Assembly (NCBI RefSeq): GCF_030408735.1 | Contig: NZ_CP047204.1 | Coordinates: 2,914,001-2,978,000 of the forward strand | Source: Corynebacterium faecale | GTDB taxonomy: Bacteria > Actinomycetota > Actinomycetes > Mycobacteriales > Mycobacteriaceae | DNA: 64,000 nt | Direction: 5' to 3' | In this document: positions 1 through 64,000 of the stretch, in pieces | Numbering within the stretch: the first letter of the stretch is position 1 | Layout: the number at the start of each line of letters is the position of its first letter | Translations under genes and position numbers: made by a program | Notes under the pieces: generated by a model | What the model was told of the DNA's origin: nothing | The model's database searches: none | The model's input: only the letters and a program-made list of their open reading frames with translations

Positions 1-1
1 G

Positions 2-529
2 CGCGTGCGCAAGGCTCTGAAGGTGCCCACCCTCTTCAATGTCCTGGGTCCGCTGCTGTCCCCGGTGCGCCCCGAGTTCCAGATCATGGGTGTGGCCAAC
101 CCGGCCCACGGCCAGATGCTCGCCGAGGTCTTCCGTGAACTCGGCCGCACCCGCGCGCTGGTGGTGCATGGCGCTGGCACCGATGAGATCGCGGTCCACG
201 GCACCACCCAGGCGTGGGAACTGAAGGAGGGCGGTGAGATCATCTCCTATGAGGTGACCCCGGAGGAGTTGGGTGTGCAGCGCTGCGATCTGACCGACCT
301 GGTTGGTGGCGAAGGTGAGGAGAATGCCCGCCACATGCGCGCCATTTTCGACGGCACCGGTCCGGTTGCCCACCGCAACGCCGTGGCAGTGAACGCCGGC
401 GCAATGTTCTACCTCAACTCGCAGGTGTCATCACTGCGCGAGGGCACCGAACATGCACTGGCACTGATCAATGATGGAACCGTAGCCGATTGGCTCAAGA
501 AGCATGAGGAGATTGATTACCGTGGCTAA
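2..529 (+). CDS. trpD: Anthranilate phosphoribosyltransferase, C-terminal part (cut by window edge)
   Basis: The reading frame is already open at the first base and ends at TAA 527-529, so only about the last 175 residues of a family of roughly 340-350 are present. The visible part carries typical TrpD features: the PTLFNVLGPLLSP block near the start, then VHGAGTDEI. TrpD transfers phosphoribosyl from PRPP to anthranilate, the second step of tryptophan synthesis, in the cytoplasm. It is followed by trpCF with an 8-base overlap, then trpB and trpA, so this is the 3' part of a trp operon; trpE/trpG are presumably upstream of the window. No damage is visible in the part shown. Confidence 0.96.
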   Translation, partial: RVRKALKVPTLFNVLGPLLSPVRPEFQIMGVANPAHGQMLAEVFRELGRTRALVVHGAGTDEIAVHGTTQAWELKEGGEIISYEVTPEELGVQRCDLTDLVGGEGEENARHMRAIFDGTGPVAHRNAVAVNAGAMFYLNSQVSSLREGTEHALALINDGTVADWLKKHEEIDYRG

Positions 530-1940
530 ACTTCCCACCGTTCTAGAGGGCATCGTCGAGGGCCGCCGCGGCCACCTCGAGGAGATCCGCGCCCGCATCG
601 CCCACGTGGATGTGGACTCACTACCCAGGTCCACCCGTTCACTCTATGACTCCCTGAACCAGGGGAGGGGAGGGGCGCGCTTCATCATGGAGTGCAAGTC
701 CGCCTCCCCATCATTGGGCATGATCCGCGAGCACTATCAGCCGGGTGACATCGCGCGCATCTACTCCCGTTTCGCCAGTGGCATCTCCGTGCTGTGTGAG
801 CCGGACAAATTCAACGGCGACTATGACCACCTGGCCACGGTTGCCGCGTCCACGCACCTTCCGGTGCTGTGCAAGGACTTTGTCATCGACACGGTCCAGG
901 TGCATGCGGCCCGCTATTACGGCGCGGATGCCATTTTGCTGATGTTGTCAGTGCTTGACGACGCCACCTACGCCGACCTCTCCGCCGAGGCCGAACGCTT
1001 CGGTCTGGATGTACTCACAGAGGTTATCGATGAAGAGGAGGTGGAGCGTGCCATCAAACTGGGTGCCAAGATCTTCGGTGTCAACCACCGCAACCTCCAT
1101 GACCTGTCCATCGATCTGGACCGCTCAGGTCGTCTGGCCAAACTCATCCCTGAGGATGCCGTGCTGATCTCTGAGTCCGGTGTGCGTGACAATGAGACCG
1201 TCCGTCAGCTCGGCGGCCACTCCCATGGCTTCCTCGTGGGTTCCCAGTTGACCGGTCAGCCGGATGTGGAGTTCGCCGCCCGTGAGCTTGTCTACGGCAC
1301 CAACAAGGTCTGCGGACTGACCTCCGTGACGGCAGCACAGACCGCCCGCGCGGCAGGTGCCCTCTATGGCGGACTCATCTTCGAAGAGGCGTCACCGCGC
1401 AATGTTTCACGTGAAACATCGGCCAAGATCATCGCTGCGGAACCCGGTCTGCGTTATGTAGCGGTCAGCCGTCGCACCTCCGGATACGGGGAACTGATCC
1501 AAGATGGCATCTACGCCGTTCAGATCCACGCTCCACTGCAGGACTCCGTGGAGGCGGAACTAGCTCTGGTTGACGCGGTCCGTGCAGAAGTCGGCGAGGG
1601 CATCGAGGTCTGGCGCGCCATCTCCATGACCTCCGAACGCGGCCCCGAGATCGCCATCGCTCTGTCGGACAAGGTTGACCGTCTCGTGCTGGATGCCCAT
1701 CAGGGTGGCAGCGGTGAGTCCTTCGACTGGACCACCATCCCAGAGGGGATCCGCGCTGCTGCTCTCCTGGCCGGTGGCATCTCACCTGACAATGCCCGCG
1801 CTGCCCTGGATGTCGGCTGCGGCGGTCTGGACATCAACTCCGGTGTTGAGTACCCGTCCGGGGCAGGGGAGTGGGCGGGCGCCAAGGACGCCGGCGCGAT
1901 CCTCAAGATCTTCTCCACCATCCGCACCTTCCACTACTAA
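522..1940 (+). CDS. trpCF: Bifunctional indole-3-glycerol phosphate synthase / phosphoribosylanthranilate isomerase
   Basis: The N-terminal half (about residues 1-255) is an IGP synthase with the MECKSASPSLG block, CKDFVID and SESGVR. The C-terminal half (about 260-472) is PRA isomerase, starting KVCGLT and holding LAGGISPDN and GLDINSGVE. Fused TrpC-TrpF of about 470 residues is the usual corynebacterial form. I place the start at GTG 522, overlapping the trpD stop, because an AGGAG at 505-511 sits about 10 bases upstream; an in-frame ATG at 504 has no good ribosome site. The enzyme does steps three and four of the pathway. A perfect parS site lies inside the gene at 1403-1418 and is read as residues NVSRET just after the start of the isomerase domain. 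Confidence 0.96.
   Translation: MAKLPTVLEGIVEGRRGHLEEIRARIAHVDVDSLPRSTRSLYDSLNQGRGGARFIMECKSASPSLGMIREHYQPGDIARIYSRFASGISVLCEPDKFNGDYDHLATVAASTHLPVLCKDFVIDTVQVHAARYYGADAILLMLSVLDDATYADLSAEAERFGLDVLTEVIDEEEVERAIKLGAKIFGVNHRNLHDLSIDLDRSGRLAKLIPEDAVLISESGVRDNETVRQLGGHSHGFLVGSQLTGQPDVEFAARELVYGTNKVCGLTSVTAAQTARAAGALYGGLIFEEASPRNVSRETSAKIIAAEPGLRYVAVSRRTSGYGELIQDGIYAVQIHAPLQDSVEAELALVDAVRAEVGEGIEVWRAISMTSERGPEIAIALSDKVDRLVLDAHQGGSGESFDWTTIPEGIRAAALLAGGISPDNARAALDVGCGGLDINSGVEYPSGAGEWAGAKDAGAILKIFSTIRTFHY
1403..1418. promoter_or_regulatory. parS: parS site 1 (ParB binding), inside trpCF
   Basis: The 16-bp palindrome TGTTTCACGTGAAACA is perfect here and extends by one base pair on each side. It is identical to the bacterial ParB/Spo0J consensus site. 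It lies within coding sequence and is read in frame as (N)VSRET. Confidence 0.93.
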
Positions 1941-1956
1941 GGGTTAAATAGGAACC

Positions 1957-3213
1957 ATGACTGACAAGAAGAAACTCGGTGGCACCACGTTGCTGCCCGC
2001 CTACTTCGGCGAGTTCGGTGGACAGTTTGTCGCCGAATCCCTCCTGCCCGCCCTGGATCAACTGGAGAAGGCATTCGTCGATGCCACCAATGACCCGGAC
2101 TTCCGCACGGAGCTCGCTGACTACCTCCGCGACTACCTCGGCCGCCCGACCCCACTGACCGAATGCTCCAACCTGCCCCTGGCCGGCCAGGGACGAGGCC
2201 ACGCCAGGATCTTCCTCAAGCGTGAGGATCTGGTCCACGGTGGTGCCCACAAGACCAACCAGGTGATCGGCCAGGCGCTGCTGGCCAAGCGCATGGGTAA
2301 GAAGCGCATCATCGCCGAGACCGGCGCCGGTCAGCATGGCACCGCCACCGCGCTGGCCTGCTCCCTCCTGGACCTCGAGTGCGTGGTCTACATGGGTGCC
2401 AAGGATGTGGCCCGCCAGCAGCCGAACGTCTACCGCATGCAGCTGCACGGCGCGAAGGTGATCCCGGTCGAGTCAGGCTCCGGCACCCTCAAGGACGCCG
2501 TGAACGAGGCCCTGCGTGACTGGACCGCCACCTTCCACGAATCCCACTACCTCCTGGGCACCGCCGCCGGACCGCACCCATTCCCCACAATTGTGCGCGA
2601 GTTCCACAAGGTGATCTCCGAGGAGTCCAAGGCTCAGATGCTCGAGCGCACCGGCAAGATGCCCGACGTTGTGGTTGCCTGCGTCGGCGGCGGTTCCAAT
2701 GCCATCGGCATGTTTGCTGACTTCATCGATGAGGAGGGTGTGGAACTGGTCGGCGCTGAGCCGGCAGGCGAGGGTCTGGATTCCGGCAAGCACGGAGCCA
2801 CCATCACCAACGGCCAGATCGGCATCCTGCACGGCACCCGCTCCTATCTGATGCGCAGTTCCGACGGCCAGGTGGAGGAATCCTATTCCATCTCCGCGGG
2901 ACTGGACTACCCGGGTGTAGGCCCCCAGCACGCACATCTGCATGCCTCCGGCCGCGCCACCTATGTGGGCATCACCGATGCAGAAGCACTGGAGGCCTTC
3001 CAGTACCTGGCCCGCTATGAGGGCATCATCCCCGCTCTGGAATCCTCGCACGCCTTCGCCTACGCCCTCAAGCGCGCGAAGCTGGCCGAGGAAAACGGTG
3101 AGGAGATCTCCATCCTCGTCTCCCTCTCCGGTCGTGGAGACAAGGACGTGGATCATATCCGCCGCACCCTGGAAGAGAATCCGGAATTGATCCTCAAGGA
3201 GGAGAACCGCTAA
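1957..3213 (+). CDS. trpB: Tryptophan synthase beta chain (operon copy)
   Basis: This is a 418-residue PLP enzyme that joins indole to serine, acting with TrpA. The PLP lysine is K99 in HGGAHKTNQ. The catalytic glutamate is in [11 protein letters not shown], the phosphate-binding loop is GGGSNAIG, and the pyridine-nitrogen contact is in SLSGRGDKD. Length and sequence match the normal TrpB1 type. The ATG at 1957 is preceded by AGGAA at close spacing. Its stop overlaps the trpA start by one base (TAATG at 3211-3215), which indicates translational coupling. A second TrpB paralogue lies at 10281. Confidence 0.97.
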
Positions 3214-4055
3214 TGAGCCGTTATACCGATCTGTTCAACCGTCTGGATGCGGCAGGGGAGGGGGCCTTCGTTCCCTTCATCATGGTCAACGATCCCAACC
3301 CGGAGGCCTCCTTCGAGATCATCCGCACCACCATCGAGGCCGGCGCTGATGCCCTGGAACTGGGTGTGCCCTTCTCCGACCCCGTGGCCGATGGCCCCAC
3401 CGTGGCGGAGTCCCATCTCCGCGCACTCGATGGTGGCTCCACCGTGAACTCCTGCCTGGCCCTGATCGCCCGCGTGCGTGAGGCCTATCCGGAGATCCCC
3501 ATCGGCATGCTCATCTACGGCAACGTGCCGTTCACCCGCGGCCTGGATAAGTTCTACCGGGAGTTCGCCGAAGCTGGCGCTGACTCCATCCTGCTTCCCG
3601 ATGTACCCGTCCGCGAAGGCGCCCCCTTCATCGAGGCGGCTGAGGCAGCGGGCGTGGACCCAATCTTCATCGCCCCGGCGAAGGCATCGGAAACCACACT
3701 GGAGGGCGTGAGTGCCGCATCCAAGGGTTATATCTACGCCATCTCCCGTGACGGTGTCACCGGCACCGAACGTGAATCCAGCACCGCCGGCCTGACCGAA
3801 GTGGTGGACAATATCAAGCGTTTCGGTGGTGCACCGATCCTCCTCGGCTTCGGCATCTCCTCCCCACAGCATGTGGCAGATGCAATCGCCGCGGGCGCAT
3901 CAGGGGCCATCACCGGTTCCGCCATCACCAAGATCATCGCCTCCTACTGCGAGGGCGAGCACCCGGATCCGTCCACCATCTCCGACATGGACGGCCTGAA
4001 GAAAGAGCTCTCTGAGTTTGTCTCAGCGATGAAGGCTGCAACGAAAAAGAGCTAA
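3213..4055 (+). CDS. trpA: Tryptophan synthase alpha chain
   Basis: This 280-residue TIM-barrel protein is a clean TrpA. The catalytic glutamate is in ALELGVPFSDP together with the following DPVADGP, the second catalytic aspartate lies in SILLPDVPVRE, and the phosphate loops are GVTG and LGFGIS. It cleaves indole-3-glycerol phosphate to indole and glyceraldehyde-3-phosphate and channels indole to TrpB. It is the last gene of the trp operon; a strong hairpin follows 25 bases after the stop. Confidence 0.97.
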   Translation: MSRYTDLFNRLDAAGEGAFVPFIMVNDPNPEASFEIIRTTIEAGADALELGVPFSDPVADGPTVAESHLRALDGGSTVNSCLALIARVREAYPEIPIGMLIYGNVPFTRGLDKFYREFAEAGADSILLPDVPVREGAPFIEAAEAAGVDPIFIAPAKASETTLEGVSAASKGYIYAISRDGVTGTERESSTAGLTEVVDNIKRFGGAPILLGFGISSPQHVADAIAAGASGAITGSAITKIIASYCEGEHPDPSTISDMDGLKKELSEFVSAMKAATKKS

Positions 4056-4080
4056 CCGCTGCCTGACTGGCACTCCCACG

Positions 4081-4120
4081 AACCGGTGATGTTTCACGTG
4101 AAACATCGCCGGTTTTGTTT
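4081..4120 (+). terminator. trp operon terminator hairpin that contains a parS site
   Basis: A 17-bp stem (arms 4081-4097 and 4098-4114, one G-T wobble) runs straight into a T-rich tract. The stem core is the parS palindrome, so one sequence serves as an apparent intrinsic terminator and a ParB site. The arms meet without a spare loop, so the RNA hairpin must open a few central pairs. Confidence 0.8.
4090..4105. promoter_or_regulatory. parS: parS site 2 (ParB binding)
   Basis: Perfect TGTTTCACGTGAAACA palindrome, nested in the hairpin after trpA. Confidence 0.93.
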
Positions 4121-4179
4121 TTCCTGCCGAGAAAACTACAACGCTCGCCATCTCACGCGGGCGGCGGGAAGCGGGTTGA

Positions 4180-5217
4180 ATGGGGGACATGAGCCCTCCC
4201 AGCAGCCCGCCCCCTGCCCCTCGTCCTGGCCCTCACCCAGACTCTCACCCAGACTCTCGCCCTGCCCCTCACCCAGACTCTCGCCCTGCCCCTCACCCTG
4301 AACCGGGCGCCAACCCGCCCGCCAACCCGCCCGCCAACCCGCCCGCCATCCAAATCCACCACCTGGTGAAGAAGTTCGGGGCTGTCACAGCAGTGAATGA
4401 CCTCTCCCTCACGGTGGAGCAGGGGAGTATCCACGGTTTCCTCGGCCCCAACGGTTCTGGAAAGTCCACCACCATCCGCACGCTCATCGGCGTGCTCACA
4501 CCCACCTCCGGGGCTGTCGAGGTCCTGGGGAGGAACCCGGTCAAACACCCTTCGGTACTCAAACGAGGGGGCTATGTTCCGGGTGATGCCGCGCTATGGC
4601 CGAACCTCACCGGCAGGGAGGTGTTCCGGGCGCTTGAATCACTGCGGGGCACACCCACCAACCGGCACCGGGAAGAGGAACTCATTGATGCGTTCGAGCT
4701 GGATCCTGATAAGAAGGTCCGCGAGTACTCAACCGGCAACCGGAGGAAGGTGGGACTGATCGCCGCCTTCGCCCCTGAACCGGAGTTGCTGATTCTGGAT
4801 GAACCCACCGCCGGTCTGGACCCGCTGATGGAGAATGTCTTCATCAGGGAGGTCCGGAGGTTTCGCGATCAGGGTGGTTCAGCCCTCCTGAGTAGCCATA
4901 TTCTCAGCGAAGTGGAGTCCCTGTGTGATCATGTGACGGTGATCAAGGAGGGTCGTTCCGTGGCCTCCAATGAGACCAGTTATTTAAGGCGCATCTCGGC
5001 TCACAAGATCAGTGCAACCCTCACATCCCTTCCTGCGGAACTCTCGGGTCTACCGGATGTGGTGTTCCACAACGGCCACCTCAGCCTCACCACCGATGCG
5101 GCCTCCGTGCCGGCCATCCTCCGGGCGATCATTGACACCGGGGGAGAGGACATCATCAGTACCCCGGCATCACTGGAAGAAATATTCCTCCGTCACTACG
5201 GGGAGGATGCCCCATGA
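4180..5217 (+). CDS. ABC transporter ATP-binding protein (exporter type) with Pro-rich N-terminal tail
   Basis: A standard ABC ATPase domain starts near residue 55. Walker A is GPNGSGKST (about 88-96), Walker B is LLILDEPTAGLD, and the signature is degenerate (REYSTGNRRKVGL in place of LSGGQ). A C-terminal extension follows, as in CcmA/DrrA-type exporter ATPases. The first ~50 residues are built from tandem repeats rich in Pro, His, Asp, Ser and Asn. ATG 4180 and ATG 4189 are both possible starts and no start lies between the repeats and the domain, so the tail is probably translated. The stop overlaps the permease start by 4 bases. The substrate is unknown; drug- or lipid-type export is the usual role of such pairs. 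Confidence 0.88.
   Translation: MGDMSPPSSPPPAPRPGPHPDSHPDSRPAPHPDSRPAPHPEPGANPPANPPANPPAIQIHHLVKKFGAVTAVNDLSLTVEQGSIHGFLGPNGSGKSTTIRTLIGVLTPTSGAVEVLGRNPVKHPSVLKRGGYVPGDAALWPNLTGREVFRALESLRGTPTNRHREEELIDAFELDPDKKVREYSTGNRRKVGLIAAFAPEPELLILDEPTAGLDPLMENVFIREVRRFRDQGGSALLSSHILSEVESLCDHVTVIKEGRSVASNETSYLRRISAHKISATLTSLPAELSGLPDVVFHNGHLSLTTDAASVPAILRAIIDTGGEDIISTPASLEEIFLRHYGEDAP
4245..4300 (+). repeat. 24-bp tandem repeat, about 2.3 copies
   Basis: Units begin at 4245 and 4269 with a partial third from 4293; they encode HPDSRPAP-like repeats in the N-terminus of the ABC ATPase. Confidence 0.85.
4309..4344 (+). repeat. 12-bp tandem repeat, three exact copies
   Basis: GCCAACCCGCCC is repeated three times and encodes ANPP units. 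The exact copies suggest slippage, so the length probably varies between strains. Confidence 0.9.
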
Positions 5218-6800
5218 TCCGCCTCAACCTCAGACTGAATCGCACCATGATCATCTGGTGGTCGCTGGGCCTGTGGACCTTTCTTGCTGTCACGCCTCCC
5301 GCTTATCTCCAGTATTATCCCACTCTGGCCGATCGCGGCCCGCTTGTGGACGGCATGCGCGACAACATGGGCACCCGGGCGATGTATGGCTTCTTCCCAC
5401 CCCCTGGCACCATCGGTCAGTTCACCACCTGGGAGACCGGTGCCTGGACCTGTGTCCTCGCCGCGGTGATGGGTGTCCTCCTCATCACCGCGATGCACCG
5501 TGGCGCGGAGTTGAGGGGCGAGGCGGAGCTCCTCCAGTCAACCGGCATCCCGCGATCCAGGATCCTCAGCGCAGCTCTGGTGACATCCCTCCTCATAGCG
5601 GTGCTGGTGGGCGTGGGCAGCACACTCATCCTGCTTGCCCTGCGCTACCTGAGCACCGATGAAATCACCGTCGAGGGGTCGGTCACTTACGGAATAATGA
5701 CCACCCTGACCATGGCTGGTTTCATCGCACTAACCAGCATTCTCCAATCCCTGTGGGGGAGGAACACCAACCTGGCACGCCTGGGCCTGCTGTCCGTTGC
5801 GGTCGCGTTCCTGCTCAGAATGTTCGCGGACACCTATGATTCAGTATTCGCCAACTCCCTCAATTGGATTTCACCGCTGGGGTGGCGCACGGTTATCATG
5901 CCGTTCACCGACGATGACTGGGTGGCCATCGCCATCCTCACGGTGGCCTGTGCAGCGCTGCTCGCAGTGGCGCTGCTGCTCGATCGGATCCGTGAGTTCA
6001 ACTCCGCGCTTATCCCGGCCAGCGCCACCAGACGTTCCCGACCGCGCAGGATCGGAGGCCTCGTCGGCCTCAATCTCCTGACCAGCCGGGGCGCCACCAT
6101 CGCGTGGTCGCTCACATGCGGAATCATCATCGTCTCCATCCTCCCGCTGGTGGACTCGCTGATCCCGCTGATCGAACAGGAAGATTCCACCCTGGTGGTC
6201 ATCCAACAACTCCTGCCGGAGGGCGAACTACAGACAGAATTCATCGTCTACGTCTTCCAGATGGTGGCCGTGCTGGTCGCCGTGGCGGTGACACAACCAC
6301 TCGTGGGATATATTACGGACGAAAAATCAAGGCTTATCGACACCGTCCGTGCGGTCGGCGTTCCCCGGTACGCGCCCCTTCTGGGCGCGGTGGTAACGGC
6401 GTTGGTGAACGCAATCAGCTGTGCGGCACTAGCAACGGTGGGTGGTCTCATCGCACTGCGCATCCAGAATGGGGAGGTGGAGGATGGAGACGCGGTCGTC
6501 CTCATGGCGGGCTTCTCCATGGTTCTGCAGACCTTCATCTTCGTCGGCATCGCCACCTTGTTGGCGGGGTGGGCGCCACGTCTGATCCAGCTGGCATGGG
6601 TGCCCGTGGTTGCAGCGGCTGCCGTCACCACCTTGGGTCTGATCCTGGGTTTGTCAGAAGCGCAGATCGATCTCTCGCCACTGTCGCACACTCTCAGCGC
6701 AACGGGGGAGAACATGGAGACCCTGAGGGTGTTCGCGGGGCTGGGCCTAATCGGGGTCTTCGCAGGCCTGATCGGAACCTGGAAACGCGAGATCCGCTAG
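5214..6800 (+). CDS. ABC exporter permease, polytopic
   Basis: This 528-residue membrane protein has about 12 hydrophobic segments arranged as two similar halves. A first segment near residues 10-30 starts the N-terminal half, and a second half begins around residue 285 after a basic linker (TRRSRPRRIGG). It starts at ATG 5214, overlapping the ATPase stop, so the two are translationally coupled and should form one transporter. The layout resembles two-in-one ABC-2-type permeases of actinobacterial drug exporters. No substrate can be read from the sequence. The gene ends 13 bases before a long palindrome that contains parS site 3. Confidence 0.85.
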   Translation: MIRLNLRLNRTMIIWWSLGLWTFLAVTPPAYLQYYPTLADRGPLVDGMRDNMGTRAMYGFFPPPGTIGQFTTWETGAWTCVLAAVMGVLLITAMHRGAELRGEAELLQSTGIPRSRILSAALVTSLLIAVLVGVGSTLILLALRYLSTDEITVEGSVTYGIMTTLTMAGFIALTSILQSLWGRNTNLARLGLLSVAVAFLLRMFADTYDSVFANSLNWISPLGWRTVIMPFTDDDWVAIAILTVACAALLAVALLLDRIREFNSALIPASATRRSRPRRIGGLVGLNLLTSRGATIAWSLTCGIIIVSILPLVDSLIPLIEQEDSTLVVIQQLLPEGELQTEFIVYVFQMVAVLVAVAVTQPLVGYITDEKSRLIDTVRAVGVPRYAPLLGAVVTALVNAISCAALATVGGLIALRIQNGEVEDGDAVVLMAGFSMVLQTFIFVGIATLLAGWAPRLIQLAWVPVVAAAAVTTLGLILGLSEAQIDLSPLSHTLSATGENMETLRVFAGLGLIGVFAGLIGTWKREIR

Positions 6801-6813
6801 CTTCCACACGTGT

Positions 6814-6853
6814 CCGAACCCCCGATGTTTCACGTGAAACATCGGGGGTTCGG
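6814..6853. repeat. Perfect 40-bp palindrome centred on a parS site
   Basis: Arms 6814-6833 and 6834-6853 are perfect inverted complements (20 bp each), with no T tract afterwards. It lies between the permease and the Rieske gene and may act as a weak transcription stop as well as a ParB site. Confidence 0.9.
6826..6841. promoter_or_regulatory. parS: parS site 3 (ParB binding)
   Basis: Perfect TGTTTCACGTGAAACA at the centre of the 40-bp palindrome. Confidence 0.93.
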
Positions 6854-6892
6854 CAATTGGCTGTTCCTCTACAAACGGACGATACTGGAGTT

Positions 6893-7276
6893 ATGAGCCA
6901 GTCAACGCCAGCCTGTAGCCGTCGCACCTTCCTCCTGGGAACAGCCACCACCTTCGCCGGGGCATTCCTCGCTGCCTGTGGAAGCAATCCACCCAAAGAG
7001 GTGGAAGCCACTGAGGTCCCTGTGGGAAGTGCGGTGATTCTCGGTTCGGTGATCATCGCGCAGCCCACGGAAGGGGAGTTCGTCGCTTATTCTTCGGCCT
7101 GCCCCCACCAGGGTCAGTTCATCACCAAGGTGGAGGGTGACGTGGTCACCTGCACCAAACACAACTCCAAGTTCTCCATCGTGGATGGTTCCCTCATCTC
7201 AGGTCCCTCCCAGAGTGGATTACGGGACGCTAACCTGACCCAGGAGGGCGACACTCTTAGCGCGTCGGTCATCTAA
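6893..7276 (+). CDS. Small exported Rieske [2Fe-2S] lipoprotein
   Basis: The protein has 127 residues. The N-terminus has a twin-arginine signal (SRRTFLLG) followed by a hydrophobic stretch and a lipobox LAAC (Cys about 28), so it should be exported folded and lipid-anchored outside the membrane. The Rieske ligands are clear: CPHQG and, 16 residues later, CTKHNSKF (two Cys, two His). It probably passes electrons to an unknown partner. The frame stays open far upstream, but the signal peptide fixes the start at ATG 6893; GATACT at 6881-6886 may be a -10 box for a leaderless transcript, although a GGAG also lies just before the ATG. Confidence 0.88.
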   Translation: MSQSTPACSRRTFLLGTATTFAGAFLAACGSNPPKEVEATEVPVGSAVILGSVIIAQPTEGEFVAYSSACPHQGQFITKVEGDVVTCTKHNSKFSIVDGSLISGPSQSGLRDANLTQEGDTLSASVI

Positions 7277-7287
7277 AACAGGCACGA

Positions 7288-7303
7288 TGTTTCGCGTGAA
7301 ACA
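7288..7303. promoter_or_regulatory. Degenerate parS-like site (one mismatch)
   Basis: TGTTTCGCGTGAAACA differs from the parS consensus at one central position (A to G). It lies in the 39-bp gap between two convergent genes. ParB may bind it more weakly. Confidence 0.65.
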
Positions 7304-7315
7304 TTGCGGCACCTT

Positions 7316-8407
7316 CTAGTGTGACCACACTCCACGCCAGTAGGAGGCGGGGTAGGGGATCTCTTCCGTGGAGAGTCCCAATTCGTGAGCAGCCCGAAGT
7401 GGCCACGACGCGTCCCTCAGAACAGCACGCCCGAGGGTAACGATGTCGGCCAGCCCTTCGTCGATAAGCGTCTGAGCCTGGCGGGGCTCAGTGATGAGAC
7501 CGACCGCAGAGGTCGGGATCCCCACCTCCTTTTTCACCCGCGCGGCGAACTCCACCTGATAACCGGGCCCGACGGGGATGGATGCCGAGGCGGCACCGCC
7601 GGTGGAAATATCAACCGCGTCCACGCCGAGATCCTTGAGCACATGAACAAGCCTGACGGTCTGATCGGCATCCCAAGAAGGTTCGTCCTTGATCCAATCG
7701 GTTGCAGAGAGACGGACCAGCAGGGGCATGCCTTCGGGGATCGCAGCACGGACGGCCACGACCACCTCGCGGATAAGGCGTGTCCGGTTATCGAAGGTTC
7801 CGCCGTAATCATCGGTGCGCGTGTTGGCCAGCGGGGTGAGGAACTGGTGAAGCAGGTAGCCGTGGGCGCCGTGGATCTCAATGGTGTCAAAGCCCGCCTC
7901 AACCGCCCGACGTGATGCCGCCACAAAATCATCGATGACTTTGTGAATATCCTCCAGCGTCATCTCGCGGGGAATATCCAAGCCGTTCTGCGCAACGGCA
8001 CTGGGACCAACCGTCTCCCAGCCACCATCCGCAACCGGCACCGTGCCACTGGGCTGACCGGGGAGCCAGGGATGCGTGCTCGCCTTACGCCCCGCATGGT
8101 TGAGTTGAACTCCGATGGGCGTGCCCTGAGAGTGGGCAAAGTCGGTGATGCGCTTCCATGCCTGAACCTGTTCGTCATTCCAGAGCCCGGTACACGCGGG
8201 GGAGATGCGACCTTCCGGGCTCACTCCGGTCGCCTCCACCACGATGAGGCCAAATCCTCCGGCAGCGCGGGCACCATAATGGACCGCATGCCATTCCTGT
8301 GGAACCCCGTCGTGAGTGGTGACCTGATACTGACACATGGGTGCCATCCAGACGCGGTTCCGAATGTCCAGCCCGCGGAGCGTGATGGGGGAGAAGAGTG
8401 AAGTCAT
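7316..8407 (-). CDS. Old Yellow Enzyme family NADPH:flavin oxidoreductase (YqjM-like)
   Basis: This 363-residue FMN-binding TIM barrel resembles the YqjM class. The redox-tuning Cys25 and Tyr27 are in MAPMCQYQ, the His pair is in EIHGAHGYL, and FMN-phosphate residues are near TLGRAVLRD. Such enzymes reduce activated C=C bonds or nitro groups with NADPH. The start at ATG 8407 is preceded by TATCGT (8415-8420, minus strand), a good -10 box for a leaderless mRNA. It is transcribed convergently with the Rieske gene. The physiological substrate is unknown. Confidence 0.9.
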   Translation of the reverse strand: MTSLFSPITLRGLDIRNRVWMAPMCQYQVTTHDGVPQEWHAVHYGARAAGGFGLIVVEATGVSPEGRISPACTGLWNDEQVQAWKRITDFAHSQGTPIGVQLNHAGRKASTHPWLPGQPSGTVPVADGGWETVGPSAVAQNGLDIPREMTLEDIHKVIDDFVAASRRAVEAGFDTIEIHGAHGYLLHQFLTPLANTRTDDYGGTFDNRTRLIREVVVAVRAAIPEGMPLLVRLSATDWIKDEPSWDADQTVRLVHVLKDLGVDAVDISTGGAASASIPVGPGYQVEFAARVKKEVGIPTSAVGLITEPRQAQTLIDEGLADIVTLGRAVLRDASWPLRAAHELGLSTEEIPYPASYWRGVWSH

Positions 8408-8950
8408 GCACTAGACGATAGCGGACACCCCACAGAGATGATCATCAGCGACATCCCACGGACCCCACGATTGATAACATCTATCACTCGAAAATGACTT
8501 CGCGAAGACCCGGCCCAACCGGCCCTGAACCCATCTGAGTTAAATCACTGTGACCAAAAGGAAAGTGGCCCCAGATCGATCTTCAAATAACGGAAAGTGC
8601 CCAGAATTAAACAATAAATAGTTGATATAGCCCATCAAGGGTCAAGTAGATAAACAAACTTAATGATCAAGAAGCCCCAAACCCCATTGGTGCTGCTCGC
8701 AGATTTTTAGGCCACGCCCACTCTCGGCCGACCCAACGAACCAGGCCGAACCAGCCCGCCACTGCGCCGAAAACACAGCCACAGTCACGAGAGCGAACCC
8801 GTAATAACTCTAACCGCCTGAACATTACACCACGATCAGGCACCTGCCCACCCCAGCTCAGACATGGGCCCACAGCGCGCAACGATGCCACCACCCGAAG
8901 CCGGGGCAGTAGGGCGCCCGGGGATCATCTGGGAACCGTACACTAAACAC
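8408..8950. other. Intergenic region, 543 bp, no gene recognised
   Basis: It separates two divergent genes and holds their promoters at its ends. The middle (about 8450-8660) is clearly AT-richer than its surroundings. The only open frames are short and lack ribosome sites or recognisable products. Confidence 0.6.
8939..8944 (+). promoter_or_regulatory. -10 box of a leaderless promoter
   Basis: TACACT lies at -12 to -7 relative to ATG 8951, the usual corynebacterial leaderless arrangement; it also decides the start codon of the carrier gene. Confidence 0.65.
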
Positions 8951-9931
8951 ATGCTTGAACGCCTGAAACGGTTGGATCCGTTAATCGTCCTGATCATCCT
9001 GGCGGTGATCGTTGCCATCATCATTCCGGCGAGTGGAACATTCGCGGAGTGGTTCGATGTGGCAGTGAAGATCGCCATCGCCCTGCTCTTCTTCCTTTAT
9101 GGCGCGCGATTGTCCACACAGGAGGCGCTGAATGGTCTGAAGCACTGGCGACTCCACCTGACTATCCTCGCCATCACCTTCGTGATCTTCCCCCTCATCG
9201 GCATCGGCCTGGAGCCGTTGACGTTCTTCATCTCCGATGACATCTACATGGGAATCCTCTTCCTCACGTTGGTGCCGTCCACCGTGCAGTCGTCGGTGGC
9301 GTTTACGTCGATAGCCAAGGGCAATGTCGCGGGCTCCATTGTTGCGGCGTCGCTGTCGAACCTGGCGGGCGTCTTCTTCACGCCTCTGTTGGTGATGCTG
9401 TTGATGACCACCGGTGGGAGAGCGGAGATTGATCTCCGGGTGTTCGTGGATATCTCCATTCAGTTGCTCCTGCCGTTCATTATCGGGCAGCTCGCCAGGC
9501 GCTGGGTGAAGGGCTTCGCAGCCAACAAGGCCACCAAGATCGTGGATCGCGGTTCGATCGCCATGGTTGTCTACTCTGCCTTCTCCGCGGGCATGGTCGC
9601 CGGAATCTGGTCCACGGTTAGTGTGTGGGATCTGGCGTTCATCATCGTGTTTTCGATCGCGCTGGTCATGGCCATGCTGTGGTTGTCCATGTTCATCGCA
9701 GAACGCATCGGCTTCAACCGGGGTGATTCCATCGCAGTCCAGTTTTGTGGCACGAAGAAATCCCTGGCCACGGGCCTACCCATGGCAGCTGTCATCTTCG
9801 GTGGTGCGAATGTGGGTCTACTCATCCTCCCGCTGATGATCTTCCATCAGATTCAGCTCATGATCTGCGCCTGGCTTGCTGCCCGTTATGGCAGGGAAGC
9901 TGAGGAGCAGAAAGCCAACACGACCAGCTAG
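8951..9931 (+). CDS. Bile acid:sodium symporter family carrier (SBF-like, YfeH type)
   Basis: This 326-residue membrane protein has about 9-10 hydrophobic segments. Family blocks seen include LLFFLYGARLS in the second or third segment, TLVPSTVQSSVAFT in the middle and the late FCGTKKSLATGLPMA segment, which matches the conserved core of SBF-like/YfeH proteins. Members move organic anions with sodium; the substrate here is unknown. The start at ATG 8951 is chosen because of a well-placed leaderless -10 box and because the protein then begins just before the first segment. A terminator follows. Confidence 0.86.
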   Translation: MLERLKRLDPLIVLIILAVIVAIIIPASGTFAEWFDVAVKIAIALLFFLYGARLSTQEALNGLKHWRLHLTILAITFVIFPLIGIGLEPLTFFISDDIYMGILFLTLVPSTVQSSVAFTSIAKGNVAGSIVAASLSNLAGVFFTPLLVMLLMTTGGRAEIDLRVFVDISIQLLLPFIIGQLARRWVKGFAANKATKIVDRGSIAMVVYSAFSAGMVAGIWSTVSVWDLAFIIVFSIALVMAMLWLSMFIAERIGFNRGDSIAVQFCGTKKSLATGLPMAAVIFGGANVGLLILPLMIFHQIQLMICAWLAARYGREAEEQKANTTS

Positions 9932-9960
9932 CCTCCATCCATCCAGGACGTCAAGAGATC

Positions 9961-10005
9961 AACGGTGACCTTCCCACCTTCAGTGGAGGTCACCGTTTCT
10001 GTTTT
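9961..10005 (+). terminator. Intrinsic terminator after the SBF-like carrier
   Basis: Stem arms 9961-9971 and 9987-9997 (11 bp) are followed by a T-rich tract to 10005. Confidence 0.8.
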
Positions 10006-10280
10006 CCACAGCCCTTTTGTTCATCTACGCCCGCCATCACCTCAGCGGCCGCTGCTCGCTTCCGGGGTTCCGCGCGCCACTACCAACACCCAATGTTTCA
10101 CGTGAAACATCACCGATGCCCGCGCACTGCGCCCACAATTCTTCTCTTCCACACCACCGCCAGATGTTAGGGTTTTGGACAAGGCCAGACCTCTCTCCGG
10201 AAAGCAGTTCTGCCTGGTTACCCGCGTCAGATTGATGCCCGCACTCCCCACATCACTGTTCCCCAGAAAGCGCACACCAC
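10006..10280. other. Upstream region of the second trpB, with a parS site
   Basis: Together with the terminator before it this makes a 349-bp gap between genes. Besides parS at 10094-10109 I see no clear promoter, leader peptide with Trp codons or attenuator. Confidence 0.5.
10094..10109. promoter_or_regulatory. parS: parS site 4 (ParB binding)
   Basis: Perfect TGTTTCACGTGAAACA palindrome, intergenic. Confidence 0.93.
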
Positions 10281-11591
10281 ATGACCACCACCTCACGTCA
10301 GACCCTCATCAATGCCTACTTCGGCGAATACGGAGGACAGGTAGTCCCAGACGTCCTCCTCCCAGCACTCGATGAACTGGAGAAGGCCTATGTGGCGGCC
10401 ATCGAAGATCCTGAGTTCCAGAAGGAGCTCAACGATCTCTACACCAACTACCTGGGACGTCCGACCCCGATCACCGAATGTGCGAACCTGCCTCTCGAGG
10501 GGCAGGGGAGGGGAGTGGCGCGGATCTTCCTCAAGCGGGAGGATCTGGTCCACGGCGGTGCACACAAGGGTAACCAGACCATCGGTCAGGCGCTGCTGGC
10601 GAAGCGTCTGGGCAAGACCCGACTCATCGCAGAGACCGGCGCCGGCCAGCATGGCACCGCCACCGCGATGGTGGCAGCACTCTTCGGCATGAAGTGCACC
10701 GTGTACATGGGGGCCAAGGACGTCGCCCGACAGCAGCCGAATGTTTACCGCATGCGCCTCATGGGTGCTGAGGTGGTGGCTGTGGATGAACAGTCCGGCA
10801 ACGGACTCAGCTCCGCCATCGACGTGGCCATCAATGACTGGGTGACCAATCTGGAGGACACCCACTATCTGCTGGGTACCGCTGCCGGCCCACACCCGTT
10901 CCCCACACTGGTCAAGGATTATCACTCGGTGATCTCGCGTGAATCCAGGGAGCAGATGCTGGAGCGCACCGGTGCGCTTCCCGGTGCCGTGGTCGCCTGT
11001 GTCGGTGGCGGATCCAACGCCATCGGTGCCTTCGCACAGTACCTGGAGGATCAGCCGGGCAACTCCGATGTCCGCCTCATCGGGGTGGAACCGGCCGGTT
11101 ATGGTTTCGACACCCCACTGCACGGTGCCCCGATCCACGAGGGCAATAAGCTCAACCTCCACGGTTCGCATTCCTACGCGCTGGTGGATGATGAAGGCAA
11201 CCTCCGCAATTCCCACTCCGTCTCAGCCGGCCTGGATTATCCCGGTGTGGGCCCGGAACACGCACACCTCAAGGACACCGGCCGCGCAGAATACGTGGGA
11301 GCCACAGATGCCGAGGCGCTGCAGGCTTTCCGCATGCTCTCCCGTTACGAGGGCATCATCCCAGCCCTTGAATCCAGCCATGCGCTGGCCCACGCACTCA
11401 AGATGGCCGCCGAGGCGACCGAACCCATCAACATCCTGGTCAACCTCTCCGGCCGTGGCGACAAGGATGTCGCCTATGTCCGCCAGCTCCTGGGCGATCA
11501 TGCGGCCCTGGACCCGGCCACCGATATCCTCACTGAGGTTGATGTCCTCGGCGTGCTGGATGACCTGACCCCGCAGGGCAACACCGACTAG
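10281..11591 (+). CDS. trpB2: Second tryptophan synthase beta chain paralogue
   Basis: This 436-residue protein is closely related to the operon TrpB and keeps the key residues: PLP lysine K96 in [19 protein letters not shown] with the catalytic glutamate, GGGSNAIG and NLSGRGDKD. Two differences stand out. The Thr after the PLP lysine is Gly here, and there is a C-terminal tail of about 20 residues. It belongs to the TrpB1 type, not the distant TrpB2 group, so the symbol only means second copy. No trpA accompanies it. It may salvage indole, serve as a back-up, or make a different beta-substituted amino acid; the sequence cannot decide. Confidence 0.9.
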   Translation: MTTTSRQTLINAYFGEYGGQVVPDVLLPALDELEKAYVAAIEDPEFQKELNDLYTNYLGRPTPITECANLPLEGQGRGVARIFLKREDLVHGGAHKGNQTIGQALLAKRLGKTRLIAETGAGQHGTATAMVAALFGMKCTVYMGAKDVARQQPNVYRMRLMGAEVVAVDEQSGNGLSSAIDVAINDWVTNLEDTHYLLGTAAGPHPFPTLVKDYHSVISRESREQMLERTGALPGAVVACVGGGSNAIGAFAQYLEDQPGNSDVRLIGVEPAGYGFDTPLHGAPIHEGNKLNLHGSHSYALVDDEGNLRNSHSVSAGLDYPGVGPEHAHLKDTGRAEYVGATDAEALQAFRMLSRYEGIIPALESSHALAHALKMAAEATEPINILVNLSGRGDKDVAYVRQLLGDHAALDPATDILTEVDVLGVLDDLTPQGNTD

Positions 11592-11656
11592 CCATGCTTG
11601 TCGACGCCCCGCCCCCCGCCGCCGCAGGCAGGAGCGTGGGGCGCGAGGTTCACACC

Positions 11657-11662
11657 TACAGT
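11657..11662 (+). promoter_or_regulatory. -10 box of the mcrBC promoter (leaderless)
   Basis: TACAGT lies at -12 to -7 relative to ATG 11669. It argues that mcrB starts at 11669 and that the frame extending back to 11594 is not translated. Confidence 0.65.
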
Positions 11663-11668
11663 GGAAGC

Positions 11669-13369
11669 ATGATTGATAAAAATGGCCATCCGCTTCTCAG
11701 GGGACTGGGGCAGAAATTTCTCCACCACTGTCTGGTAGATCAGAAATCGATACTTACCGATGAGCTGATCTGGACCCAGGAAAACTTCCTGGAACTAAAG
11801 GATCGCTATACCGACAATCCCATAGAAACGTCTGAGTCCTTTGACATCAAGATTGTCACCCAGCTCCAAGGAGCCTCTAATGGAGCCCGGTTGCTCTTCG
11901 GGGAGCTTTACCTTCTACATCTACTGGTGCTCATCAACGTGAACCCGGCAACGAAGATCTCGCGGGTAGAGGCAGTCACTAGTCTGTGCGACCCTCCAGT
12001 GCGAGTGACCGATGAGGTTCGCAATGCGATTAACGCCGGAGGTGTGTTGAACGGTGGTACCGGCTACAACACATCCCGGTTCCGTCAGTTCTGGGACCTC
12101 ATTGATTTCGGGGTGATTTTCTCCGCTCTGACGGAGGATGAGAGGACAGCAACCGCCTCGGATCCAGAACAACTCGCGGCAGTAATTTTCCGTGATAGTG
12201 GGGAGCCGAAGAATCGGGCTCCACAGATCCGGCGGGCAATCAGTTTCCTTTTCATGCCCGAGCATTTCGCCCCGATCACTTCTGCCAGCCACCTGAAGAA
12301 GATCGATAAGCATTATGGCCACATCCTCACTCCGGAAGAGGCAACCTTCCCTTTGGAGAGACGTGTCGCCGCCGCGCTGAAGCATATACAAAAGGAGAAG
12401 GGGAGGGACTGGTACTTCTACGACGAGCGCGAAGATTGGGATCCCACGCATGCCACCATCAAGGATGAAGATGACACTACAGAGCAAAAACAGGCAGTGG
12501 TAGAACAAGATACCTTTCAAGAACTCGCCGATGAACTCCTCGTGGATGTTGAGTGGCTCGACGGATTGTTTGAGATCCTCGAGGCCAAGCGGCAGTTGAT
12601 TCTCTATGGACCGCCCGGGACCGGAAAGACTTTCCTGGCCCGGAAACTGGCTGCCAGCCGCACCGCAGATCTCTCTTTCGTGCAGTTCCATCCCTCCTAT
12701 TCGTATGAGGATTTCTTTGAGGGATTCCGTCCGGTCGCCGACGAGACGGGCGCGGTTCAGCTCAAGCTCCGGCACGGACCTCTGCGCCGGCTCGCAGAGA
12801 AGGCCACCGCCAATCCGGAGAAGGAGTTCTTCCTCATCATCGATGAGATCAACCGCGGCAACCTGTCCAAGATCTTCGGTGAGTTGTACTTCCTACTCGA
12901 GTACCGGGATGAGGTGGTGGAGTTGATGTACAGCGGGGACCACTTCACTCTGCCCACAAACCTCTTCATCATCGGAACCATGAACTCCAGTGATCGCTCC
13001 ATCGCACTGGTCGATTCCGCCATGAGGCGTCGCTTCGCATTCATAGAACTGCACCCCGACCTGAACCCCACCCATGACATGCTCCAAAGGTGGTGCGAAG
13101 GAAATAATGTGCCAGGTGGTGTGGTCGGCGTGTGGAAGGAACTCAACCGCCGGATCGGCGCCCATGCAGACCGACGTGATCAGATGATCGGCCCGAGCTA
13201 TTTCATGAGGGAAAAGGCCACCACCGACGAAGGACTGAACAGGCTGTGGAACACCGAGATCTTCCCACTTCTGGATGAGATGTTCTACGGTCAGCACGAT
13301 CGCGTGCGAAAGGACTTCGCGCTCGCCGATATCCGTGCCGTTGCCAACCTGGCAGCGGGGGAGCAGTGA
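11669..13369 (+). CDS. mcrB: McrB-type AAA+ GTPase subunit of a modification-dependent restriction system
   Basis: The protein has 566 residues. About residues 1-290 form a variable N-terminal part, where McrB proteins recognise modified DNA or carry other sensor domains; I do not recognise a named domain. The AAA+ part has Walker A GPPGTGKT (about 314-321), Walker B FFLIIDEINRGN (about 387-398) and the McrB-typical MNSSDRSIALVD sensor, then MRRRF. McrB translocates DNA and drives the McrC nuclease. The stop overlaps the mcrC start by 4 bases. The N-terminal part is somewhat less GC-rich than the flanking core genes, which fits acquired DNA. The target modification cannot be read from sequence. 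Confidence 0.88.
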   Translation: MIDKNGHPLLRGLGQKFLHHCLVDQKSILTDELIWTQENFLELKDRYTDNPIETSESFDIKIVTQLQGASNGARLLFGELYLLHLLVLINVNPATKISRVEAVTSLCDPPVRVTDEVRNAINAGGVLNGGTGYNTSRFRQFWDLIDFGVIFSALTEDERTATASDPEQLAAVIFRDSGEPKNRAPQIRRAISFLFMPEHFAPITSASHLKKIDKHYGHILTPEEATFPLERRVAAALKHIQKEKGRDWYFYDEREDWDPTHATIKDEDDTTEQKQAVVEQDTFQELADELLVDVEWLDGLFEILEAKRQLILYGPPGTGKTFLARKLAASRTADLSFVQFHPSYSYEDFFEGFRPVADETGAVQLKLRHGPLRRLAEKATANPEKEFFLIIDEINRGNLSKIFGELYFLLEYRDEVVELMYSGDHFTLPTNLFIIGTMNSSDRSIALVDSAMRRRFAFIELHPDLNPTHDMLQRWCEGNNVPGGVVGVWKELNRRIGAHADRRDQMIGPSYFMREKATTDEGLNRLWNTEIFPLLDEMFYGQHDRVRKDFALADIRAVANLAAGEQ

Positions 13370-14526
13370 CCCGCCACCTCCACTGGAGGGAGGCATCTAC
13401 CTACTCCCGCGTGGAGCTCAATCCCATGGAAGCCTCCTGGCTGATCACCGAGAGGATTGCAGAGGTGAGGCCAACCACGGTGGCGGGCATCGTTGATGTG
13501 GTGGTGGGCAATGTGTGTGGGGTGGTGTCAGTTGGTGATCTCCGAATCAGTATCGCCCCCAAGCTTCCGGTGAACTCGATTATCTGGATGATGCTCTACG
13601 CACGCACGGGGATGGTGTGGCGCCCTGAAACCTCCGCTCTTGGTTCCTCGGATCTGATCGAGGGCCTGGCCGAGGTATACGCCTTGATGCTGGGTGATGC
13701 CACCAGGACCGGCCTGCTTCGCGGTTATCAGACTGTGGAGAACACCGACTTCACTCTCCGGGGTCGGATACGGATGGCCGATCAACTCAGCCGCCATCAT
13801 GGCCAACTCATTCCCCTGGAGATTGAGCATGATGATTACAACCACAACATCCCTGAGAACCGTATCCTGCGATCTGCCATTGATGTGATGCTGGAGGTGC
13901 TGACGTGGGATCAACACCAGTCGACGGCAATCCGGAAGCTACAGAATCTCCGGGCACTCTTCGTCAACGTTGAGCCACTCACCCCGGGTACCCTGAGGCC
14001 GTTGTGGCAACCAGGCCGACTCAACGAACGCTTCATTCCGGTTATCACGCTGGCTGAATTCATCCTGGAACACACCGGCATCCAGGTGCATGCGGGGGAG
14101 CTGGGAGCCCAAGGAATCATTCTGAAAATGTGGGAGGTGTTCGAGGATTTCGTAGCCAGTGCCCTGCGACGGGAGGCTCCAGGGTTCACCACCCACACGC
14201 AATACAAGATCCATCTGGATACAGAGTCTGACTATCCGATCTACCCGGATCTGGTCCTCACCGACGGGGGAGCGGTAGTGGCGGTGATGGACACCAAGTA
14301 CAAAGTCGGCGCTCCGAAGTCCCAGGATCTTTATCAGGCACTGTCCTATGCCGTGACGCTGGGCCTTACCGAAGCCACCTTGATCTACCCACAGGCGAGG
14401 CCCATCCAGAGGATCAACGTCAACCGATCAGGGATCAGCATTCGCATCATGGGCATCGATCTCTCCCGCGAACCCGATGCGATTCTGCAGAGCGTGAGGG
14501 AACTGGCTCGACCCACAGCACCCTGA
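13366..14526 (+). CDS. mcrC: McrC-type nuclease subunit
   Basis: This 386-residue protein starts at GTG 13366 inside the mcrB stop. The C-terminal half carries a PD-(D/E)XK nuclease core: YPDLVLTDGG (about 290-299) and VMDTKYK (about 306-312), with catalytic Asp, Asp and Lys in place. The N-terminal part holds the McrC family segments RGYQTVENTDFTLRGRI and NRILRSAI. With McrB it should form a type IV-like restriction complex that cuts foreign modified DNA. The gene pair is intact and ends 8 bases before parS site 5. Confidence 0.88.
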   Translation: MTRHLHWREASTYSRVELNPMEASWLITERIAEVRPTTVAGIVDVVVGNVCGVVSVGDLRISIAPKLPVNSIIWMMLYARTGMVWRPETSALGSSDLIEGLAEVYALMLGDATRTGLLRGYQTVENTDFTLRGRIRMADQLSRHHGQLIPLEIEHDDYNHNIPENRILRSAIDVMLEVLTWDQHQSTAIRKLQNLRALFVNVEPLTPGTLRPLWQPGRLNERFIPVITLAEFILEHTGIQVHAGELGAQGIILKMWEVFEDFVASALRREAPGFTTHTQYKIHLDTESDYPIYPDLVLTDGGAVVAVMDTKYKVGAPKSQDLYQALSYAVTLGLTEATLIYPQARPIQRINVNRSGISIRIMGIDLSREPDAILQSVRELARPTAP

Positions 14527-14534
14527 ATTGTGAA

Positions 14535-14550
14535 TGTTTCACGTGAAACA
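14535..14550. promoter_or_regulatory. parS: parS site 5 (ParB binding)
   Basis: Perfect TGTTTCACGTGAAACA in the 62-bp gap between the convergent mcrC and flavoprotein genes. Confidence 0.93.
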
Positions 14551-14588
14551 TTGGCGGGGAGGTCGAGTGGCTTTCGTCGATAAGCACC

Positions 14589-15554
14589 TCAAGGGGCGCT
14601 GAACCGCTCCGTCGGCGGTGCCGGATTAGAGGCGGCGGGGTGGGTGTGATGGCCGCGCAGGGAAGTGGCGCACGCGATGCCCGCGGTGGTGCCCGTGCCG
14701 ATCGCGATCGGGATCAGCTGCAAACCCACCGTGATATCGCCTGCGGCGTACACCCCGTCCACACTGGTGAGGAAGAGAGAATTCACCACAATCTGACCTT
14801 CGGCGTCGACCTCACATCCCAGTTGAGTGGCCAGCTCGTTGGTGGGGTGGTGGGCATAGGAGAAAAACACCTTGCTCCCGTTAATCACCTCTCCGTTGGC
14901 CAACCGCACCCCGGTGAGGGCTCCGGGTTCACCGATCAAGCTCTCAGGCATGCCCTCCATCACCTCGATACCATGACCAGAAAGTACGGCCCGCTGCTCC
15001 TCGGTGAACGGCGCATCCGGGGTGTTGATGATGCTGACGCTGTCTGCCCAGTCGAGCAGCTCCGCAGCATAGGCGGGCACATGCGCACCGGCTCCCAACA
15101 CGATCACCCGTTGATTCTGGGCGGTGAGGCCATCACAGGCGAGGCAGTGGAATACATCGGTGCCGTAGTGGTCACGGAATCCGGTGATCTCCGGAAAGCT
15201 GTCACGCACACCGGTGGCCAGCACCACCCGCTGGGCGGTGATTCCGGTACCGTCCACCACGGCGTGGAACAGACCATCCTCCTCACGGCGCAGGACGGAA
15301 ACCGAGCCACGGTGGATGCTCACCGTGGGGTACTGCCGGAGGTCGGCATGGGCATCAGCAAGGAGTTGTTGTGCGGTAATCGGATCCCGCCCCAACAATC
15401 CGTGGGCATGGTCAGCGGGCAGGTTGCGCTGTTGGCCAGCATCAACCACCAGGGTTAAACGTTGGTAGCGGCCCAGCCAGGTCGCCGCCGATAGCCCGGC
15501 GGGCCCACCACCCACCACAAGCACGTCCACGGCGGAGGGAAGCTGAGCACTCAT
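14589..15554 (-). CDS. Thioredoxin-reductase-like FAD/NAD(P) disulfide oxidoreductase
   Basis: This 321-residue flavoprotein has an FAD fold at the N-terminus ([12 protein letters not shown]), a redox pair in CLACDG (CxxC followed by D, as in TrxR), an NAD(P) fold starting [12 protein letters not shown], and the FAD-contact motif GVYAAGDI near the end. The NADPH loop lacks the usual GGGDSA Gly-Asp-Ser pattern, so it is a paralogue rather than the housekeeping TrxB. The start is ATG 15554: a GGAGG at 15564-15569 (minus strand) lies about 10 bases upstream, which makes the more distant TTG unlikely. The partner is unknown. Confidence 0.86.
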
Positions 15555-15693
15555 CACAGGGGGGACCTCCAAAGGGGGTTGCGGTCAAGAACACCGATCC
15601 AGAACACCGTTGGAGTCCCACTGTACGGAAACACCGGGTACCCCCCACCCGGAAAGAATACTTAAAGTCATTGCGGGCCCCTGCACCAACGGG

Positions 15694-15699
15694 CAATAT
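15694..15699 (+). promoter_or_regulatory. -10 box of a leaderless promoter (GCS2-like gene)
   Basis: CAATAT lies at -12 to -7 relative to ATG 15706 and supports that start. Confidence 0.5.
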
Positions 15700-15705
15700 A
15701 AGTCC

Positions 15706-16800
15706 ATGCGCACCTATGGAGTAGAGGAAGAACTGCTGGTGGTGGATGCAGTCACTCTGACTCCATTGCCAGCCGGGGATCAGGCCGTGACCTTGAGCGG
15801 AGGAAATGCGGCAAGCGGGCACCATATCACCACCGAGTTCCAACGGGAACGGATAGAGATCGCCTGCCCGCCGCAGCTCACCCTTGAGGATCAGCTGGAG
15901 ACAATCAGGGCGGGCCGGGTGTTGGCCGAGGCCGCAGCCAACCAGGTGGGTGCCCGCGTGGTGGCTCTGCCCACCGCCCCGGGTCGTGTGACCCCGCACC
16001 TGGTTCCGGATCTGCGTTTCATCAAAATCAGTAAGCAGTTCGGTTTCACGGTGAAGGAGCAACTTACCTGCGGGTACCATGTTCATGTTCTGGTGTACTC
16101 CCGCGAAGAGGCCGTGGCGGTGCTGGATCGGATCCGCGTGTGGTTACCGGTCATGGTGGCGCTGAGTGCCAACTCCCCGTTCTGGCAGGGGGTTGATACT
16201 AATTTCGCCTCCTACCGCTATCAGGCGTGGAACCGGTGGCCCACCGCCGGCCCAACCGATGTGTTCGGTTCCGCCGACGCATATGACCTCCACCAGAAGG
16301 CGTTGCTGGACACCGGGGTTCCGTTGGATACCGGCATGCTCTACTTCGATGCCCGGGTCTGCGAACATCACCCCACCATTGAGGTGCGGGTGGCTGATGT
16401 CTGCCTGGAGGCGGAACACGCCGCGGTGATCGCCACGCTGATCCGGGCCCTGGTGGAAACGGCTGCGCGGGACTGGGCGACGGGCAACCCGGCACCTGAT
16501 GTCCCCGCATCGATCCTGGAGATCTGGTCCTGGCAGGCCAGCCGTTATGGGATTGACGCGCAGCTCATCGATCCGGAAACCGGCGCCCCGGCACCCGCCA
16601 GGTCCGTGCTTGACCGGCTGCTGAACCACATCCGTCCGGTGCTGGCGGAATACGGGGAGCAGGAGACAGTCGAGGCGATGGTGTCCGACATCCTGCGCGA
16701 CGGCACCGGGGCGCGGCGCCAGCGCGCGGCTTATGCGATGCGCAATGAGCTTATCGACGTCACCGCCACCGCCCTGGACATCACCCACCGCAGCGCCTGA
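15706..16800 (+). CDS. Glutamate-cysteine ligase type 2 / carboxylate-amine ligase (YbdK-like)
   Basis: This 364-residue protein begins with the family signature [12 protein letters not shown], continues with [11 protein letters not shown], the metal/ATP block TCGYHVHV, and [18 protein letters not shown] in the middle. YbdK proteins have weak gamma-glutamylcysteine ligase activity in vitro; the actinobacterial relative EgtA works in ergothioneine synthesis, but no other egt gene is nearby, so I keep the general name. The start at 15706 fits the family N-terminus; the open frame further upstream has no homology. It converges on the next gene with only 15 bases between stops. Confidence 0.88.
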
Positions 16801-16815
16801 AACTCAGGGCATTGG

Positions 16816-18240
16816 TCAGGGGGTAGGCCGTGGCGGCAGGGGACGGGTCGCCGGGCCATTGAGAATCTCCCCGTCAACGGTGAACCGTGAGGCATGGCAG
16901 GGGCAATCCCACGTTCGTTCCGCCCCATTCCATGCCACCTGACAACCAAGGTGGGTGCACGCACTGGACACCGCATGAAGCTGGCCATCCTCATCCCGGT
17001 AACCGGCGACCTTCTTCCCACAGGAGTTGACGATCCCGCCCTCACCGGGCGCCAGATCAGTGATGTCCGGCTGCTTCAGGCTGAGCACACGATCACCAAC
17101 CATCCTCGCGGCCACCCGGGTGTTCTCGGTGAGGAACTTCGGTGCAGCGGCAAAAGGCTTGACGCGGGTGGTGGAGAACAGTCCCGCCCAGGGATTACGA
17201 CGTTGCCCGATGGCATCGGTGATGAGCATCCCAGCGAGTGTGCCGGCTGTCAGGCCCCACTTCTTCAGACCAGTGGCCACATAGACCCGCTTCGATCGCG
17301 CATTGACCCGTCCGATATAGGGGACACCGTCATCGGGCATATAGTCCTGGGCTGACCACTTGTGCTCGAAGGATTCCACCTTCCAGTGCTTCTGGACAAA
17401 CTCACCCAGCTGCTCATAACGCTCCGGTTGGGCCTTGGGGGAACCGGTGTGATGGCTTTCTCCCAACACCATCAACAACTCACCACCGTCATGGGGCACA
17501 GACCGGATGGAGCGCATCGGGGAACCAACCGCCATCAGACTGGCACCGGGAAGATCGCCCTCCACCCGTGTGGTGAGCACATAGGAACGGGAAGCGTGAG
17601 CGCGGATAAACAACCCAGCGCGGTCGAGGAACGGCATGAGGGTGGCCACCACGACATGCCCAGCCCGAATCTGCCCCCGTGGGGTGTGGACGATGCAACC
17701 ACCATCATTTTCATCCACATCGGTGCCCCGGGTATTTTCATAGATCTCCACCCCGGCCTCCGTGGCCAGGCGGGCGAGGCCGGCGGTATAGCGTCCCGCA
17801 TGGAATTCCGCCTGATTATCAAAACGCATCCCACCGTGGGTGGGGAAGGGCAGCGGCACATCCTTATCCAGGAAGGCGGGCAGGCCAGCATGCTTGGCAG
17901 CCCTGGTCTCAGCCTCCAGGAGCTTCCACTCCGAGGCGTTGGTGGCGTAGATGAAAGATGAGCGACGACGGAAATCACAGTCAATACCTTCATCGACGAA
18001 ACCCGCGATGCGTTCCTTGGCTGATTCCATGGCCATGGCATAGTGGCCGGCACTGTCACTGCCGTGGGTCTTGGCGAGGCGGGCATAGGTGCGATGATGC
18101 TGGCTGGTTACCTTGCCGGTGGTGTATCCGGTGGTTCCGGTGCCGATTCTGCCCTGGTCAATCAGACACACCGATCTACCCTCCCGGGCGAGCAGCAGGG
18201 CAGTGGTGAGCCCGGTTATGCCACCTCCGATCACTGCCAC
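16816..18240 (-). CDS. FAD-dependent (DadA/glycine oxidase-like) oxidoreductase fused to a Rieske domain, N-terminus frameshifted
   Basis: The frame encodes 474 residues, starting at GTG 18240 with the FAD-binding VAVIGGGITGL. An oxidase-like body follows (GYTTGKVTSQHH, VYVATGLKKWG), and a C-terminal Rieske domain holds CTHLG and CPCHASRF (about residues 430-455). Related enzymes carry about 30-40 residues before the dinucleotide-binding motif. Those residues exist here, but in another frame (18231-18341), with no in-frame link. A one-base change near 18241-18268 would join the two. The gene may therefore be a recent frameshift mutant, hold a sequence error, or be made from GTG 18240. The redox substrate is unknown. 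Confidence 0.75.
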   Translation of the reverse strand: MAVIGGGITGLTTALLLAREGRSVCLIDQGRIGTGTTGYTTGKVTSQHHRTYARLAKTHGSDSAGHYAMAMESAKERIAGFVDEGIDCDFRRRSSFIYATNASEWKLLEAETRAAKHAGLPAFLDKDVPLPFPTHGGMRFDNQAEFHAGRYTAGLARLATEAGVEIYENTRGTDVDENDGGCIVHTPRGQIRAGHVVVATLMPFLDRAGLFIRAHASRSYVLTTRVEGDLPGASLMAVGSPMRSIRSVPHDGGELLMVLGESHHTGSPKAQPERYEQLGEFVQKHWKVESFEHKWSAQDYMPDDGVPYIGRVNARSKRVYVATGLKKWGLTAGTLAGMLITDAIGQRRNPWAGLFSTTRVKPFAAAPKFLTENTRVAARMVGDRVLSLKQPDITDLAPGEGGIVNSCGKKVAGYRDEDGQLHAVSSACTHLGCQVAWNGAERTWDCPCHASRFTVDGEILNGPATRPLPPRPTP

Positions 18241-18341
18241 ATCAGCGGTCCGGTGTCACCATCAAGTTGGGGAAAGTCCTGTGACTGAGCATCTTCCAGC
18301 CACAAGAATGAGTGCTTGGCCTGATTTACCTGAGCGGTCAT
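18231..18341 (-). pseudogene. Detached N-terminal fragment of the FAD/Rieske oxidoreductase
   Basis: ATG 18341 opens a 36-residue frame (MTAQVNQAKHSFLWLED...) that resembles the HSFWLED-type N-terminus of this protein family. It ends at a stop just inside the start of the main frame. Both frames overlap and lie in register -1/+1, as expected after a single indel. Confidence 0.6.
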
Positions 18342-18356
18342 AACTTCGATGCTACA

Positions 18357-18372
18357 TATGATCCAGATCACA
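18357..18372. promoter_or_regulatory. Possible GlxR (CRP-type) operator
   Basis: TATGATCCAGATCACA matches the TGTGA-N6-TCACA pattern with one mismatch, 16-31 bases upstream of ATG 18341. Corynebacterial GlxR sites have this form; function here is inferred only. Confidence 0.4.
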
Positions 18373-18393
18373 TGTCCGCGGACACCTTCGACC

Positions 18394-18458
18394 TACATAA
18401 CGTCACAAGATCTTGGGGGAAACCGCCCCTTTTCCCAGAAATCTTGTGACGTTATGTA
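18394..18458. repeat. Perfect 18-bp inverted repeat with 29-base loop
   Basis: Arms TACATAACGTCACAAGAT (18394-18411) and its complement (18441-18458) are identical. It lies between two minus-strand genes and has no T tract. It may be a two-half operator, an RNA hairpin or the remnant of a small mobile repeat. The 326-bp gap 18342-18667 otherwise holds only the GlxR-like site and the cspA terminator. Confidence 0.85.
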
Positions 18459-18615
18459 CGTTTCGCTCCTTCCCGTCCCCGGCAAAAGCATGCAGGGACA
18501 GGAAGACACAGCAACCGGAAGCGCACCTTCGGAAGTGACGGCGTGGGGGGTTAAGGGGTTAAGCCCTTTAGCCCGCCCTCAAGCAATTAACCCACTTACG
18601 CCTGCTGGGGAATGG

Positions 18616-18645
18616 AAAAACCGCCACACCCGGAGGTGTGACGGT
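18616..18645 (-). terminator. Intrinsic terminator of cspA
   Basis: On the minus strand, an 11-bp stem (18645-18635 with 18630-18620, one mismatch) with a 4-base loop is followed by a run of five T. Confidence 0.85.
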
Positions 18646-18667
18646 CAATCTTTAGAGAGAGTGGAGC

Positions 18668-18871
18668 TTACAGCGGGCGAACCTGCTGAGCCTGAGGACC
18701 CTTAGCGCCCTCGCCGAGCTCGAACTCAACCTGCTGGTTCTCCTCGAGGTTGCGGAAGCCGCCACCCTGAATCTCGGAGTAGTGGACGAATACGTCAGCG
18801 GATCCGTCGGAAGGAGCGATGAAACCAAAGCCCTTCTCAGCGTTGAACCACTTCACAGTTCCCTGTGCCAT
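18668..18871 (-). CDS. cspA: Cold-shock protein
   Basis: This 67-residue single cold-shock domain protein has the RNA-binding motifs KGFGFI (RNP1) and VFVHYS (RNP2-like). It binds single-stranded RNA/DNA and melts mRNA structure. It starts [18 protein letters not shown], identical in kind to actinobacterial CspA proteins, with AAGG 8-9 bases before ATG. It is followed by its own terminator and preceded by a long gene-free stretch, which may hold a structured leader. Confidence 0.95.
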
Positions 18872-19543
18872 TTTAATACCTTATTTCTTATGAGGTGATG
18901 CTACGTTCGCCAGCATGATTCACTGACGCCCGGGTCGTTAAAACTCCTCGGCGACCATCAACCTCCGCAGTTACTGCTTGGTTGAGGAAAAACCGGGTGC
19001 TCGCGTGTAATTCTTTTGCGAGCACCTAGACACTGCATACAGAAACCGCGACCAACAACTAGTGTGCCACAGATTGGCGATTAATAATAGTGTCTCGGCT
19101 GATTTCTAAGAAAAATGGGGTGGAAAAGGGTCAACCGGGGGAGGTGAATCGTTGCCCAGTCAAGAAACCCAGCTGCGCATTCCGGTGGCTCAACCAGCAG
19201 GTTAAGTGGGTATCCACTTCTTCAACCACTGCGATCACCCACTTCCACGGGACTCAAGCAGCCGAGCTGAATTTCTTTTCACCGATTCAGCAAACACCGC
19301 TGAGAACAAACCCAAGCCGTCTGAATGCTGGCGAAAAAGAGTCATTCAATCAAGCACCAGCCCTTATTGGCGGCTGATCCCCGCACCCAACCACGCCGCG
19401 TAGCGCCAGTTCCTGACGGGGTCCGGTGTCAAAATTAGCTTTTCTATCAAAACTAATCTGGACACTATCCGCCACGATCAGATTGCCCAAAGAAGCCCCG
19501 AAAAATCCCCAAACCCAGCGCCCAGCGCCCTACGCCCTATGCC
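18872..19543. other. Gene-free region, 672 bp
   Basis: It holds the promoter/leader side of cspA and the 3' side of the defence operon. Open frames around 19090-19400 have no recognisable product, ribosome site or typical codon use. Near 19515-19552 short GCGCCCTA-like units are repeated. I see no RNA gene. Confidence 0.55.
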
Positions 19544-21838
19544 CTACGCCGGAAGCAGATCCGAGGGTTCACCATGTGTGGTGATCACAAGCTCGTCACG
19601 CGCACGGGAGGCCGCCACATACAGCAGTGCGCGTTCCATCTGGAGGGCTTCTTCGCGCTCGGCTTCGGCCAAACCCGCCATCACCAGCTTGAACGGCAGG
19701 ACATCCTGGGTGATGCCCAGCAGCACCACGTGGGTGAATTCCATGCCCTTGGCTCCGTGCATCGTCATCACGCTGACTGCTTCGCGTGATGCCAATTCTG
19801 CGTTCTTGGTTTTCACCGCCTGGATGCCATGATCTGCCAGACCATTGACCGCGCGGTTAATCAGGGGGCGGGTGCGGGTGAGCACACCGATGTGGGCATC
19901 GTCGTCCCCGTCCTGCCATCCGGCTATCAATTCGGCCACTGCAGAAATCTCTTCGCCTTCGGTGGCGAAGCGGAGCAGTCGTGGCAGGGGACCGGAGCGG
20001 GCGGAACGGTAACCGTGGGTGGAGTCCTCCTCGCCTTCAGAGTCGATCCATTCACCGGTGAGCACACCGAGTGCATAACCCAGGTTCTCCCGGGTGGTGC
20101 GGTAGTTGAGTGTCAGGCGCCGTGAGGCACGCCCGCGGGTCTCAATGCCAAAGCGGCTGAGCACATAGCGCTGGCCGTAGATCCTCTGGTGGGAGTCTTC
20201 GGCGAGGAAGATGTCATTTGCACCCGGTCCAACCGAGGCACGGAGGAATTTCCAGTGGCCGGCGTGGAAGTCCTGGGCTTCGTCGATAAGCACGTGATCG
20301 AAGGTGCGCTGGCCGGTGGACTGGAAACGGTTGTCCAGAACCACAGCAGCGATGGTGGCCAGCCCGACATAGGAGAACTGGCCATCACGTGCCGTGGACT
20401 TCATGAAGGCTTCTATCAGTGGCCAGACCTGTTTGCGTTGTGCGCGGTTCAGGGAGGTGCCGCGCCCCGGGCGCGGAACCCGGAGGTAGGCAGCCTGCGT
20501 GGTGATCTGGTTGGCCAGCACCACGGCTTCGAATTCCTGGGAGAGAAAGGTTCGGTTGGCGATCTCCGGCGACAGATCCGGCCCAGCCAAGAGGAGTGCA
20601 TCCATCCAGTGCTGTTTGGTGTCATTGTCAGAGAGCACACGGGCCTGGCGGGAGGCCCTGCCCATCACCTGCTCGGTTGCGGCGACCAACTCAGACAGGG
20701 CGGCATCATCAAGGATCTTCCGCACGAGGGCATCAATGCCACTGATCCACAGACCGCGTTCACCGGGTTCACCCGCTTCGGGGAAGGCGGGGTTGAGCGC
20801 ATTCATCTGGGATTTGAGGCTCTCCGCAAGCCCCCGGGTAAAGGTGGTGAGAAGGACGCGGGGTGGGGCGCTATCAAGCATCGGTGTGGCACCGTTCGAG
20901 GTGACCAGGCGGTTGGCGCGGTGAACCACCACCACGGTCTTGCCGGTGCCAGCACCACCGGAGACGCGGCCGGCGCCGGAGAAGTTCTGCTCCACGATTG
21001 CCTGCTGATCCGGGTGGATGAACACGCGCCAGGAGTGGAAATCACCGGAATCGATGACCTTACGCAGTTCATCGGTATTCACGTTTTCGATATAAGCGAA
21101 CTCCATGCGGGCGCCGGGCTTCTTCAGGCCCTCGATGATCGCCTTGTCCGAGTTGCGTTCCTCCTCGGTCAACGCGTCGGTGGTCTTGATGCCCAGGCTT
21201 TCACGTATTTCCTCGATGGTGAAGCCCGCGACGATACCGAGCAGCGCATCGCGTTCCCATGCCGGGCTGCCCTCGAGCACATCCTCGATATTGTCCTCGG
21301 AGTCCAGCCCCATCACCACCTGGGTGGCTGCGGGTTCGATGCCGAGCTCCTGCTCCAGCAGCTCCGGCGTGTATCCACGGTTCTCAAATGCGTCACGGGG
21401 CTTAGGCAGGTCAACGGTGACCTCCTGCTCGGCCTGATGGTGCGCGGTTGCCGCTGCCTTCTCTGCTTTGCGACGCGATTCCAGGTCCGCGGTGGTTTGA
21501 CGTACTGGCGCCGTCTCCTCAATCAACCGCGTGATGCCGTTGACCGGGTTCACATCGAGACGAATCTTCTTAGCCTTCTCGATGCCCTCATCATGCGGGT
21601 ACACACCAGCTACAATGAAGTGTTGTTGAAACTCGTCGGTGAGTTCAAACATCACAGCCCGGTACTGCAAGTTGACGCGGCCGGTGCGGGCGCGGGGATC
21701 AACACTGCCGATGATCGGTTCCACGTTCAGCGCCGGGGAAGTGGGGTCCTGGCCTAGCTTGTCCAGGAAGTCCATGGTGACTTTTTTGATGCTGCCATCC
21801 AGATTGAGTGAGCCATGGATACTGATTGACACAGTCAT
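19544..21838 (-). CDS. UvrD/Rep-like SF1 helicase, last gene of the DISARM-like operon
   Basis: The protein has 764 residues. About 1-280 is a long N-terminal region without a recognised domain. The helicase core follows: Walker A GGAGTGKT (294-301), DEAQD box (about 519-523), MTMHGAKGMEFTHV (about 690-703) and LLYVAASRARDEL (motif VI). It should unwind or translocate along DNA in an ATP-driven way. An AGGAAGGA ribosome site precedes ATG 21838, and only 13 bases separate it from the helicase stop upstream, so it belongs to the same transcript. UvrD helicases are not part of canonical DISARM. Confidence 0.85.
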   Translation of the reverse strand: MTVSISIHGSLNLDGSIKKVTMDFLDKLGQDPTSPALNVEPIIGSVDPRARTGRVNLQYRAVMFELTDEFQQHFIVAGVYPHDEGIEKAKKIRLDVNPVNGITRLIEETAPVRQTTADLESRRKAEKAAATAHHQAEQEVTVDLPKPRDAFENRGYTPELLEQELGIEPAATQVVMGLDSEDNIEDVLEGSPAWERDALLGIVAGFTIEEIRESLGIKTTDALTEEERNSDKAIIEGLKKPGARMEFAYIENVNTDELRKVIDSGDFHSWRVFIHPDQQAIVEQNFSGAGRVSGGAGTGKTVVVVHRANRLVTSNGATPMLDSAPPRVLLTTFTRGLAESLKSQMNALNPAFPEAGEPGERGLWISGIDALVRKILDDAALSELVAATEQVMGRASRQARVLSDNDTKQHWMDALLLAGPDLSPEIANRTFLSQEFEAVVLANQITTQAAYLRVPRPGRGTSLNRAQRKQVWPLIEAFMKSTARDGQFSYVGLATIAAVVLDNRFQSTGQRTFDHVLIDEAQDFHAGHWKFLRASVGPGANDIFLAEDSHQRIYGQRYVLSRFGIETRGRASRRLTLNYRTTRENLGYALGVLTGEWIDSEGEEDSTHGYRSARSGPLPRLLRFATEGEEISAVAELIAGWQDGDDDAHIGVLTRTRPLINRAVNGLADHGIQAVKTKNAELASREAVSVMTMHGAKGMEFTHVVLLGITQDVLPFKLVMAGLAEAEREEALQMERALLYVAASRARDELVITTHGEPSDLLPA
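20282..20291. repeat. Copy of the window-wide 10-mer GTCGATAAGC
   Basis: One of nine exact copies (others: 6332, 7460, 14576, 16749, 33812, 45930, 57135, 61888, first base given). Function unknown; see findings. Confidence 0.7.
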
Positions 21839-21851
21839 TTAAGTGTCCTTC

Positions 21852-24800
21852 CTACGAGTTCAACAGTGCGGTGGGGATGTCATCGGCGCTGAGCGAATCC
21901 GCATGCAGCGCGGTCCAGCCCTTGTTTAGAAGTACGGCATCGGCTTCATCATCCGCTTCGAAGAGGAGAACAACCTTCTCCTGCGGCCACACCAGAACGG
22001 TGGCCACGGATTCCAATTCCTCGCCGAGCACCTCGGTGGGAGTGACGCCGGCGCTTGCGAGCGTGCGCAGCGCCTTTTCCACTTCCATATCGTCAGCGAA
22101 TTCTTCAAAGGCGTCCTCCCAACCGGCAGCCACGGCTGCGTGCTTATCCACGCCAACCTCATCAGCTGCCGCGACCTCCACTGGGGAAGTGGCAGTCTTG
22201 TTGGTGGACACCACCAGTGCATCATCAGGGGCCAACCACATGAGGTTGGCAAGCGTGAGGAAGGTATTCCAGACATCCTCGGGAAGATCGTCTGGGCCGT
22301 CGGTGAGGAGTTTGAGTTCCTTAGCGCGGAGTTTCTTGTTGCCCATGATGCAGCGGAGCTGGATCTGATTCATCAGGGTGCCCACGGGGTGCCCATCCTG
22401 TTTCGAGGGGGCGTGCGAGAACACATGCAATGCCATCGCATGCGCATACTCAGACCAGGCTGGTTTCGTGGGTTCTGCAAGATAGGCCAGGAGGAGATCC
22501 ACGGGGGACCCCTTCATCAGCTTCAATGAGGCCTGATCCAATATGGGGTTCCTGCTCACCAGCGCCTCAGCCTTTGGATGTACCCACGCAGGTTCTTCAG
22601 TTACTGGGTCGCCGAAGCTGTCGAGGTCTTTCCACGTCAGGTTCCAGGGCAGCACCGGATCCAGTTCATTGGTCAGGCGCGTGCGCTTTTCAATATCGGA
22701 ATGAACCCGGAAGGCAGTAGCAGAAATGTGGGCTGATTTACCGTCGAGGAAAACGCCCACTGAACGGTGATTGCCGTTGAGGGGTTCAAAGAAGAAGTCA
22801 GGGCGGGTGTAGACATACTCCCGCTCGGCACTCATCCGCCACCGCATTCCACCGGTGAAGGTGATGTCCAGTTGAGGTCGGCCATCAAAGACACGGTCCA
22901 CGATGGTGGCGTGACGGGCCTCCAGTGCCTTGCGGATCAATACCCGGAAGCGGAGCTCCAGCTTGGACTCTTCTGAAGGGGCAGGACGGGATTCCTGAAT
23001 GTTCCACTGCGTTGTGGTCGGATCCACGTTCTCATCCGGGGCGGAGGTATCCAGCAGGATAGCACTCAATGCGCCCTCCGCAGCGGCGCGAGACGTCACT
23101 TCCATGGAGCGACTGCGGACATAGGGGAGGAGGCAGTCCGGGCAGGCCAGTCGGTGATCATTCTGGCATTCGCAGGAGTTCACCCGCTCCCAGGCTCGGC
23201 TGAGCAGGTTGTGCACCGACTCAGGATCAGTGAACTGGGAAAGGTAACCGGTGCCACCGGGAACCTTGTCATGGAGGAGGAGCGCATCTACGGAACCACC
23301 GTCCTGGCGTGCAACCTGAACCGTGGCCACATCCAGGTGGGTTGGATCGCCACCCAATACCTCCTTGAAGCCGAGTTTGATCGCAGCAATCAGGCTCGGC
23401 ACGGTGAGGGTGTCAGCGGCACTGGTGAAGCGGTCCGGGATCAGCAGGAGAACACCCTGAGTGCGCAGTGTGCGTCCGAGTGCGAAGGCGACGGTGTCTT
23501 CTTCGGACTCATTACGCTGTGGGCACCAGGGGCGGTGATCATGCCAGGTGTTGGAACCGGCCTCAGAGTCCAGGTGCCCGCAGTGCTTGCAGACCCGGAA
23601 GAGCGGGGCATCAATCTCACCGCCGCTCAAGGGCAGTTTCTGCCCATTGCCCTGACCGAGGTTGAGCCAGCGGATCTCCACCTGCCGCAGGTGCTCCACG
23701 CCGAAGCCCTCCGTGAGGTACCAGGATGCACCGCGGCCACCATCGGGAACAGTGAAACTGACATGTTGGTGGAAGCGGGCGGAGTAGCGGTCATCGCGGT
23801 TGTCGGAAATGATGGCGCGGGTCTGCTCCACCTCGGATGAGACCTTGCGCATCTGCACCACATCGATGATCTGCCCCTTGTCTGCAAATCCTGGCGATCC
23901 ACATTCCGGGCAGGAACCTGGGGTGTGATTCTCCCCAAGGAGGATTGCTGAGTAAGAACAAGAAGGACACATCCGCCACTGTTCGATGGCTGATCCCTGA
24001 TGGCCGATCTCCACGACGTCGATGGTGGCGGCAATGCCCTGGGCATAGAACGTGGCGCCTGGCGCGAGCTCGAAAAGCGCGGAGGAGACACCGCGGGAGT
24101 AGGAATAGGCTTCAGTGTCAAAGACCATTTCCTGCGGATTGAACTTGGACACCGCTACGGATAGTTCCACGGAATCATCCAGGAGGGTGAAGTTGGGCAG
24201 CAAACCGAAACGCTCCATGGACCCAATCCAATGCTGGCCCTCCACGATGGATTGCAGTTGATAATTCACATGCCGGAGGGAGGCTCTGATGATCCGCTTT
24301 TCTTCTTTGAGTTCACGATCATGCTCATCAGACCGGAGGCTGAGTTCGTCGAGTCGCTCATTCAGGAGACCGCGACGGGAGTGGAGATCATATTGTTCGT
24401 TTTTCCATGTTTCACGTGAAACATTGATCTTTCCGATGAGGGAGTCCGCCTCATCACTGAAGGCCCAGGAACGGAGACTTGCCACCGTGTCGCCATCGAC
24501 ATGACCGTTCAGAGAGCTGATGAAGGAATCAAGAAGATCATCAATCCCGGTGCGCACCCGGGCGACGATGATGTCAGCCAGGGCCGGTTCGCCGGGTATT
24601 TGATTAAACACATCCACCGCGGTGGCGAGTTCAGGGATTTCCGCCTGGGTATCGATTGAATCCACCAGATAGGCGGTGAACTGACGGTTGAGGATTTCCA
24701 CCGCCGACAGGAACGCCACCGGGGGAGTCACCGAACCAGAGATCACCGACAACGGCTGGTTCAGCTTGGGAAGTGTGATGCCACGGCCCCGCACCAGGGC

Positions 24801-27800
24801 GATCACCAGGGAGTTACCGGTGAGGCGCCCGGCGCGACCCACACGCTGCACATAGCTGGCCACCGAAGTGGGCAAAGAGGCAAGCATGACGGTGGATAGA
24901 TCACCGATATCAATACCCATCTCCAGCGTCGGGGTGGCCACGAGAACGTTCGGGGCATTGGGTGCGGTGGTGGTGGAGGAACGGAAGGACTGTTCCAACT
25001 GCAGGCGGACCTTCTTGTCCAGCAAACCGGTGTGTTCCTTGGCCACCACGGTGCGTGGTTCCCTGGCCGAGTAGAGGCGACGATAATAATTGTCCTCCAC
25101 TTGCAGGGCTGCCTGATGCCCCGCACAGCCGGGAGTGAAACATGGATGTCCATCCAGACGATCGCGGACAGTGGCGGAGACACCGATGCGGGAATGGCAG
25201 ATGGTGCATTCCAGAATGCATGGTTCAGCTTCTGCCCCGATGCGGATGCGGTCCGCGCTCAGACCGTAGATGGTGCCGCCGGAGTCAGTGGGCGTTGAGT
25301 CAAGGATGTGGCGTCGGGAGAGCTCGTCGAAAAGCTTGGCCACCGCGGTGGCCGCATCGTGTGTGCCCAGACCAAGCAATTTGGCCGTCCAGATGGCAAA
25401 GCGCCCCCGTGGACTTCCCAACGGGGTGGTGCCGGTGTCACGTCGGGCAGCGGTGGTCAGCTGTGGGCCCACCCGGGGAAATTCTGGTGAACCGCCTCTG
25501 GGGAAAGCGGGGATGCCGCGTGCACGTGCCTCCCGACGGTTCAACAGATACGCATTGCCATCATCTCTGAGATAGGGCTGCAACCATTCATGATGGACAC
25601 CGCCACGCAGGCGGGTCATCTCCAGCACGCCCTGGACCCACGCCAATTGCAGGGCGCGGTTGTTCATCTCCAGGGTGGGGGAGGCGACGGCTGTGAGCGC
25701 CTCAGCTGCGGCTGTGAGCGCGGCTGCCTCCGGGGTGTCCACGCTGATGGTGAGCGAACCCGTCAGCGCCAGGGAGCGCGTGAGATGCGCACGTTGGCCG
25801 AACTCCAGCACCAGGTCAAAGCCGAGGCGTCTGCGCGCCTCGCGGTTTGCTTCTCGACGCTCCGAATCCGTGGCATCAGGGTGCCAATAACTTTTGAACT
25901 GATCAAAATCCACCAGGTCCGGTGGCAAGAGTTCATAGCGGGAACGGGGATCATCGGCTAGCTCCATCAACCGATCCGGGAGCTGATCCAGGGTGACTTC
26001 ACCATCACCGACCGCGCGCCGAGTGAAGGTACGCAGCGCGAAAGCTCGCGAACGAGCCTGGACGAAACCGGCGCGGTGGGCGGCATCCTGAACAGAGTCG
26101 GTGAAGATGAGTGTTTTCTTCTCCGCGGGATCCAACTCGGGCATCCCGAAAAGATTGGACAGCGCCACGGAGAGCAGAGTGGCCACCGAGGAGCCGATAA
26201 AGCGGATGGAATCATTCTCACCGCAGGAAGGACAGCGCTGTTCACCGGCAAAATCATCCGCATCCGGGCCGAAGTGCGTGAGCACCGGGATGGACTGTTC
26301 ACGCTCTAGTTCCTCATCGCGCGGGGTGCGGGTGGAAAGTTCCCGGGTATCGGTGTGCAGCCACAACACGGCAGATTCACCATCGGTACCACGCGGCCCT
26401 GCAACAGCCCGCCCGGCGTCAATGGCATTACGGTATTCAGAGGTGGCATCCAAGAGTGGGCGTTGACGTTCCCGGTTCTTCAGCGATCCGGTCCGGATGG
26501 CCGGTCCTTCCATCAGGGGAGCATCGGTGCCAGGTTCCAGCTCCGTCATCCACCCGGCACGACCACAGCTGCGGCAATAACAGGCGGGCAGCCAGGGAAC
26601 GTTGTCCTCGCCGCTCTCTTCCGCCGGGCCGTCATCAAACCACCGGAACAGCTGACCATCCTCAGGGATAGCAATGGCCCGGTCAATCCGCGAGACCTCA
26701 CGAACCCAGAGATGGGTCTCCACACCGGGGAGCCTCTTGCCACCCCACTTATCCTCAACACCCCACGCGGACCGCAGATACGCAATAGCGGTCAGTGCAT
26801 GGGTGATGAACTCCCTGGACTTTTCTTCTCCCAGCAACCGGAACGTGGAACCCAGTACCAGTTCGGGCAGCGTGCTGGTCTGATCCTGTTCACGGTGGGT
26901 CATCGGCACTGCCGTAGAAGCATGCTCAAGCAGGGCAGCGGTGAGTTCATGATCAGCGAAGTTGGCGATGGCTGGTTTCAGATCTGGCGCGCAGTGCCAG
27001 ATCTTTTCACAGAACACCTCAAAGGTGCGCTCGGCATAACCGTTAGCTGCGTCCTCTTCTGCGATGAGATCCAAGATTTCATTGATCAACTCAACAGCGG
27101 GGAGGTCTCGGCCCTCTGCGTCCAGTGTGGAACTACCGAAGGTGGCAACGATCTCCTCCCGCCACTCATCAATGGTGAGAGTCTTCTCTGAGACGATGGC
27201 ATGATCGGCGAAGCGTTCACCAAAGATGGTGTGCGCGAATTCCAGCATGGGGTTGGTGCCGTCACCGGGGGCCTTATCGGATCCCAGGGTGGCTGAGGTG
27301 GCCACCGGCACTACCTGTCCAAGAGGGCGGGCAGCGGCCTCCCCATCAAGGAAACCCGTTGGCTGATGCGACTTCAGCTGTAAACCCAGACGACGCAGCA
27401 ACAACGCCACATCCGTGCCCTGAGCGCCGTCATAGGTATGGAACTCATCCAGAACCAGATACTGCAAAGACTCCGCGGAATGTTCCCAAATCTCACGGTC
27501 ATTACTGCGCAGCAGTAGCTGATCCAACATCTTGTAATTTGTGAGCAAAAGATCCGGTGGATCCTGACGCATCTTCTCACGGTTGGTGATCAAAGACTTC
27601 TTACTCACCTTGGTAGCACCACTACCGGAGGATTCACCGGTGTAGATACCTGCGGTGACACCTTCCAACTCTGGGTGCTCGGTGAGCAGCTGGGCCAGGC
27701 GATCAGCCTGATCATTGGCCAGGGCGTTCATCGGATACAGCAACAGCGCTTTTACTCCACGCTGCCCCTGGGCCCGCATGCGTCGGGCATGATCCAGGAT

Positions 27801-28160
27801 GGGGTAGAGGAAGGACTCTGTCTTACCCGAGCCGGTGCCGGTGACCACCAAGGTGGGATCAGGACGCCGCTCGCCGTGCTCATCAACCGACCGCAACCTG
27901 CGAAACGCTTCCGCCTGGTGGTGGTAGGGCACGAAGTGTTCCGGTAACCATGACAGCACACCCTCCCAGTCCCGCGCCTGGGCATAGGGGAGACGACTCC
28001 TCACATACGGTCCGTGGAACATCCCGGCATCAGCATCACCGAGGAACCGCTTGAGCGCCTCCCCGGTCTCCTGATCCGCAAGCGAGAAGCTGGTGGTCAA
28101 GTATTCCGTGAGACCTTCAAGGATATTGCCGGCCACATGGGCTGGGATGAGCGTGGACAT
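21852..28160 (-). CDS. Giant DEAD/DEAH helicase with MrfA/DUF1998-like region and possible C-terminal nuclease domain
   Basis: The protein has 2102 residues. The N-terminal SF2 helicase has Walker A TGTGSGKT (107-114), LYPMNALANDQ, a DEFH box (about 238-241) and a second RecA domain with TPTLEMGIDIGDL and QRVGRAGR around 1090-1140. Several CxxC pairs follow (CPSC...CPEC; CKHCGHLD; CECQ...CPDC at about 1665-1680), the last typical of the MrfA/DUF1998 zinc site. Near 1785-1806 the segment RPDFFFEP...VGVFLDGKSAH looks like a PD-(D/E)XK nuclease core. In DISARM the helicase (DrmA) and DUF1998 protein (DrmB) are separate; here both seem joined. ATG 28160 has a GGAG just upstream. parS site 6 lies inside the gene. 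Confidence 0.85.
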   Translation of the reverse strand: MSTLIPAHVAGNILEGLTEYLTTSFSLADQETGEALKRFLGDADAGMFHGPYVRSRLPYAQARDWEGVLSWLPEHFVPYHHQAEAFRRLRSVDEHGERRPDPTLVVTGTGSGKTESFLYPILDHARRMRAQGQRGVKALLLYPMNALANDQADRLAQLLTEHPELEGVTAGIYTGESSGSGATKVSKKSLITNREKMRQDPPDLLLTNYKMLDQLLLRSNDREIWEHSAESLQYLVLDEFHTYDGAQGTDVALLLRRLGLQLKSHQPTGFLDGEAAARPLGQVVPVATSATLGSDKAPGDGTNPMLEFAHTIFGERFADHAIVSEKTLTIDEWREEIVATFGSSTLDAEGRDLPAVELINEILDLIAEEDAANGYAERTFEVFCEKIWHCAPDLKPAIANFADHELTAALLEHASTAVPMTHREQDQTSTLPELVLGSTFRLLGEEKSREFITHALTAIAYLRSAWGVEDKWGGKRLPGVETHLWVREVSRIDRAIAIPEDGQLFRWFDDGPAEESGEDNVPWLPACYCRSCGRAGWMTELEPGTDAPLMEGPAIRTGSLKNRERQRPLLDATSEYRNAIDAGRAVAGPRGTDGESAVLWLHTDTRELSTRTPRDEELEREQSIPVLTHFGPDADDFAGEQRCPSCGENDSIRFIGSSVATLLSVALSNLFGMPELDPAEKKTLIFTDSVQDAAHRAGFVQARSRAFALRTFTRRAVGDGEVTLDQLPDRLMELADDPRSRYELLPPDLVDFDQFKSYWHPDATDSERREANREARRRLGFDLVLEFGQRAHLTRSLALTGSLTISVDTPEAAALTAAAEALTAVASPTLEMNNRALQLAWVQGVLEMTRLRGGVHHEWLQPYLRDDGNAYLLNRREARARGIPAFPRGGSPEFPRVGPQLTTAARRDTGTTPLGSPRGRFAIWTAKLLGLGTHDAATAVAKLFDELSRRHILDSTPTDSGGTIYGLSADRIRIGAEAEPCILECTICHSRIGVSATVRDRLDGHPCFTPGCAGHQAALQVEDNYYRRLYSAREPRTVVAKEHTGLLDKKVRLQLEQSFRSSTTTAPNAPNVLVATPTLEMGIDIGDLSTVMLASLPTSVASYVQRVGRAGRLTGNSLVIALVRGRGITLPKLNQPLSVISGSVTPPVAFLSAVEILNRQFTAYLVDSIDTQAEIPELATAVDVFNQIPGEPALADIIVARVRTGIDDLLDSFISSLNGHVDGDTVASLRSWAFSDEADSLIGKINVSRETWKNEQYDLHSRRGLLNERLDELSLRSDEHDRELKEEKRIIRASLRHVNYQLQSIVEGQHWIGSMERFGLLPNFTLLDDSVELSVAVSKFNPQEMVFDTEAYSYSRGVSSALFELAPGATFYAQGIAATIDVVEIGHQGSAIEQWRMCPSCSYSAILLGENHTPGSCPECGSPGFADKGQIIDVVQMRKVSSEVEQTRAIISDNRDDRYSARFHQHVSFTVPDGGRGASWYLTEGFGVEHLRQVEIRWLNLGQGNGQKLPLSGGEIDAPLFRVCKHCGHLDSEAGSNTWHDHRPWCPQRNESEEDTVAFALGRTLRTQGVLLLIPDRFTSAADTLTVPSLIAAIKLGFKEVLGGDPTHLDVATVQVARQDGGSVDALLLHDKVPGGTGYLSQFTDPESVHNLLSRAWERVNSCECQNDHRLACPDCLLPYVRSRSMEVTSRAAAEGALSAILLDTSAPDENVDPTTTQWNIQESRPAPSEESKLELRFRVLIRKALEARHATIVDRVFDGRPQLDITFTGGMRWRMSAEREYVYTRPDFFFEPLNGNHRSVGVFLDGKSAHISATAFRVHSDIEKRTRLTNELDPVLPWNLTWKDLDSFGDPVTEEPAWVHPKAEALVSRNPILDQASLKLMKGSPVDLLLAYLAEPTKPAWSEYAHAMALHVFSHAPSKQDGHPVGTLMNQIQLRCIMGNKKLRAKELKLLTDGPDDLPEDVWNTFLTLANLMWLAPDDALVVSTNKTATSPVEVAAADEVGVDKHAAVAAGWEDAFEEFADDMEVEKALRTLASAGVTPTEVLGEELESVATVLVWPQEKVVLLFEADDEADAVLLNKGWTALHADSLSADDIPTALLNS
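24408..24423. promoter_or_regulatory. parS: parS site 6 (ParB binding), inside the giant helicase gene
   Basis: Perfect TGTTTCACGTGAAACA within coding sequence, read on the minus strand as NVSRET, the same peptide as in trpCF. Confidence 0.93.
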
Positions 28161-28328
28161 GGATCTCCAACCGAAAAATCACCGAGGGAAGAAAACAACT
28201 GTTCTGCCTAGAAAGATTACCCGGCAGCCTTGACACGCTTCCGAAGTCCAAGGATTTTCACTGGTTAAGCCTTCAGAAACCGAAATTCAAGCAGGCATTT
28301 CCTAATTACATTTATAGGATTATAATTT

Positions 28329-28408
28329 AACATTGATTATGAAAAGGACTATGGCACCTGGACCACCCCATCCGGCCCCATACCCGTCGCCTCCACCTAC
28401 CGCATCGC
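28329..28408 (+). repeat. Left inverted repeat of the methylase specificity switch (80 bp)
   Basis: This stretch is the reverse complement of 29794-29873 with one mismatch (at 28381). It is in frame with the silent cassette and encodes the same ~26 residues (NIDYEKDYGTW...) as methylase residues about 1280-1305. Confidence 0.92.
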
Positions 28409-29105
28409 ATGGCGAACCATGGCGGCGACGACCGGTTACCGAACTATTTATCCGGCAATCATTCCTGAAGGTGCTTACCATGTCGATCTTGTAATGAGTG
28501 CGGGGCATGTTGAAACTAACGCAAAAACCGTCTTGGCAGGTTTAGTTCTCTCTTCGCTGCTGATTGATTTCCAGTTCAGATCAACGGGATCTGGGCATAT
28601 ACGTGGCAGCAATGTTGATTCTCTCCCTTTGCCAAAAGACAACTCTCTAATCCCCCTAGCTGTACGAGCCTACCTGCGACTGAACTGTCTTACTGCAGCT
28701 TATGCTCCGCTATGGAAAGAGATAACCGGTGAGCCTTGGACAGCTGATGTGCCACTGCGTAAAGGCCGAGAGCGACAGGAAGCACAGAATGAGATCGACG
28801 CCCTCGTCGCCCTTTCCCTGGATATCACCGCGGATGAGTTGTGCATGATCTACCGGACGCAGTTCCCCGTTATGCGTCGCTATGACCGGGAGGATCTCTA
28901 CGACGCTAACGGACGTAAAGTGCCGAACGGTATTAGAAAGGCACATCAACAGAATGGTTGTGAGGAAATCCTTTCAACAAGTCAACGAACCTGGGTGCAT
29001 CCTCAATCTAAAAAGGAGTATGTCTACGAGTATCCCTTCTCCTCACTTGATAGGGAGAATGGGCTCCGAGAAGCCTATGGTCGTTTCCAGGGGTCAGTTA
29101 TCTAG
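28329..29105 (+). pseudogene. Silent, inverted alternative C-terminal specificity cassette of the adenine methylase
   Basis: The 258-codon open frame is a divergent copy of the methylase C-terminus, on the opposite strand and without its own catalytic part or promoter. Shared blocks include MAATTG, ITGEPWT, DVPLRKG, ADELCMIYRTQFPVMRRYD, GRKVP and QRTW-HPQS; between them the sequence differs, as expected for alternative DNA-recognition domains. Its length (258 residues) matches the expressed version (259). It ends at TAG 29105, tail to tail with the methylase stop (12-base overlap). A stop codon at 28323-28325 closes the frame just before the repeat. An inversion at the repeats would place it in frame with the methylase. 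It has no stops and looks functional, so it is a stored cassette rather than a decayed gene. Confidence 0.88.
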
Positions 29106-32100
29106 TAATACTTCTTCATACTTGAGATAGGCCGTCCGTAAGTCCTTCTCGCGATCCCGCACTTGGAACGGATACTCAAATAGGTAGGTGACTCCAGATT
29201 GGGGATGAATCCAGGTGCGTTGCTCCTGGGTGAGTTCTTGACCTTCCTGCAGTTTTTTCTGCAACACCATCACTTCTTTGGGTACTTTGCGCCCGTGACG
29301 ATCGAACCTATCTTCCAGGTCATAGCGACGCATTACTGGGAACTGTGTCCGGTAGATCATGCACAGTTCATCGGCGGTAACCCCGAGTGATAGAGCGACA
29401 ATCCCATCAATCTCGATCTGAGCTGCGCGACGATCGATGCCTTTTCGCAATGGGACATCTTTCGTCCAAGGTTCACCAGTGATCATTTCCCATAGCTGGG
29501 AATAAGCAGTGGTCAGGGAATTGAGCTGCAAATATAGTCTCTCAAGCAGCTTCTTTAATTTGGGATCAATCTGAAAAGGTATGCGGCGAACAATGTCATT
29601 AAATATATGGCTGGAGCCACTTGAACGAACAAAGTAGTCGCTTAACATTGAACTCATCACGGCTCCAAGCTGCACCGTTTTTTGGGCCGTTTCGGCTGAA
29701 CAGGCGTTCACGGTGTGAACGTGTGTAGAGCCTGGCGGAATAATTGAGGGATACACGGTTCTGAAACCAGTAGTAGCCGCCATTTCCCGCCAGGCGATGC
29801 GGTAGGTGGAGGCGACGGGTGTGGGGCCGGATGGGGTGGTCCAGGTGCCATAGTCCTTTTCATAATCAATGTTTTCGGACAAGTCACGATTGGGCTGGTA
29901 GGCCGTTGCAGGTATGAAGTCTTCCGGTAGCGCCTCAAGGTCAATCTCAGCCCAATCCTTGTTGCTACTCATGGTGGGATTGGGTTGTTTGATCATTGGC
30001 GTTGATACTCCGAGATGAGGCCCTTGAAGAATTACATCATCCCATGAAGCTGGGTGCCCCCACCCGACATCAAAATAGCCTTTCTTTTTATCGGCGCTTT
30101 CATGCCACCCACTAGAGAACGACAGTCCCAGTTCTTTTACTCTCGGGGCGGCAGCCAGTTTCTCAAGCACTGCAGCGGCTTCGGTGTTCACGGTATAAAC
30201 CATTCGGGCTTCCAAGAGGGACGTAGATTCATCTTCGAGGATGGACTTCCATACCTTCAACACATGTTCATCTACCTGTAAAATGCGATCACGGTGTGGG
30301 CGACGATCCCAGTTTCCTTCATCATCTTTCAAACCAGGCAGAGGCCCTGAACCATCGTGGTTGAGAGAATCCGCCACAGTGTGTGGATGGTAAAGAGAAG
30401 CAGCATTCAAGAACGACACTGATTCACCAGGTTTGCTGTAAACGTTTATCCCGTAAGAGACCAAGTTATGAACATCGAATAGCCTTAATTCATTAATAAA
30501 TTGCCAATGTCTGCGCAGCCGTAAGTATGCCCCTCTACGAAGTGAAGCTGCTTTCTTTTCGGTGAAGTGGGATTCGGGGTGAATCAATGAAATTACGCCG
30601 GTATCAGACGCAATGGTCCAAGTGCGTTCCATAAATCCCCGGTAGAGATCCGGCTGCTGCCCCCGGAGATGAGGATACGTAGCTATATCACCGAGGAATG
30701 CTGCGGCGGCTATGGTTTCCCCGACTCCTCGCAAAATCACTTGAGTGGCTTCAACATGGTGTCGAAGTCCCTCGCGGCGTTCACGCTTTTCCTGCTGGGT
30801 GGGTTTATGGGCCAATGAGAACCACGGATCCACTTCCGAAGAAAGAGCGTCCAGATCTGTACGCGGACGGACCCATGGCGGATTACCAACCTGCAGATCA
30901 AAACCACCCTGGGCAAACACGGCACCAAAATCAAGGTCCCAGTGGAAGAACCCCTGCTGCTCAGCAATACCTCGTACTGTCTCAAGCCACGGATGAGCAT
31001 TGAAACACTTCTCAATGCTCAATGCGTTGGCGAACTGCCAGTCAGAATTCTCTGCAGCATTCAGGTCCGCCCATGAACTGTTCTCATTGATCAGATACTG
31101 CCCGGCATCTTTCTTCTTCACTGCAACATCAGTTCCAAGGATGTCACGCAAAGCTGCCAGCCACTCGTCAAGGTTAGGCAGGGAAGTGCGATCGGAGTGA
31201 CCTTCAGTGGGAACGACATCCAATGGCCAGAACCACAGTGCACACCAGGCGTCCATCACTAGGCGAAGCCGGTTGTAGGCACCATTGAGATTCTCAAAGA
31301 GATCCTTTTCGATCTGTTCCCGCGTGACGTTCTTGGCGGTTCGATCATTTTCCCGACCCCAGATATCGATGTCACGGCGAGCCTGGTCTTCCGCAATACG
31401 TAGACGAATGAGGGCGAAGCGCCATAGGGTTTCCACACGTCGGGCCAGGTTCTGCAGAGCAGTAGTCTGCGTCTTATTCGGCATCAACCGGATCTGCTTG
31501 CGCCACTCCTTGAGTGCCTTCTGCTCTTCCGCAGCGATGTCCTTGAGATCCTTGGCATCAGCTACAGCACCCCAGCCATTGGATGGAAGAAGGAAGTGAT
31601 GAATGCCCTCAGCAAGCATCACCCCGGTCTCGCCAGCATCAACGGCTTCCGCGATATCAGTCAAAGACCGCCTCTTAGGAACAGCCGTCAACCATTCCTT
31701 CTTCTTCAATTGGTTCAGCGCGTAAGTAGAACGTGAAGCACCAACAAGGGAGTTTCCTCGGCGCAGATGCAATCCGAACCAGGGGGCTTTGAGATCTGCC
31801 GTCATGGTGTCCAACCAGAGCGAGATTTCGGCCAGCTCGACGGCAGTGGCGTTGAGGTCCACGCCGTAGACCTGGTGCAGCGCGATGTGTGCTTTGACCT
31901 TTTGCAGTTCCTTCGTGCGATCTTCTGAAGGAATCTGCTGGTCAAGCTCTTGCTGACGAAGTTTGATGTACAGCTCCGCCAACTGACGAACTGCCTCCAC
32001 GGCGAAGGCACCAGAGCCCATGGCGGGTTCACAGATGGTCAGGCTGAGGACATCTTCAGCTGTGGTGATTCGTCCTTCTTCTTTAAGGACCTCAATGGCC

Positions 32101-33710
32101 TGTCCAACCGTGAACTCAGTAAGCACCTGTGGAGTATAGAAAGAAGCAGAGCGCTCACGGTCGCGGGAGGACTGGCGGAAGACGAAGGAGCCGCGTGCAT
32201 GTCGGCGACGCTGGCGCATGGTGCCGCCTTCAGCAGCTTCAACTTCCTCTTCAACGAAGCTGTCCTGGGGGACGGTATCCGCCTTGGCTACCGGCAGGAC
32301 CCATGAGCCTTTCTCCGGGTTGCCCTTGGGGGCAACCTCAAAGAGGTCTTCTTCGGCGATAAAGCCAGTGTAGGACATCAGCCCCTCATAGACCTGTCCG
32401 AGCTCAGTGACACCCAGGGTGGCGTAGGAAATGAAACCACGGTCCCGGCCGGCCTGCTGCTTGGAAAGCAACAGGTTCTCCAAGACCTGGTTGAGGGTGG
32501 CATTGGAGAGTTTTACCCGGTCTATAAGAGCCGTGGCTGTGGATTGGAAGAGATCCGCCGAGAGGTTGCGGAACTGCAGGCCCTTTTCACCTGCATCAGG
32601 ATCAAAATCCGGATTCTCGGGATCCTCCGGATCATTACCCTTATCAACTAGTTTGAACAGCACCTGCAGTGATCCATAAAGGTGGGTGCCACTGCGGGCT
32701 TGTTGGGTGACTGGGGGAGTAAGGATCAGTTCCCGGAGACGGGAGAGCCCATAACCGTCGTCATACTCAGGTGTGCCGGTAGGGAGAATTTCTAGTTCCG
32801 GAGAAGCCTCCGCGAAGAGCAAGAAGAGAATGCGATAGAGGTAACGCAGGGATTGTTTCGCCAGCTCATTGCCGTCAATGTCCTCAATGCTGATGCCTTG
32901 TTCCCGGTGGCGGGTAAGAACATCATTGCCAAGAAGTTCAATGGATTCCCGTACCGCGTTGCGGAGCTCACCGGAAACCTTGACGGCATGCTCACGGGAT
33001 TCTTCGATGGTGGAAGACCACCAGGTAGTGCCATCAGCTGCGCGTTCAATGTTTTCCCTGGCCAGGGCCACTGCAGCGCGCTGCATCTCACCCTTGGCTT
33101 TGGTTTCATTTCTTTCCACCACCAACGCCAAGTTGATGGCCAGATGGCGGCCCAGGGGCCAGGACTCGCGCTCAGCAAGCACCACCCAATCTCCGGCCAG
33201 GACCACCACGAATTCCGGTGGGGTGTCTGATAGGAAAAGATCTCCCACTAATTTGGCTGCGGTGGCGGTGTCATCCTGCTTGTCTTTGACCAGCACACCA
33301 CCGATCAGCGGGGTATTGGTGAGATCCTCTGGGGTAGCGATGGACTCCGCAGCAATGACAATCATGCTGCCGGCGTTTCCGGCCCAGCCCTGGTAGGAAA
33401 TAGTGTCACCCGCACGGTGCAGCGTCCGGAGCTCAGGTACGCCATAACCAAAGGCCTGACGGATTAGAACATGGGCATCCTCCGGTGAGGAATCCTCATC
33501 CAGCAGGGAGAGTTCGGTCTCCAGCTGGCCCCGCATACCGGTGAAGCGGGTCCACGGGGAGGGGTGACCAGACTCGTCTTCTTCCTTCTTCCAATCCCGG
33601 ATACACTCAACTACCCGTTTGGAGAAGGACGCACCTTTTGTCTCATCGGTGGTGAGAAAGTGATCGCTAATCCACTCTTCAACGTTGACGATGGAATCAT
33701 ATGCGGCCAT
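29094..33710 (-). CDS. Eco57I/PglX-like N6-adenine DNA methyltransferase with switchable specificity domain (DrmMI-like)
   Basis: The protein has 1538 residues. The SAM-binding motif I is CEPAMGSGAF (about 560-569) and the catalytic motif IV is NPPW (about 943-946), typical of N6-adenine methylases of the Eco57I/PglX group. The C-terminal part from about 1306 to 1538 is the likely target recognition domain; it has an inverted alternative copy just downstream, and the boundary is an 80-bp repeat encoding residues about 1280-1305. The start ATG 33710 lies 5 bases after the SNF2 gene stop, with GAAGGAGG inside the end of that gene. It should mark self DNA so the helicase complex spares it. PglX of BREX is related, but no pglZ, brxC or pglY is present. 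Confidence 0.88.
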   Translation of the reverse strand: MAAYDSIVNVEEWISDHFLTTDETKGASFSKRVVECIRDWKKEEDESGHPSPWTRFTGMRGQLETELSLLDEDSSPEDAHVLIRQAFGYGVPELRTLHRAGDTISYQGWAGNAGSMIVIAAESIATPEDLTNTPLIGGVLVKDKQDDTATAAKLVGDLFLSDTPPEFVVVLAGDWVVLAERESWPLGRHLAINLALVVERNETKAKGEMQRAAVALARENIERAADGTTWWSSTIEESREHAVKVSGELRNAVRESIELLGNDVLTRHREQGISIEDIDGNELAKQSLRYLYRILFLLFAEASPELEILPTGTPEYDDGYGLSRLRELILTPPVTQQARSGTHLYGSLQVLFKLVDKGNDPEDPENPDFDPDAGEKGLQFRNLSADLFQSTATALIDRVKLSNATLNQVLENLLLSKQQAGRDRGFISYATLGVTELGQVYEGLMSYTGFIAEEDLFEVAPKGNPEKGSWVLPVAKADTVPQDSFVEEEVEAAEGGTMRQRRRHARGSFVFRQSSRDRERSASFYTPQVLTEFTVGQAIEVLKEEGRITTAEDVLSLTICEPAMGSGAFAVEAVRQLAELYIKLRQQELDQQIPSEDRTKELQKVKAHIALHQVYGVDLNATAVELAEISLWLDTMTADLKAPWFGLHLRRGNSLVGASRSTYALNQLKKKEWLTAVPKRRSLTDIAEAVDAGETGVMLAEGIHHFLLPSNGWGAVADAKDLKDIAAEEQKALKEWRKQIRLMPNKTQTTALQNLARRVETLWRFALIRLRIAEDQARRDIDIWGRENDRTAKNVTREQIEKDLFENLNGAYNRLRLVMDAWCALWFWPLDVVPTEGHSDRTSLPNLDEWLAALRDILGTDVAVKKKDAGQYLINENSSWADLNAAENSDWQFANALSIEKCFNAHPWLETVRGIAEQQGFFHWDLDFGAVFAQGGFDLQVGNPPWVRPRTDLDALSSEVDPWFSLAHKPTQQEKRERREGLRHHVEATQVILRGVGETIAAAAFLGDIATYPHLRGQQPDLYRGFMERTWTIASDTGVISLIHPESHFTEKKAASLRRGAYLRLRRHWQFINELRLFDVHNLVSYGINVYSKPGESVSFLNAASLYHPHTVADSLNHDGSGPLPGLKDDEGNWDRRPHRDRILQVDEHVLKVWKSILEDESTSLLEARMVYTVNTEAAAVLEKLAAAPRVKELGLSFSSGWHESADKKKGYFDVGWGHPASWDDVILQGPHLGVSTPMIKQPNPTMSSNKDWAEIDLEALPEDFIPATAYQPNRDLSENIDYEKDYGTWTTPSGPTPVASTYRIAWREMAATTGFRTVYPSIIPPGSTHVHTVNACSAETAQKTVQLGAVMSSMLSDYFVRSSGSSHIFNDIVRRIPFQIDPKLKKLLERLYLQLNSLTTAYSQLWEMITGEPWTKDVPLRKGIDRRAAQIEIDGIVALSLGVTADELCMIYRTQFPVMRRYDLEDRFDRHGRKVPKEVMVLQKKLQEGQELTQEQRTWIHPQSGVTYLFEYPFQVRDREKDLRTAYLKYEEVLLDN
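29794..29873 (-). repeat. Right inverted repeat of the methylase specificity switch (80 bp)
   Basis: It is the reverse complement of 28329-28408 with one mismatch in 80, and lies inside the methylase gene at codons about 1280-1305. Outside the repeat the two copies are clearly diverged, so this block alone has been kept the same. Confidence 0.92.
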
Positions 33711-33715
33711 GAGGT

Positions 33716-36550
33716 TTAGGCCTCCTTCTGCTGATGAGCGGGCACGATCAGTGCAAGTGGGCGGATGAGTTCACGGTCGGGTTCGAGGGAGTTGGCGAGT
33801 GAACGTTGTTCGTCGATAAGCTTTGTGGCCAGCGCAAGGCCCGAGGAGCGCTGGCCAGCGCTCCTCCCGGATTCCCAGGCCTCGGAACGTTTCAGCCAGT
33901 GCCCGATACGGTTTTTGGCTCCGCTGCGGGCAGCCATCATCATCGGATTGAGCTGGCCACGGGCAGCTTCCACGGTGTCAGCGATGAGCTTGTTGGTGGC
34001 ATCCGGAATCACGGCGTCACCCATATTCACGGCCGTGTCTCCCAGGCCGATGTCATGGATCCACCTGACCACATCGGGCAGTACCTGGGCCTCATAACGG
34101 CTGGTAGCGGCGACAAAGGCGCGGGAGACCACCTGGCCACGGCGGTTGGTCAAGGTGGCCATGAGCAGGACAGTTGGTTCAGCGACGTTGCCGGAAATGG
34201 CTGGGATGGTCCGGCGGCTCAGGCTAGCCAAGGCACGGTCGGAGGCCCATTCACTCACCGGATGCAGCGGTCCGAGGAAGTGGGCGGTGGGCCAGGTGGA
34301 ACCGGCATCACCAGTGCGGGCAGCCTGGAGGCGTTCATCACCGCGCATCGCAGAGGTGGCCAGGATGAGCTTCTCTTTCACCTTCCGATCAGCAACATAA
34401 TCCTGGGGAAGAAAATCGAGGCGCCGGCGTAGATCCTCCGGGGGCGTCAGCTCAGCGATGTCATTCTTGTGCTCAATGTAGCCAACCCCGCCACGGCCGA
34501 TGGTGTCCTGGGGGACACCGTTGAAGGCCTCCGACAGAGCATCGTTGAGGTAGTCGATCTCGCGTGGGTACAGGCTGCTCAAGGTTGCTTGGGGTTCAAG
34601 CGTGGCAGCATCTTCTTCATCTTCATCGAGGCCGAGTTCCGCGAGCAACCAATCAATCTCGTCCATGCCCTCAGGCAGATCGCCACCAATCAGATCCTCC
34701 GGGTTGGCCACCACATCATCGAATTCACGGATGCCGCGGAGTACATCGCGGATGGTGTCTTCCTCCATCTTCTCTGAGTGCTTGCCCATGAGGGAGGAGG
34801 CATCACCGAGGAGTTTGTGGGCTTCATGTTCACGCTCAATGAGGCGTTCCAGCACATGGAGTTCACCAACTTTGCCGCCATCGGTTGGGTCGAGCAGGAG
34901 AGTGGCGATCTGCGGATTATGGGTCTGCCCATAACGATCAATACGGCCGTTACGCTGCTGGATTCTGATCAATGACCAGGGGATATCGTAGTGCACCAGG
35001 TTGTGGCACAGGGAATGCAGGTTCACACCTTCAGAGGCGACATCGCCGGTGATCAGGACGCGGATGGGGGAGTCGGTGCGCTTGAAGGCATCAACAAGCC
35101 TCATCTGTTCCTGGTCCGTCAGGCCACCGTGCATGATCTCCACGGCTGCCTTGGGCAGTTTGAGGTACTTGGTCAGGTTCTCCTGCAACCAATGCAGGGT
35201 GGCGACGCGCTCAGAGAAGATCACCACGCGGGTGTCTGAGTTCTTGGCAATGCCGATCTCCTGCAGATAGAGCACCAAGTTGCGGAACTTGGCGGAGTTC
35301 TCCGGCGTGATCGCGGTGTTGAGTTCCCGGAGGCGTTCCAGGGCGGTGCGTTCTGGCTGTGACGGGCCGCGTTTGAGGCGGTTATTGAGTGTTTCATCGA
35401 GCGCGGCGGGGGAGGAGAGGAAGGCCTTGACCAGAGTCCACGGGAAGAGACGGTCCTTCACCGGGTTGTCCGCGCCCGGAGTAATCCAGGTGGAGTCGAG
35501 TTCACGCGCAACGGCATCTTCTTCCGGGGAAGCATCAACCGGGATGTTGCGGGGTTCATTGCGTTCGGCCCACTTGGCACCGACCACGCTGGCTACCTCT
35601 TCGCTGTTGCGGTGGCGACGGATGATCAGGCGCTTGGCGGCCTCATGATCGATCGTGCCGTCCGGTGCCACTGACGTGGGATCCAGCAGGCGGAGGATCT
35701 CCTTGAAGGATTCTGGATCACCATTGTGCGGGGTGGCAGACGCCAGGATCAGGGCATCGGTGGTGGGGGCGAGGGTGCGGGCCAGCTGGTTGTTCTGGGT
35801 GCCCACGTTGGTGGCGTTGTGGATCTCATCCATCACCACGGCATCCCAGTGGACTTTCTCCAGCTGGGCCCGATATTTGGGTGATTTGAGGGTGTCCATG
35901 GAGACGATCACCCGTGGGAAATACGTGAACGGGTTGCGGGAGGCCGGGAGTTTCTGGCGAACCTGTTGGATACCCACGGAATCCAAACGCACCAGGGGAA
36001 TGGCGAAGCGGGTCCACATCTCCTGCTGGAACTGTTCCATGATGTGGCGAGGGGTGACCACCAAGATGCGTTCACCGCGGCCACGTCGGATGAGTTCCGC
36101 CAGGATCATGCCCATCTCCAAGGTCTTGCCAAGGCCCACGGCATCAGCGATGAGCACGCGGGGACGCAGGTTGTCCGGGGAGAGGGCCTTCTTCACTGCT
36201 GCCAGCTGATAACTCAAAGGATCAGCGAGCATCTCATCGGCTACGGCGAGATCCTCCTGATAGAGGGGAACCGGGGTCTGACGGAGTGTTGTTTCCAACC
36301 ACAGGCGGGTGCGCCGATAGGCAGGGGATTCATCAGCGATGACCTCCACTGCGGTGGGGTCGAGGATTTGGATGTCTTTATCCAAGGCAGTGTAGAACGT
36401 AGCCGGTTGATCGCGCACATAATCACTCAGGCCCCGGACCTTCAGGCGGAAGCCATCAGTAGAGCGGGCGACGTTGGTGACCAGCCAAACCTCATCCCGA
36501 ACTTCAATGGTGACACCGGGAGCCAGCTGATGAGTGCTTAAATCGGACAT
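33716..36550 (-). CDS. SNF2-family helicase/translocase (DrmD-like)
   Basis: The protein has 944 residues. Walker A is ADAVGLGKTLEM (GLGKT at 139-143), the DEAH-type box is MDEIHNATN (about 240-248), motif III is ASATPHNGD, and the second RecA domain holds FSERVATLHWLQ, TGDVASEGVNLH and QQRNGRIDRYGQ (motif VI). It is the first gene of the operon and matches the SNF2 helicase DrmD of class 1 DISARM in size and type. ATG 36550 has a leaderless -10 box TATCGT at -12 to -7, so the operon promoter is here. The enzyme should move along duplex DNA using ATP. Confidence 0.88.
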   Translation of the reverse strand: MSDLSTHQLAPGVTIEVRDEVWLVTNVARSTDGFRLKVRGLSDYVRDQPATFYTALDKDIQILDPTAVEVIADESPAYRRTRLWLETTLRQTPVPLYQEDLAVADEMLADPLSYQLAAVKKALSPDNLRPRVLIADAVGLGKTLEMGMILAELIRRGRGERILVVTPRHIMEQFQQEMWTRFAIPLVRLDSVGIQQVRQKLPASRNPFTYFPRVIVSMDTLKSPKYRAQLEKVHWDAVVMDEIHNATNVGTQNNQLARTLAPTTDALILASATPHNGDPESFKEILRLLDPTSVAPDGTIDHEAAKRLIIRRHRNSEEVASVVGAKWAERNEPRNIPVDASPEEDAVARELDSTWITPGADNPVKDRLFPWTLVKAFLSSPAALDETLNNRLKRGPSQPERTALERLRELNTAITPENSAKFRNLVLYLQEIGIAKNSDTRVVIFSERVATLHWLQENLTKYLKLPKAAVEIMHGGLTDQEQMRLVDAFKRTDSPIRVLITGDVASEGVNLHSLCHNLVHYDIPWSLIRIQQRNGRIDRYGQTHNPQIATLLLDPTDGGKVGELHVLERLIEREHEAHKLLGDASSLMGKHSEKMEEDTIRDVLRGIREFDDVVANPEDLIGGDLPEGMDEIDWLLAELGLDEDEEDAATLEPQATLSSLYPREIDYLNDALSEAFNGVPQDTIGRGGVGYIEHKNDIAELTPPEDLRRRLDFLPQDYVADRKVKEKLILATSAMRGDERLQAARTGDAGSTWPTAHFLGPLHPVSEWASDRALASLSRRTIPAISGNVAEPTVLLMATLTNRRGQVVSRAFVAATSRYEAQVLPDVVRWIHDIGLGDTAVNMGDAVIPDATNKLIADTVEAARGQLNPMMMAARSGAKNRIGHWLKRSEAWESGRSAGQRSSGLALATKLIDEQRSLANSLEPDRELIRPLALIVPAHQQKEA

Positions 36551-36556
36551 GTATTA

Positions 36557-36562
36557 ACGATA
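36557..36562 (-). promoter_or_regulatory. -10 box of the DISARM-like operon (leaderless)
   Basis: On the minus strand, TATCGT lies exactly at -12 to -7 relative to ATG 36550. Confidence 0.6.
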
Positions 36563-36740
36563 TAGGACGGGGGTGTTTGTGCTGGATATGGGCGCACCAG
36601 CACCATAGAAATCTCTTCTAAGTCAGATAAAACGAAGGACTCTACCTGAGATCCTGTAAGTAGCGAACCTATCAGCTAGGAAACTTCACCGGTACCGTGA
36701 TCGTTCTACATATAAGGCGCTCTAGCGTAGCCATCAAGGC

Positions 36741-36746
36741 TAATCT
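36741..36746 (+). promoter_or_regulatory. -10 box of a leaderless promoter
   Basis: TAATCT lies exactly at -12 to -7 relative to ATG 36753 and supports the next gene being real. Confidence 0.6.
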
Positions 36747-36752
36747 GCCCCT

Positions 36753-37364
36753 ATGGAATCATTTTTACTAACCATTCTTGCTTCGTCTTCTGCATCTCTC
36801 ATCACAGGCTTCTTTACATGGAAGGCTGCCATCGGTGCGCAGAAACGGGCAGCATCGATCGAGAAACAGAATAGAGAAATCGACCAGGAAACCACCGAGA
36901 ATAAAGCACAACTCCGTGCTGTTGCAGACTATTTCCAGGAGGTTGCCCAACTCCGAAAAGAATGGCGAAGGCAGTCAGAGGCTGAGATATCTGCACATAA
37001 ATCCCACCAGGGTGAATCCGCAGCAACTAAGGCGGCACTAGAGCTCAGACACCAATACCTAACAGATCTTCGGAATGCCACGAGGTCTCTAGACCTCTAT
37101 ATTTACGACCAACAAATCAGCAGAGAAGTTGAAAGAATAATAGAAATCGTGGGGGATACGTTTGTAAACTCAGAAACGGATTTCCGTGAGTTCAGTAAGG
37201 CAAACCACGAAAGTATATTCAGAACGATACACTATCGGGTTCTTAAAGCTCACGACCAAGCCTTTGATGAATTATTGGATCAAGTACTTGATTCTCTCTA
37301 TTTACTATCTCGAGAACAATTTGGGTTCTGGAAGAAACCCGATTTCAAAGGCCTATTCACCTGA
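36753..37364 (+). CDS. Uncharacterised membrane-anchored coiled-coil protein
   Basis: I do not recognise a family. The 203-residue protein starts with one membrane segment (about residues 4-25, LLTILASSSASLITGFFTW), followed by a charged, helical region (about 28-110, rich in E, K, Q, R) likely to form a coiled coil facing the cytoplasm. The C-terminal half is also helical and charged. Base composition is clearly more AT-rich than the core genes, which suggests acquired DNA. It is divergent from the DISARM-like operon with 202 bases between starts, so it may be a partner or accessory of that defence system; it could equally be an unrelated cargo gene. Confidence 0.7.
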   Translation: MESFLLTILASSSASLITGFFTWKAAIGAQKRAASIEKQNREIDQETTENKAQLRAVADYFQEVAQLRKEWRRQSEAEISAHKSHQGESAATKAALELRHQYLTDLRNATRSLDLYIYDQQISREVERIIEIVGDTFVNSETDFREFSKANHESIFRTIHYRVLKAHDQAFDELLDQVLDSLYLLSREQFGFWKKPDFKGLFT

Positions 37365-37817
37365 AATAGGAACCGAGGAGCACCGAAGTTCCCATCACCC
37401 AAGAAATGCGAGAACTACATATTCCCTTGAGGTCCACACGCTCGTTGCGAACAGATCATGTCTACCATTCTTTATTCAAATCATAGCTAGGTGATTTTTG
37501 ATGGGTGTTCACTGAGATTGAACCATCTAGGGGAGGTACTGGCTCCGGGTCAGCTTTTCTTATTTTCTCTATGGTTCTTGCCAAGTTCAGAGAAGAGCAT
37601 TTCCACGCCGTACAAGATTCCCAACACGGGGCACGTCATCAATTTTCCACTCTCAAGTGAACACCCGCCTGACTGTCCCAAACGCGGGAGCCCCCATGTG
37701 ATAACCCGGCGGTCCAGTAAGCCCCTCCCTAACTAAATCTGGAACGTTCCAAACGTTCTCCTCCCATTCATCTGGAATTGTTCGCCCCATAACCATCGCG
37801 CCTTAGCCTCAGTGACT
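37365..37817. other. Intergenic region, 453 bp, with candidate operator
   Basis: It separates the defence island edge from the AfuABC-like operon. It contains the palindrome at 37740-37751 but no recognisable gene; a short AT-rich part continues from the preceding gene. Confidence 0.55.
37740..37751. promoter_or_regulatory. Candidate LacI-family operator (perfect 12-bp palindrome)
   Basis: TGGAACGTTCCA has the central CG typical of LacI-family sites and lies 67 bases before the permease start. Eleven of its bases recur at 38129-38139. The LacI regulator at the end of this operon is the obvious candidate to bind it. Confidence 0.55.
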
Positions 37818-39614
37818 ATGAGCCAAAGGAACACTGCGATCGCCCGCAAGAAGTGGACGCAACGCCTCTTGCAACCCGCGAATATTCTCGCAGTCCTGAT
37901 GGCAGCACTCTTCGTCTACATCATGGCCATCCCGGTGATCATGATGATCAAGGATGCCGTCACCGTTCAGCCTGCAGATGGTGGGAGAACCGGGCAGACC
38001 CCGGGAGAGCCCACCAGCTACTATCTGTGGCGTGCACTGCGATCCCCAGTGTCTGCAGATCTTTTCTGGACTCCGCTCGGGAATACAATCTCGATCGCCC
38101 TCGTGGTAATTTTTTTAACCCTAATTTTTGGAACGTTCCTAGCTCTGCTGGTGCAGAAGACCAACATTCATGGACGTAAGTGGTTCGCGAGTGCCCTGAT
38201 CATCCCGTATGTGCTTCCCAGCTGGACGTTTGCTCTCGCGTGGCAGTCAATCTTCACCAACCGCACCACCGGTGGCCAGTCAGGATGGTTGGAAAACCTT
38301 GGTCTTAATCCACCGGATTGGCTCGCTTATGGGCGCATACCGATGATCATCATTTTCACGCTCCATTATGGGCCACTGGTGTTCCTGCTGGTGAGCAATG
38401 CACTGGCACGGATCGACAGTCGTAATGAAGAAGCAGCACTCAATGCCGGGGCAACCCGCGGTACCGTTCTGTGGAAAATCACGCTTCCGTTGCTGCGTCC
38501 GGCGATTCTCTCCGCATCCACCCTGGTGCTGGCGAAGTGCATTGGTGAGTTCGGCGCAGCCTATGTGATCGGTCTGCCGGTGAACTTCTCTGTGTTGTCC
38601 ACAAGCCTTTATCAATCCATTAACACACGGCAGACCGGTGTCGCGGCAGTTCTGGCGGCAGCCCTCATCCTCATCGGTGCAATCGGACTCTTCGTGGATT
38701 ACCTCTTCCTCCGCAATGCACGGAAATATGTCACCATTACGGGCAAGGGAAACAGCTCCCGCGTCACTAGCCTCGGTACCTGGCGCCCCCTTGCCACCAC
38801 CGCTGCGGCGCTGGCCTTCTCAGTCTCCGTGATTCTTCCCCTCGGCACACTCCTGCTATCCACTATCATGCGTACCCCCGGGCTGTTCGAGTTCTCTAAT
38901 TTCACCCTGGACTATTGGATCGGCACCAACCTTCCCACCCAGGCATTCCGTGAGGGCCTACTGATCAATGACAAACTCTGGTCAGCCCTATGGAACACGG
39001 TATGGATCGCAGCGATCGCCGCCGCCATGGCCGCCGTGATGGGCATGCTCACCGGTTATGCAGTCACCAGAACAACATCTTCACCTCTGGCCAACTTCCT
39101 CAAGCAGCTGGCATTCATCCCTTATCTGGTGCCTGGCATCTCTTTCGCAGTGGCCTACTTGTCCCTGTTCGCGGTGCAGCGCGGACCTATCCCGGCGCTC
39201 TATGGAACCACGTTCATCCTCATCCTGATCCTGGCGGCCGATGAGGTACCCTTCGCCTCCCGTTCAGGGATCAGCTCCATGATGCAGCTGGGCAAGGAAT
39301 CAGAGGAGGCCTCCCTCAACTCCGGTGCGTCATGGACCCGGACCATGCGCAAGATTGTCTTTCCCATTCAGAAATCCGCCCTGGCAGCAGCATTCGTCCT
39401 ACCATTCATCTCCGCCACTCAGTCCCTGTCACCGGTGATCATCCTGGCCACCCCGGAAACTAATTTGCTCACCACCTTGTCCATGAACCTGGTTGATTAC
39501 GGCTACACCCATGCCGCCAACGGTGTCACCCTGATCATCTGCGTGGTGGCGCTGCTGGGCATGGTGATCACCCGCAAGGTGCTCAAGGTGGATATGGGCA
39601 AGGGGATCTCATGA
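37818..39614 (+). CDS. AfuB/FbpB-type ABC importer permease (two fused permease domains)
   Basis: This 598-residue membrane protein has about 12 segments in two halves. Each half carries an EAA-type loop that contacts the ATPase: EEAALNAGATRGTVLWKITLPLLRP (about 198-222) and EEASLNSGASWTRTMRKIVFPI (about 495-516). This matches permeases of the FbpB/AfuB group. The start is ATG 37818; an in-frame GTG at 37812 is also possible. Substrate-binding protein, ATPase, HAD protein and LacI regulator follow in the same direction. A second copy of the operator-like palindrome lies within the gene at 38129-38139. Confidence 0.88.
   Translation: MSQRNTAIARKKWTQRLLQPANILAVLMAALFVYIMAIPVIMMIKDAVTVQPADGGRTGQTPGEPTSYYLWRALRSPVSADLFWTPLGNTISIALVVIFLTLIFGTFLALLVQKTNIHGRKWFASALIIPYVLPSWTFALAWQSIFTNRTTGGQSGWLENLGLNPPDWLAYGRIPMIIIFTLHYGPLVFLLVSNALARIDSRNEEAALNAGATRGTVLWKITLPLLRPAILSASTLVLAKCIGEFGAAYVIGLPVNFSVLSTSLYQSINTRQTGVAAVLAAALILIGAIGLFVDYLFLRNARKYVTITGKGNSSRVTSLGTWRPLATTAAALAFSVSVILPLGTLLLSTIMRTPGLFEFSNFTLDYWIGTNLPTQAFREGLLINDKLWSALWNTVWIAAIAAAMAAVMGMLTGYAVTRTTSSPLANFLKQLAFIPYLVPGISFAVAYLSLFAVQRGPIPALYGTTFILILILAADEVPFASRSGISSMMQLGKESEEASLNSGASWTRTMRKIVFPIQKSALAAAFVLPFISATQSLSPVIILATPETNLLTTLSMNLVDYGYTHAANGVTLIICVVALLGMVITRKVLKVDMGKGIS
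38129..38139. promoter_or_regulatory. Second operator-like palindrome inside the permease gene
   Basis: TGGAACGTTCC repeats the upstream site 389 bases away. LacI-family regulators often use paired sites to form a loop. Confidence 0.4.
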
Positions 39615-39724
39615 CCCACGCACCACCGGCGCGTGCCGGCCCAAGACACCCCAGACACCCAGAGCACAAACATCCAGGCCCCCACAACAACTCCACCCCA
39701 CCTCTTCCAAGGAGCACCCCAGCA

Positions 39725-40888
39725 ATGAAGGCTAAGCACCTCATTACCACGACCGCCCTCGCTGTCACCGCCATCACCCTCACGGCCTGCGCCCCGAGCA
39801 CCACCGAGGCAGACACAGAGAATGGCGCCACCACCAACGCCGCGTCCGTGGAAACCACCATTGAAGACATCGACATTGAAACCCTGCTGGAAGCAGCAAA
39901 GAACGAACCAGCACTGAATGTGTATGACGGCACCTCCAAGATCGAGGAGATCGCCGAGAACTTCGCAGATCACTACGGACTGGAGATCACCGGTGCCAAG
40001 GCGGATGCCTCCGAGATCACCGAGATGATGATCCGTGAGCATGAGGCCGGCAACATCCAGAGTGACGTCTTTGCCCTGTCCGACCTGGCGGCAGTGAACA
40101 ATGAGCTGCTGGCCAACGGTAGCGCCATCGCGTGGCTGCCTGCGGATATCGCAGAGAACATGGATGAGTCTGCCATCAACCCACCAGTGGTCATCAATGA
40201 TCCGTCGCTGTTCGCCTACAACGGTGCTGTTCATGATGTCTGCCCGGCAGAGAACATCTGGGAGTTCACCGATGCGGAGTCCGGTCTGCGCCTAGCTATG
40301 CAGGACCCACTGAATGATTCCGGTTCCCTGGACTGGTTCTCCCAGATGTCCCAGTTCGCCGCTGATGAGTTGGAGACCTCCTACGCTGATTATTTCGGTG
40401 AGGAATTCTCCGGAGACGATGTGGCTGAGGAGTTCGTGGCCAAGCTCGCATCCAATGATCCACTGCTGACCAAGTCCTCCGAGGAGGCGTCTGAGGCTGT
40501 CGGTGCACAGGGTCAGACCGACCCACCGATGGGTCTGATTTCTTCTGCCAAGTTCCGCAACAATGAGGAGCTGGGTTATGACCTCGCTGCCTGCGACACC
40601 TTGGAACCATTCGTGGGTTATGCCAATCCGAAGGCCATCGTGATGGCTGCGGGTACAGATTCCCCGAACGCGGCGAAGCTTTTCATCCACTGGATGTACA
40701 CCCAGGATGGCATTGAGCCACAGATCGCTGACGGCAAGATCTCGACCAACTCTGAGATCGTGCAACCGGAGGATCCAGCCAATGTTGGTGAGCTCACCGA
40801 CCGCATCTTCACCTTCGATGGTTCTGGTGTGGACAATGACTGGGCCAACCGTGAGAACTGGTCCGACGTGTGGCGCATGAACTCCTAA
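39725..40888 (+). CDS. Substrate-binding lipoprotein of the AfuABC-like importer
   Basis: This 387-residue protein begins with a lipoprotein signal peptide (MKAKHLITTTALAVTAITLTAC, lipobox Cys at 22), so it is anchored outside the membrane. A Ser/Thr/Glu-rich linker precedes the binding domain, which resembles FbpA/AfuA-type proteins. The start is ATG 39725, fixed by the signal peptide and an AAGGAG at 39709-39714; the open frame reaches further back but would give a nonsense Pro/His-rich leader. Many proteins annotated as iron(III)-binding in this group carry sugar phosphates or other organophosphates, and the neighbouring HAD protein fits that reading. Confidence 0.88.
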   Translation: MKAKHLITTTALAVTAITLTACAPSTTEADTENGATTNAASVETTIEDIDIETLLEAAKNEPALNVYDGTSKIEEIAENFADHYGLEITGAKADASEITEMMIREHEAGNIQSDVFALSDLAAVNNELLANGSAIAWLPADIAENMDESAINPPVVINDPSLFAYNGAVHDVCPAENIWEFTDAESGLRLAMQDPLNDSGSLDWFSQMSQFAADELETSYADYFGEEFSGDDVAEEFVAKLASNDPLLTKSSEEASEAVGAQGQTDPPMGLISSAKFRNNEELGYDLAACDTLEPFVGYANPKAIVMAAGTDSPNAAKLFIHWMYTQDGIEPQIADGKISTNSEIVQPEDPANVGELTDRIFTFDGSGVDNDWANRENWSDVWRMNS

Positions 40889-40924
40889 TGCCCACACACT
40901 AATAATCACGAGAACTGAGAAACC

Positions 40925-42034
40925 ATGCCCACCATTGAATTATCCAGGCTGACCAAGACATTTCAACGCAATCAACCCCCGGCTGTTGATGGCATTGATC
41001 TGCGCATCGAGGACACCGAGTTGTTGTGCCTGCTCGGCCCGTCGGGCTGTGGCAAGACCACCACCCTGCGGATGCTGGCAGGTCTGGAGAGTGTCACCTC
41101 AGGTTCAATCACTGTGGGTGATCAGGTGTGGGATGATTCGGCCAAGGGGATAGCGGTGCCGGCGAACCGTCGACAAGCGCCCATGGTCTTTCAGTCCTAC
41201 GCGCTTTGGCCGCACCTCACCGTCGCCGAGAACGTGGCCTTTGGCCTCAAAACCGCTGGCATTGCGGCGGCGGAGCGCACCGGGCGCGTCCGGGAGGTAC
41301 TGAGCACGCTGTCCATCGACTCCTACGCCGACCGCTTCCCGGCTGACCTCTCCGGTGGCCAGCAGCAGCGTGTTGCCCTGGCGCGCGCGCTGGCGCTGCG
41401 CCCTGAGGTGATGCTTCTCGACGAACCCCTCTCCAACCTGGATTCCCAACTGAGGCTACGCATGCGTGCGGAGTTACTTGATCTGCACCGTGAAACCGGC
41501 ACCACGATGGTGATGGTGACCCATGATCAGTGGGAGGCCATGACGCTGTCCACCCGAATCGCGGTGATGAATGAGGGCCGGATCGCCCAGGTGGGAACAC
41601 CACACGAGATCTACACCGATCCACAGAGCCGCTTCATTGCCCAATTCATCGGTAACCCACCGATCAACATGGTGGAACTGAACGATCCCGGCCCCCTAGC
41701 CATCCAGCTGCGACACTATCTTGAGGCCCACTGGGGCCAAGACTTGGCTCAACAGGTGGCCGCGGTGGGTATCCGCCCGGAAGACATCCGGCGCAACACC
41801 ACTCCCACCCCGGGAGCCCTTACTGTGGATGCCACCGTTGTCTCCGCGGCGCCCACCGGCGGTTCCTGGATCGTGGAGACACAGGTGGGTGGCGATGCTG
41901 CCGGCACCACTAACCGCCTGCACAGTTCACTGCTCCACGCCCCAGACGCCCGGGCTAACGATCCCATCACCCTCATTGTTGATGACCGTAAAATTCTTCT
42001 ATTCGACTCCACCGGCCACCGCATCACCCCTTAG
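40925..42034 (+). CDS. ATP-binding protein of the AfuABC-like importer
   Basis: This 369-residue ABC ATPase has Walker A GPSGCGKTT (about 37-45), the signature LSGGQQQRVALARAL (about 141-155), Walker B VMLLDEPLSNLD and the switch histidine in VTHDQWEA. A C-terminal TOBE-type domain follows (about 290-365), as in FbpC/MalK-type importers. It lies 36 bases after the binding-protein gene and 6 bases before the HAD gene. Confidence 0.92.
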   Translation: MPTIELSRLTKTFQRNQPPAVDGIDLRIEDTELLCLLGPSGCGKTTTLRMLAGLESVTSGSITVGDQVWDDSAKGIAVPANRRQAPMVFQSYALWPHLTVAENVAFGLKTAGIAAAERTGRVREVLSTLSIDSYADRFPADLSGGQQQRVALARALALRPEVMLLDEPLSNLDSQLRLRMRAELLDLHRETGTTMVMVTHDQWEAMTLSTRIAVMNEGRIAQVGTPHEIYTDPQSRFIAQFIGNPPINMVELNDPGPLAIQLRHYLEAHWGQDLAQQVAAVGIRPEDIRRNTTPTPGALTVDATVVSAAPTGGSWIVETQVGGDAAGTTNRLHSSLLHAPDARANDPITLIVDDRKILLFDSTGHRITP

Positions 42035-42040
42035 GAACCT

Positions 42041-42835
42041 ATGCCCACCTCTCTCATCACCCCCCGCGCCCTGCTTCTTGATTTCGGCGGCGTCATCGCC
42101 ACCACAATCAACGTCTCAGGCTGGGAGGATTCCCTGGCCACCAAGGTCATTGACCTGCTGGTCCAAGCACAGCTGAACCCACCTTCCCGCGAGATTATCA
42201 TCGCTGATATCCAGGCCGGCCGTGCCGCTGACAGCCACTGGAAGAACGCCATGTCCAGGCTCCGTGCACCCCAGGAACTGACCTATGAGCAGTTCTGGTG
42301 CGAATTTGTCGCCTGCGACTGGGATGACCAGGCCCGGGAAGTCCTGCGCGAACACGCCGCTGAACTCTGCCTGGAAATGGGCCGTGTCCGCCAGCGTCGT
42401 GAACTGCGCCCAGGCATGATCGAGCTGCTCGATTACTGCGATGAGCACAGAATCTCCGTCGCCATCGCCTCCAATGCACTCAGTGGGGAAGTCCACCGCG
42501 AGTTCCTGGCCAGCCTCGGGCTGAGCAACCGCTTTGTTGCAGAGTGCTACAGCGACGAACTCCGTGTCCGTAAACCCAACCCTGCCCTCCTGGAGACGGC
42601 TGCGGCCCGATGTGGTGTCCCCATCGGGGAGTGCTGGTATGTAGGCGATACCGTTGACAGGGATGTTGTTGCAGGTCAGCGCGCCGGGGTGGGTGCCAAC
42701 ATCACCATGGAGGTCTGCACTGCGGGCAGTCCACTGTATCCCTCCCTGACCTGGTTGAAAGCTGATGCCGTGGTCGCGGATCCCCATGAATTACTGTCCC
42801 TGCTGCAGACACGCGTTGGTGCAGTCAGGCTATGA
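42041..42835 (+). CDS. HAD-superfamily hydrolase (phosphatase-like)
   Basis: The 264-residue protein has HAD motifs: LLLDFGGVI (motif I, but with Gly-Gly where DxD is usual), IASNA (motif II), KPNPALLE (motif III lysine) and YVGDTVDRDV (motif IV). The second aspartate of motif I is replaced, as in HAD groups that are not classical phosphatases, so its activity is uncertain. It overlaps the LacI gene by 4 bases. Its place in an import operon suggests a role on the imported compound, for example removing phosphate. Confidence 0.85.
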   Translation: MPTSLITPRALLLDFGGVIATTINVSGWEDSLATKVIDLLVQAQLNPPSREIIIADIQAGRAADSHWKNAMSRLRAPQELTYEQFWCEFVACDWDDQAREVLREHAAELCLEMGRVRQRRELRPGMIELLDYCDEHRISVAIASNALSGEVHREFLASLGLSNRFVAECYSDELRVRKPNPALLETAAARCGVPIGECWYVGDTVDRDVVAGQRAGVGANITMEVCTAGSPLYPSLTWLKADAVVADPHELLSLLQTRVGAVRL

Positions 42836-43809
42836 ACCCGAGGGTAACCATCATTGATGTTGCGAAGGCTGCCGGAGTATCCAAATCCACTGTCTCTGCG
42901 GCGCTCACCAACAATCCCACGGTCAATACCCAAACCAGGGAAAAGGTCCTGGCCACGGCCACTGAACTGGGATACCGCCCCAACAGATTAGCCCGTTCGC
43001 TGGTGCAGAAGAACAGTGGTGTGATCGGCATCGTCGTCCGGAACCTACGCAATCCCTATTACGTGGACGTTGTCGGTGGCATCGAACAGGCTTGTGATGT
43101 CCACGATCTCATGCCGATCATCAGCCACAGCCGCGATAGGGCAGAGGTGGCATCATCTGCCATTGATCAGCTATTGGAGCTGCAGGTCCAGGGCATCATC
43201 GTCATCTCTTCCCGGGTCAACATGGAGACTGTACGCGCGGCTGCTCAATCCGTCCCGGTGGCGGTGATCGGTCGGTTCAGTGATGATATCGGTGGGTTAT
43301 TCAACATCGTCGGTGATGATCATGCCGGTGGTCGTGTCGCCACTGCCCATCTGGCCGATCTTGGTCATGAACGGATCGCCTATGCTACGTCCTCCACACG
43401 GTTGGCCGCCCTCTGCAGGCAGACCGGGTATGAGGATGAGCTGAGCAGCCGTGGTCTGACGTCTTTCGTCGCGCAGGTTGAGCACCCTCGGGAGACGGTG
43501 GTCGCACTGCGCCAGGCGGGTATCACGGCCGTGGTGGCGCACAATGATGTCACCGCTGTTGCCCTCATGAACGCAGCACATGAAGAGGGGATCGAACTTC
43601 CCCGCGAGATGTCGATCGTGGGTTATGACGACACGACCCTGTGTAATTCCGCACGCCCCACCCTTACCAGCATTCAGCAACCACAGCAGGAGATGGGCAG
43701 GTTGGCGGTGGAACACTTATGGTCGGTCAGTCAGGGTGAGCAGGTGGATCTGGGCAGGGTCGAACTGCCCCCCACGCTGACGGTGCGCAGATCCACCATC
43801 GCTATGTGA
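42832..43809 (+). CDS. LacI-family transcriptional regulator
   Basis: The 325-residue protein has an N-terminal helix-turn-helix (IIDVAKAAGVSKSTVSAAL, about 6-24) with hinge YRPNRLARSL, followed by a periplasmic-binding-protein-like sensor domain (about 60-320). It is co-transcribed as the last gene of the importer operon and probably responds to the imported ligand. The palindromes at 37740 and 38129 are its most likely operators. Confidence 0.92.
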   Translation: MNPRVTIIDVAKAAGVSKSTVSAALTNNPTVNTQTREKVLATATELGYRPNRLARSLVQKNSGVIGIVVRNLRNPYYVDVVGGIEQACDVHDLMPIISHSRDRAEVASSAIDQLLELQVQGIIVISSRVNMETVRAAAQSVPVAVIGRFSDDIGGLFNIVGDDHAGGRVATAHLADLGHERIAYATSSTRLAALCRQTGYEDELSSRGLTSFVAQVEHPRETVVALRQAGITAVVAHNDVTAVALMNAAHEEGIELPREMSIVGYDDTTLCNSARPTLTSIQQPQQEMGRLAVEHLWSVSQGEQVDLGRVELPPTLTVRRSTIAM

Positions 43810-43824
43810 CCAGGAATGGCACGA

Positions 43825-43849
43825 CGGGGGGAGCACCATAGCTTCCCCC
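43825..43849. terminator. Hairpin between convergent genes, possible two-way terminator
   Basis: Arms 43825-43833 and 43841-43849 pair with one G-T wobble; there is no strong T tract on either side. Confidence 0.45.
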
Positions 43850-43856
43850 TCTGCAC

Positions 43857-44774
43857 TCAGGCAGTCTCGAACGCGACTTTCAACTGCCGGCCGATGTGCC
43901 GACGAGCGACCTCAGCATCCCCAATGACACCACCAAGGTAGACGAAGGGGTGCACCTGACCGGCAAACTGGACAAGGCTTACCGAGTTGCCAGCTTCCCA
44001 CATGGCTCGTCCATATGCATGACTTTCCGCTACCAGAGGGTCACACTCAGCGACCACGATCGTGGCGGGGGCCAATCCTGTCAGATCATCATTACGCAGT
44101 GGTGAGATTCTTGGATCAGTTCGGTCAGTGTCCCCGGTGTACTGATCGACGAAGTAGGTCATGTCCCGGGCCGTCAGGTAGTGCCCTTCGCCGTAGGTCG
44201 CGTAGGAATCGGTGTTCATTCCCGCAGGGTCGGTAACCGGGTATATAAGCACCTGGTGCAGTGGGGCCGGGTCGTGATTCCGTAGCTGCTGAGCAATGAC
44301 AGCCGTAATGTTTCCTCCGGCACTGTCACCTCCTATGGCCACCTTTTCTGCGTTGATCCTCAGTCCAGATTCATCGTCCAGAATGGCGGTGACTACGGCT
44401 GTCGCATCATCAATGGCGGCGGGGAACGGGTGCTCGGGAGCGAGCCGGTAGTCGACGCTGACAGCAACCGCACCGGCCTCAGCAGCGAGCATCCTCACCG
44501 TGGTGTCCGCAAGATCAAGGGTGCCCATGACCCAGCCTCCACCGTGGAAGTAGACCACGCAGGGTAAGGATTCCTCGGATTCGAAGGGGACATAAACCCG
44601 TACTGGGACACCGGCGATCTCGGTGTCACGCACTTCATGCATGGCTACCGGTTCACCGGTGAGGGGGATCGCCTGGGCAAGATCAATGCGGTTCTGCTCC
44701 GCTGTCTGGGTATCCAGGGGTGGAGAATCGGCGGTGATATCGAGGAATTTCTGGGCATCGGGATGAACTGACAC
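43857..44774 (-). CDS. Alpha/beta-hydrolase, hormone-sensitive-lipase-type esterase
   Basis: The 305-residue protein has the oxyanion motif YFHGGGWVMG (about 77-86), nucleophile elbow GGDSAGG (about 147-153), the acid in ECDPLVAE and the histidine in GQVHPFVYL, so the catalytic triad is complete. Such enzymes hydrolyse short acyl esters in the cytoplasm. I start it at GTG 44774 because AGGAG lies 5 bases upstream on the minus strand; longer starts (ATG 44822, TTG 44852) have no ribosome site. The natural substrate is unknown. Confidence 0.88.
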   Translation of the reverse strand: MSVHPDAQKFLDITADSPPLDTQTAEQNRIDLAQAIPLTGEPVAMHEVRDTEIAGVPVRVYVPFESEESLPCVVYFHGGGWVMGTLDLADTTVRMLAAEAGAVAVSVDYRLAPEHPFPAAIDDATAVVTAILDDESGLRINAEKVAIGGDSAGGNITAVIAQQLRNHDPAPLHQVLIYPVTDPAGMNTDSYATYGEGHYLTARDMTYFVDQYTGDTDRTDPRISPLRNDDLTGLAPATIVVAECDPLVAESHAYGRAMWEAGNSVSLVQFAGQVHPFVYLGGVIGDAEVARRHIGRQLKVAFETA

Positions 44775-45037
44775 GGTTACTCCTGAGTGAATCGAGTCGA
44801 TGATGAACGGTGTCCGCGCCATCTTAAGTCGCACCGGCTTAACTATGCTCAAATTTTTGATTTATCCCACCAGTGTGGTCGCTGGTTCAGCTTCACCTGA
44901 ACTAACCTTGGAGCAGCACAGGAACCCTACCCATCAGGTTCCACTTACCGTTCCTGTTCTTCTACGCTGCGGTAACTCCCCAGCCCAGCCTAGAACCGGA
45001 TGAAACGCCTCCCCAGACGAAGGAGTAGATCACCCAT

Positions 45038-45886
45038 ATGACTTCCCAAGAGGGCAGGTCCGACGCTGCCCACGCCCAACCCGCACGCACTCTCCTTGTC
45101 GGTTGCGGGCGCACCGCCACGCGCCTGGGGGAGAACCTCGTGGCCAGTGGTGGGGAGGTGGTGGCACTTCGTCGCACCACCGATGAACTTCCCGCCTCTT
45201 TCACAACATTGTCGGTGGATCTTCTTGAACCGGTGGAGCAGCAACTACCCGAGGTGGATGCGATGGTCATCACCCTCACCCCTGGGATGAATCAGCCCCC
45301 GGACCATCCAAACGGGTACCTGGATGCGCTTAATCACCTTGCCCACGCCCTGCCCAACATCCCTGAACGGGTGGTGTTCGTGTCCTCCACCAGAGTGTTT
45401 GAAGGCAAACCAGGGGAGCAGGTGCTCACCGAGAAAGACGCCCCAGCACCAATAACACCCAGGGGCGAGACCCTGCTGGAAGCGGAACAGGCAGCCACAT
45501 ACCTGTTCAACGCACACATCGTGCGCCCCGCGGGGATCTATGGGCCGGGCCGCGAGATGATGATCCGGAAGGTGGTGAACCAGACCCCGGTCCACTACGC
45601 GCAGCGAACCAACCGCATCCACGAGGTGGATCTGGCCCGCGCCCTGGAAGTCATGCTCACGCTGGATGCTCCACCCCGACTTGTCCACGCCGTGGATCAA
45701 CAGCCTGCAACCATGGGAGAGGTGGTCACGTTCATCGCTGATCAACTCGGGTTACGCCCACCTCCGGCGCTCCAACCTGAGGAGGCCGGCGGCACCGTCC
45801 TTGGTGGTGGATTACTCCTTGAGACACTCGGCTCCCTGCGCTATCCCACCTTCGAGGCGGGTTACCGTTCCATGATCACTCAATAG
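45038..45886 (+). CDS. NAD(P)-binding epimerase/dehydratase-like protein (YeeZ type)
   Basis: The 282-residue Rossmann protein has TLLVGCGRTATRLGENL (about 18-34) as the dinucleotide-binding loop (GxGxxxxxL), a VFVSSTRVFEG block where active-site residues usually sit, and RPAGIYGPGR, typical of extended SDRs such as YeeZ. The YxxxK pair is not evident, so catalysis is doubtful. AAGGAG (45020-45025) and a possible leaderless -10 box TAGATC (45026-45031) both precede ATG 45038. Its function is unknown. Confidence 0.82.
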   Translation: MTSQEGRSDAAHAQPARTLLVGCGRTATRLGENLVASGGEVVALRRTTDELPASFTTLSVDLLEPVEQQLPEVDAMVITLTPGMNQPPDHPNGYLDALNHLAHALPNIPERVVFVSSTRVFEGKPGEQVLTEKDAPAPITPRGETLLEAEQAATYLFNAHIVRPAGIYGPGREMMIRKVVNQTPVHYAQRTNRIHEVDLARALEVMLTLDAPPRLVHAVDQQPATMGEVVTFIADQLGLRPPPALQPEEAGGTVLGGGLLLETLGSLRYPTFEAGYRSMITQ

Positions 45887-46130
45887 CGAAAGCCCCTCAT
45901 CAGAGGGACGGTGGGGATAAAGGGGTTGCGTCGATAAGCACACCGCCGCACATCGCCGCGCACCGCAGCGGCGGCACGCTCGACGCACCCATGCGTTCCG
46001 GTTCAGCCGTGGCGGAAGCACCGATGGTGCACCCGTCAGGCATCAAACTTGGAATACGCCTGTTCACACCGTGGAGCTGGGCTAGGGTCACGTGTCTATA
46101 GCAACGTCCTAGATGAGGAGCTTCACGTCC

Positions 46131-47369
46131 ATGACCGCTGTCTCGCAGTCGGCTCTCCCCACCCGTCAGAACACCGGGAACGCAACGTGGATCGTCGTGG
46201 TGGTCTGCGGTGTGATTGCAGCGATGCACATCTGGAAACTGCCCAGCGCACTCTCGGAGGTCCAGGCCGATCTCACCATCAGTTTGGTGCAGGCCGGACT
46301 GTTGCTGGGGTTGGTGCAGCTGGCGGGAATGCTCGGCGGAATCCCGGCATCCATCATCAGTGAGCGCGTGGGGCTGCGCCGAACCATGGCGCTCGGCTTG
46401 GGCCTGCTGGTGGTGGGCACAGTGATCAGTGCCCTGGCCAGCACCTCGGAGGTGATGATGGCCGCCCGCGCTCTGGAAGGCATCGGGTATCTCGCGGTAA
46501 CCGTGGTGGCTCCGGCATTGATCCGTCGAGAGACCCCGACCAGCCGGTTGACCATCGCGCTGGGCGCGTGGGCCGGGTTCCAGGGGATGGCCACCTTCAT
46601 TGCTGTGCTGGGCAGCTCACTGCTTCTTCAGGTCACTGATTGGCGCATCTGGTACTGGATGATGGCTGCGATCACTGCCGTGGGGATTCCACTGTTGTTG
46701 AAATACACGGTCCGGGATCCCCAGCGAGAAGGTGGGGTGGGAGCAGCTTTCCACCGCGTGTGGGTAACCATGCGCAGCTGGAAGCCGTGGGTCGCCGGTG
46801 CGGTCTTCGCCTGCTACACCCTCCAGTGGACAGCCGTGATCGGATTCCTGCCCACCGTCTATCAGGAATACGGGATCGGAACCGTGCTGGGCGGGGCGTT
46901 GTCCGCGGTCGCCGGTGGGGTCAACGCGGTCGGCGCGGTGCTGGCCGGATTCCTGCTTCAGCGCGGATTTTCAGTTCGACCGCTGGTGATCACTGCTTTC
47001 CTGGTCATGGGCATCACGTCCTTCGGTGTCTATGCCGTGGACTGGTCGACAATCCCTGGGACATTCATTGCGCAGTTCATCCTGGTCTGTATGTTCTCCA
47101 TGATCGGCGCCCTGATCCCCACCTCCATGTTCCGAGTCGCCGTGGATCTGGCCCCGACCGGGGGTTCAACGCCCGCCGTGGTCGGCCTCATGCACCAGAT
47201 GCAGAACTCCGGTAATTTCCTCGGCCCCATTCTGTTGGCATGGTTGGCCGCCCAGGCACAAGGCTGGCACACCTCCTGGTGGCTCACGGCCTCAGCTGGC
47301 ATCCTCGGCATCGCTTTGATCATGCTCTTCTCCGAGAAACGCTTGGGCGTTTCCATAAGCGGGAGTTGA
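46131..47369 (+). CDS. Major facilitator superfamily transporter (CynX/NimT-like)
   Basis: The 412-residue membrane protein has 12 predicted segments, with an MFS loop 2-3 motif in SERVGLRRTMALG. The overall pattern is like the cyanate/nitroimidazole carrier group CynX/NimT. ATG 46131 is preferred over 46113 because GAGGAG at 46115-46120 precedes it at normal spacing. The substrate cannot be inferred. A strong hairpin separates it from the convergent peptide transporter. Confidence 0.86.
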   Translation: MTAVSQSALPTRQNTGNATWIVVVVCGVIAAMHIWKLPSALSEVQADLTISLVQAGLLLGLVQLAGMLGGIPASIISERVGLRRTMALGLGLLVVGTVISALASTSEVMMAARALEGIGYLAVTVVAPALIRRETPTSRLTIALGAWAGFQGMATFIAVLGSSLLLQVTDWRIWYWMMAAITAVGIPLLLKYTVRDPQREGGVGAAFHRVWVTMRSWKPWVAGAVFACYTLQWTAVIGFLPTVYQEYGIGTVLGGALSAVAGGVNAVGAVLAGFLLQRGFSVRPLVITAFLVMGITSFGVYAVDWSTIPGTFIAQFILVCMFSMIGALIPTSMFRVAVDLAPTGGSTPAVVGLMHQMQNSGNFLGPILLAWLAAQAQGWHTSWWLTASAGILGIALIMLFSEKRLGVSISGS

Positions 47370-47405
47370 GCCAGCCGGCCATGCCTTAAAACTGGACCAA
47401 AGGCC

Positions 47406-47437
47406 AAAGGGCCGGGTTCCTGGGAACCCGGCCCTTT
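47406..47437. terminator. Two-way terminator hairpin between convergent transporters
   Basis: A perfect 15-bp stem (47406-47420 with 47423-47437) rich in GC, flanked by A and T runs that are part of the stem ends. Confidence 0.75.
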
Positions 47438-47469
47438 AATGCTTTACGACGTTGATTCTCACGCCTTAA

Positions 47470-48996
47470 TTAGCGCACGTCGATAAACTTCTTTGCCACC
47501 CAATTCTTGGAGGCGATGATCACGATACCGATGATGATCGTGACCACACCGACGGTGATGAAGAAGGTCTTCTCAGCACCTGCATCGGTGGGATCGTAGT
47601 AACCACCCAGCGTGCCGGAAAGTGACGTACCCATGGACACCGCCATCAACCAGACCGCGAACATGCGGGACTGGAAGGCCTGCGGGGCAACCTTGGTGGC
47701 CAGGGAGTTACCAACAGGGGAGAGCAGCAGCTCAGCGATGGTGAACAGGAAGTACACCCAGATAATCAGCACCATCGGGGTGGAGTTCGCGGCACCTCCT
47801 GCAAACGGGAGGAAGAAGAACAGCGCGCAACCGATGACGATGTTGGCCACACCGAATTTCACGGCCGTGGACCACTGCTTAGATCCCAACTTGGTCCACA
47901 GGGTGGCGAAGATGCCGGAGAAGATGATGATGAAGATCGGGTTGAAGGAGTTGATCAACCCTGGTGGCAACTCCAGGCCGAGGAGGTTGCGGTCCAGACG
48001 GGCATCGGAATAGACGGCCAGCACGGTGAATTGGGTCTGGAAGATGGCGAAGAACAGCACACCACCAATGAACATGGGGATGAAACCGAGCAGGCGGGAC
48101 TTCTCAGCAGCCGAGGTCAGCGGGGAGGAGTACATCTGGAACAGCAGTCCCACGGCGGCGATCAGGGCGATGGCGGCGGTGATATTGGACAGCCATTCCA
48201 GCTTGATCAGACCCGTGGCGATGAGGATGACCACGCCGGCCACAACAGCAACGGCGCCACCGATCCACTTCGGGTACTCAGACTTGGGCAGTGGGTTGGG
48301 GATCTCATGTCCTGCGGCGCCGATGGTGGTCTTGCGCATGATGATGTACTGGATCAGGCCAGCAGCCATACCCACGGCGGCAATACCGAAGCCCCAGTGG
48401 AAGCCACCCCAACCCCAGATGGCGTTGGTGATCAGTGGGCCGAAGAGGCCACCGATGTTCACACCCATGTAGAAGATGGAGAAACCGGCATCGCGGCGGG
48501 TGTCGGTGTGGGAGTAGAGCTGTCCCAGTACCACCTGCGCAGCGGTTTTCACACCACCGGAGCCCAGACCAATGAGGACGAGGCCGATGGCGAGGCCCAC
48601 ATAACCAGGGATGAGTGCCAGTGCCACGTGGCCGACCATGACCACGATGGCGGAGTAGAAGAGGGTCCGTTCAGACCCGAAGACGCGGTCCGCAAGGAAT
48701 GATGCGACCAATGAGGTCATGTAGACGAAACCGCCATAGGCGCCCACGATGGACAGGGCCGCGGTTTGCTCCATACCCAGTCCGCCATTGGTGACGGAGT
48801 AGTACAGATAGAAGGCGAGGATGGACTGCATGCCGTAGAAGCTGAAACGCTCCCACATTTCCACGCCGAAGAGATTGGCCAGGCCCCATGGCTGGCCGAA
48901 GAATTTCTTTTCACGGTGAGCTTCAGCAACTGCCACTCCAGTTGAGGAGTGGGAAGGTTCTGGTGGCACACCGTCATTTGTGAGATCGGTGTTCAT
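47470..48996 (-). CDS. Proton-dependent oligopeptide transporter (POT/PTR2 family)
   Basis: About 508 residues and 12-14 membrane segments. The proton-coupling ExxER-type motif is EMWERFSFYG near the first segment, and a PTR2 signature is seen in IFYMGVNIGGLFGPL. Such carriers import di- and tripeptides with protons. Three in-frame starts (GTG 49020, ATG 49005, ATG 48996) are possible and none has a clear ribosome site; I use 48996. A parS site lies about 97 bases upstream of this start. Confidence 0.92.
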   Translation of the reverse strand: MNTDLTNDGVPPEPSHSSTGVAVAEAHREKKFFGQPWGLANLFGVEMWERFSFYGMQSILAFYLYYSVTNGGLGMEQTAALSIVGAYGGFVYMTSLVASFLADRVFGSERTLFYSAIVVMVGHVALALIPGYVGLAIGLVLIGLGSGGVKTAAQVVLGQLYSHTDTRRDAGFSIFYMGVNIGGLFGPLITNAIWGWGGFHWGFGIAAVGMAAGLIQYIIMRKTTIGAAGHEIPNPLPKSEYPKWIGGAVAVVAGVVILIATGLIKLEWLSNITAAIALIAAVGLLFQMYSSPLTSAAEKSRLLGFIPMFIGGVLFFAIFQTQFTVLAVYSDARLDRNLLGLELPPGLINSFNPIFIIIFSGIFATLWTKLGSKQWSTAVKFGVANIVIGCALFFFLPFAGGAANSTPMVLIIWVYFLFTIAELLLSPVGNSLATKVAPQAFQSRMFAVWLMAVSMGTSLSGTLGGYYDPTDAGAEKTFFITVGVVTIIIGIVIIASKNWVAKKFIDVR

Positions 48997-49092
48997 TCTG
49001 ATCATCGTTCCGCAGATCACAGCCCGAATCCAATCCTGACCACTGGTTATGTTGCGGAAACACCACCTGCCTCAGCGGCCTGAAATTAACTA

Positions 49093-49108
49093 TGTTTCAC
49101 GTGAAACA
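49093..49108. promoter_or_regulatory. parS: parS site 7 (ParB binding)
   Basis: Perfect TGTTTCACGTGAAACA, upstream of the peptide transporter. Confidence 0.93.
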
Positions 49109-49390
49109 TAGCCATCCCACACCATGGGACGGCCCACCACCCCCGATATTCATGACACAAGAAGGGCTACATGTCTTTTTTGCACCCCACAATCCCACAA
49201 AGCTGCCACGTCGGTGCGGATAAATGCCCGATATTGGTGACGGGAGTGTCAAAACTACCCATTTTCACCCAACCCCGAAACCACCCAGCCACATGGTCCC
49301 CGAACGTGATCCATGGCAAAAAGGAGAGTGAGTTTCAAATAAGTCACACTTAATAGCGGCACAGAAGGACGCAGGCAAGCCGCAGATGCG

Positions 49391-49421
49391 CATTCCCCCA
49401 CCCCGCTTGGGGATGTTTTTT
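49391..49421 (+). terminator. Terminator-like hairpin in a gene-poor region
   Basis: A C-rich/G-rich stem (CATTCCCC with GGGGATG, one bulged base) is followed by six T. What transcript it ends is unclear; a small RNA is possible. Confidence 0.5.
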
Positions 49422-49553
49422 CATTGGGGAAGCCTGCGCAGGCGACACCTTCCCCACAATCACTGGATAGATATCTAGATATTCCGGCACGCTGCACGCA
49501 CTCTTCCACGCTGCCGGAGTAGACACCTCCAGGCCCTACTGTCCCTCCAGCCA

Positions 49554-49676
49554 CTCACGCACCTCGCGGAACCTGAAGAGATCGCCGAAACCCTGGTCTT
49601 CCTCACCTCTGACGCGGGTTCCCACTACACAGGTCAGATCCTCTCGCCCTCCGCGGGCGCGTACCTCGCTGGTTAG
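49554..49676 (+). pseudogene. C-terminal remnant of a short-chain dehydrogenase
   Basis: Forty codons ending at TAG 49674-49676 read LTHLAEPEEIAETLVFLTSD, then AGSHYTGQILS. This is the well-known C-terminal pattern of SDR enzymes (GxPEEIAxxVxFLxSD...ITGQ). The cofactor-binding and active-site parts are missing upstream, so only the tail of a lost gene remains. Confidence 0.65.
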
Positions 49677-49912
49677 TCCCACGTTTCCTCGAACCTCGTT
49701 GCTCACAAACGAACGAACACGCCCCGAAACCCTTCAAAACCAGCTCAAAACACCCCCTTTGTTCGTCTGTGAGCAAAACCCCAGCACACCCCTTGACTGC
49801 AACCTGTGTGGGGCACCCACACGCGTCGCAAAGCATGACCCACCCCGCGTACACCTAAACCCCACCGCCACAGGTGCAAACCAGCGACAGCGGGGTAGGG
49901 GGATAAAACAAC

Positions 49913-50713
49913 CTACTTGTTGTCGGCGCTCAGCCAGACGGAGGTGAACGGCGCGTTGGAGGCAACAGCGTCACGTACGGCCTGGGTAACCACGCGCTTG
50001 GCGGTGGCCACGGCATCAACCACGGTGGCGTTCTTGGCCAGCTCGGCGGTGATGACGGCGGCGAAGGTGCAACCGGCACCGGAGACGCGGTCCTCGCCGA
50101 TCTTCGGTTCGGAGAACACGTGGTAGTTGGAGCCGTCGAAAAGGACATCGATGGCGTCCTCGCCGGGGAAGTCCATGCCACCCTTGACCACGACATACTG
50201 CGGGCCCTGCTCATGGATGAGACGGGCTGCTTCCTTCAGGTCATCGAGGGTTTCCAGCTTCTCCACACCGGAGAGGGTGACGGCCTCGAAGTTATTAGGG
50301 GTGATCACGGTGGCCTGTGGCAGCACCTTGGCGCGCAGGGCGGTGTCGGTGTCCAGCGCGGCACCGGGTTCCTGGCCCTTGCAGATCAGGACGGGATCCA
50401 GCACCACGTGCCGGAACTTATTCTCCTCCAGGGCACCCGCGACGGTGTCGATGGTTGCCGGGGTGCCCAGCATGCCGATCTTCACCACATCCAGATCATG
50501 GGCGCCGGTGGCTGCCTCGATCTGGTTGGCAATGACCTGAGGATCCACCGGCACGAAGCGGTGGTTCCAATCATTCTTCGGGTCGAAGGCGACGATGCAC
50601 GTGATGGCACCTAGCCCATAGACATCCAGCTGCTGGAATGTCTTCAGATCGACCTGGATACCGGCGCCGCCGGTTGCCTCTGAACCTGCAATAACAAATG
50701 CGTAATTGACCAC
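49913..50713 (-). CDS. pdxK: Pyridoxine kinase-like enzyme (PdxK/ThiD family)
   Basis: The 266-residue ribokinase-fold protein has SEATGGAGIQVDLKTF near the start (substrate loop), KIGMLG, VLDPVL, TPNNFEA and the anion-hole motif SGAGCTFAAV with a Cys, as in the PdxK/ThiD group that phosphorylates pyridoxal/pyridoxine or HMP. I take GTG 50713 as start: TAAGTT lies 7 bases upstream, fitting a leaderless transcript, and the protein then starts right before the family N-terminus. No thi genes lie next to it, so pyridoxine kinase is the better guess. Confidence 0.8.
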   Translation of the reverse strand: MVNYAFVIAGSEATGGAGIQVDLKTFQQLDVYGLGAITCIVAFDPKNDWNHRFVPVDPQVIANQIEAATGAHDLDVVKIGMLGTPATIDTVAGALEENKFRHVVLDPVLICKGQEPGAALDTDTALRAKVLPQATVITPNNFEAVTLSGVEKLETLDDLKEAARLIHEQGPQYVVVKGGMDFPGEDAIDVLFDGSNYHVFSEPKIGEDRVSGAGCTFAAVITAELAKNATVVDAVATAKRVVTQAVRDAVASNAPFTSVWLSADNK

Positions 50714-50791
50714 CCACACAAACTTACGAGGTTTTCCCCGATATGGGAACAATTGCCCCCGTTAATTTCCTCACCCGTAAACTCAGGCCCC

Positions 50792-51136
50792 ATGAGCAAA
50801 GTTATCCATGTGCGTACTGAAATCGAAATTCCCGGCAACCCCTCAGCCATCCACGTCGCAGAGATGAGGGAGCTTGACCGCGCAACATCTGAGTCCCCGG
50901 CCCTCTGCACCATGGTGCGCATCATTGAACTCGCCGGCACCGGTGCCGGCGAGACCGTCACCGGCGCCGGTGTGATCGGCGGCAACCAGGTGGGTCTGGC
51001 CGCCGAACCCAATGAGACCGTTCCACACCCGGATTCCTACGCTGATTTCCCCGATATCAAGGCGAAAATCATCACTGCCGAGGAGTTCGAGGGACTGTGG
51101 GTGGAGGCCATCACCAAGTTCCCTCAGGTGGCCTGA
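50792..51136 (+). CDS. Small conserved-looking protein of unknown function
   Basis: I do not recognise the family. The 114-residue soluble protein starts MSKVIHVRTEIEIPG and has a Gly-rich segment (GTGAGETVTGAGVIGG, about 52-67), with no membrane segment or signal peptide. TAAACT at 50778-50783, about 8 bases before ATG 50792, is a likely -10 box. It is divergent from pdxK and ends 4 bases from the convergent secreted protein gene. Confidence 0.72.
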   Translation: MSKVIHVRTEIEIPGNPSAIHVAEMRELDRATSESPALCTMVRIIELAGTGAGETVTGAGVIGGNQVGLAAEPNETVPHPDSYADFPDIKAKIITAEEFEGLWVEAITKFPQVA

Positions 51137-51140
51137 TCAT

Positions 51141-51854
51141 CTAGCTGCTGAGGGAGGACCCTGTCGCGCCGCCACCAACACCGGGCCCACCGGTCCCACC
51201 GGCGCAGCGGATGATCGGTTCATAGGCCTTCTCCAGCACCTCATAGCCATCGCTGGCCAACAGATCGATGTTCCTCTGGGCCTTGGTGCTGAACTGACCG
51301 CGGGGGACCAGGTTGATCAGTTGGAGTTCCTCCACCATGTGGGTGGCGCGACTGGTGGTGATCAGCAGTGGCTCCCCATCAGGACGGAAATGGCTGCCCC
51401 TCATCGTGGCCGCCTCGGTCGCCACAGTCAGGGACATGGAGTACTGGAACCTCACGATGTCGAAGATCTCATTGTTTCTAAACCCCGCTCGTTTCGCGGC
51501 GTTATTCACTCGCTGGGCGGCACCGTTGACCTGGGTGCCCCGGAAATCCCTGACGGAGGTGAAATCGCGTTTCCCCCAGTTATTGAAGACATGGTTGGTG
51601 ATGGCCGCGATATCGTGGACATCACTCAACGGGATGTCCCTATGCAGAGCCCAATAGGAATCAAGGAGGGCAATTTCCAGTCCCTCCTGCACCTTGAGCT
51701 TTTCCTTGTCTTCCTTATCGAAGCTGATGGCACAGATTCCCTCCATGATCTCCAGGTCATAGGCCTGGGCCGCGGGGGCGGTGATCGCACCCAGGAGAAG
51801 TCCTGAGGTGGCGACGGTAGCGAGGGCGGCAAGGAGGGAACGGCGGATACTCAT
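51141..51854 (-). CDS. Secreted protein of unknown function
   Basis: The 237-residue protein has a clear Sec signal peptide (MSIRRSLLAALATVATSGLL...APAAQA-YD, cleavage about residue 31). The mature part is mostly helical and charged, with a Cys near its N-terminus (GICAIS) and one near the end (IIRCAGG) that may form a disulfide, and a Gly-rich C-terminal tail. I know no named family. ATG 51854 is chosen over the TTG directly before it. Confidence 0.78.
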   Translation of the reverse strand: MSIRRSLLAALATVATSGLLLGAITAPAAQAYDLEIMEGICAISFDKEDKEKLKVQEGLEIALLDSYWALHRDIPLSDVHDIAAITNHVFNNWGKRDFTSVRDFRGTQVNGAAQRVNNAAKRAGFRNNEIFDIVRFQYSMSLTVATEAATMRGSHFRPDGEPLLITTSRATHMVEELQLINLVPRGQFSTKAQRNIDLLASDGYEVLEKAYEPIIRCAGGTGGPGVGGGATGSSLSS

Positions 51855-52018
51855 CAAGGAAACGGTCCTTAAAGACGGTTGAAAAAAAGACAGGGGGCAC
51901 CAGTCACGGCACCCCTCGGCTAAAAATTTTCCTCATCGTATCGTAGTATCGCTACATCTGTCAGTCCCTCCCGGGTCAGATGGCGAAAGTTGATACATCA
52001 GCCACCCCCACCAGAAGG

Positions 52019-52366
52019 CTAGAACACCAGGTTCACCAACATCATGTAGGCCACGGTTCCCCCCACGATGGACAGACCTGCGGACCGACGCCACCAGTGC
52101 AACAGGGCGGTGACGGACACCGCGATCAGCGAGGCTGCGATACCGCCGGGTTCACCCGTCTGGGAGAACAGGGTGTAGATGACCAGCACCACCATCACGC
52201 CCACCGGCATGGTTCGGCCCAGCACCGCCATGAGCTGGTTGTTCTTCACCCCGCGCATGGCCGCAAACGGGAAGAGGCGGAGCAGCACGGTGATGATGGC
52301 GACGGGAATCAACACCGCCGCCACCTGCCCCGGGCTGACCCCGATGGGGAGTCCGTAATCACCCAT
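52019..52366 (-). CDS. azlD: AzlD-type small subunit of branched-chain amino acid exporter
   Basis: The 115-residue protein has about 4 membrane segments and the AzlD/BrnE-like segments PFAAMRGVKNNQLMAVLGRTMPVGVMVVLVIYTL. Its start overlaps the AzlC stop by 8 bases, so the two are coupled. In C. glutamicum the homologous BrnFE exports branched-chain amino acids and methionine; the substrate here is inferred by family only. Confidence 0.87.
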   Translation of the reverse strand: MGDYGLPIGVSPGQVAAVLIPVAIITVLLRLFPFAAMRGVKNNQLMAVLGRTMPVGVMVVLVIYTLFSQTGEPGGIAASLIAVSVTALLHWWRRSAGLSIVGGTVAYMMLVNLVF

Positions 52367-53081
52367 TCTCGGGTGTCCTCAGTTCCATCCTGCGGTCCAA
52401 CCCTTCGAAACGGAACCGGAACAACAGGATGACAAAGTAGACGGTCAGGGCGATCACGAGCATCTGCCCGGGCGCCACCAGACCGGATATCAGTGCCAGC
52501 ACCACGGCTGTCAGCGGGAGGGACCAATCCTTGTTGTTGCGGAACGCCTCCCAGGACAACACCACAAATAATGCGGTGAGGGCGAACTCCATGCCACGCA
52601 CACCCTCTGGAAGGGCCTGGCCTGCCACCGCCCCGATGATGCCGGGGATCACCCACAGCGACTGGCACACGATCTGGATGGTCAGTGTGCGGGTGCCACT
52701 GATCGCTCCGGGTGGCCTGGCGGAGGCGATGGCATAGGCCTCATCGGTGAGCGCATAGGTGGAATATGCGCGGCCGGGCTTCGAGGTGATGCTGTTGCGG
52801 GGAAAGGTCAGGCCGTAGAAGATATGGCGGAAGTTCACCATGAAACCGGTGAGCAGGGCAGAAAAAGGCCCCACACCGGCGGAGATCAATCCGATGGCTA
52901 GATATTCCATGGAACCTGCGTAGATCACCACCGAGAAGATCGGTGTCCACCACCAGGCATAACCGGACTGGACCATGAGCAGCCCGAAGGCCAGACCCAG
53001 GGGGATCAGTCCCAGACCGACCGCACTGGTCTCCCTGATCCCACCGCGGATCTCCCGAAGCGTTTCCGAACTCACAGGCAT
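52359..53081 (-). CDS. azlC: AzlC-type large subunit of branched-chain amino acid exporter
   Basis: The 240-residue membrane protein has about 6-7 segments and the AzlC hallmarks GLIPLGLAFGLL, YAGSMEYLAIGL, NFRHIFYGL and YALTDEAYAI. It pairs with AzlD downstream. The start at ATG 53081 has GGAAAG about 6 bases upstream. The C-terminal end is basic and cytoplasmic. Confidence 0.9.
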   Translation of the reverse strand: MPVSSETLREIRGGIRETSAVGLGLIPLGLAFGLLMVQSGYAWWWTPIFSVVIYAGSMEYLAIGLISAGVGPFSALLTGFMVNFRHIFYGLTFPRNSITSKPGRAYSTYALTDEAYAIASARPPGAISGTRTLTIQIVCQSLWVIPGIIGAVAGQALPEGVRGMEFALTALFVVLSWEAFRNNKDWSLPLTAVVLALISGLVAPGQMLVIALTVYFVILLFRFRFEGLDRRMELRTPENG

Positions 53082-53113
53082 CGAGCTTTCCGGCCCCCAA
53101 GTGATGGGGCCCT

Positions 53114-53719
53114 CTAATTGTCCGTCGGGTCCGAAGGGTAGGTGGAGTAGAGGGGTAGTGGCATCGGCTGTCGACGCATCACATCACCCCAGACATCCAC
53201 GCGTCCCGGCGCGAGGATATCGGATGGAAGCGCAGGTGCGACAAACCAGTCACCCTGTTCGATCTCGCGGTTCAGCTGTCCGGGTGCCCATTCGGCGTAC
53301 CCCGCGAAGAACCGCATGCCTTCGAGATCGCCCTTGACATCTGAGGGTGGGACTCGCAGATCCACGTGCACCAGGCGGTTGGCCAGTTTGTTGAAGGGAC
53401 TGGAGGCACCGATGTCCACGCCGGGTTTGGTCACGCCGAGTCCCACCACTGCCTGCTGGCTCAGGGGACCTCCGATGTAGAGTGCCTGTGGCTTGGCGGT
53501 GAGGTCTGTCCATTCGGGCAGGACATTGGCCACGGCGAGGTCGCTGCGGGCGGCCAGGTTCACACCGAAGGTGGTGGTGTGGGAATGTTCGATGACGAGC
53601 ACCACACTGCGGTTGAACTCCTCGGAGGTCAGGTCCGGTGCGGCGACCAGGAGCATCCCGGGGGCAACCTCATTGCGCTCCAGGGCGTTGAAGAGTCGGT
53701 CTGCATAAAAATCACTCAT
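53114..53719 (-). CDS. AlgH/YqgE (UPF0301) family protein
   Basis: The 201-residue protein has the UPF0301 pattern: APGMLLVAAPDLTSEEFNRSVVLVIEH near the N-terminus, YIGGPLSQQA, and GYAEWAPGQLNREIEQGDW in the last third. The biochemical role of the family is not settled. ATG 53719 is the start, since AGGAG lies 6 bases before it; the gene overlaps the end of cca by 8 bases, so both are likely expressed together. Confidence 0.9.
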   Translation of the reverse strand: MSDFYADRLFNALERNEVAPGMLLVAAPDLTSEEFNRSVVLVIEHSHTTTFGVNLAARSDLAVANVLPEWTDLTAKPQALYIGGPLSQQAVVGLGVTKPGVDIGASSPFNKLANRLVHVDLRVPPSDVKGDLEGMRFFAGYAEWAPGQLNREIEQGDWFVAPALPSDILAPGRVDVWGDVMRRQPMPLPLYSTYPSDPTDN

Positions 53720-55181
53720 CTTGTTCTCCTTCCCACCATGCCTTGAGCTCAGCGATGGCATCATCACGCTCGAGCGGTCCACGCTCGAGTCGCAGTTCCT
53801 TGAGGAAGCCCCAGGCTTTACCCACCTCGGGTCCCGCTGGAATGTTCAGAATCTCCATGATCTCATTGCCGTCCAAATCAGGGCGCACCCGTGCGAGATC
53901 TTCGCGGGCGGCGATATCGGCGATCCGCTCCTCCAGATGATCGTAGGTGGCCTGGAGGCGCTGTGCCTTCCTTCTATTCCTGGTGGTGCAGTCAGCGCGG
54001 ACAAGTTTGTGCAGGCGGGGGAGCAGGTCACCGGCATCGGCGACGTAGCGTCGCACGGCGGAGTCTGTCCACTGGCCTTCACCGAAGCCGTGGAAACGCA
54101 TGTGGAGGAAGACCAGCTGGCCCACCTCGGACACCATTTGTTTGGAGTACCGGAGTTTGCGCATGCGCCTGCGCACCAGTTTGGCACCGACCACCTCATG
54201 CTGGTGGAAGCTGACGCGGCCATCCTCGCTGAAGGCGCGGGTATCCGGCTTGCCGCAGTCATGCAGCAGCGCCGCCCAGCGCAGAACCAGGTCGGGGGAT
54301 TCCTCCTGATCGATGGCCTGACGCATCACCTGGAGGGAGTGTTGGTACACATCCTTGTGCTGCATGTGCTCATCCTGGGTCATTTGCATCGCGGGGAGCT
54401 CGGGGTAGATCACCTCGGCGATGCCGGTGTCCACCATGAGGTCAATGCCATCCTCGGGGCGTTTGCCCAGGATCATCTTGTCTAATTCCACCTGTACGCG
54501 TTCGGCGGTGATGCGGCTGATCTGGCTGGCCATCTCCGTCATGGCCACCACCACGCGATCGGCCACGGTGAAACCCAGTTGGGAGACGAAGCGGGCGGCG
54601 CGGAGCATGCGCAGCGGATCATCGTTGAAGGACTGTTCCGGGGTGGCCGGGGTGTCCAGCTGCTTATGGAGCAGATCCTGCAGGCCACCGACGGGGTCGT
54701 GGAAGGTCAGTTCCCCTTCACCGTTGATCTCCACGGCCATGGCGTTGACTTTGAAGTCCCGGCGGATGAGGTCGCCGTCGAGGGTGTCACCGAAGGTGAC
54801 CTCGGGGTTGCGCGAATTTCCGTCATAGATATCGGAGCGGAATGTGGTGATTTCAATCTGTTTGCCGTGTTTCTCGGCGGACAGGGTGCCGAACGCGATG
54901 CCGGTATCCCACACCACATCGGCGTAATCATCCAGAATGGCGCGGGTCTGTTCGGGACGGGCGGAGGTGGTGAAATCGAGGTCATGACCCAGGTCGCCTA
55001 AGAAGGCATCCCGGACCGAACCACCCACCAGATACAGGGAATGACCCTGTGCGCTGAAGGCTGCGGCCAGTGGTGTGAGGATGGTGGAGAGGTCCCCGAT
55101 TGCCTGGTGGGCGCGCGCCATGAGTGCGAGACGGTCCACCTGGGGGTCCGTCTCTCGGTTCTGAGCATCCTGGGAATTCAC
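53712..55181 (-). CDS. cca: CCA tRNA nucleotidyltransferase / poly(A) polymerase family
   Basis: The 489-residue protein has the nucleotidyltransferase head (LVGGSVRDAFLGDLGHDLDFTT, with the two catalytic Asp in DLD), RRDFKVNAMAV, the ERxxxE-type RITAERVQVEL and an HD domain (LLHDCGKPD) typical of actinobacterial members. It adds or repairs the CCA end of tRNAs. GTG 55181 is preferred as start: TAGACT (55189-55194, minus strand) lies 7 bases upstream, a leaderless arrangement. It is divergent from the NUDIX gene, the same order as pcnA-mutT4 in mycobacteria. Confidence 0.9.
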   Translation of the reverse strand: MNSQDAQNRETDPQVDRLALMARAHQAIGDLSTILTPLAAAFSAQGHSLYLVGGSVRDAFLGDLGHDLDFTTSARPEQTRAILDDYADVVWDTGIAFGTLSAEKHGKQIEITTFRSDIYDGNSRNPEVTFGDTLDGDLIRRDFKVNAMAVEINGEGELTFHDPVGGLQDLLHKQLDTPATPEQSFNDDPLRMLRAARFVSQLGFTVADRVVVAMTEMASQISRITAERVQVELDKMILGKRPEDGIDLMVDTGIAEVIYPELPAMQMTQDEHMQHKDVYQHSLQVMRQAIDQEESPDLVLRWAALLHDCGKPDTRAFSEDGRVSFHQHEVVGAKLVRRRMRKLRYSKQMVSEVGQLVFLHMRFHGFGEGQWTDSAVRRYVADAGDLLPRLHKLVRADCTTRNRRKAQRLQATYDHLEERIADIAAREDLARVRPDLDGNEIMEILNIPAGPEVGKAWGFLKELRLERGPLERDDAIAELKAWWEGEQDE

Positions 55182-55188
55182 GGATCTG

Positions 55189-55194
55189 AGTCTA
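55189..55194 (-). promoter_or_regulatory. -10 box of the cca promoter
   Basis: TAGACT on the minus strand, 7 bases before GTG 55181. Confidence 0.55.
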
Positions 55195-55290
55195 CCCAGT
55201 GACCCTGCCGCGGAACATAATGCGGAACACAATACTGTCCCTCGCCGGGGATCGGGTGGTTCATTAATACCGATTGCCGGGTGATCACGA

Positions 55291-55296
55291 TACGAT
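55291..55296 (+). promoter_or_regulatory. -10 box of the NUDIX operon
   Basis: TACGAT lies 7 bases before ATG 55304 and supports that start over the upstream TTG. Confidence 0.5.
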
Positions 55297-55303
55297 TACA
55301 CAA

Positions 55304-56260
55304 ATGAGTGACGTGAAGCCAGAGGGGACTACCAGCGGGGCGCCTAAACGTAGGCGCCGCCGCCGTTCTCGTCGCCCTTCAGGTCAGAACCAGAATCCAC
55401 GCAGCACGCAGGATCAGCAGCAGGCGGGCGGGGAGAACACCGGCAAGTCCCGTGCCCCCTCCGATAATGCCACTGGCACCGAGGGCGCCAAGGGTGCCAC
55501 AGCCAACCCGAACCGTCGCAAGCGGTCACGTCGCCGTGGCCGCACTGGCGGCGGTGGAAACACCAGCGGCAGCAACTCAAGCAGCAACTCAAGCAGCAAC
55601 TCAGGCACCGCCGGCACCGGCACCAGCCAGCAGACCACCGCAACCCCCGGGACCAGGGGGGAGGGCAGGTCAGGGGGGCGTCGTAAAGCATCGAACCAGC
55701 GACGACGCCCGCACCGCGGCAACCAGCGGGTGCACCAGGCGGGGCAGCTGTCCCGGATGGAGACCTCCAATGAGACTTCCGCCGGTGGGTTGGTGGTGTC
55801 CGGGCTCGCGGAATCGGTGGGCGCGGATAACCAGGTGGATCTGTCGAAGATCTATGTGGCGCTGATCGGGCGGCTGGATCGTCGCGGGCGGTTGTTGTGG
55901 TCGATGCCGAAGGGCCATGTGGAACCCGGTGAGGATAAGGCCGCGACCGCTGAGCGTGAGGTGTGGGAGGAGACCGGCATCCACGGTGAGGTCTTCACCG
56001 AGCTGGGTGTGATCGATTATTGGTTCGTGTCCGAGGGCAGACGCATCCATAAGACGGTGCATCATCATCTTCTGCGTTATGTTGATGGCGATCTCAATGA
56101 TGAGGATCCGGAGGTCACCGAGGTGTCCTGGATCCCCGCGAACCAGCTGATTGAACATCTGGCGTTTGCCGATGAGCGCAAGCTCGCCCGTCAGGCGCAT
56201 GACATGTTGCCTGAATTCGCCCGCCGGGAGAAGGCGGAGGGAAGGGCAACGCCCCGGTGA
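55304..56260 (+). CDS. NUDIX hydrolase with long basic, low-complexity N-terminus
   Basis: The protein has 318 residues. About 1-165 is a disordered tail with Arg clusters ([20 protein letters not shown]), Ser/Asn/Gly/Thr repeats and another basic patch. The NUDIX domain covers about 166-310, with the box [25 protein letters not shown] (about 206-230) complete in its catalytic glutamates. It corresponds by position to mycobacterial MutT4 (Rv3908). It hydrolyses nucleoside-diphosphate-linked compounds; the substrate is not readable. The basic tail could bind RNA, DNA or membrane. Its stop overlaps the next gene's GTG. Confidence 0.88.
55571..55603 (+). repeat. 12-bp tandem repeat, nearly three copies
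   Basis: AGCAACTCAAGC units encode an SNSS repeat in the NUDIX tail; probably length-variable. Confidence 0.8.
55675..55693 (+). repeat. 19-bp direct repeat, copy 1
   Basis: GGGGCGTCGTAAAGCATCG is repeated exactly at 58980-58998; both copies encode GRRKAS near the edge of a disordered basic tail. Confidence 0.8.
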
Positions 56261-59070
56261 CAGGGAAAGTGACGGCGGACATGCATCCAGCGATGATCCC
56301 GGTCAACCCACCGGGAATGCACCCACCTGGAACGCACCCCGCGGGCAGGCTCCCCGTCATACGTCGGCTCGTGGCTGCTGTGACCACGGCCACGTTGGTG
56401 GGCGTCAGTGGCGCCTTCGGTGGCGCGCCCGGCATAATTCCCGGCCCAGGCACCGCCCACGCCCTGCCGCTTCCCCTTGCTCCCGATGATCCGGTGGTGG
56501 CTGATACCTGGGTTGACCCCTTCGCCCGCACCGATGACCAGAACCACGATGTGGACATTGAGGTCACCGGTTTCAATTTCACCGGCGCGCTCACCCTGGG
56601 TGAGAAACTGGTGGTGCAGGTCAAGGTGTCCAATAACACCGATGATGTTCTGGATCAGGTGACCCTGTTGGTGCAGCGCCAGGGTGCCGCCACCAGCAAT
56701 GTCACTGCCCGCATGGCGCTGGCCGCCGATGGCTTGAACAATTATCCCTATTACGCCACGCAGATGGTGCTCGATGGGACCGTTTCCCCGGGGGAGTCCA
56801 CCGAGACCACGCTGCGTATCCCCACCGATGCCGATGAGTCCATCACCCTGGCCATCACCCAGCCCGGCACCTACCCGGTGCGCATCGCGCTGTCCGGTCA
56901 ACTCGACGGCACGGCTACCCACCTGGATTCGCAGCGTTTCCTGCTGCCGGTGAGCGGCGAGCCCGTCCCCGGCGCGGAGGAACCGGGGGGCACCCCGACC
57001 ACCGTGTTGTACCCCTTCACCGCAACCACCGACGTGCTCGGTGGGGAGACCGGCGAGGCACCTGAGGCGCCCCCGCTGCTGATGGGTTCAGATGCGCTTG
57101 CCGGTGAGCTTGCGGCCGGTGGCCGGCTGAGCATGCTTATCGACGCCTTCCTCTCCTCCTCCCCGGATGTCCAGCGGGCCTCATGTCTGGCCATTGATCC
57201 GGAACTGCTCAACGTGATTGACCGCATGGCGGGTGGTTACACCATCGCCGAGGAGCGGGGGAGTACCGCCCGGCAGAATCAGCGCCTGCGGGAGTTGTGG
57301 ACCACCTCCAATGAACCCACCAACACCACCCCGGGCACCGGGACCACCGATGCGTCCGCATTCCTGGAGAAACTCCGTGAAGCTGCCGCCACCACCTGCA
57401 CCGTGGCCCTGCCCTGGTCCAACACTGATCTGGATGCCGTGACCGCCACCGGCAACCAATGGTTGCTGCGCGAGGCCCTGCAGCGGGGAAGCACCGTCCT
57501 GGAGGACATCCTCGGTGTGCCCCCGGTGGACAATGTGGTGATCCCGGGCAGTGGTTATGTCTCACCGGCGACCGCCGCCAACCTCGGATGGGCGGACACC
57601 ACGAGCCAGGAACTCACCCTCGAGCAGGCCTGGGAGGTGGATTCCGTGACACCTGTGCCCTCCAGTGGACGGGCTGATCAGACCGCCCTGGATGCCCCGG
57701 CCTCCACCCGGGCAGGCGCAACGGCAGCCCCGCCCCGGGAACCGGTTCAGGTCCTGGTGGCTGACAACACCGTATGGGCGACACCCTCCGCGGACCGGTT
57801 CCACCAGCTGGCCCCCGGCATCACCGCGGTGAGTTATCAAGGCTCCCTGGCCGCCACCCTGGCCACCCTCGGCCCCTCCCCGGAGACCGCCGGATATTCC
57901 AACCCGGATTCCCGCTTCGATTTCACCCTGGATTCCCAGGCCGCCCGCACCATGACCGGACAAGGCGCGATCCGCCTGACCGTGGACAACGGTGACGCGG
58001 ACACCCCGGTGCTCATCATGCCCCCCACCACCATGGCGGCAGAGGATGCCGAGATGCTCCTGGACACCACCGCCGACCTCTTCGACACCGGTGCGGCTGA
58101 ACCCTTCACCCTCAGCGGATATCTCACGGCCAATGCTCAACAGCGCGAGGATCTGGCCACCGCCACCCAGGTCAACGGGATGCCGGGGGAGACCTCCTTC
58201 GGCGCGCCCTTCGATGACGCGTCCGCCATCACCGACACCGAGATCCTCCGCGCCACCCAGCAGGCCACATATATCGATGATCTCACCGGCATCATGTACA
58301 ACGACGAGGGCATCGTGCTCACCCGTTATGGTTTCAGCGCACCCCTGCGCCAGGATCTGCTGCGCGCCCTGACCACCAGCGGTCGCCGCTCCTACACCGG
58401 ACACACCACTGCCACCCGCGATGCCGAACAGCTGCTCAATCAAAACCGCGACGCCCTGCAGAAACTGCGCAGCTCCGTGGCATTGCTGCCACCGGGCAAT
58501 GTGTACACCCGCACCTCCAGTTCCTCCCCGCTGATCATCGTGGCCCAGAACGGACTGCCACTGCCATCAGCAACCCAGATCCTGTACTCCGCGCCGGGTG
58601 ATGCCCAGGTGAACACCCCGGGCATCGTGCGCATCCCGGCGCGCGGTTCCATCACCCTCCAGATGACGGCCGACCTCCCGGATGACAACCAGCGCACCGA
58701 CCTCACCGTCTGGCTGGCCTCTGCGGATGGTGCCACCATCAGTGATCCCGTGGAGATCTCCGTGCAGCCACGACCCAATCTGGTGGGCACGGTGGGCATC
58801 GTCGCTCTCGGCATCCTGGTGCTCGGTGCGCTGCTGGTGTTCCGGGTGTTCCGGATCAGACGGAAGAAGGGGTCCGCGGGCGACAATGCCCGGACAGCAC
58901 CACATTCCGCACCCCGTTCTGCACCACCGTCAGCCACAAGAACCGTGGCGCGGCCGATGGCGCCGGGGAACGTGGGGGAGGGGCGTCGTAAAGCATCGCG
59001 TTATGTTCCGCGCGGCCACGGGCGCGCTGACGATGGCTCCGGATCGCCCAAACCACCCGGAAACAACTAA
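56257..59070 (+). CDS. Large secreted, C-terminally membrane-anchored protein (DUF6049-like, Rv3909 homologue by position)
   Basis: The protein has 937 residues and starts at GTG 56257 inside the NUDIX stop. A hydrophobic segment near residues 38-60 is the probable signal peptide, followed by a big extracytoplasmic part with an immunoglobulin-like N-terminal region ([27 protein letters not shown]). One membrane helix near the end (about 847-868, [22 protein letters not shown]) is followed by a basic cytoplasmic tail. In mycobacteria the same slot between mutT4 and mviN holds Rv3909. A role in cell-envelope assembly with MurJ is an inference from position. Confidence 0.82.
58980..58998 (+). 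repeat. 19-bp direct repeat, copy 2
   Basis: Identical to 55675-55693. Confidence 0.8.
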
Positions 59071-59143
59071 CGTATCCGTTCAATCAGTCCACATCGACGT
59101 GCCCGCCCTTCCATAGGCGGGTGCACGAACAGAATGGTCACCA

Positions 59144-62100
59144 GTGAGTTCCACTCCGAAAAACCCGGGGCAACGGACGGGACAACGGTCCCGCATCGTC
59201 ACTCCGACTCCTCCGGCACCCGTGCCGGAGCATCGTAAGAAACAACCACCCCGCAATCCCAGCACCTCCGGGGAGGACCGGTCCGGTCTGAAGAGCGCCC
59301 CCTCCGGTGCGACCCCCGTGGGTCATGCCGTCAGCGTCGCTGCTGCCTCCAGTGGTGTTGTCTCCCCGCCGGCTGAGGCCGCACCGGAGACCGTGGCCAC
59401 CGCGCATGAAGCGGCCCCCGCGGTGGAGTCGGCCGGGGCTGTCGCGTCAGCTGTCGCTGTGAAGTCAACCACTGCGACGTCGACCGCGGCGGGCGGCACC
59501 GGTTCAGGCCCTGGCGGTTCAGGCGGCACGGGCTCCGGCACCGGCAGCACCGCCACCGCCGTGGTCGAGCGGAAGGAAACCTCCGATGCCGACGTGGTGC
59601 GGTCCACCGGGTCCATGGCTATTGCCACCCTGTTGAGCCGCATCACCGGATTCCTGCGCACGGTGATGATCGGTGCGGCGTTGTCCCCGGCGATCGCGTC
59701 GGCGTTCAACACCGCCAACACCCTGCCCAACCTCATCACCGAGATCGTCCTCGGTGCGGTCCTCACTTCCCTGGTGGTGCCGGTGCTCACCCGCGCGGAG
59801 AAAGAGGACGCGGACCGCGGCTCCGGGTTCTTCCGACGGCTGCTGACACTGGCGCTGTCGCTGCTGGCTGTGGTCACCGTGCTGTCCGTGGTGGGTGCAC
59901 CGCTGCTGACGCGGATGATGCTGGACACCGACGGCCAGGTGAACGTGAGCATGTCCACGGCGTTCGCCTACTGGTTGCTGCCACAGATCTTCTTCTATGG
60001 ACTGTTCGCCTTGTTCCTGGCGGTATTGAACACCAGGGAGATCTTCAAACCCGGTGCCTGGGCGCCGGTGGTGAACAATGTGATCACCCTGCTGGTCCTG
60101 GGCACCTACATGGTGATGCCGTGGCGCCTGGATGTGGATGCGCAGGTGGGTCTTTTTGATCCGCAGATCCTGTTCCTCGGGATCGGCACCACCCTGGGTG
60201 TGGTGGTGCAGACACTGATCATGGTGCCGTTCCTGCGCCGCGCGGGTGTGGATATGCGCCCACTGTGGGGACTGGATGACCGCCTCAAGCAGTTCGGTGG
60301 CATGGCCATGGCCATCGTCGTGTACGTGGCCATCTCCCAGCTGGGTTATGTCATCACCACCCGCATCGCCTCCCTGGCGGATGCTGCGGCACCGTTTATC
60401 TACCAGCAGCACTGGCTGCTGCTTCAGGTGCCCTATGGCATCATCGGTGTCACCCTCCTGACCGCGATCATGCCGCGGTTGTCGCGTAATGCGGCGGAAG
60501 GTGATGACCGCGCGGTGGTGGCCGATCTGGGTCTGGGTTCCAAGCTGACCTTCATCGCGCTGATCCCCATCGTGGTGTTCTTCACGGCCTTCGGTGTGCC
60601 GATCGCCAACGCCCTGTTCCAGTGGGGCGAGTTTGATGCGGGCTCAGCCAACATCCTCGGTTGGACGTTGAGTTTCTCCGCCTTCACCCTGATCCCCTAT
60701 GCACTGGTGCTGCTGCACCTGCGTGTGTTCTACGCACGTGAAGAGGCCTGGACACCCACCTTCATCATCGCCGGCATCACCGCCACCAAGATCGTGCTGT
60801 CCCTGGTGGCCCCGCTAGTGTCCACCTCCCCTGAGCGTGTGGTGGTCCTGCTCGGTGCCGCCAACGGTTTCGGTTTCGTGGCCGGCGCGGTGATCGGTGC
60901 GTATCTGCTGCGCCGCAAACTCGGTCTGCTGGGTATGCGTTCCCTGGCCATCACCTCCCTGTGGGCCCTGGGCTCCGCGGTGGTCGGCGCCGGTGTGGCC
61001 TGGTTGCTGGGCCTGGGTATCCAGGCGGTGATCGGGGACTGGCTGTTCGGCACCCTGGGATCCGTCGGGTTCCTGATCTACCTGGGTGTGATCGGCGTGG
61101 TGTTCCTCATTGTCACCGGTCTGGTCCTGTCCCGCTCCCGCCTGCCCGAGGTGCAGAACCTGGGCAAGGCACTGGCACGTATCCCCGGCGTGGGTCGCTT
61201 CATCCGCCCGGATGAGGATCTGTCCCTGGACGTGGGTGAGGCCTCCGAGCGTGAACTGTCCAGCCAGATCATCGTGGCCAATGAGTTCTCCTCCACACCG
61301 GTGCCACCACCGATGTCCGCCGGCATTGTCCGCGGCCCCCGCCTGGTGCCGGGTGCACCGGTCTCCGATGGCGAGTTCCGCCTGCTGGCAGATCACGGTG
61401 GTGTGCCGGGTGCACGCTTCTGGCAGGCCCGCGACATGGCCACCGGCAGGGAAGTGGCCCTGGTCTTCGTGGACACCTCCGGCAATGCCCCCTATGCACC
61501 GCTGACCCCCGCGGCCGCCGCCGGTGTGGCCTATGAGGTGCAGCGCCGCACCAAGAAACTGGCCGCGCTGGACAGCCCCGCGATCGCGCCCAATATCCGC
61601 ACCCAGGCCTACCGCAATGGTTGCCTGATCGTTGCGGACTGGGTGCCGGGCAGCTCCCTGGCCAAGGTTTCCGAGGAGGGCGCGGATCCACGCGCAGCCT
61701 CCTACGCCCTGGCCAACCTCACCGACGCCATGGCCGATGCCCACCAGGCCGGCGTCTCCCTCGGCCTGGACAACAAGTCCCGCATCCGCATCAACACCGA
61801 CGGCCACGCCGTGCTGGCCTTCCCGGTGGTGCTGCCGGAATCCACCCGCGAGCGCGACACCGCCTCCGTGGCCGCAGCGTTGACCATGCTTATCGACGCC
61901 TCTTCCGCACCCGCCGATGTTGCGGTCCTGTGTTCCGAGGCCCGCGCCATCAACGCCGAAGACACGGAATCCCTCCATGCACTGGCGGACGCACTGCGCG
62001 ATTGTGGCCTGTACAAGGAGGACGAGGAACCGGTCCAGCTCCAGGTGGACAAGGAACGCACCCCACGCCCCGAGAGGCAGTCCGGTTTCGGTGCACCGGA

Positions 62101-62731
62101 GTATTCCCTGAAGATGATGGCCACCATCGCCATCGTGGTGTTCCTGCTGGTCTCCATGGTGGCTGTGGTGACCGCCTTCCTCACCAGTTTTGTCAGTGGC
62201 GACAATGAGGAATCCCCACTCGGATCCGCCGATTCCACCACCGTGTCCGCACCAGCTGAGCAGGAACCGGTGGGACCACCGCTGTACCTCAACCTCACTT
62301 CCGCACATGTGTGGGATGAGGGCATGGGTGATGAGGTGGATGTGGTCACAGACGATGACACGGACACCGCCTGGACCTCCACCGGCTCCACCGGCATCCT
62401 GGTGACACTGGAAGACCCGACCCAGCTCGCACACGTGGTCCTGACCCCGGGTGCCGGCGCTGATGCCAGCGTCACCTCCACCGTGAAGCTCTTCGCCTTC
62501 ACAGCCGCAGAACCCACAGCACTGTCCCAGGGCATCGAGGTCGGTGAGCTTGTCTTTTCCTCCCGCAGCCTCGCCCACCGCGTGGCCCAGCCAGATAACC
62601 TGCCGGCTGATATCCGTTCCGTGGTGATCTGGGTGGATGAGGTGAACTCCACGGCATCTGATTCTGACTCTGACTCAGACGATGACGAGGCGACCATGCA
62701 GATCGCCGAAGTGGAGATGGCCGGCTGGTAA
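59144..62731 (+). CDS. murJ: MurJ/MviN lipid II flippase fused to a pseudokinase-like domain
   Basis: The protein has 1195 residues. About 1-150 is a Pro/Ala/Gly/Thr-rich cytoplasmic tail. The MurJ core (about 151-690) has some 14 membrane segments and the family start STGSMAIATLLSRITGFLRTV, flipping lipid II for peptidoglycan. About 745-940 is a kinase-like fold lacking catalytic motifs (VFVD in place of VAIK, no HRD or DFG), as in mycobacterial Rv3910, where it binds FhaA. A membrane helix (about 988-1010) and an external C-terminal domain (about 1040-1195), perhaps discoidin-like, follow. The start GTG 59144 is the most upstream plausible codon; it could be slightly later. Confidence 0.92.
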   Translation: MSSTPKNPGQRTGQRSRIVTPTPPAPVPEHRKKQPPRNPSTSGEDRSGLKSAPSGATPVGHAVSVAAASSGVVSPPAEAAPETVATAHEAAPAVESAGAVASAVAVKSTTATSTAAGGTGSGPGGSGGTGSGTGSTATAVVERKETSDADVVRSTGSMAIATLLSRITGFLRTVMIGAALSPAIASAFNTANTLPNLITEIVLGAVLTSLVVPVLTRAEKEDADRGSGFFRRLLTLALSLLAVVTVLSVVGAPLLTRMMLDTDGQVNVSMSTAFAYWLLPQIFFYGLFALFLAVLNTREIFKPGAWAPVVNNVITLLVLGTYMVMPWRLDVDAQVGLFDPQILFLGIGTTLGVVVQTLIMVPFLRRAGVDMRPLWGLDDRLKQFGGMAMAIVVYVAISQLGYVITTRIASLADAAAPFIYQQHWLLLQVPYGIIGVTLLTAIMPRLSRNAAEGDDRAVVADLGLGSKLTFIALIPIVVFFTAFGVPIANALFQWGEFDAGSANILGWTLSFSAFTLIPYALVLLHLRVFYAREEAWTPTFIIAGITATKIVLSLVAPLVSTSPERVVVLLGAANGFGFVAGAVIGAYLLRRKLGLLGMRSLAITSLWALGSAVVGAGVAWLLGLGIQAVIGDWLFGTLGSVGFLIYLGVIGVVFLIVTGLVLSRSRLPEVQNLGKALARIPGVGRFIRPDEDLSLDVGEASERELSSQIIVANEFSSTPVPPPMSAGIVRGPRLVPGAPVSDGEFRLLADHGGVPGARFWQARDMATGREVALVFVDTSGNAPYAPLTPAAAAGVAYEVQRRTKKLAALDSPAIAPNIRTQAYRNGCLIVADWVPGSSLAKVSEEGADPRAASYALANLTDAMADAHQAGVSLGLDNKSRIRINTDGHAVLAFPVVLPESTRERDTASVAAALTMLIDASSAPADVAVLCSEARAINAEDTESLHALADALRDCGLYKEDEEPVQLQVDKERTPRPERQSGFGAPEYSLKMMATIAIVVFLLVSMVAVVTAFLTSFVSGDNEESPLGSADSTTVSAPAEQEPVGPPLYLNLTSAHVWDEGMGDEVDVVTDDDTDTAWTSTGSTGILVTLEDPTQLAHVVLTPGAGADASVTSTVKLFAFTAAEPTALSQGIEVGELVFSSRSLAHRVAQPDNLPADIRSVVIWVDEVNSTASDSDSDSDDDEATMQIAEVEMAGW

Positions 62732-62744
62732 ACCGACCATCATG

Positions 62745-62799
62745 ATCGCGGGGTGTCTCCGGGAGCTTTAACAGCACCCAGGGCACCCCGCGATTTTTT
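62745..62799 (+). terminator. murJ terminator
   Basis: Outer stem 62745-62755 with 62784-62794 (11 bp, perfect) followed by a T tract; an inner small stem lies between the arms. Confidence 0.85.
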
Positions 62800-63013
62800 A
62801 TCCCGTCCCTGAATCGGGTGGAAAATCATATGAACAGGGCGCACACCCACCAACCTTGAACAGCAGCTGTGAGCTTGCTGAATTACAAAGGTGTGATGCA
62901 GTGCGTCAGCCAAGGGTGGGTGGCAGATACCTCCTCAGCCCACTCTCAGACCCACGACATGGGCCCACACGCTGGACTTTCACACCCGGCAGCACACCTG
63001 AAGCGCCCACCAA

Positions 63014-63038
63014 CTGAAGTGTGCATTCTGCACTTCAG
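63014..63038. repeat. Inverted repeat upstream of sigM
   Basis: CTGAAGTG (63014-63021) and CACTTCAG (63031-63038) are perfect complements 79 bases before the sigM start; a possible operator or leader hairpin. Confidence 0.55.
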
Positions 63039-63116
63039 GCCACCATGGGCCACCCATACTGGCGGGGCGCGCAACAGCTTTGGACGGGGAAGCGCTGGGA
63101 CGAGGGGGGAACCAGG

Positions 63117-63770
63117 ATGACAGTGATGCCGGGAGTCAAGCAGCCAGTTGAGTGTGGGGAGGAACCCACCGACGCCGAACTGGTGGCCACCTTCGTCGGG
63201 GGAGACCACCGCGCTTTCACCACGATCGTCTCCCGCCACGAAAAGCACCTCAAATGGGCCGCCCGAAAATACGGAAAGAACGAAGACGACGCCCATGACA
63301 TCCTCCAGGAGGCACTGCTCAAAGCCAGCCGCAACATGCACCTCTACCGCGCGGAAGCAGCACTGTCCACCTGGCTTCACCGACTTGTTCTCAACAGCGG
63401 TTTCGACTGGGCCAAACACCGCACCCGCAGGGAACTGGCCATCCTCGACGACACCGACACCACACCAGCCGAGGATCCCCGCCTGACAGTTGATCCCCTC
63501 GGATACCTCGACGTGGCCCTGACCATCCGCCAAGCCATGGACACCCTCCACGTGGATCAGAGAAACGCCCTCCTCCTGGTGGATCTCGGCGGATACGGCA
63601 TCGAGGATGTGGCCAGATTCGAGGGAGTGAAACCCGGCACCATCAAATCGCGCCGGGCACGGGCCAAGAACCAACTTCGGGGACTGTTGCAGGAGGATTT
63701 CTTCCCCGGCGATACCGAGCGTGATGCCGGCGGGGATCCCGTGCACGCGAAGGGAATCACCACTGCCTGA
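63117..63770 (+). CDS. sigM: ECF RNA polymerase sigma factor SigM
   Basis: The protein has 217 residues. Region 2 covers about 30-95 (DAHDILQEALLKASRNMHLYR, promoter melting/-10 contact) and region 4 about 140-195 (LLLVDLGGYGIEDVARFEGVKPGTIKSRRARA, the -35 helix-turn-helix). In C. glutamicum SigM responds to disulfide and heat stress and drives trxB, trxC and Fe-S assembly genes. The start is uncertain; ATG 63117 and ATG 63126 both fit, the longer frame upstream crosses a palindrome and is unlikely. The position after murJ matches mycobacterial sigM. Confidence 0.9.
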   Translation: MTVMPGVKQPVECGEEPTDAELVATFVGGDHRAFTTIVSRHEKHLKWAARKYGKNEDDAHDILQEALLKASRNMHLYRAEAALSTWLHRLVLNSGFDWAKHRTRRELAILDDTDTTPAEDPRLTVDPLGYLDVALTIRQAMDTLHVDQRNALLLVDLGGYGIEDVARFEGVKPGTIKSRRARAKNQLRGLLQEDFFPGDTERDAGGDPVHAKGITTA

Positions 63771-63836
63771 TGCGATGTTGTGAAGTAGTGAACACACGCA
63801 CCCGCCTGTGATGTTGAGGCTAAAGCAGTCGCTTAT

Positions 63837-63863
63837 GGAACCTTTGTCGGTGGCTGGGGCGTT
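63837..63863 (+). promoter_or_regulatory. ECF-type (SigH/SigM) promoter
   Basis: GGAAC at 63837-63841, an 18-base spacer and CGTT at 63860-63863 match the actinobacterial SigH/SigM pattern. It points out of the window, where trxB would be expected. Confidence 0.55.
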
Positions 63864-63884
63864 GACTAAGAAGGAACTACTCAG

Positions 63885-63929
63885 ATGTCACTGAATATGG
63901 TGGCTGGCTCCCGGCCACCTACACTTTAG
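63885..63929 (+). CDS. Possible 14-codon leader or remnant ORF downstream of the ECF promoter
   Basis: ATG 63885 has AAGGA (63871-63875) at suitable distance and reads 14 codons to TAG. It may be a leader peptide or what is left of a gene between sigM and trxB (an anti-sigma factor sits there in mycobacteria). Very weak as a protein gene. Confidence 0.25.
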   Translation: MSLNMVAGSRPPTL

Positions 63930-64000
63930 GATGATGTGTGGTCACGTGTTCAGCACACACCCCGCTGGCTCTCCAACCGTCGGGGAATGAAAATCGCGTT

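Follow-up and report, generated by a model that had tools for sequence, protein, structure and literature searches.

The armABCD operon and the recognition domain of ArmB

The window, that is, the whole 64,000-nucleotide stretch of Corynebacterium faecale DNA analysed here (genome G000), contains a defence operon of four large genes at 19544-36550, all on the minus strand. The first gene, armA (33716-36550, 944 aa), encodes a SNF2/RapA, BrxHII/DrmD-like helicase whose best PADLOC match is DrmD. It is followed by armB (29094-33710, 1538 aa), encoding a PglX-like N6-adenine methylase that matches the PADLOC ‘type IIG’ model with 2478 bits over residues 1-1535. The product of armC (21852-28160, 2102 aa) is a YprA-like helicase with a zinc-binding MZB domain; its best PADLOC matches are to DruE (1.8e-80), and its Pfam domains are DEAD, Helicase_C and MZB. 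The last gene, armD (19544-21838, 764 aa), encodes a UvrD/GajB-like helicase, with NERD+UvrD as the best PADLOC match and GajB as the next. With Pfam alone at E 0.001, no Vsr-type nuclease or RelE-like match was found at the ArmC C-terminus or the ArmD N-terminus. Upstream of armA, on the opposite strand, lies a 203-aa frame with no Pfam match (36753-37364, +).

The original prediction described the methylase as DISARM-like. However, the gene order, SNF2/BrxHII-like helicase, PglX-like methylase, YprA-like helicase and GajB/UvrD helicase, is the strict ArmA, ArmB, ArmC, ArmD order that Bell et al. 2025 describe for ARMADA type II in the sections available to us (PMC12458937), and the protein families agree as well, including a PglX-like ArmB with an NPPW motif. 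The YprA-like helicase is nearest to Druantia DruE and carries a DUF1998-type zinc-binding domain, as judged from best PADLOC matches and Pfam. In DISARM, according to the same sections, the helicase core and the DUF1998 region are separate genes, DrmA and DrmB (PMC12458937), whereas here the helicase core and MZB are joined in one 2102-aa protein. The SNF2 helicase and the methylase are relatives of those of DISARM class 1 (DrmD, DrmMI), which differs from the operon in lacking this unsplit, DruE-like helicase. Neither pglZ nor brxC is among the four large genes, which are all armABCD, so that the operon is without BREX partners among its members. Thus, the ‘DISARM-like’ label is replaced: the defence operon of the window is ARMADA type II.

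The ArmB translation contains a SAM-binding EPAMGSGAF motif and a catalytic NPPW motif (within GNPPW). Since a sequence search against solved structures gave no match at E 0.01, folds were compared instead. The ArmB fold resembles those of BrxX and CamA, and its C-terminal domain resembles the target recognition domains (TRDs) of M.BseCI, CamA and PglX. The TRD is therefore the C-terminal part of the methylase itself and not a separate S subunit as in type I restriction-modification. Eleven E. coli ArmB proteins are 96-100% identical across residues 1-1090 but contain two reassorting hypervariable blocks, the edges of which were smoothed over 15 residues. Block 1 (residues 1072-1157) corresponds to 30240-30497 (−) in the window, and block 2 (residues 1306-1415), mapped from E. 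coli ArmB, lies within the TRD fold at 29466-29795 (−). In the E. coli loci (L122 and L124-L133), the two blocks reassort between strains and plasmids. In all 11 of these loci armB adjoins armC with no cassette between them, unlike in the window, and specificity in E. coli thus probably changes by exchange between strains.

An inverted repeat and a second C-terminus at the armB 3′ end

Between armB and armC lies a second ArmB C-terminus in the opposed orientation. An 80-bp block at 28329-28408 (+), encoding NIDYEKDYGTWTTPSGPIPVASTYRIA, is the reverse complement of 29794-29873 (−), which lies within armB at residues 1280-1306, with a single mismatch at 28381. In early comparisons, the limits of the repeat were taken as residues 1271 or 1277 to 1304 or 1305; the exact limits are 1280-1306. 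A repeat search extended the inverted homology to 137 nt at 88% (28329-28465 / 29737-29873) and found a second one of 253 nt at 72% (28675-28927 / 29278-29530). Across the 64-kb window, 41 exact 24-mers recur in inverted orientation at a distance of no more than 20 kb; among the matches listed, three belong to the 80-bp repeat and three to a short palindrome near 6820.

The C-terminus expressed at present comprises residues 1280-1538 (29094-29873, −), and the silent alternative, containing the second half of the TRD and the C-terminal region, occupies 28329-29105 (+). The frame of the latter is open over 28326-29105, behind an in-frame stop at 28323-28325, and has 259 residues from stop to stop, or 258 codons from the start of the repeat, as first reported. 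Its end overlaps the end of armB (29094) by 12 bp, so the two frames do meet tail to tail, and the anchor block ADELCMIYRTQFPVMRRYD is present in both C-terminal frames. When 28329-29873 was flipped in silico, armB remained open with 1537 residues (1538 in the present orientation), and the other cassette likewise stayed open with 259 residues. Inverted repeats that are in frame in both the expressed and the silent copy, followed by different TRDs, are the arrangement of an hsdS-type switch. On the basis of this anatomy, 28409-29793 (no strand) is predicted to be the segment that inverts.

What such an inversion would exchange is narrower than the TRD exchange of the original prediction. The repeat stops at residue 1306, where hypervariable block 2 starts. 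The fold comparison and the position of E. coli block 2 place the second half of the TRD in the segment, while block 1 lies outside it and is not exchanged. Since only the second of the two hypervariable blocks would move, inversion probably exchanges part of the recognised motif.

The plus-strand frame could instead encode a small specificity or regulatory protein of its own, or give rise to an antisense transcript regulating armB or armC. ATG 28419, the first ATG/GTG/TTG of the cassette frame, could start a product of 228 aa; a TATAAT seen by eye just upstream of the cassette (28321-28326) is a candidate promoter only; and the cassette of another Corynebacterium genome, G217, has an upstream GTG start for 271 aa. 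However, ATG 28419 is the Met of the conserved MAATTG motif, which is present in full-length ArmB proteins, and a product starting there would leave the homogenised 80 bp upstream untranslated. We regard such a separate product or antisense regulator as very improbable.

Homogenisation of the repeat points to past recombination. The synonymous difference between the two copies in the window is as low as 0.01 for the repeat but reaches 0.83 for the recognition part and 0.71 for the conserved C-terminal end. The contrast between 0.01 in the repeat and 0.71 in the C-terminus that follows shows that the likeness of the repeat is not due to chance, and a near-zero difference in the repeat next to saturation beyond it indicates that the repeat has been homogenised. 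In the ArmB conservation profile, the repeat falls in a region of low conservation between species, and protein constraint therefore does not explain the identity of the copies (the profile includes one G127 row from the wrong protein). For most pairs, saturation of synonymous sites precludes a dN/dS estimate. Judged from these sequence comparisons, the view that the repeat has been a recombination point is supported.

The same data bear on a less dynamic explanation, in which the second C-terminus is an inert leftover of an old duplication or horizontal transfer. Only one orientation is known, no recombinase of PF00589 or PF00239 lies nearby, and the repeat of G217 has diverged, all of which would fit a static duplication. 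Yet the two C-termini are not recent duplicates, being 51% identical in the TRD, while their 80-bp heads are almost identical; the 258-codon frame has stayed open with limited amino-acid change although synonymous change is saturated; and the back-to-back layout recurs in six genomes. A static duplication is thus unlikely, though it is the least improbable of the alternatives considered here.

The comparison with G217, which has the same layout as the window, suggests how old the cassettes may be. In the repeat, informative residues group by genome (4/4). Of the nine informative residues in the recognition part, eight group by allele and none shows a swap pattern (Fisher p 0.007); five of the eight allele-grouping residues lie within residues 1306-1340. 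Residue identity in the TRD is 53% for the expressed pair and 52% for the silent pair, as against 51% between the copies inside G000 and 35% inside G217; over residues 1341-1405 the silent pair is only 38% identical. Beyond the TRD the sites are mixed, with two grouping by genome, two by allele and three by swap. This allele grouping is peculiar to G000/G217 and absent in the other six of seven genome comparisons; in one of the six, G000/G628, most TRD sites also group by genome (7/10). A pooled test over three genome pairs gave p = 1.7e-6, a figure not relied on, as the pairs share genomes. The lack of any swap-type site in the G000/G217 TRD indicates that both species express the same allele. 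Together, these patterns suggest, with modest support, that the two cassettes may predate the split of the two species and that their heads were made alike within each lineage. The DNA of the G217 repeat has since diverged, with a synonymous difference of 0.92 and no exact run longer than 17 bp, and homology-driven switching there may have ceased.

Recurrence in relatives and an inverted locus

A survey of Corynebacterium found matches to armB in 70 of 242 genomes at E 0.001, of which 49 hold a large part of the gene. We inspected 46 of these (G014, G191 and G193 were left out), covering several kilobases downstream in 34 and 1.5 kb or up to the contig end in 12. An opposed second C-terminus is present in five of the 46: G000, G042, G217, G127 and G165. 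In G127 there are two consecutive spare cassettes, and the expressed copy ends aberrantly past residue about 1510 of the open frame. The cassettes of G042 and G165 start ahead of block 1 and hold both blocks, and the conserved stretch between the blocks (residues 1158-1189) is identical at 88% and 100% of bases, respectively. The longest exact inverted runs are 57 bp in G042, 38 bp in G127 and 278 bp in G165.

The wider surveys added one case. At the order level, 43 of 397 genomes matched at 1e-30, and DNA self-comparison of 29 new loci (L091-L119) with 1.5-kb flanks, which could miss copies as strongly diverged as the one in G217, gave G628, from another genus of the same family. In a class survey scoring at most six candidates per genome, 40 of 394 genomes carry the ArmB C-terminus, and only the window has an opposed second copy at the same place. 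None was found at 23 armB-end loci of a 24-locus contig scan (the remaining locus, L053, stops short), which includes one Corynebacterium, C. mendelii (L060). A scan of IMG/VR found no relative, and self-comparison of two E. coli loci and one Tsukamurella locus showed no inverted copy. The opposite orientation of the segment was not found among relatives, which are represented by one genome per species.

Repeats of another kind occur at the same place in other genomes. In six loci (L036-L041, from G187, G210, G061, G095, G183 and G079), the armB 3′ end is repeated one to three times in direct orientation between armB and armC, over up to about 380 bp (residues about 1406-1535), with 86-98% identity except for one L036 copy at 67-69%. 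These copies bracket other genes, such as a MazE/PIN pair followed by a D12 methylase in L038, and a CHAT-domain protein with a Hypoth_Ymh protein in L036. The pattern suggests that defence cargo was inserted serially at the armB end, with renewal of the gene end. In L039 (G095), the start of armC is also duplicated directly (6195-6873 and 501-1179, 95.6% over 679 bp). In L045 (G236), two armB 3′-end remnants lie about 5 kb apart, and no full armB was found in the genome.

G628 appears to have undergone an inversion. There, armB residues 1-559 are followed directly, but in another frame, by residues 1118-1528 of one cassette, and on the opposite strand residues 556-1528 stand behind residues 1026-1120 of the other cassette. 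Both breaks (L120 7761 and 11930) are at the 12-mer GAACATGACGGT, which has opposite orientation at the two ends and at which an exact 164-bp inverted repeat starts. As read from the sequence of this single genome, in which misassembly is possible, the arrangement is the product expected of one inversion. Since this inversion breaks armB, it shows that such modules invert, not that inversion is useful.

Silent copies may also serve as donors for one-way gene conversion without inversion, as in pilin variation. Conversion alone could homogenise the repeat, and it is compatible with the opposed orientation. However, block 2 (1306-1415) of the expressed copy and of the nearest silent copy stays 39-56% identical in the six genomes, and conversion across the block would equalise them; moreover, an actual inversion is seen in G628. 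We therefore consider a silent donor improbable, more so than a static duplication and less so than a separate product.

A proposed switch of ArmB specificity

We conclude that 28329-29873 is likely to act as an invertible switch of ArmB specificity within an ARMADA type II anti-phage operon. This interpretation draws on the observed anatomy, the reading frames, the homogenised repeat, the assignment of the exchanged part to the TRD and the recurrence elsewhere; ongoing inversion in this strain and a change of the methylated motif would follow from it.

We then propose a model for the switch. Recombination between the 80-bp repeats would flip the 1.4-kb segment, so that the shared N-terminal catalytic part would continue in frame into the other C-terminus while the first one would fall silent. 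The new second half-domain would direct methylation of a new half-motif. If restriction reads the same mark, a new set of sites would be protected and attacked, and the changed mark would alter the choice of phage DNA that is restricted.

The switch is likely to be driven by homologous or short-repeat recombination, with no dedicated recombinase encoded at the locus. The earlier statement that no invertase lies nearby holds for the two families searched, PF00589 and PF00239, neither of which has a match in the window. The whole genome has three PF00589 and eight PF00239 matches, elsewhere on the main contig or on C2 and C3; the nearest, a partial resolvase, lies at C1:2847730, about 94 kb away from the repeat. 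No common short recombination site was seen by eye among the exact runs of the different genomes, and only G628 has a 12-mer recurring at a break. In the pneumococcal spnIII locus, recombination at an 85-bp repeat is, in the available text, unaffected by loss of RecA or of the local CreX (PMC6620402), so a dedicated enzyme is not needed in principle. By this analogy, RecA is not the sole candidate driver.

Switches of this type have precedents in other systems. Inversion of recognition domains is known for hsdS of type I restriction-modification. In spnIII, as far as the accessible text goes, TRDs are exchanged between an expressed and a silent site through inverted repeats comparable in length to the present ones (including one of 85 bp, as against 80 bp in armB), as predicted for armB (PMC6620402). 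Unlike in hsdS loci, where TRDs reside in the S subunit, the TRD here is within a 1538-residue methylase with three partner helicases. Phase variation of BREX PglX has also been reported (PMC11341690, PMC9122589, both available in part), with activity or specificity thought to vary; there, as in the window, full and partial copies of a PglX-type methylase stand at one locus. In the L. rhamnosus BREX locus, the available excerpts describe full-length and partial PglX genes flanking a site-specific integrase (PMC7513527), whereas no integrase lies between the copies in G000. The available text of the ARMADA paper contains neither ‘phase’ nor ‘Corynebacteri’, and its sole ‘inver’ word is in a reference title (PMC12458937). 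No description of an invertible ARMADA or DISARM methylase was found in the accessible open-licence full-text literature, a scope outside which most subscription papers fall. The proposed switch is thus a known mechanism in a defence family for which no description of it was found.

More tentatively, and with slightly less than even confidence, the ARMADA of Corynebacteriaceae may be an immune system that diversifies itself and whose recognition domain has two parts. Cassettes starting just before block 2 (G000, G217 and G127) would swap half of the motif, and those starting before block 1 (G042, G165 and the inverted G628) contain both blocks, separated by conserved stretches, so that inversion at two sites could yield four combinations; the two spare cassettes of G127 would add more. 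Since the new sites would be unmodified on the own chromosome of a cell that has flipped, ARMADA would have to delay or license restriction after a switch.

If the switch operates as proposed, a recently described anti-phage family of three helicases and a methylase would vary its self-mark within a clone, like type I restriction and certain BREX systems. This would define the ArmB recognition module and predict that motifs are exchangeable as two half-modules. The locus would also offer a natural two-state system for studying how ARMADA distinguishes self from non-self, and why cells survive a switch of the mark.
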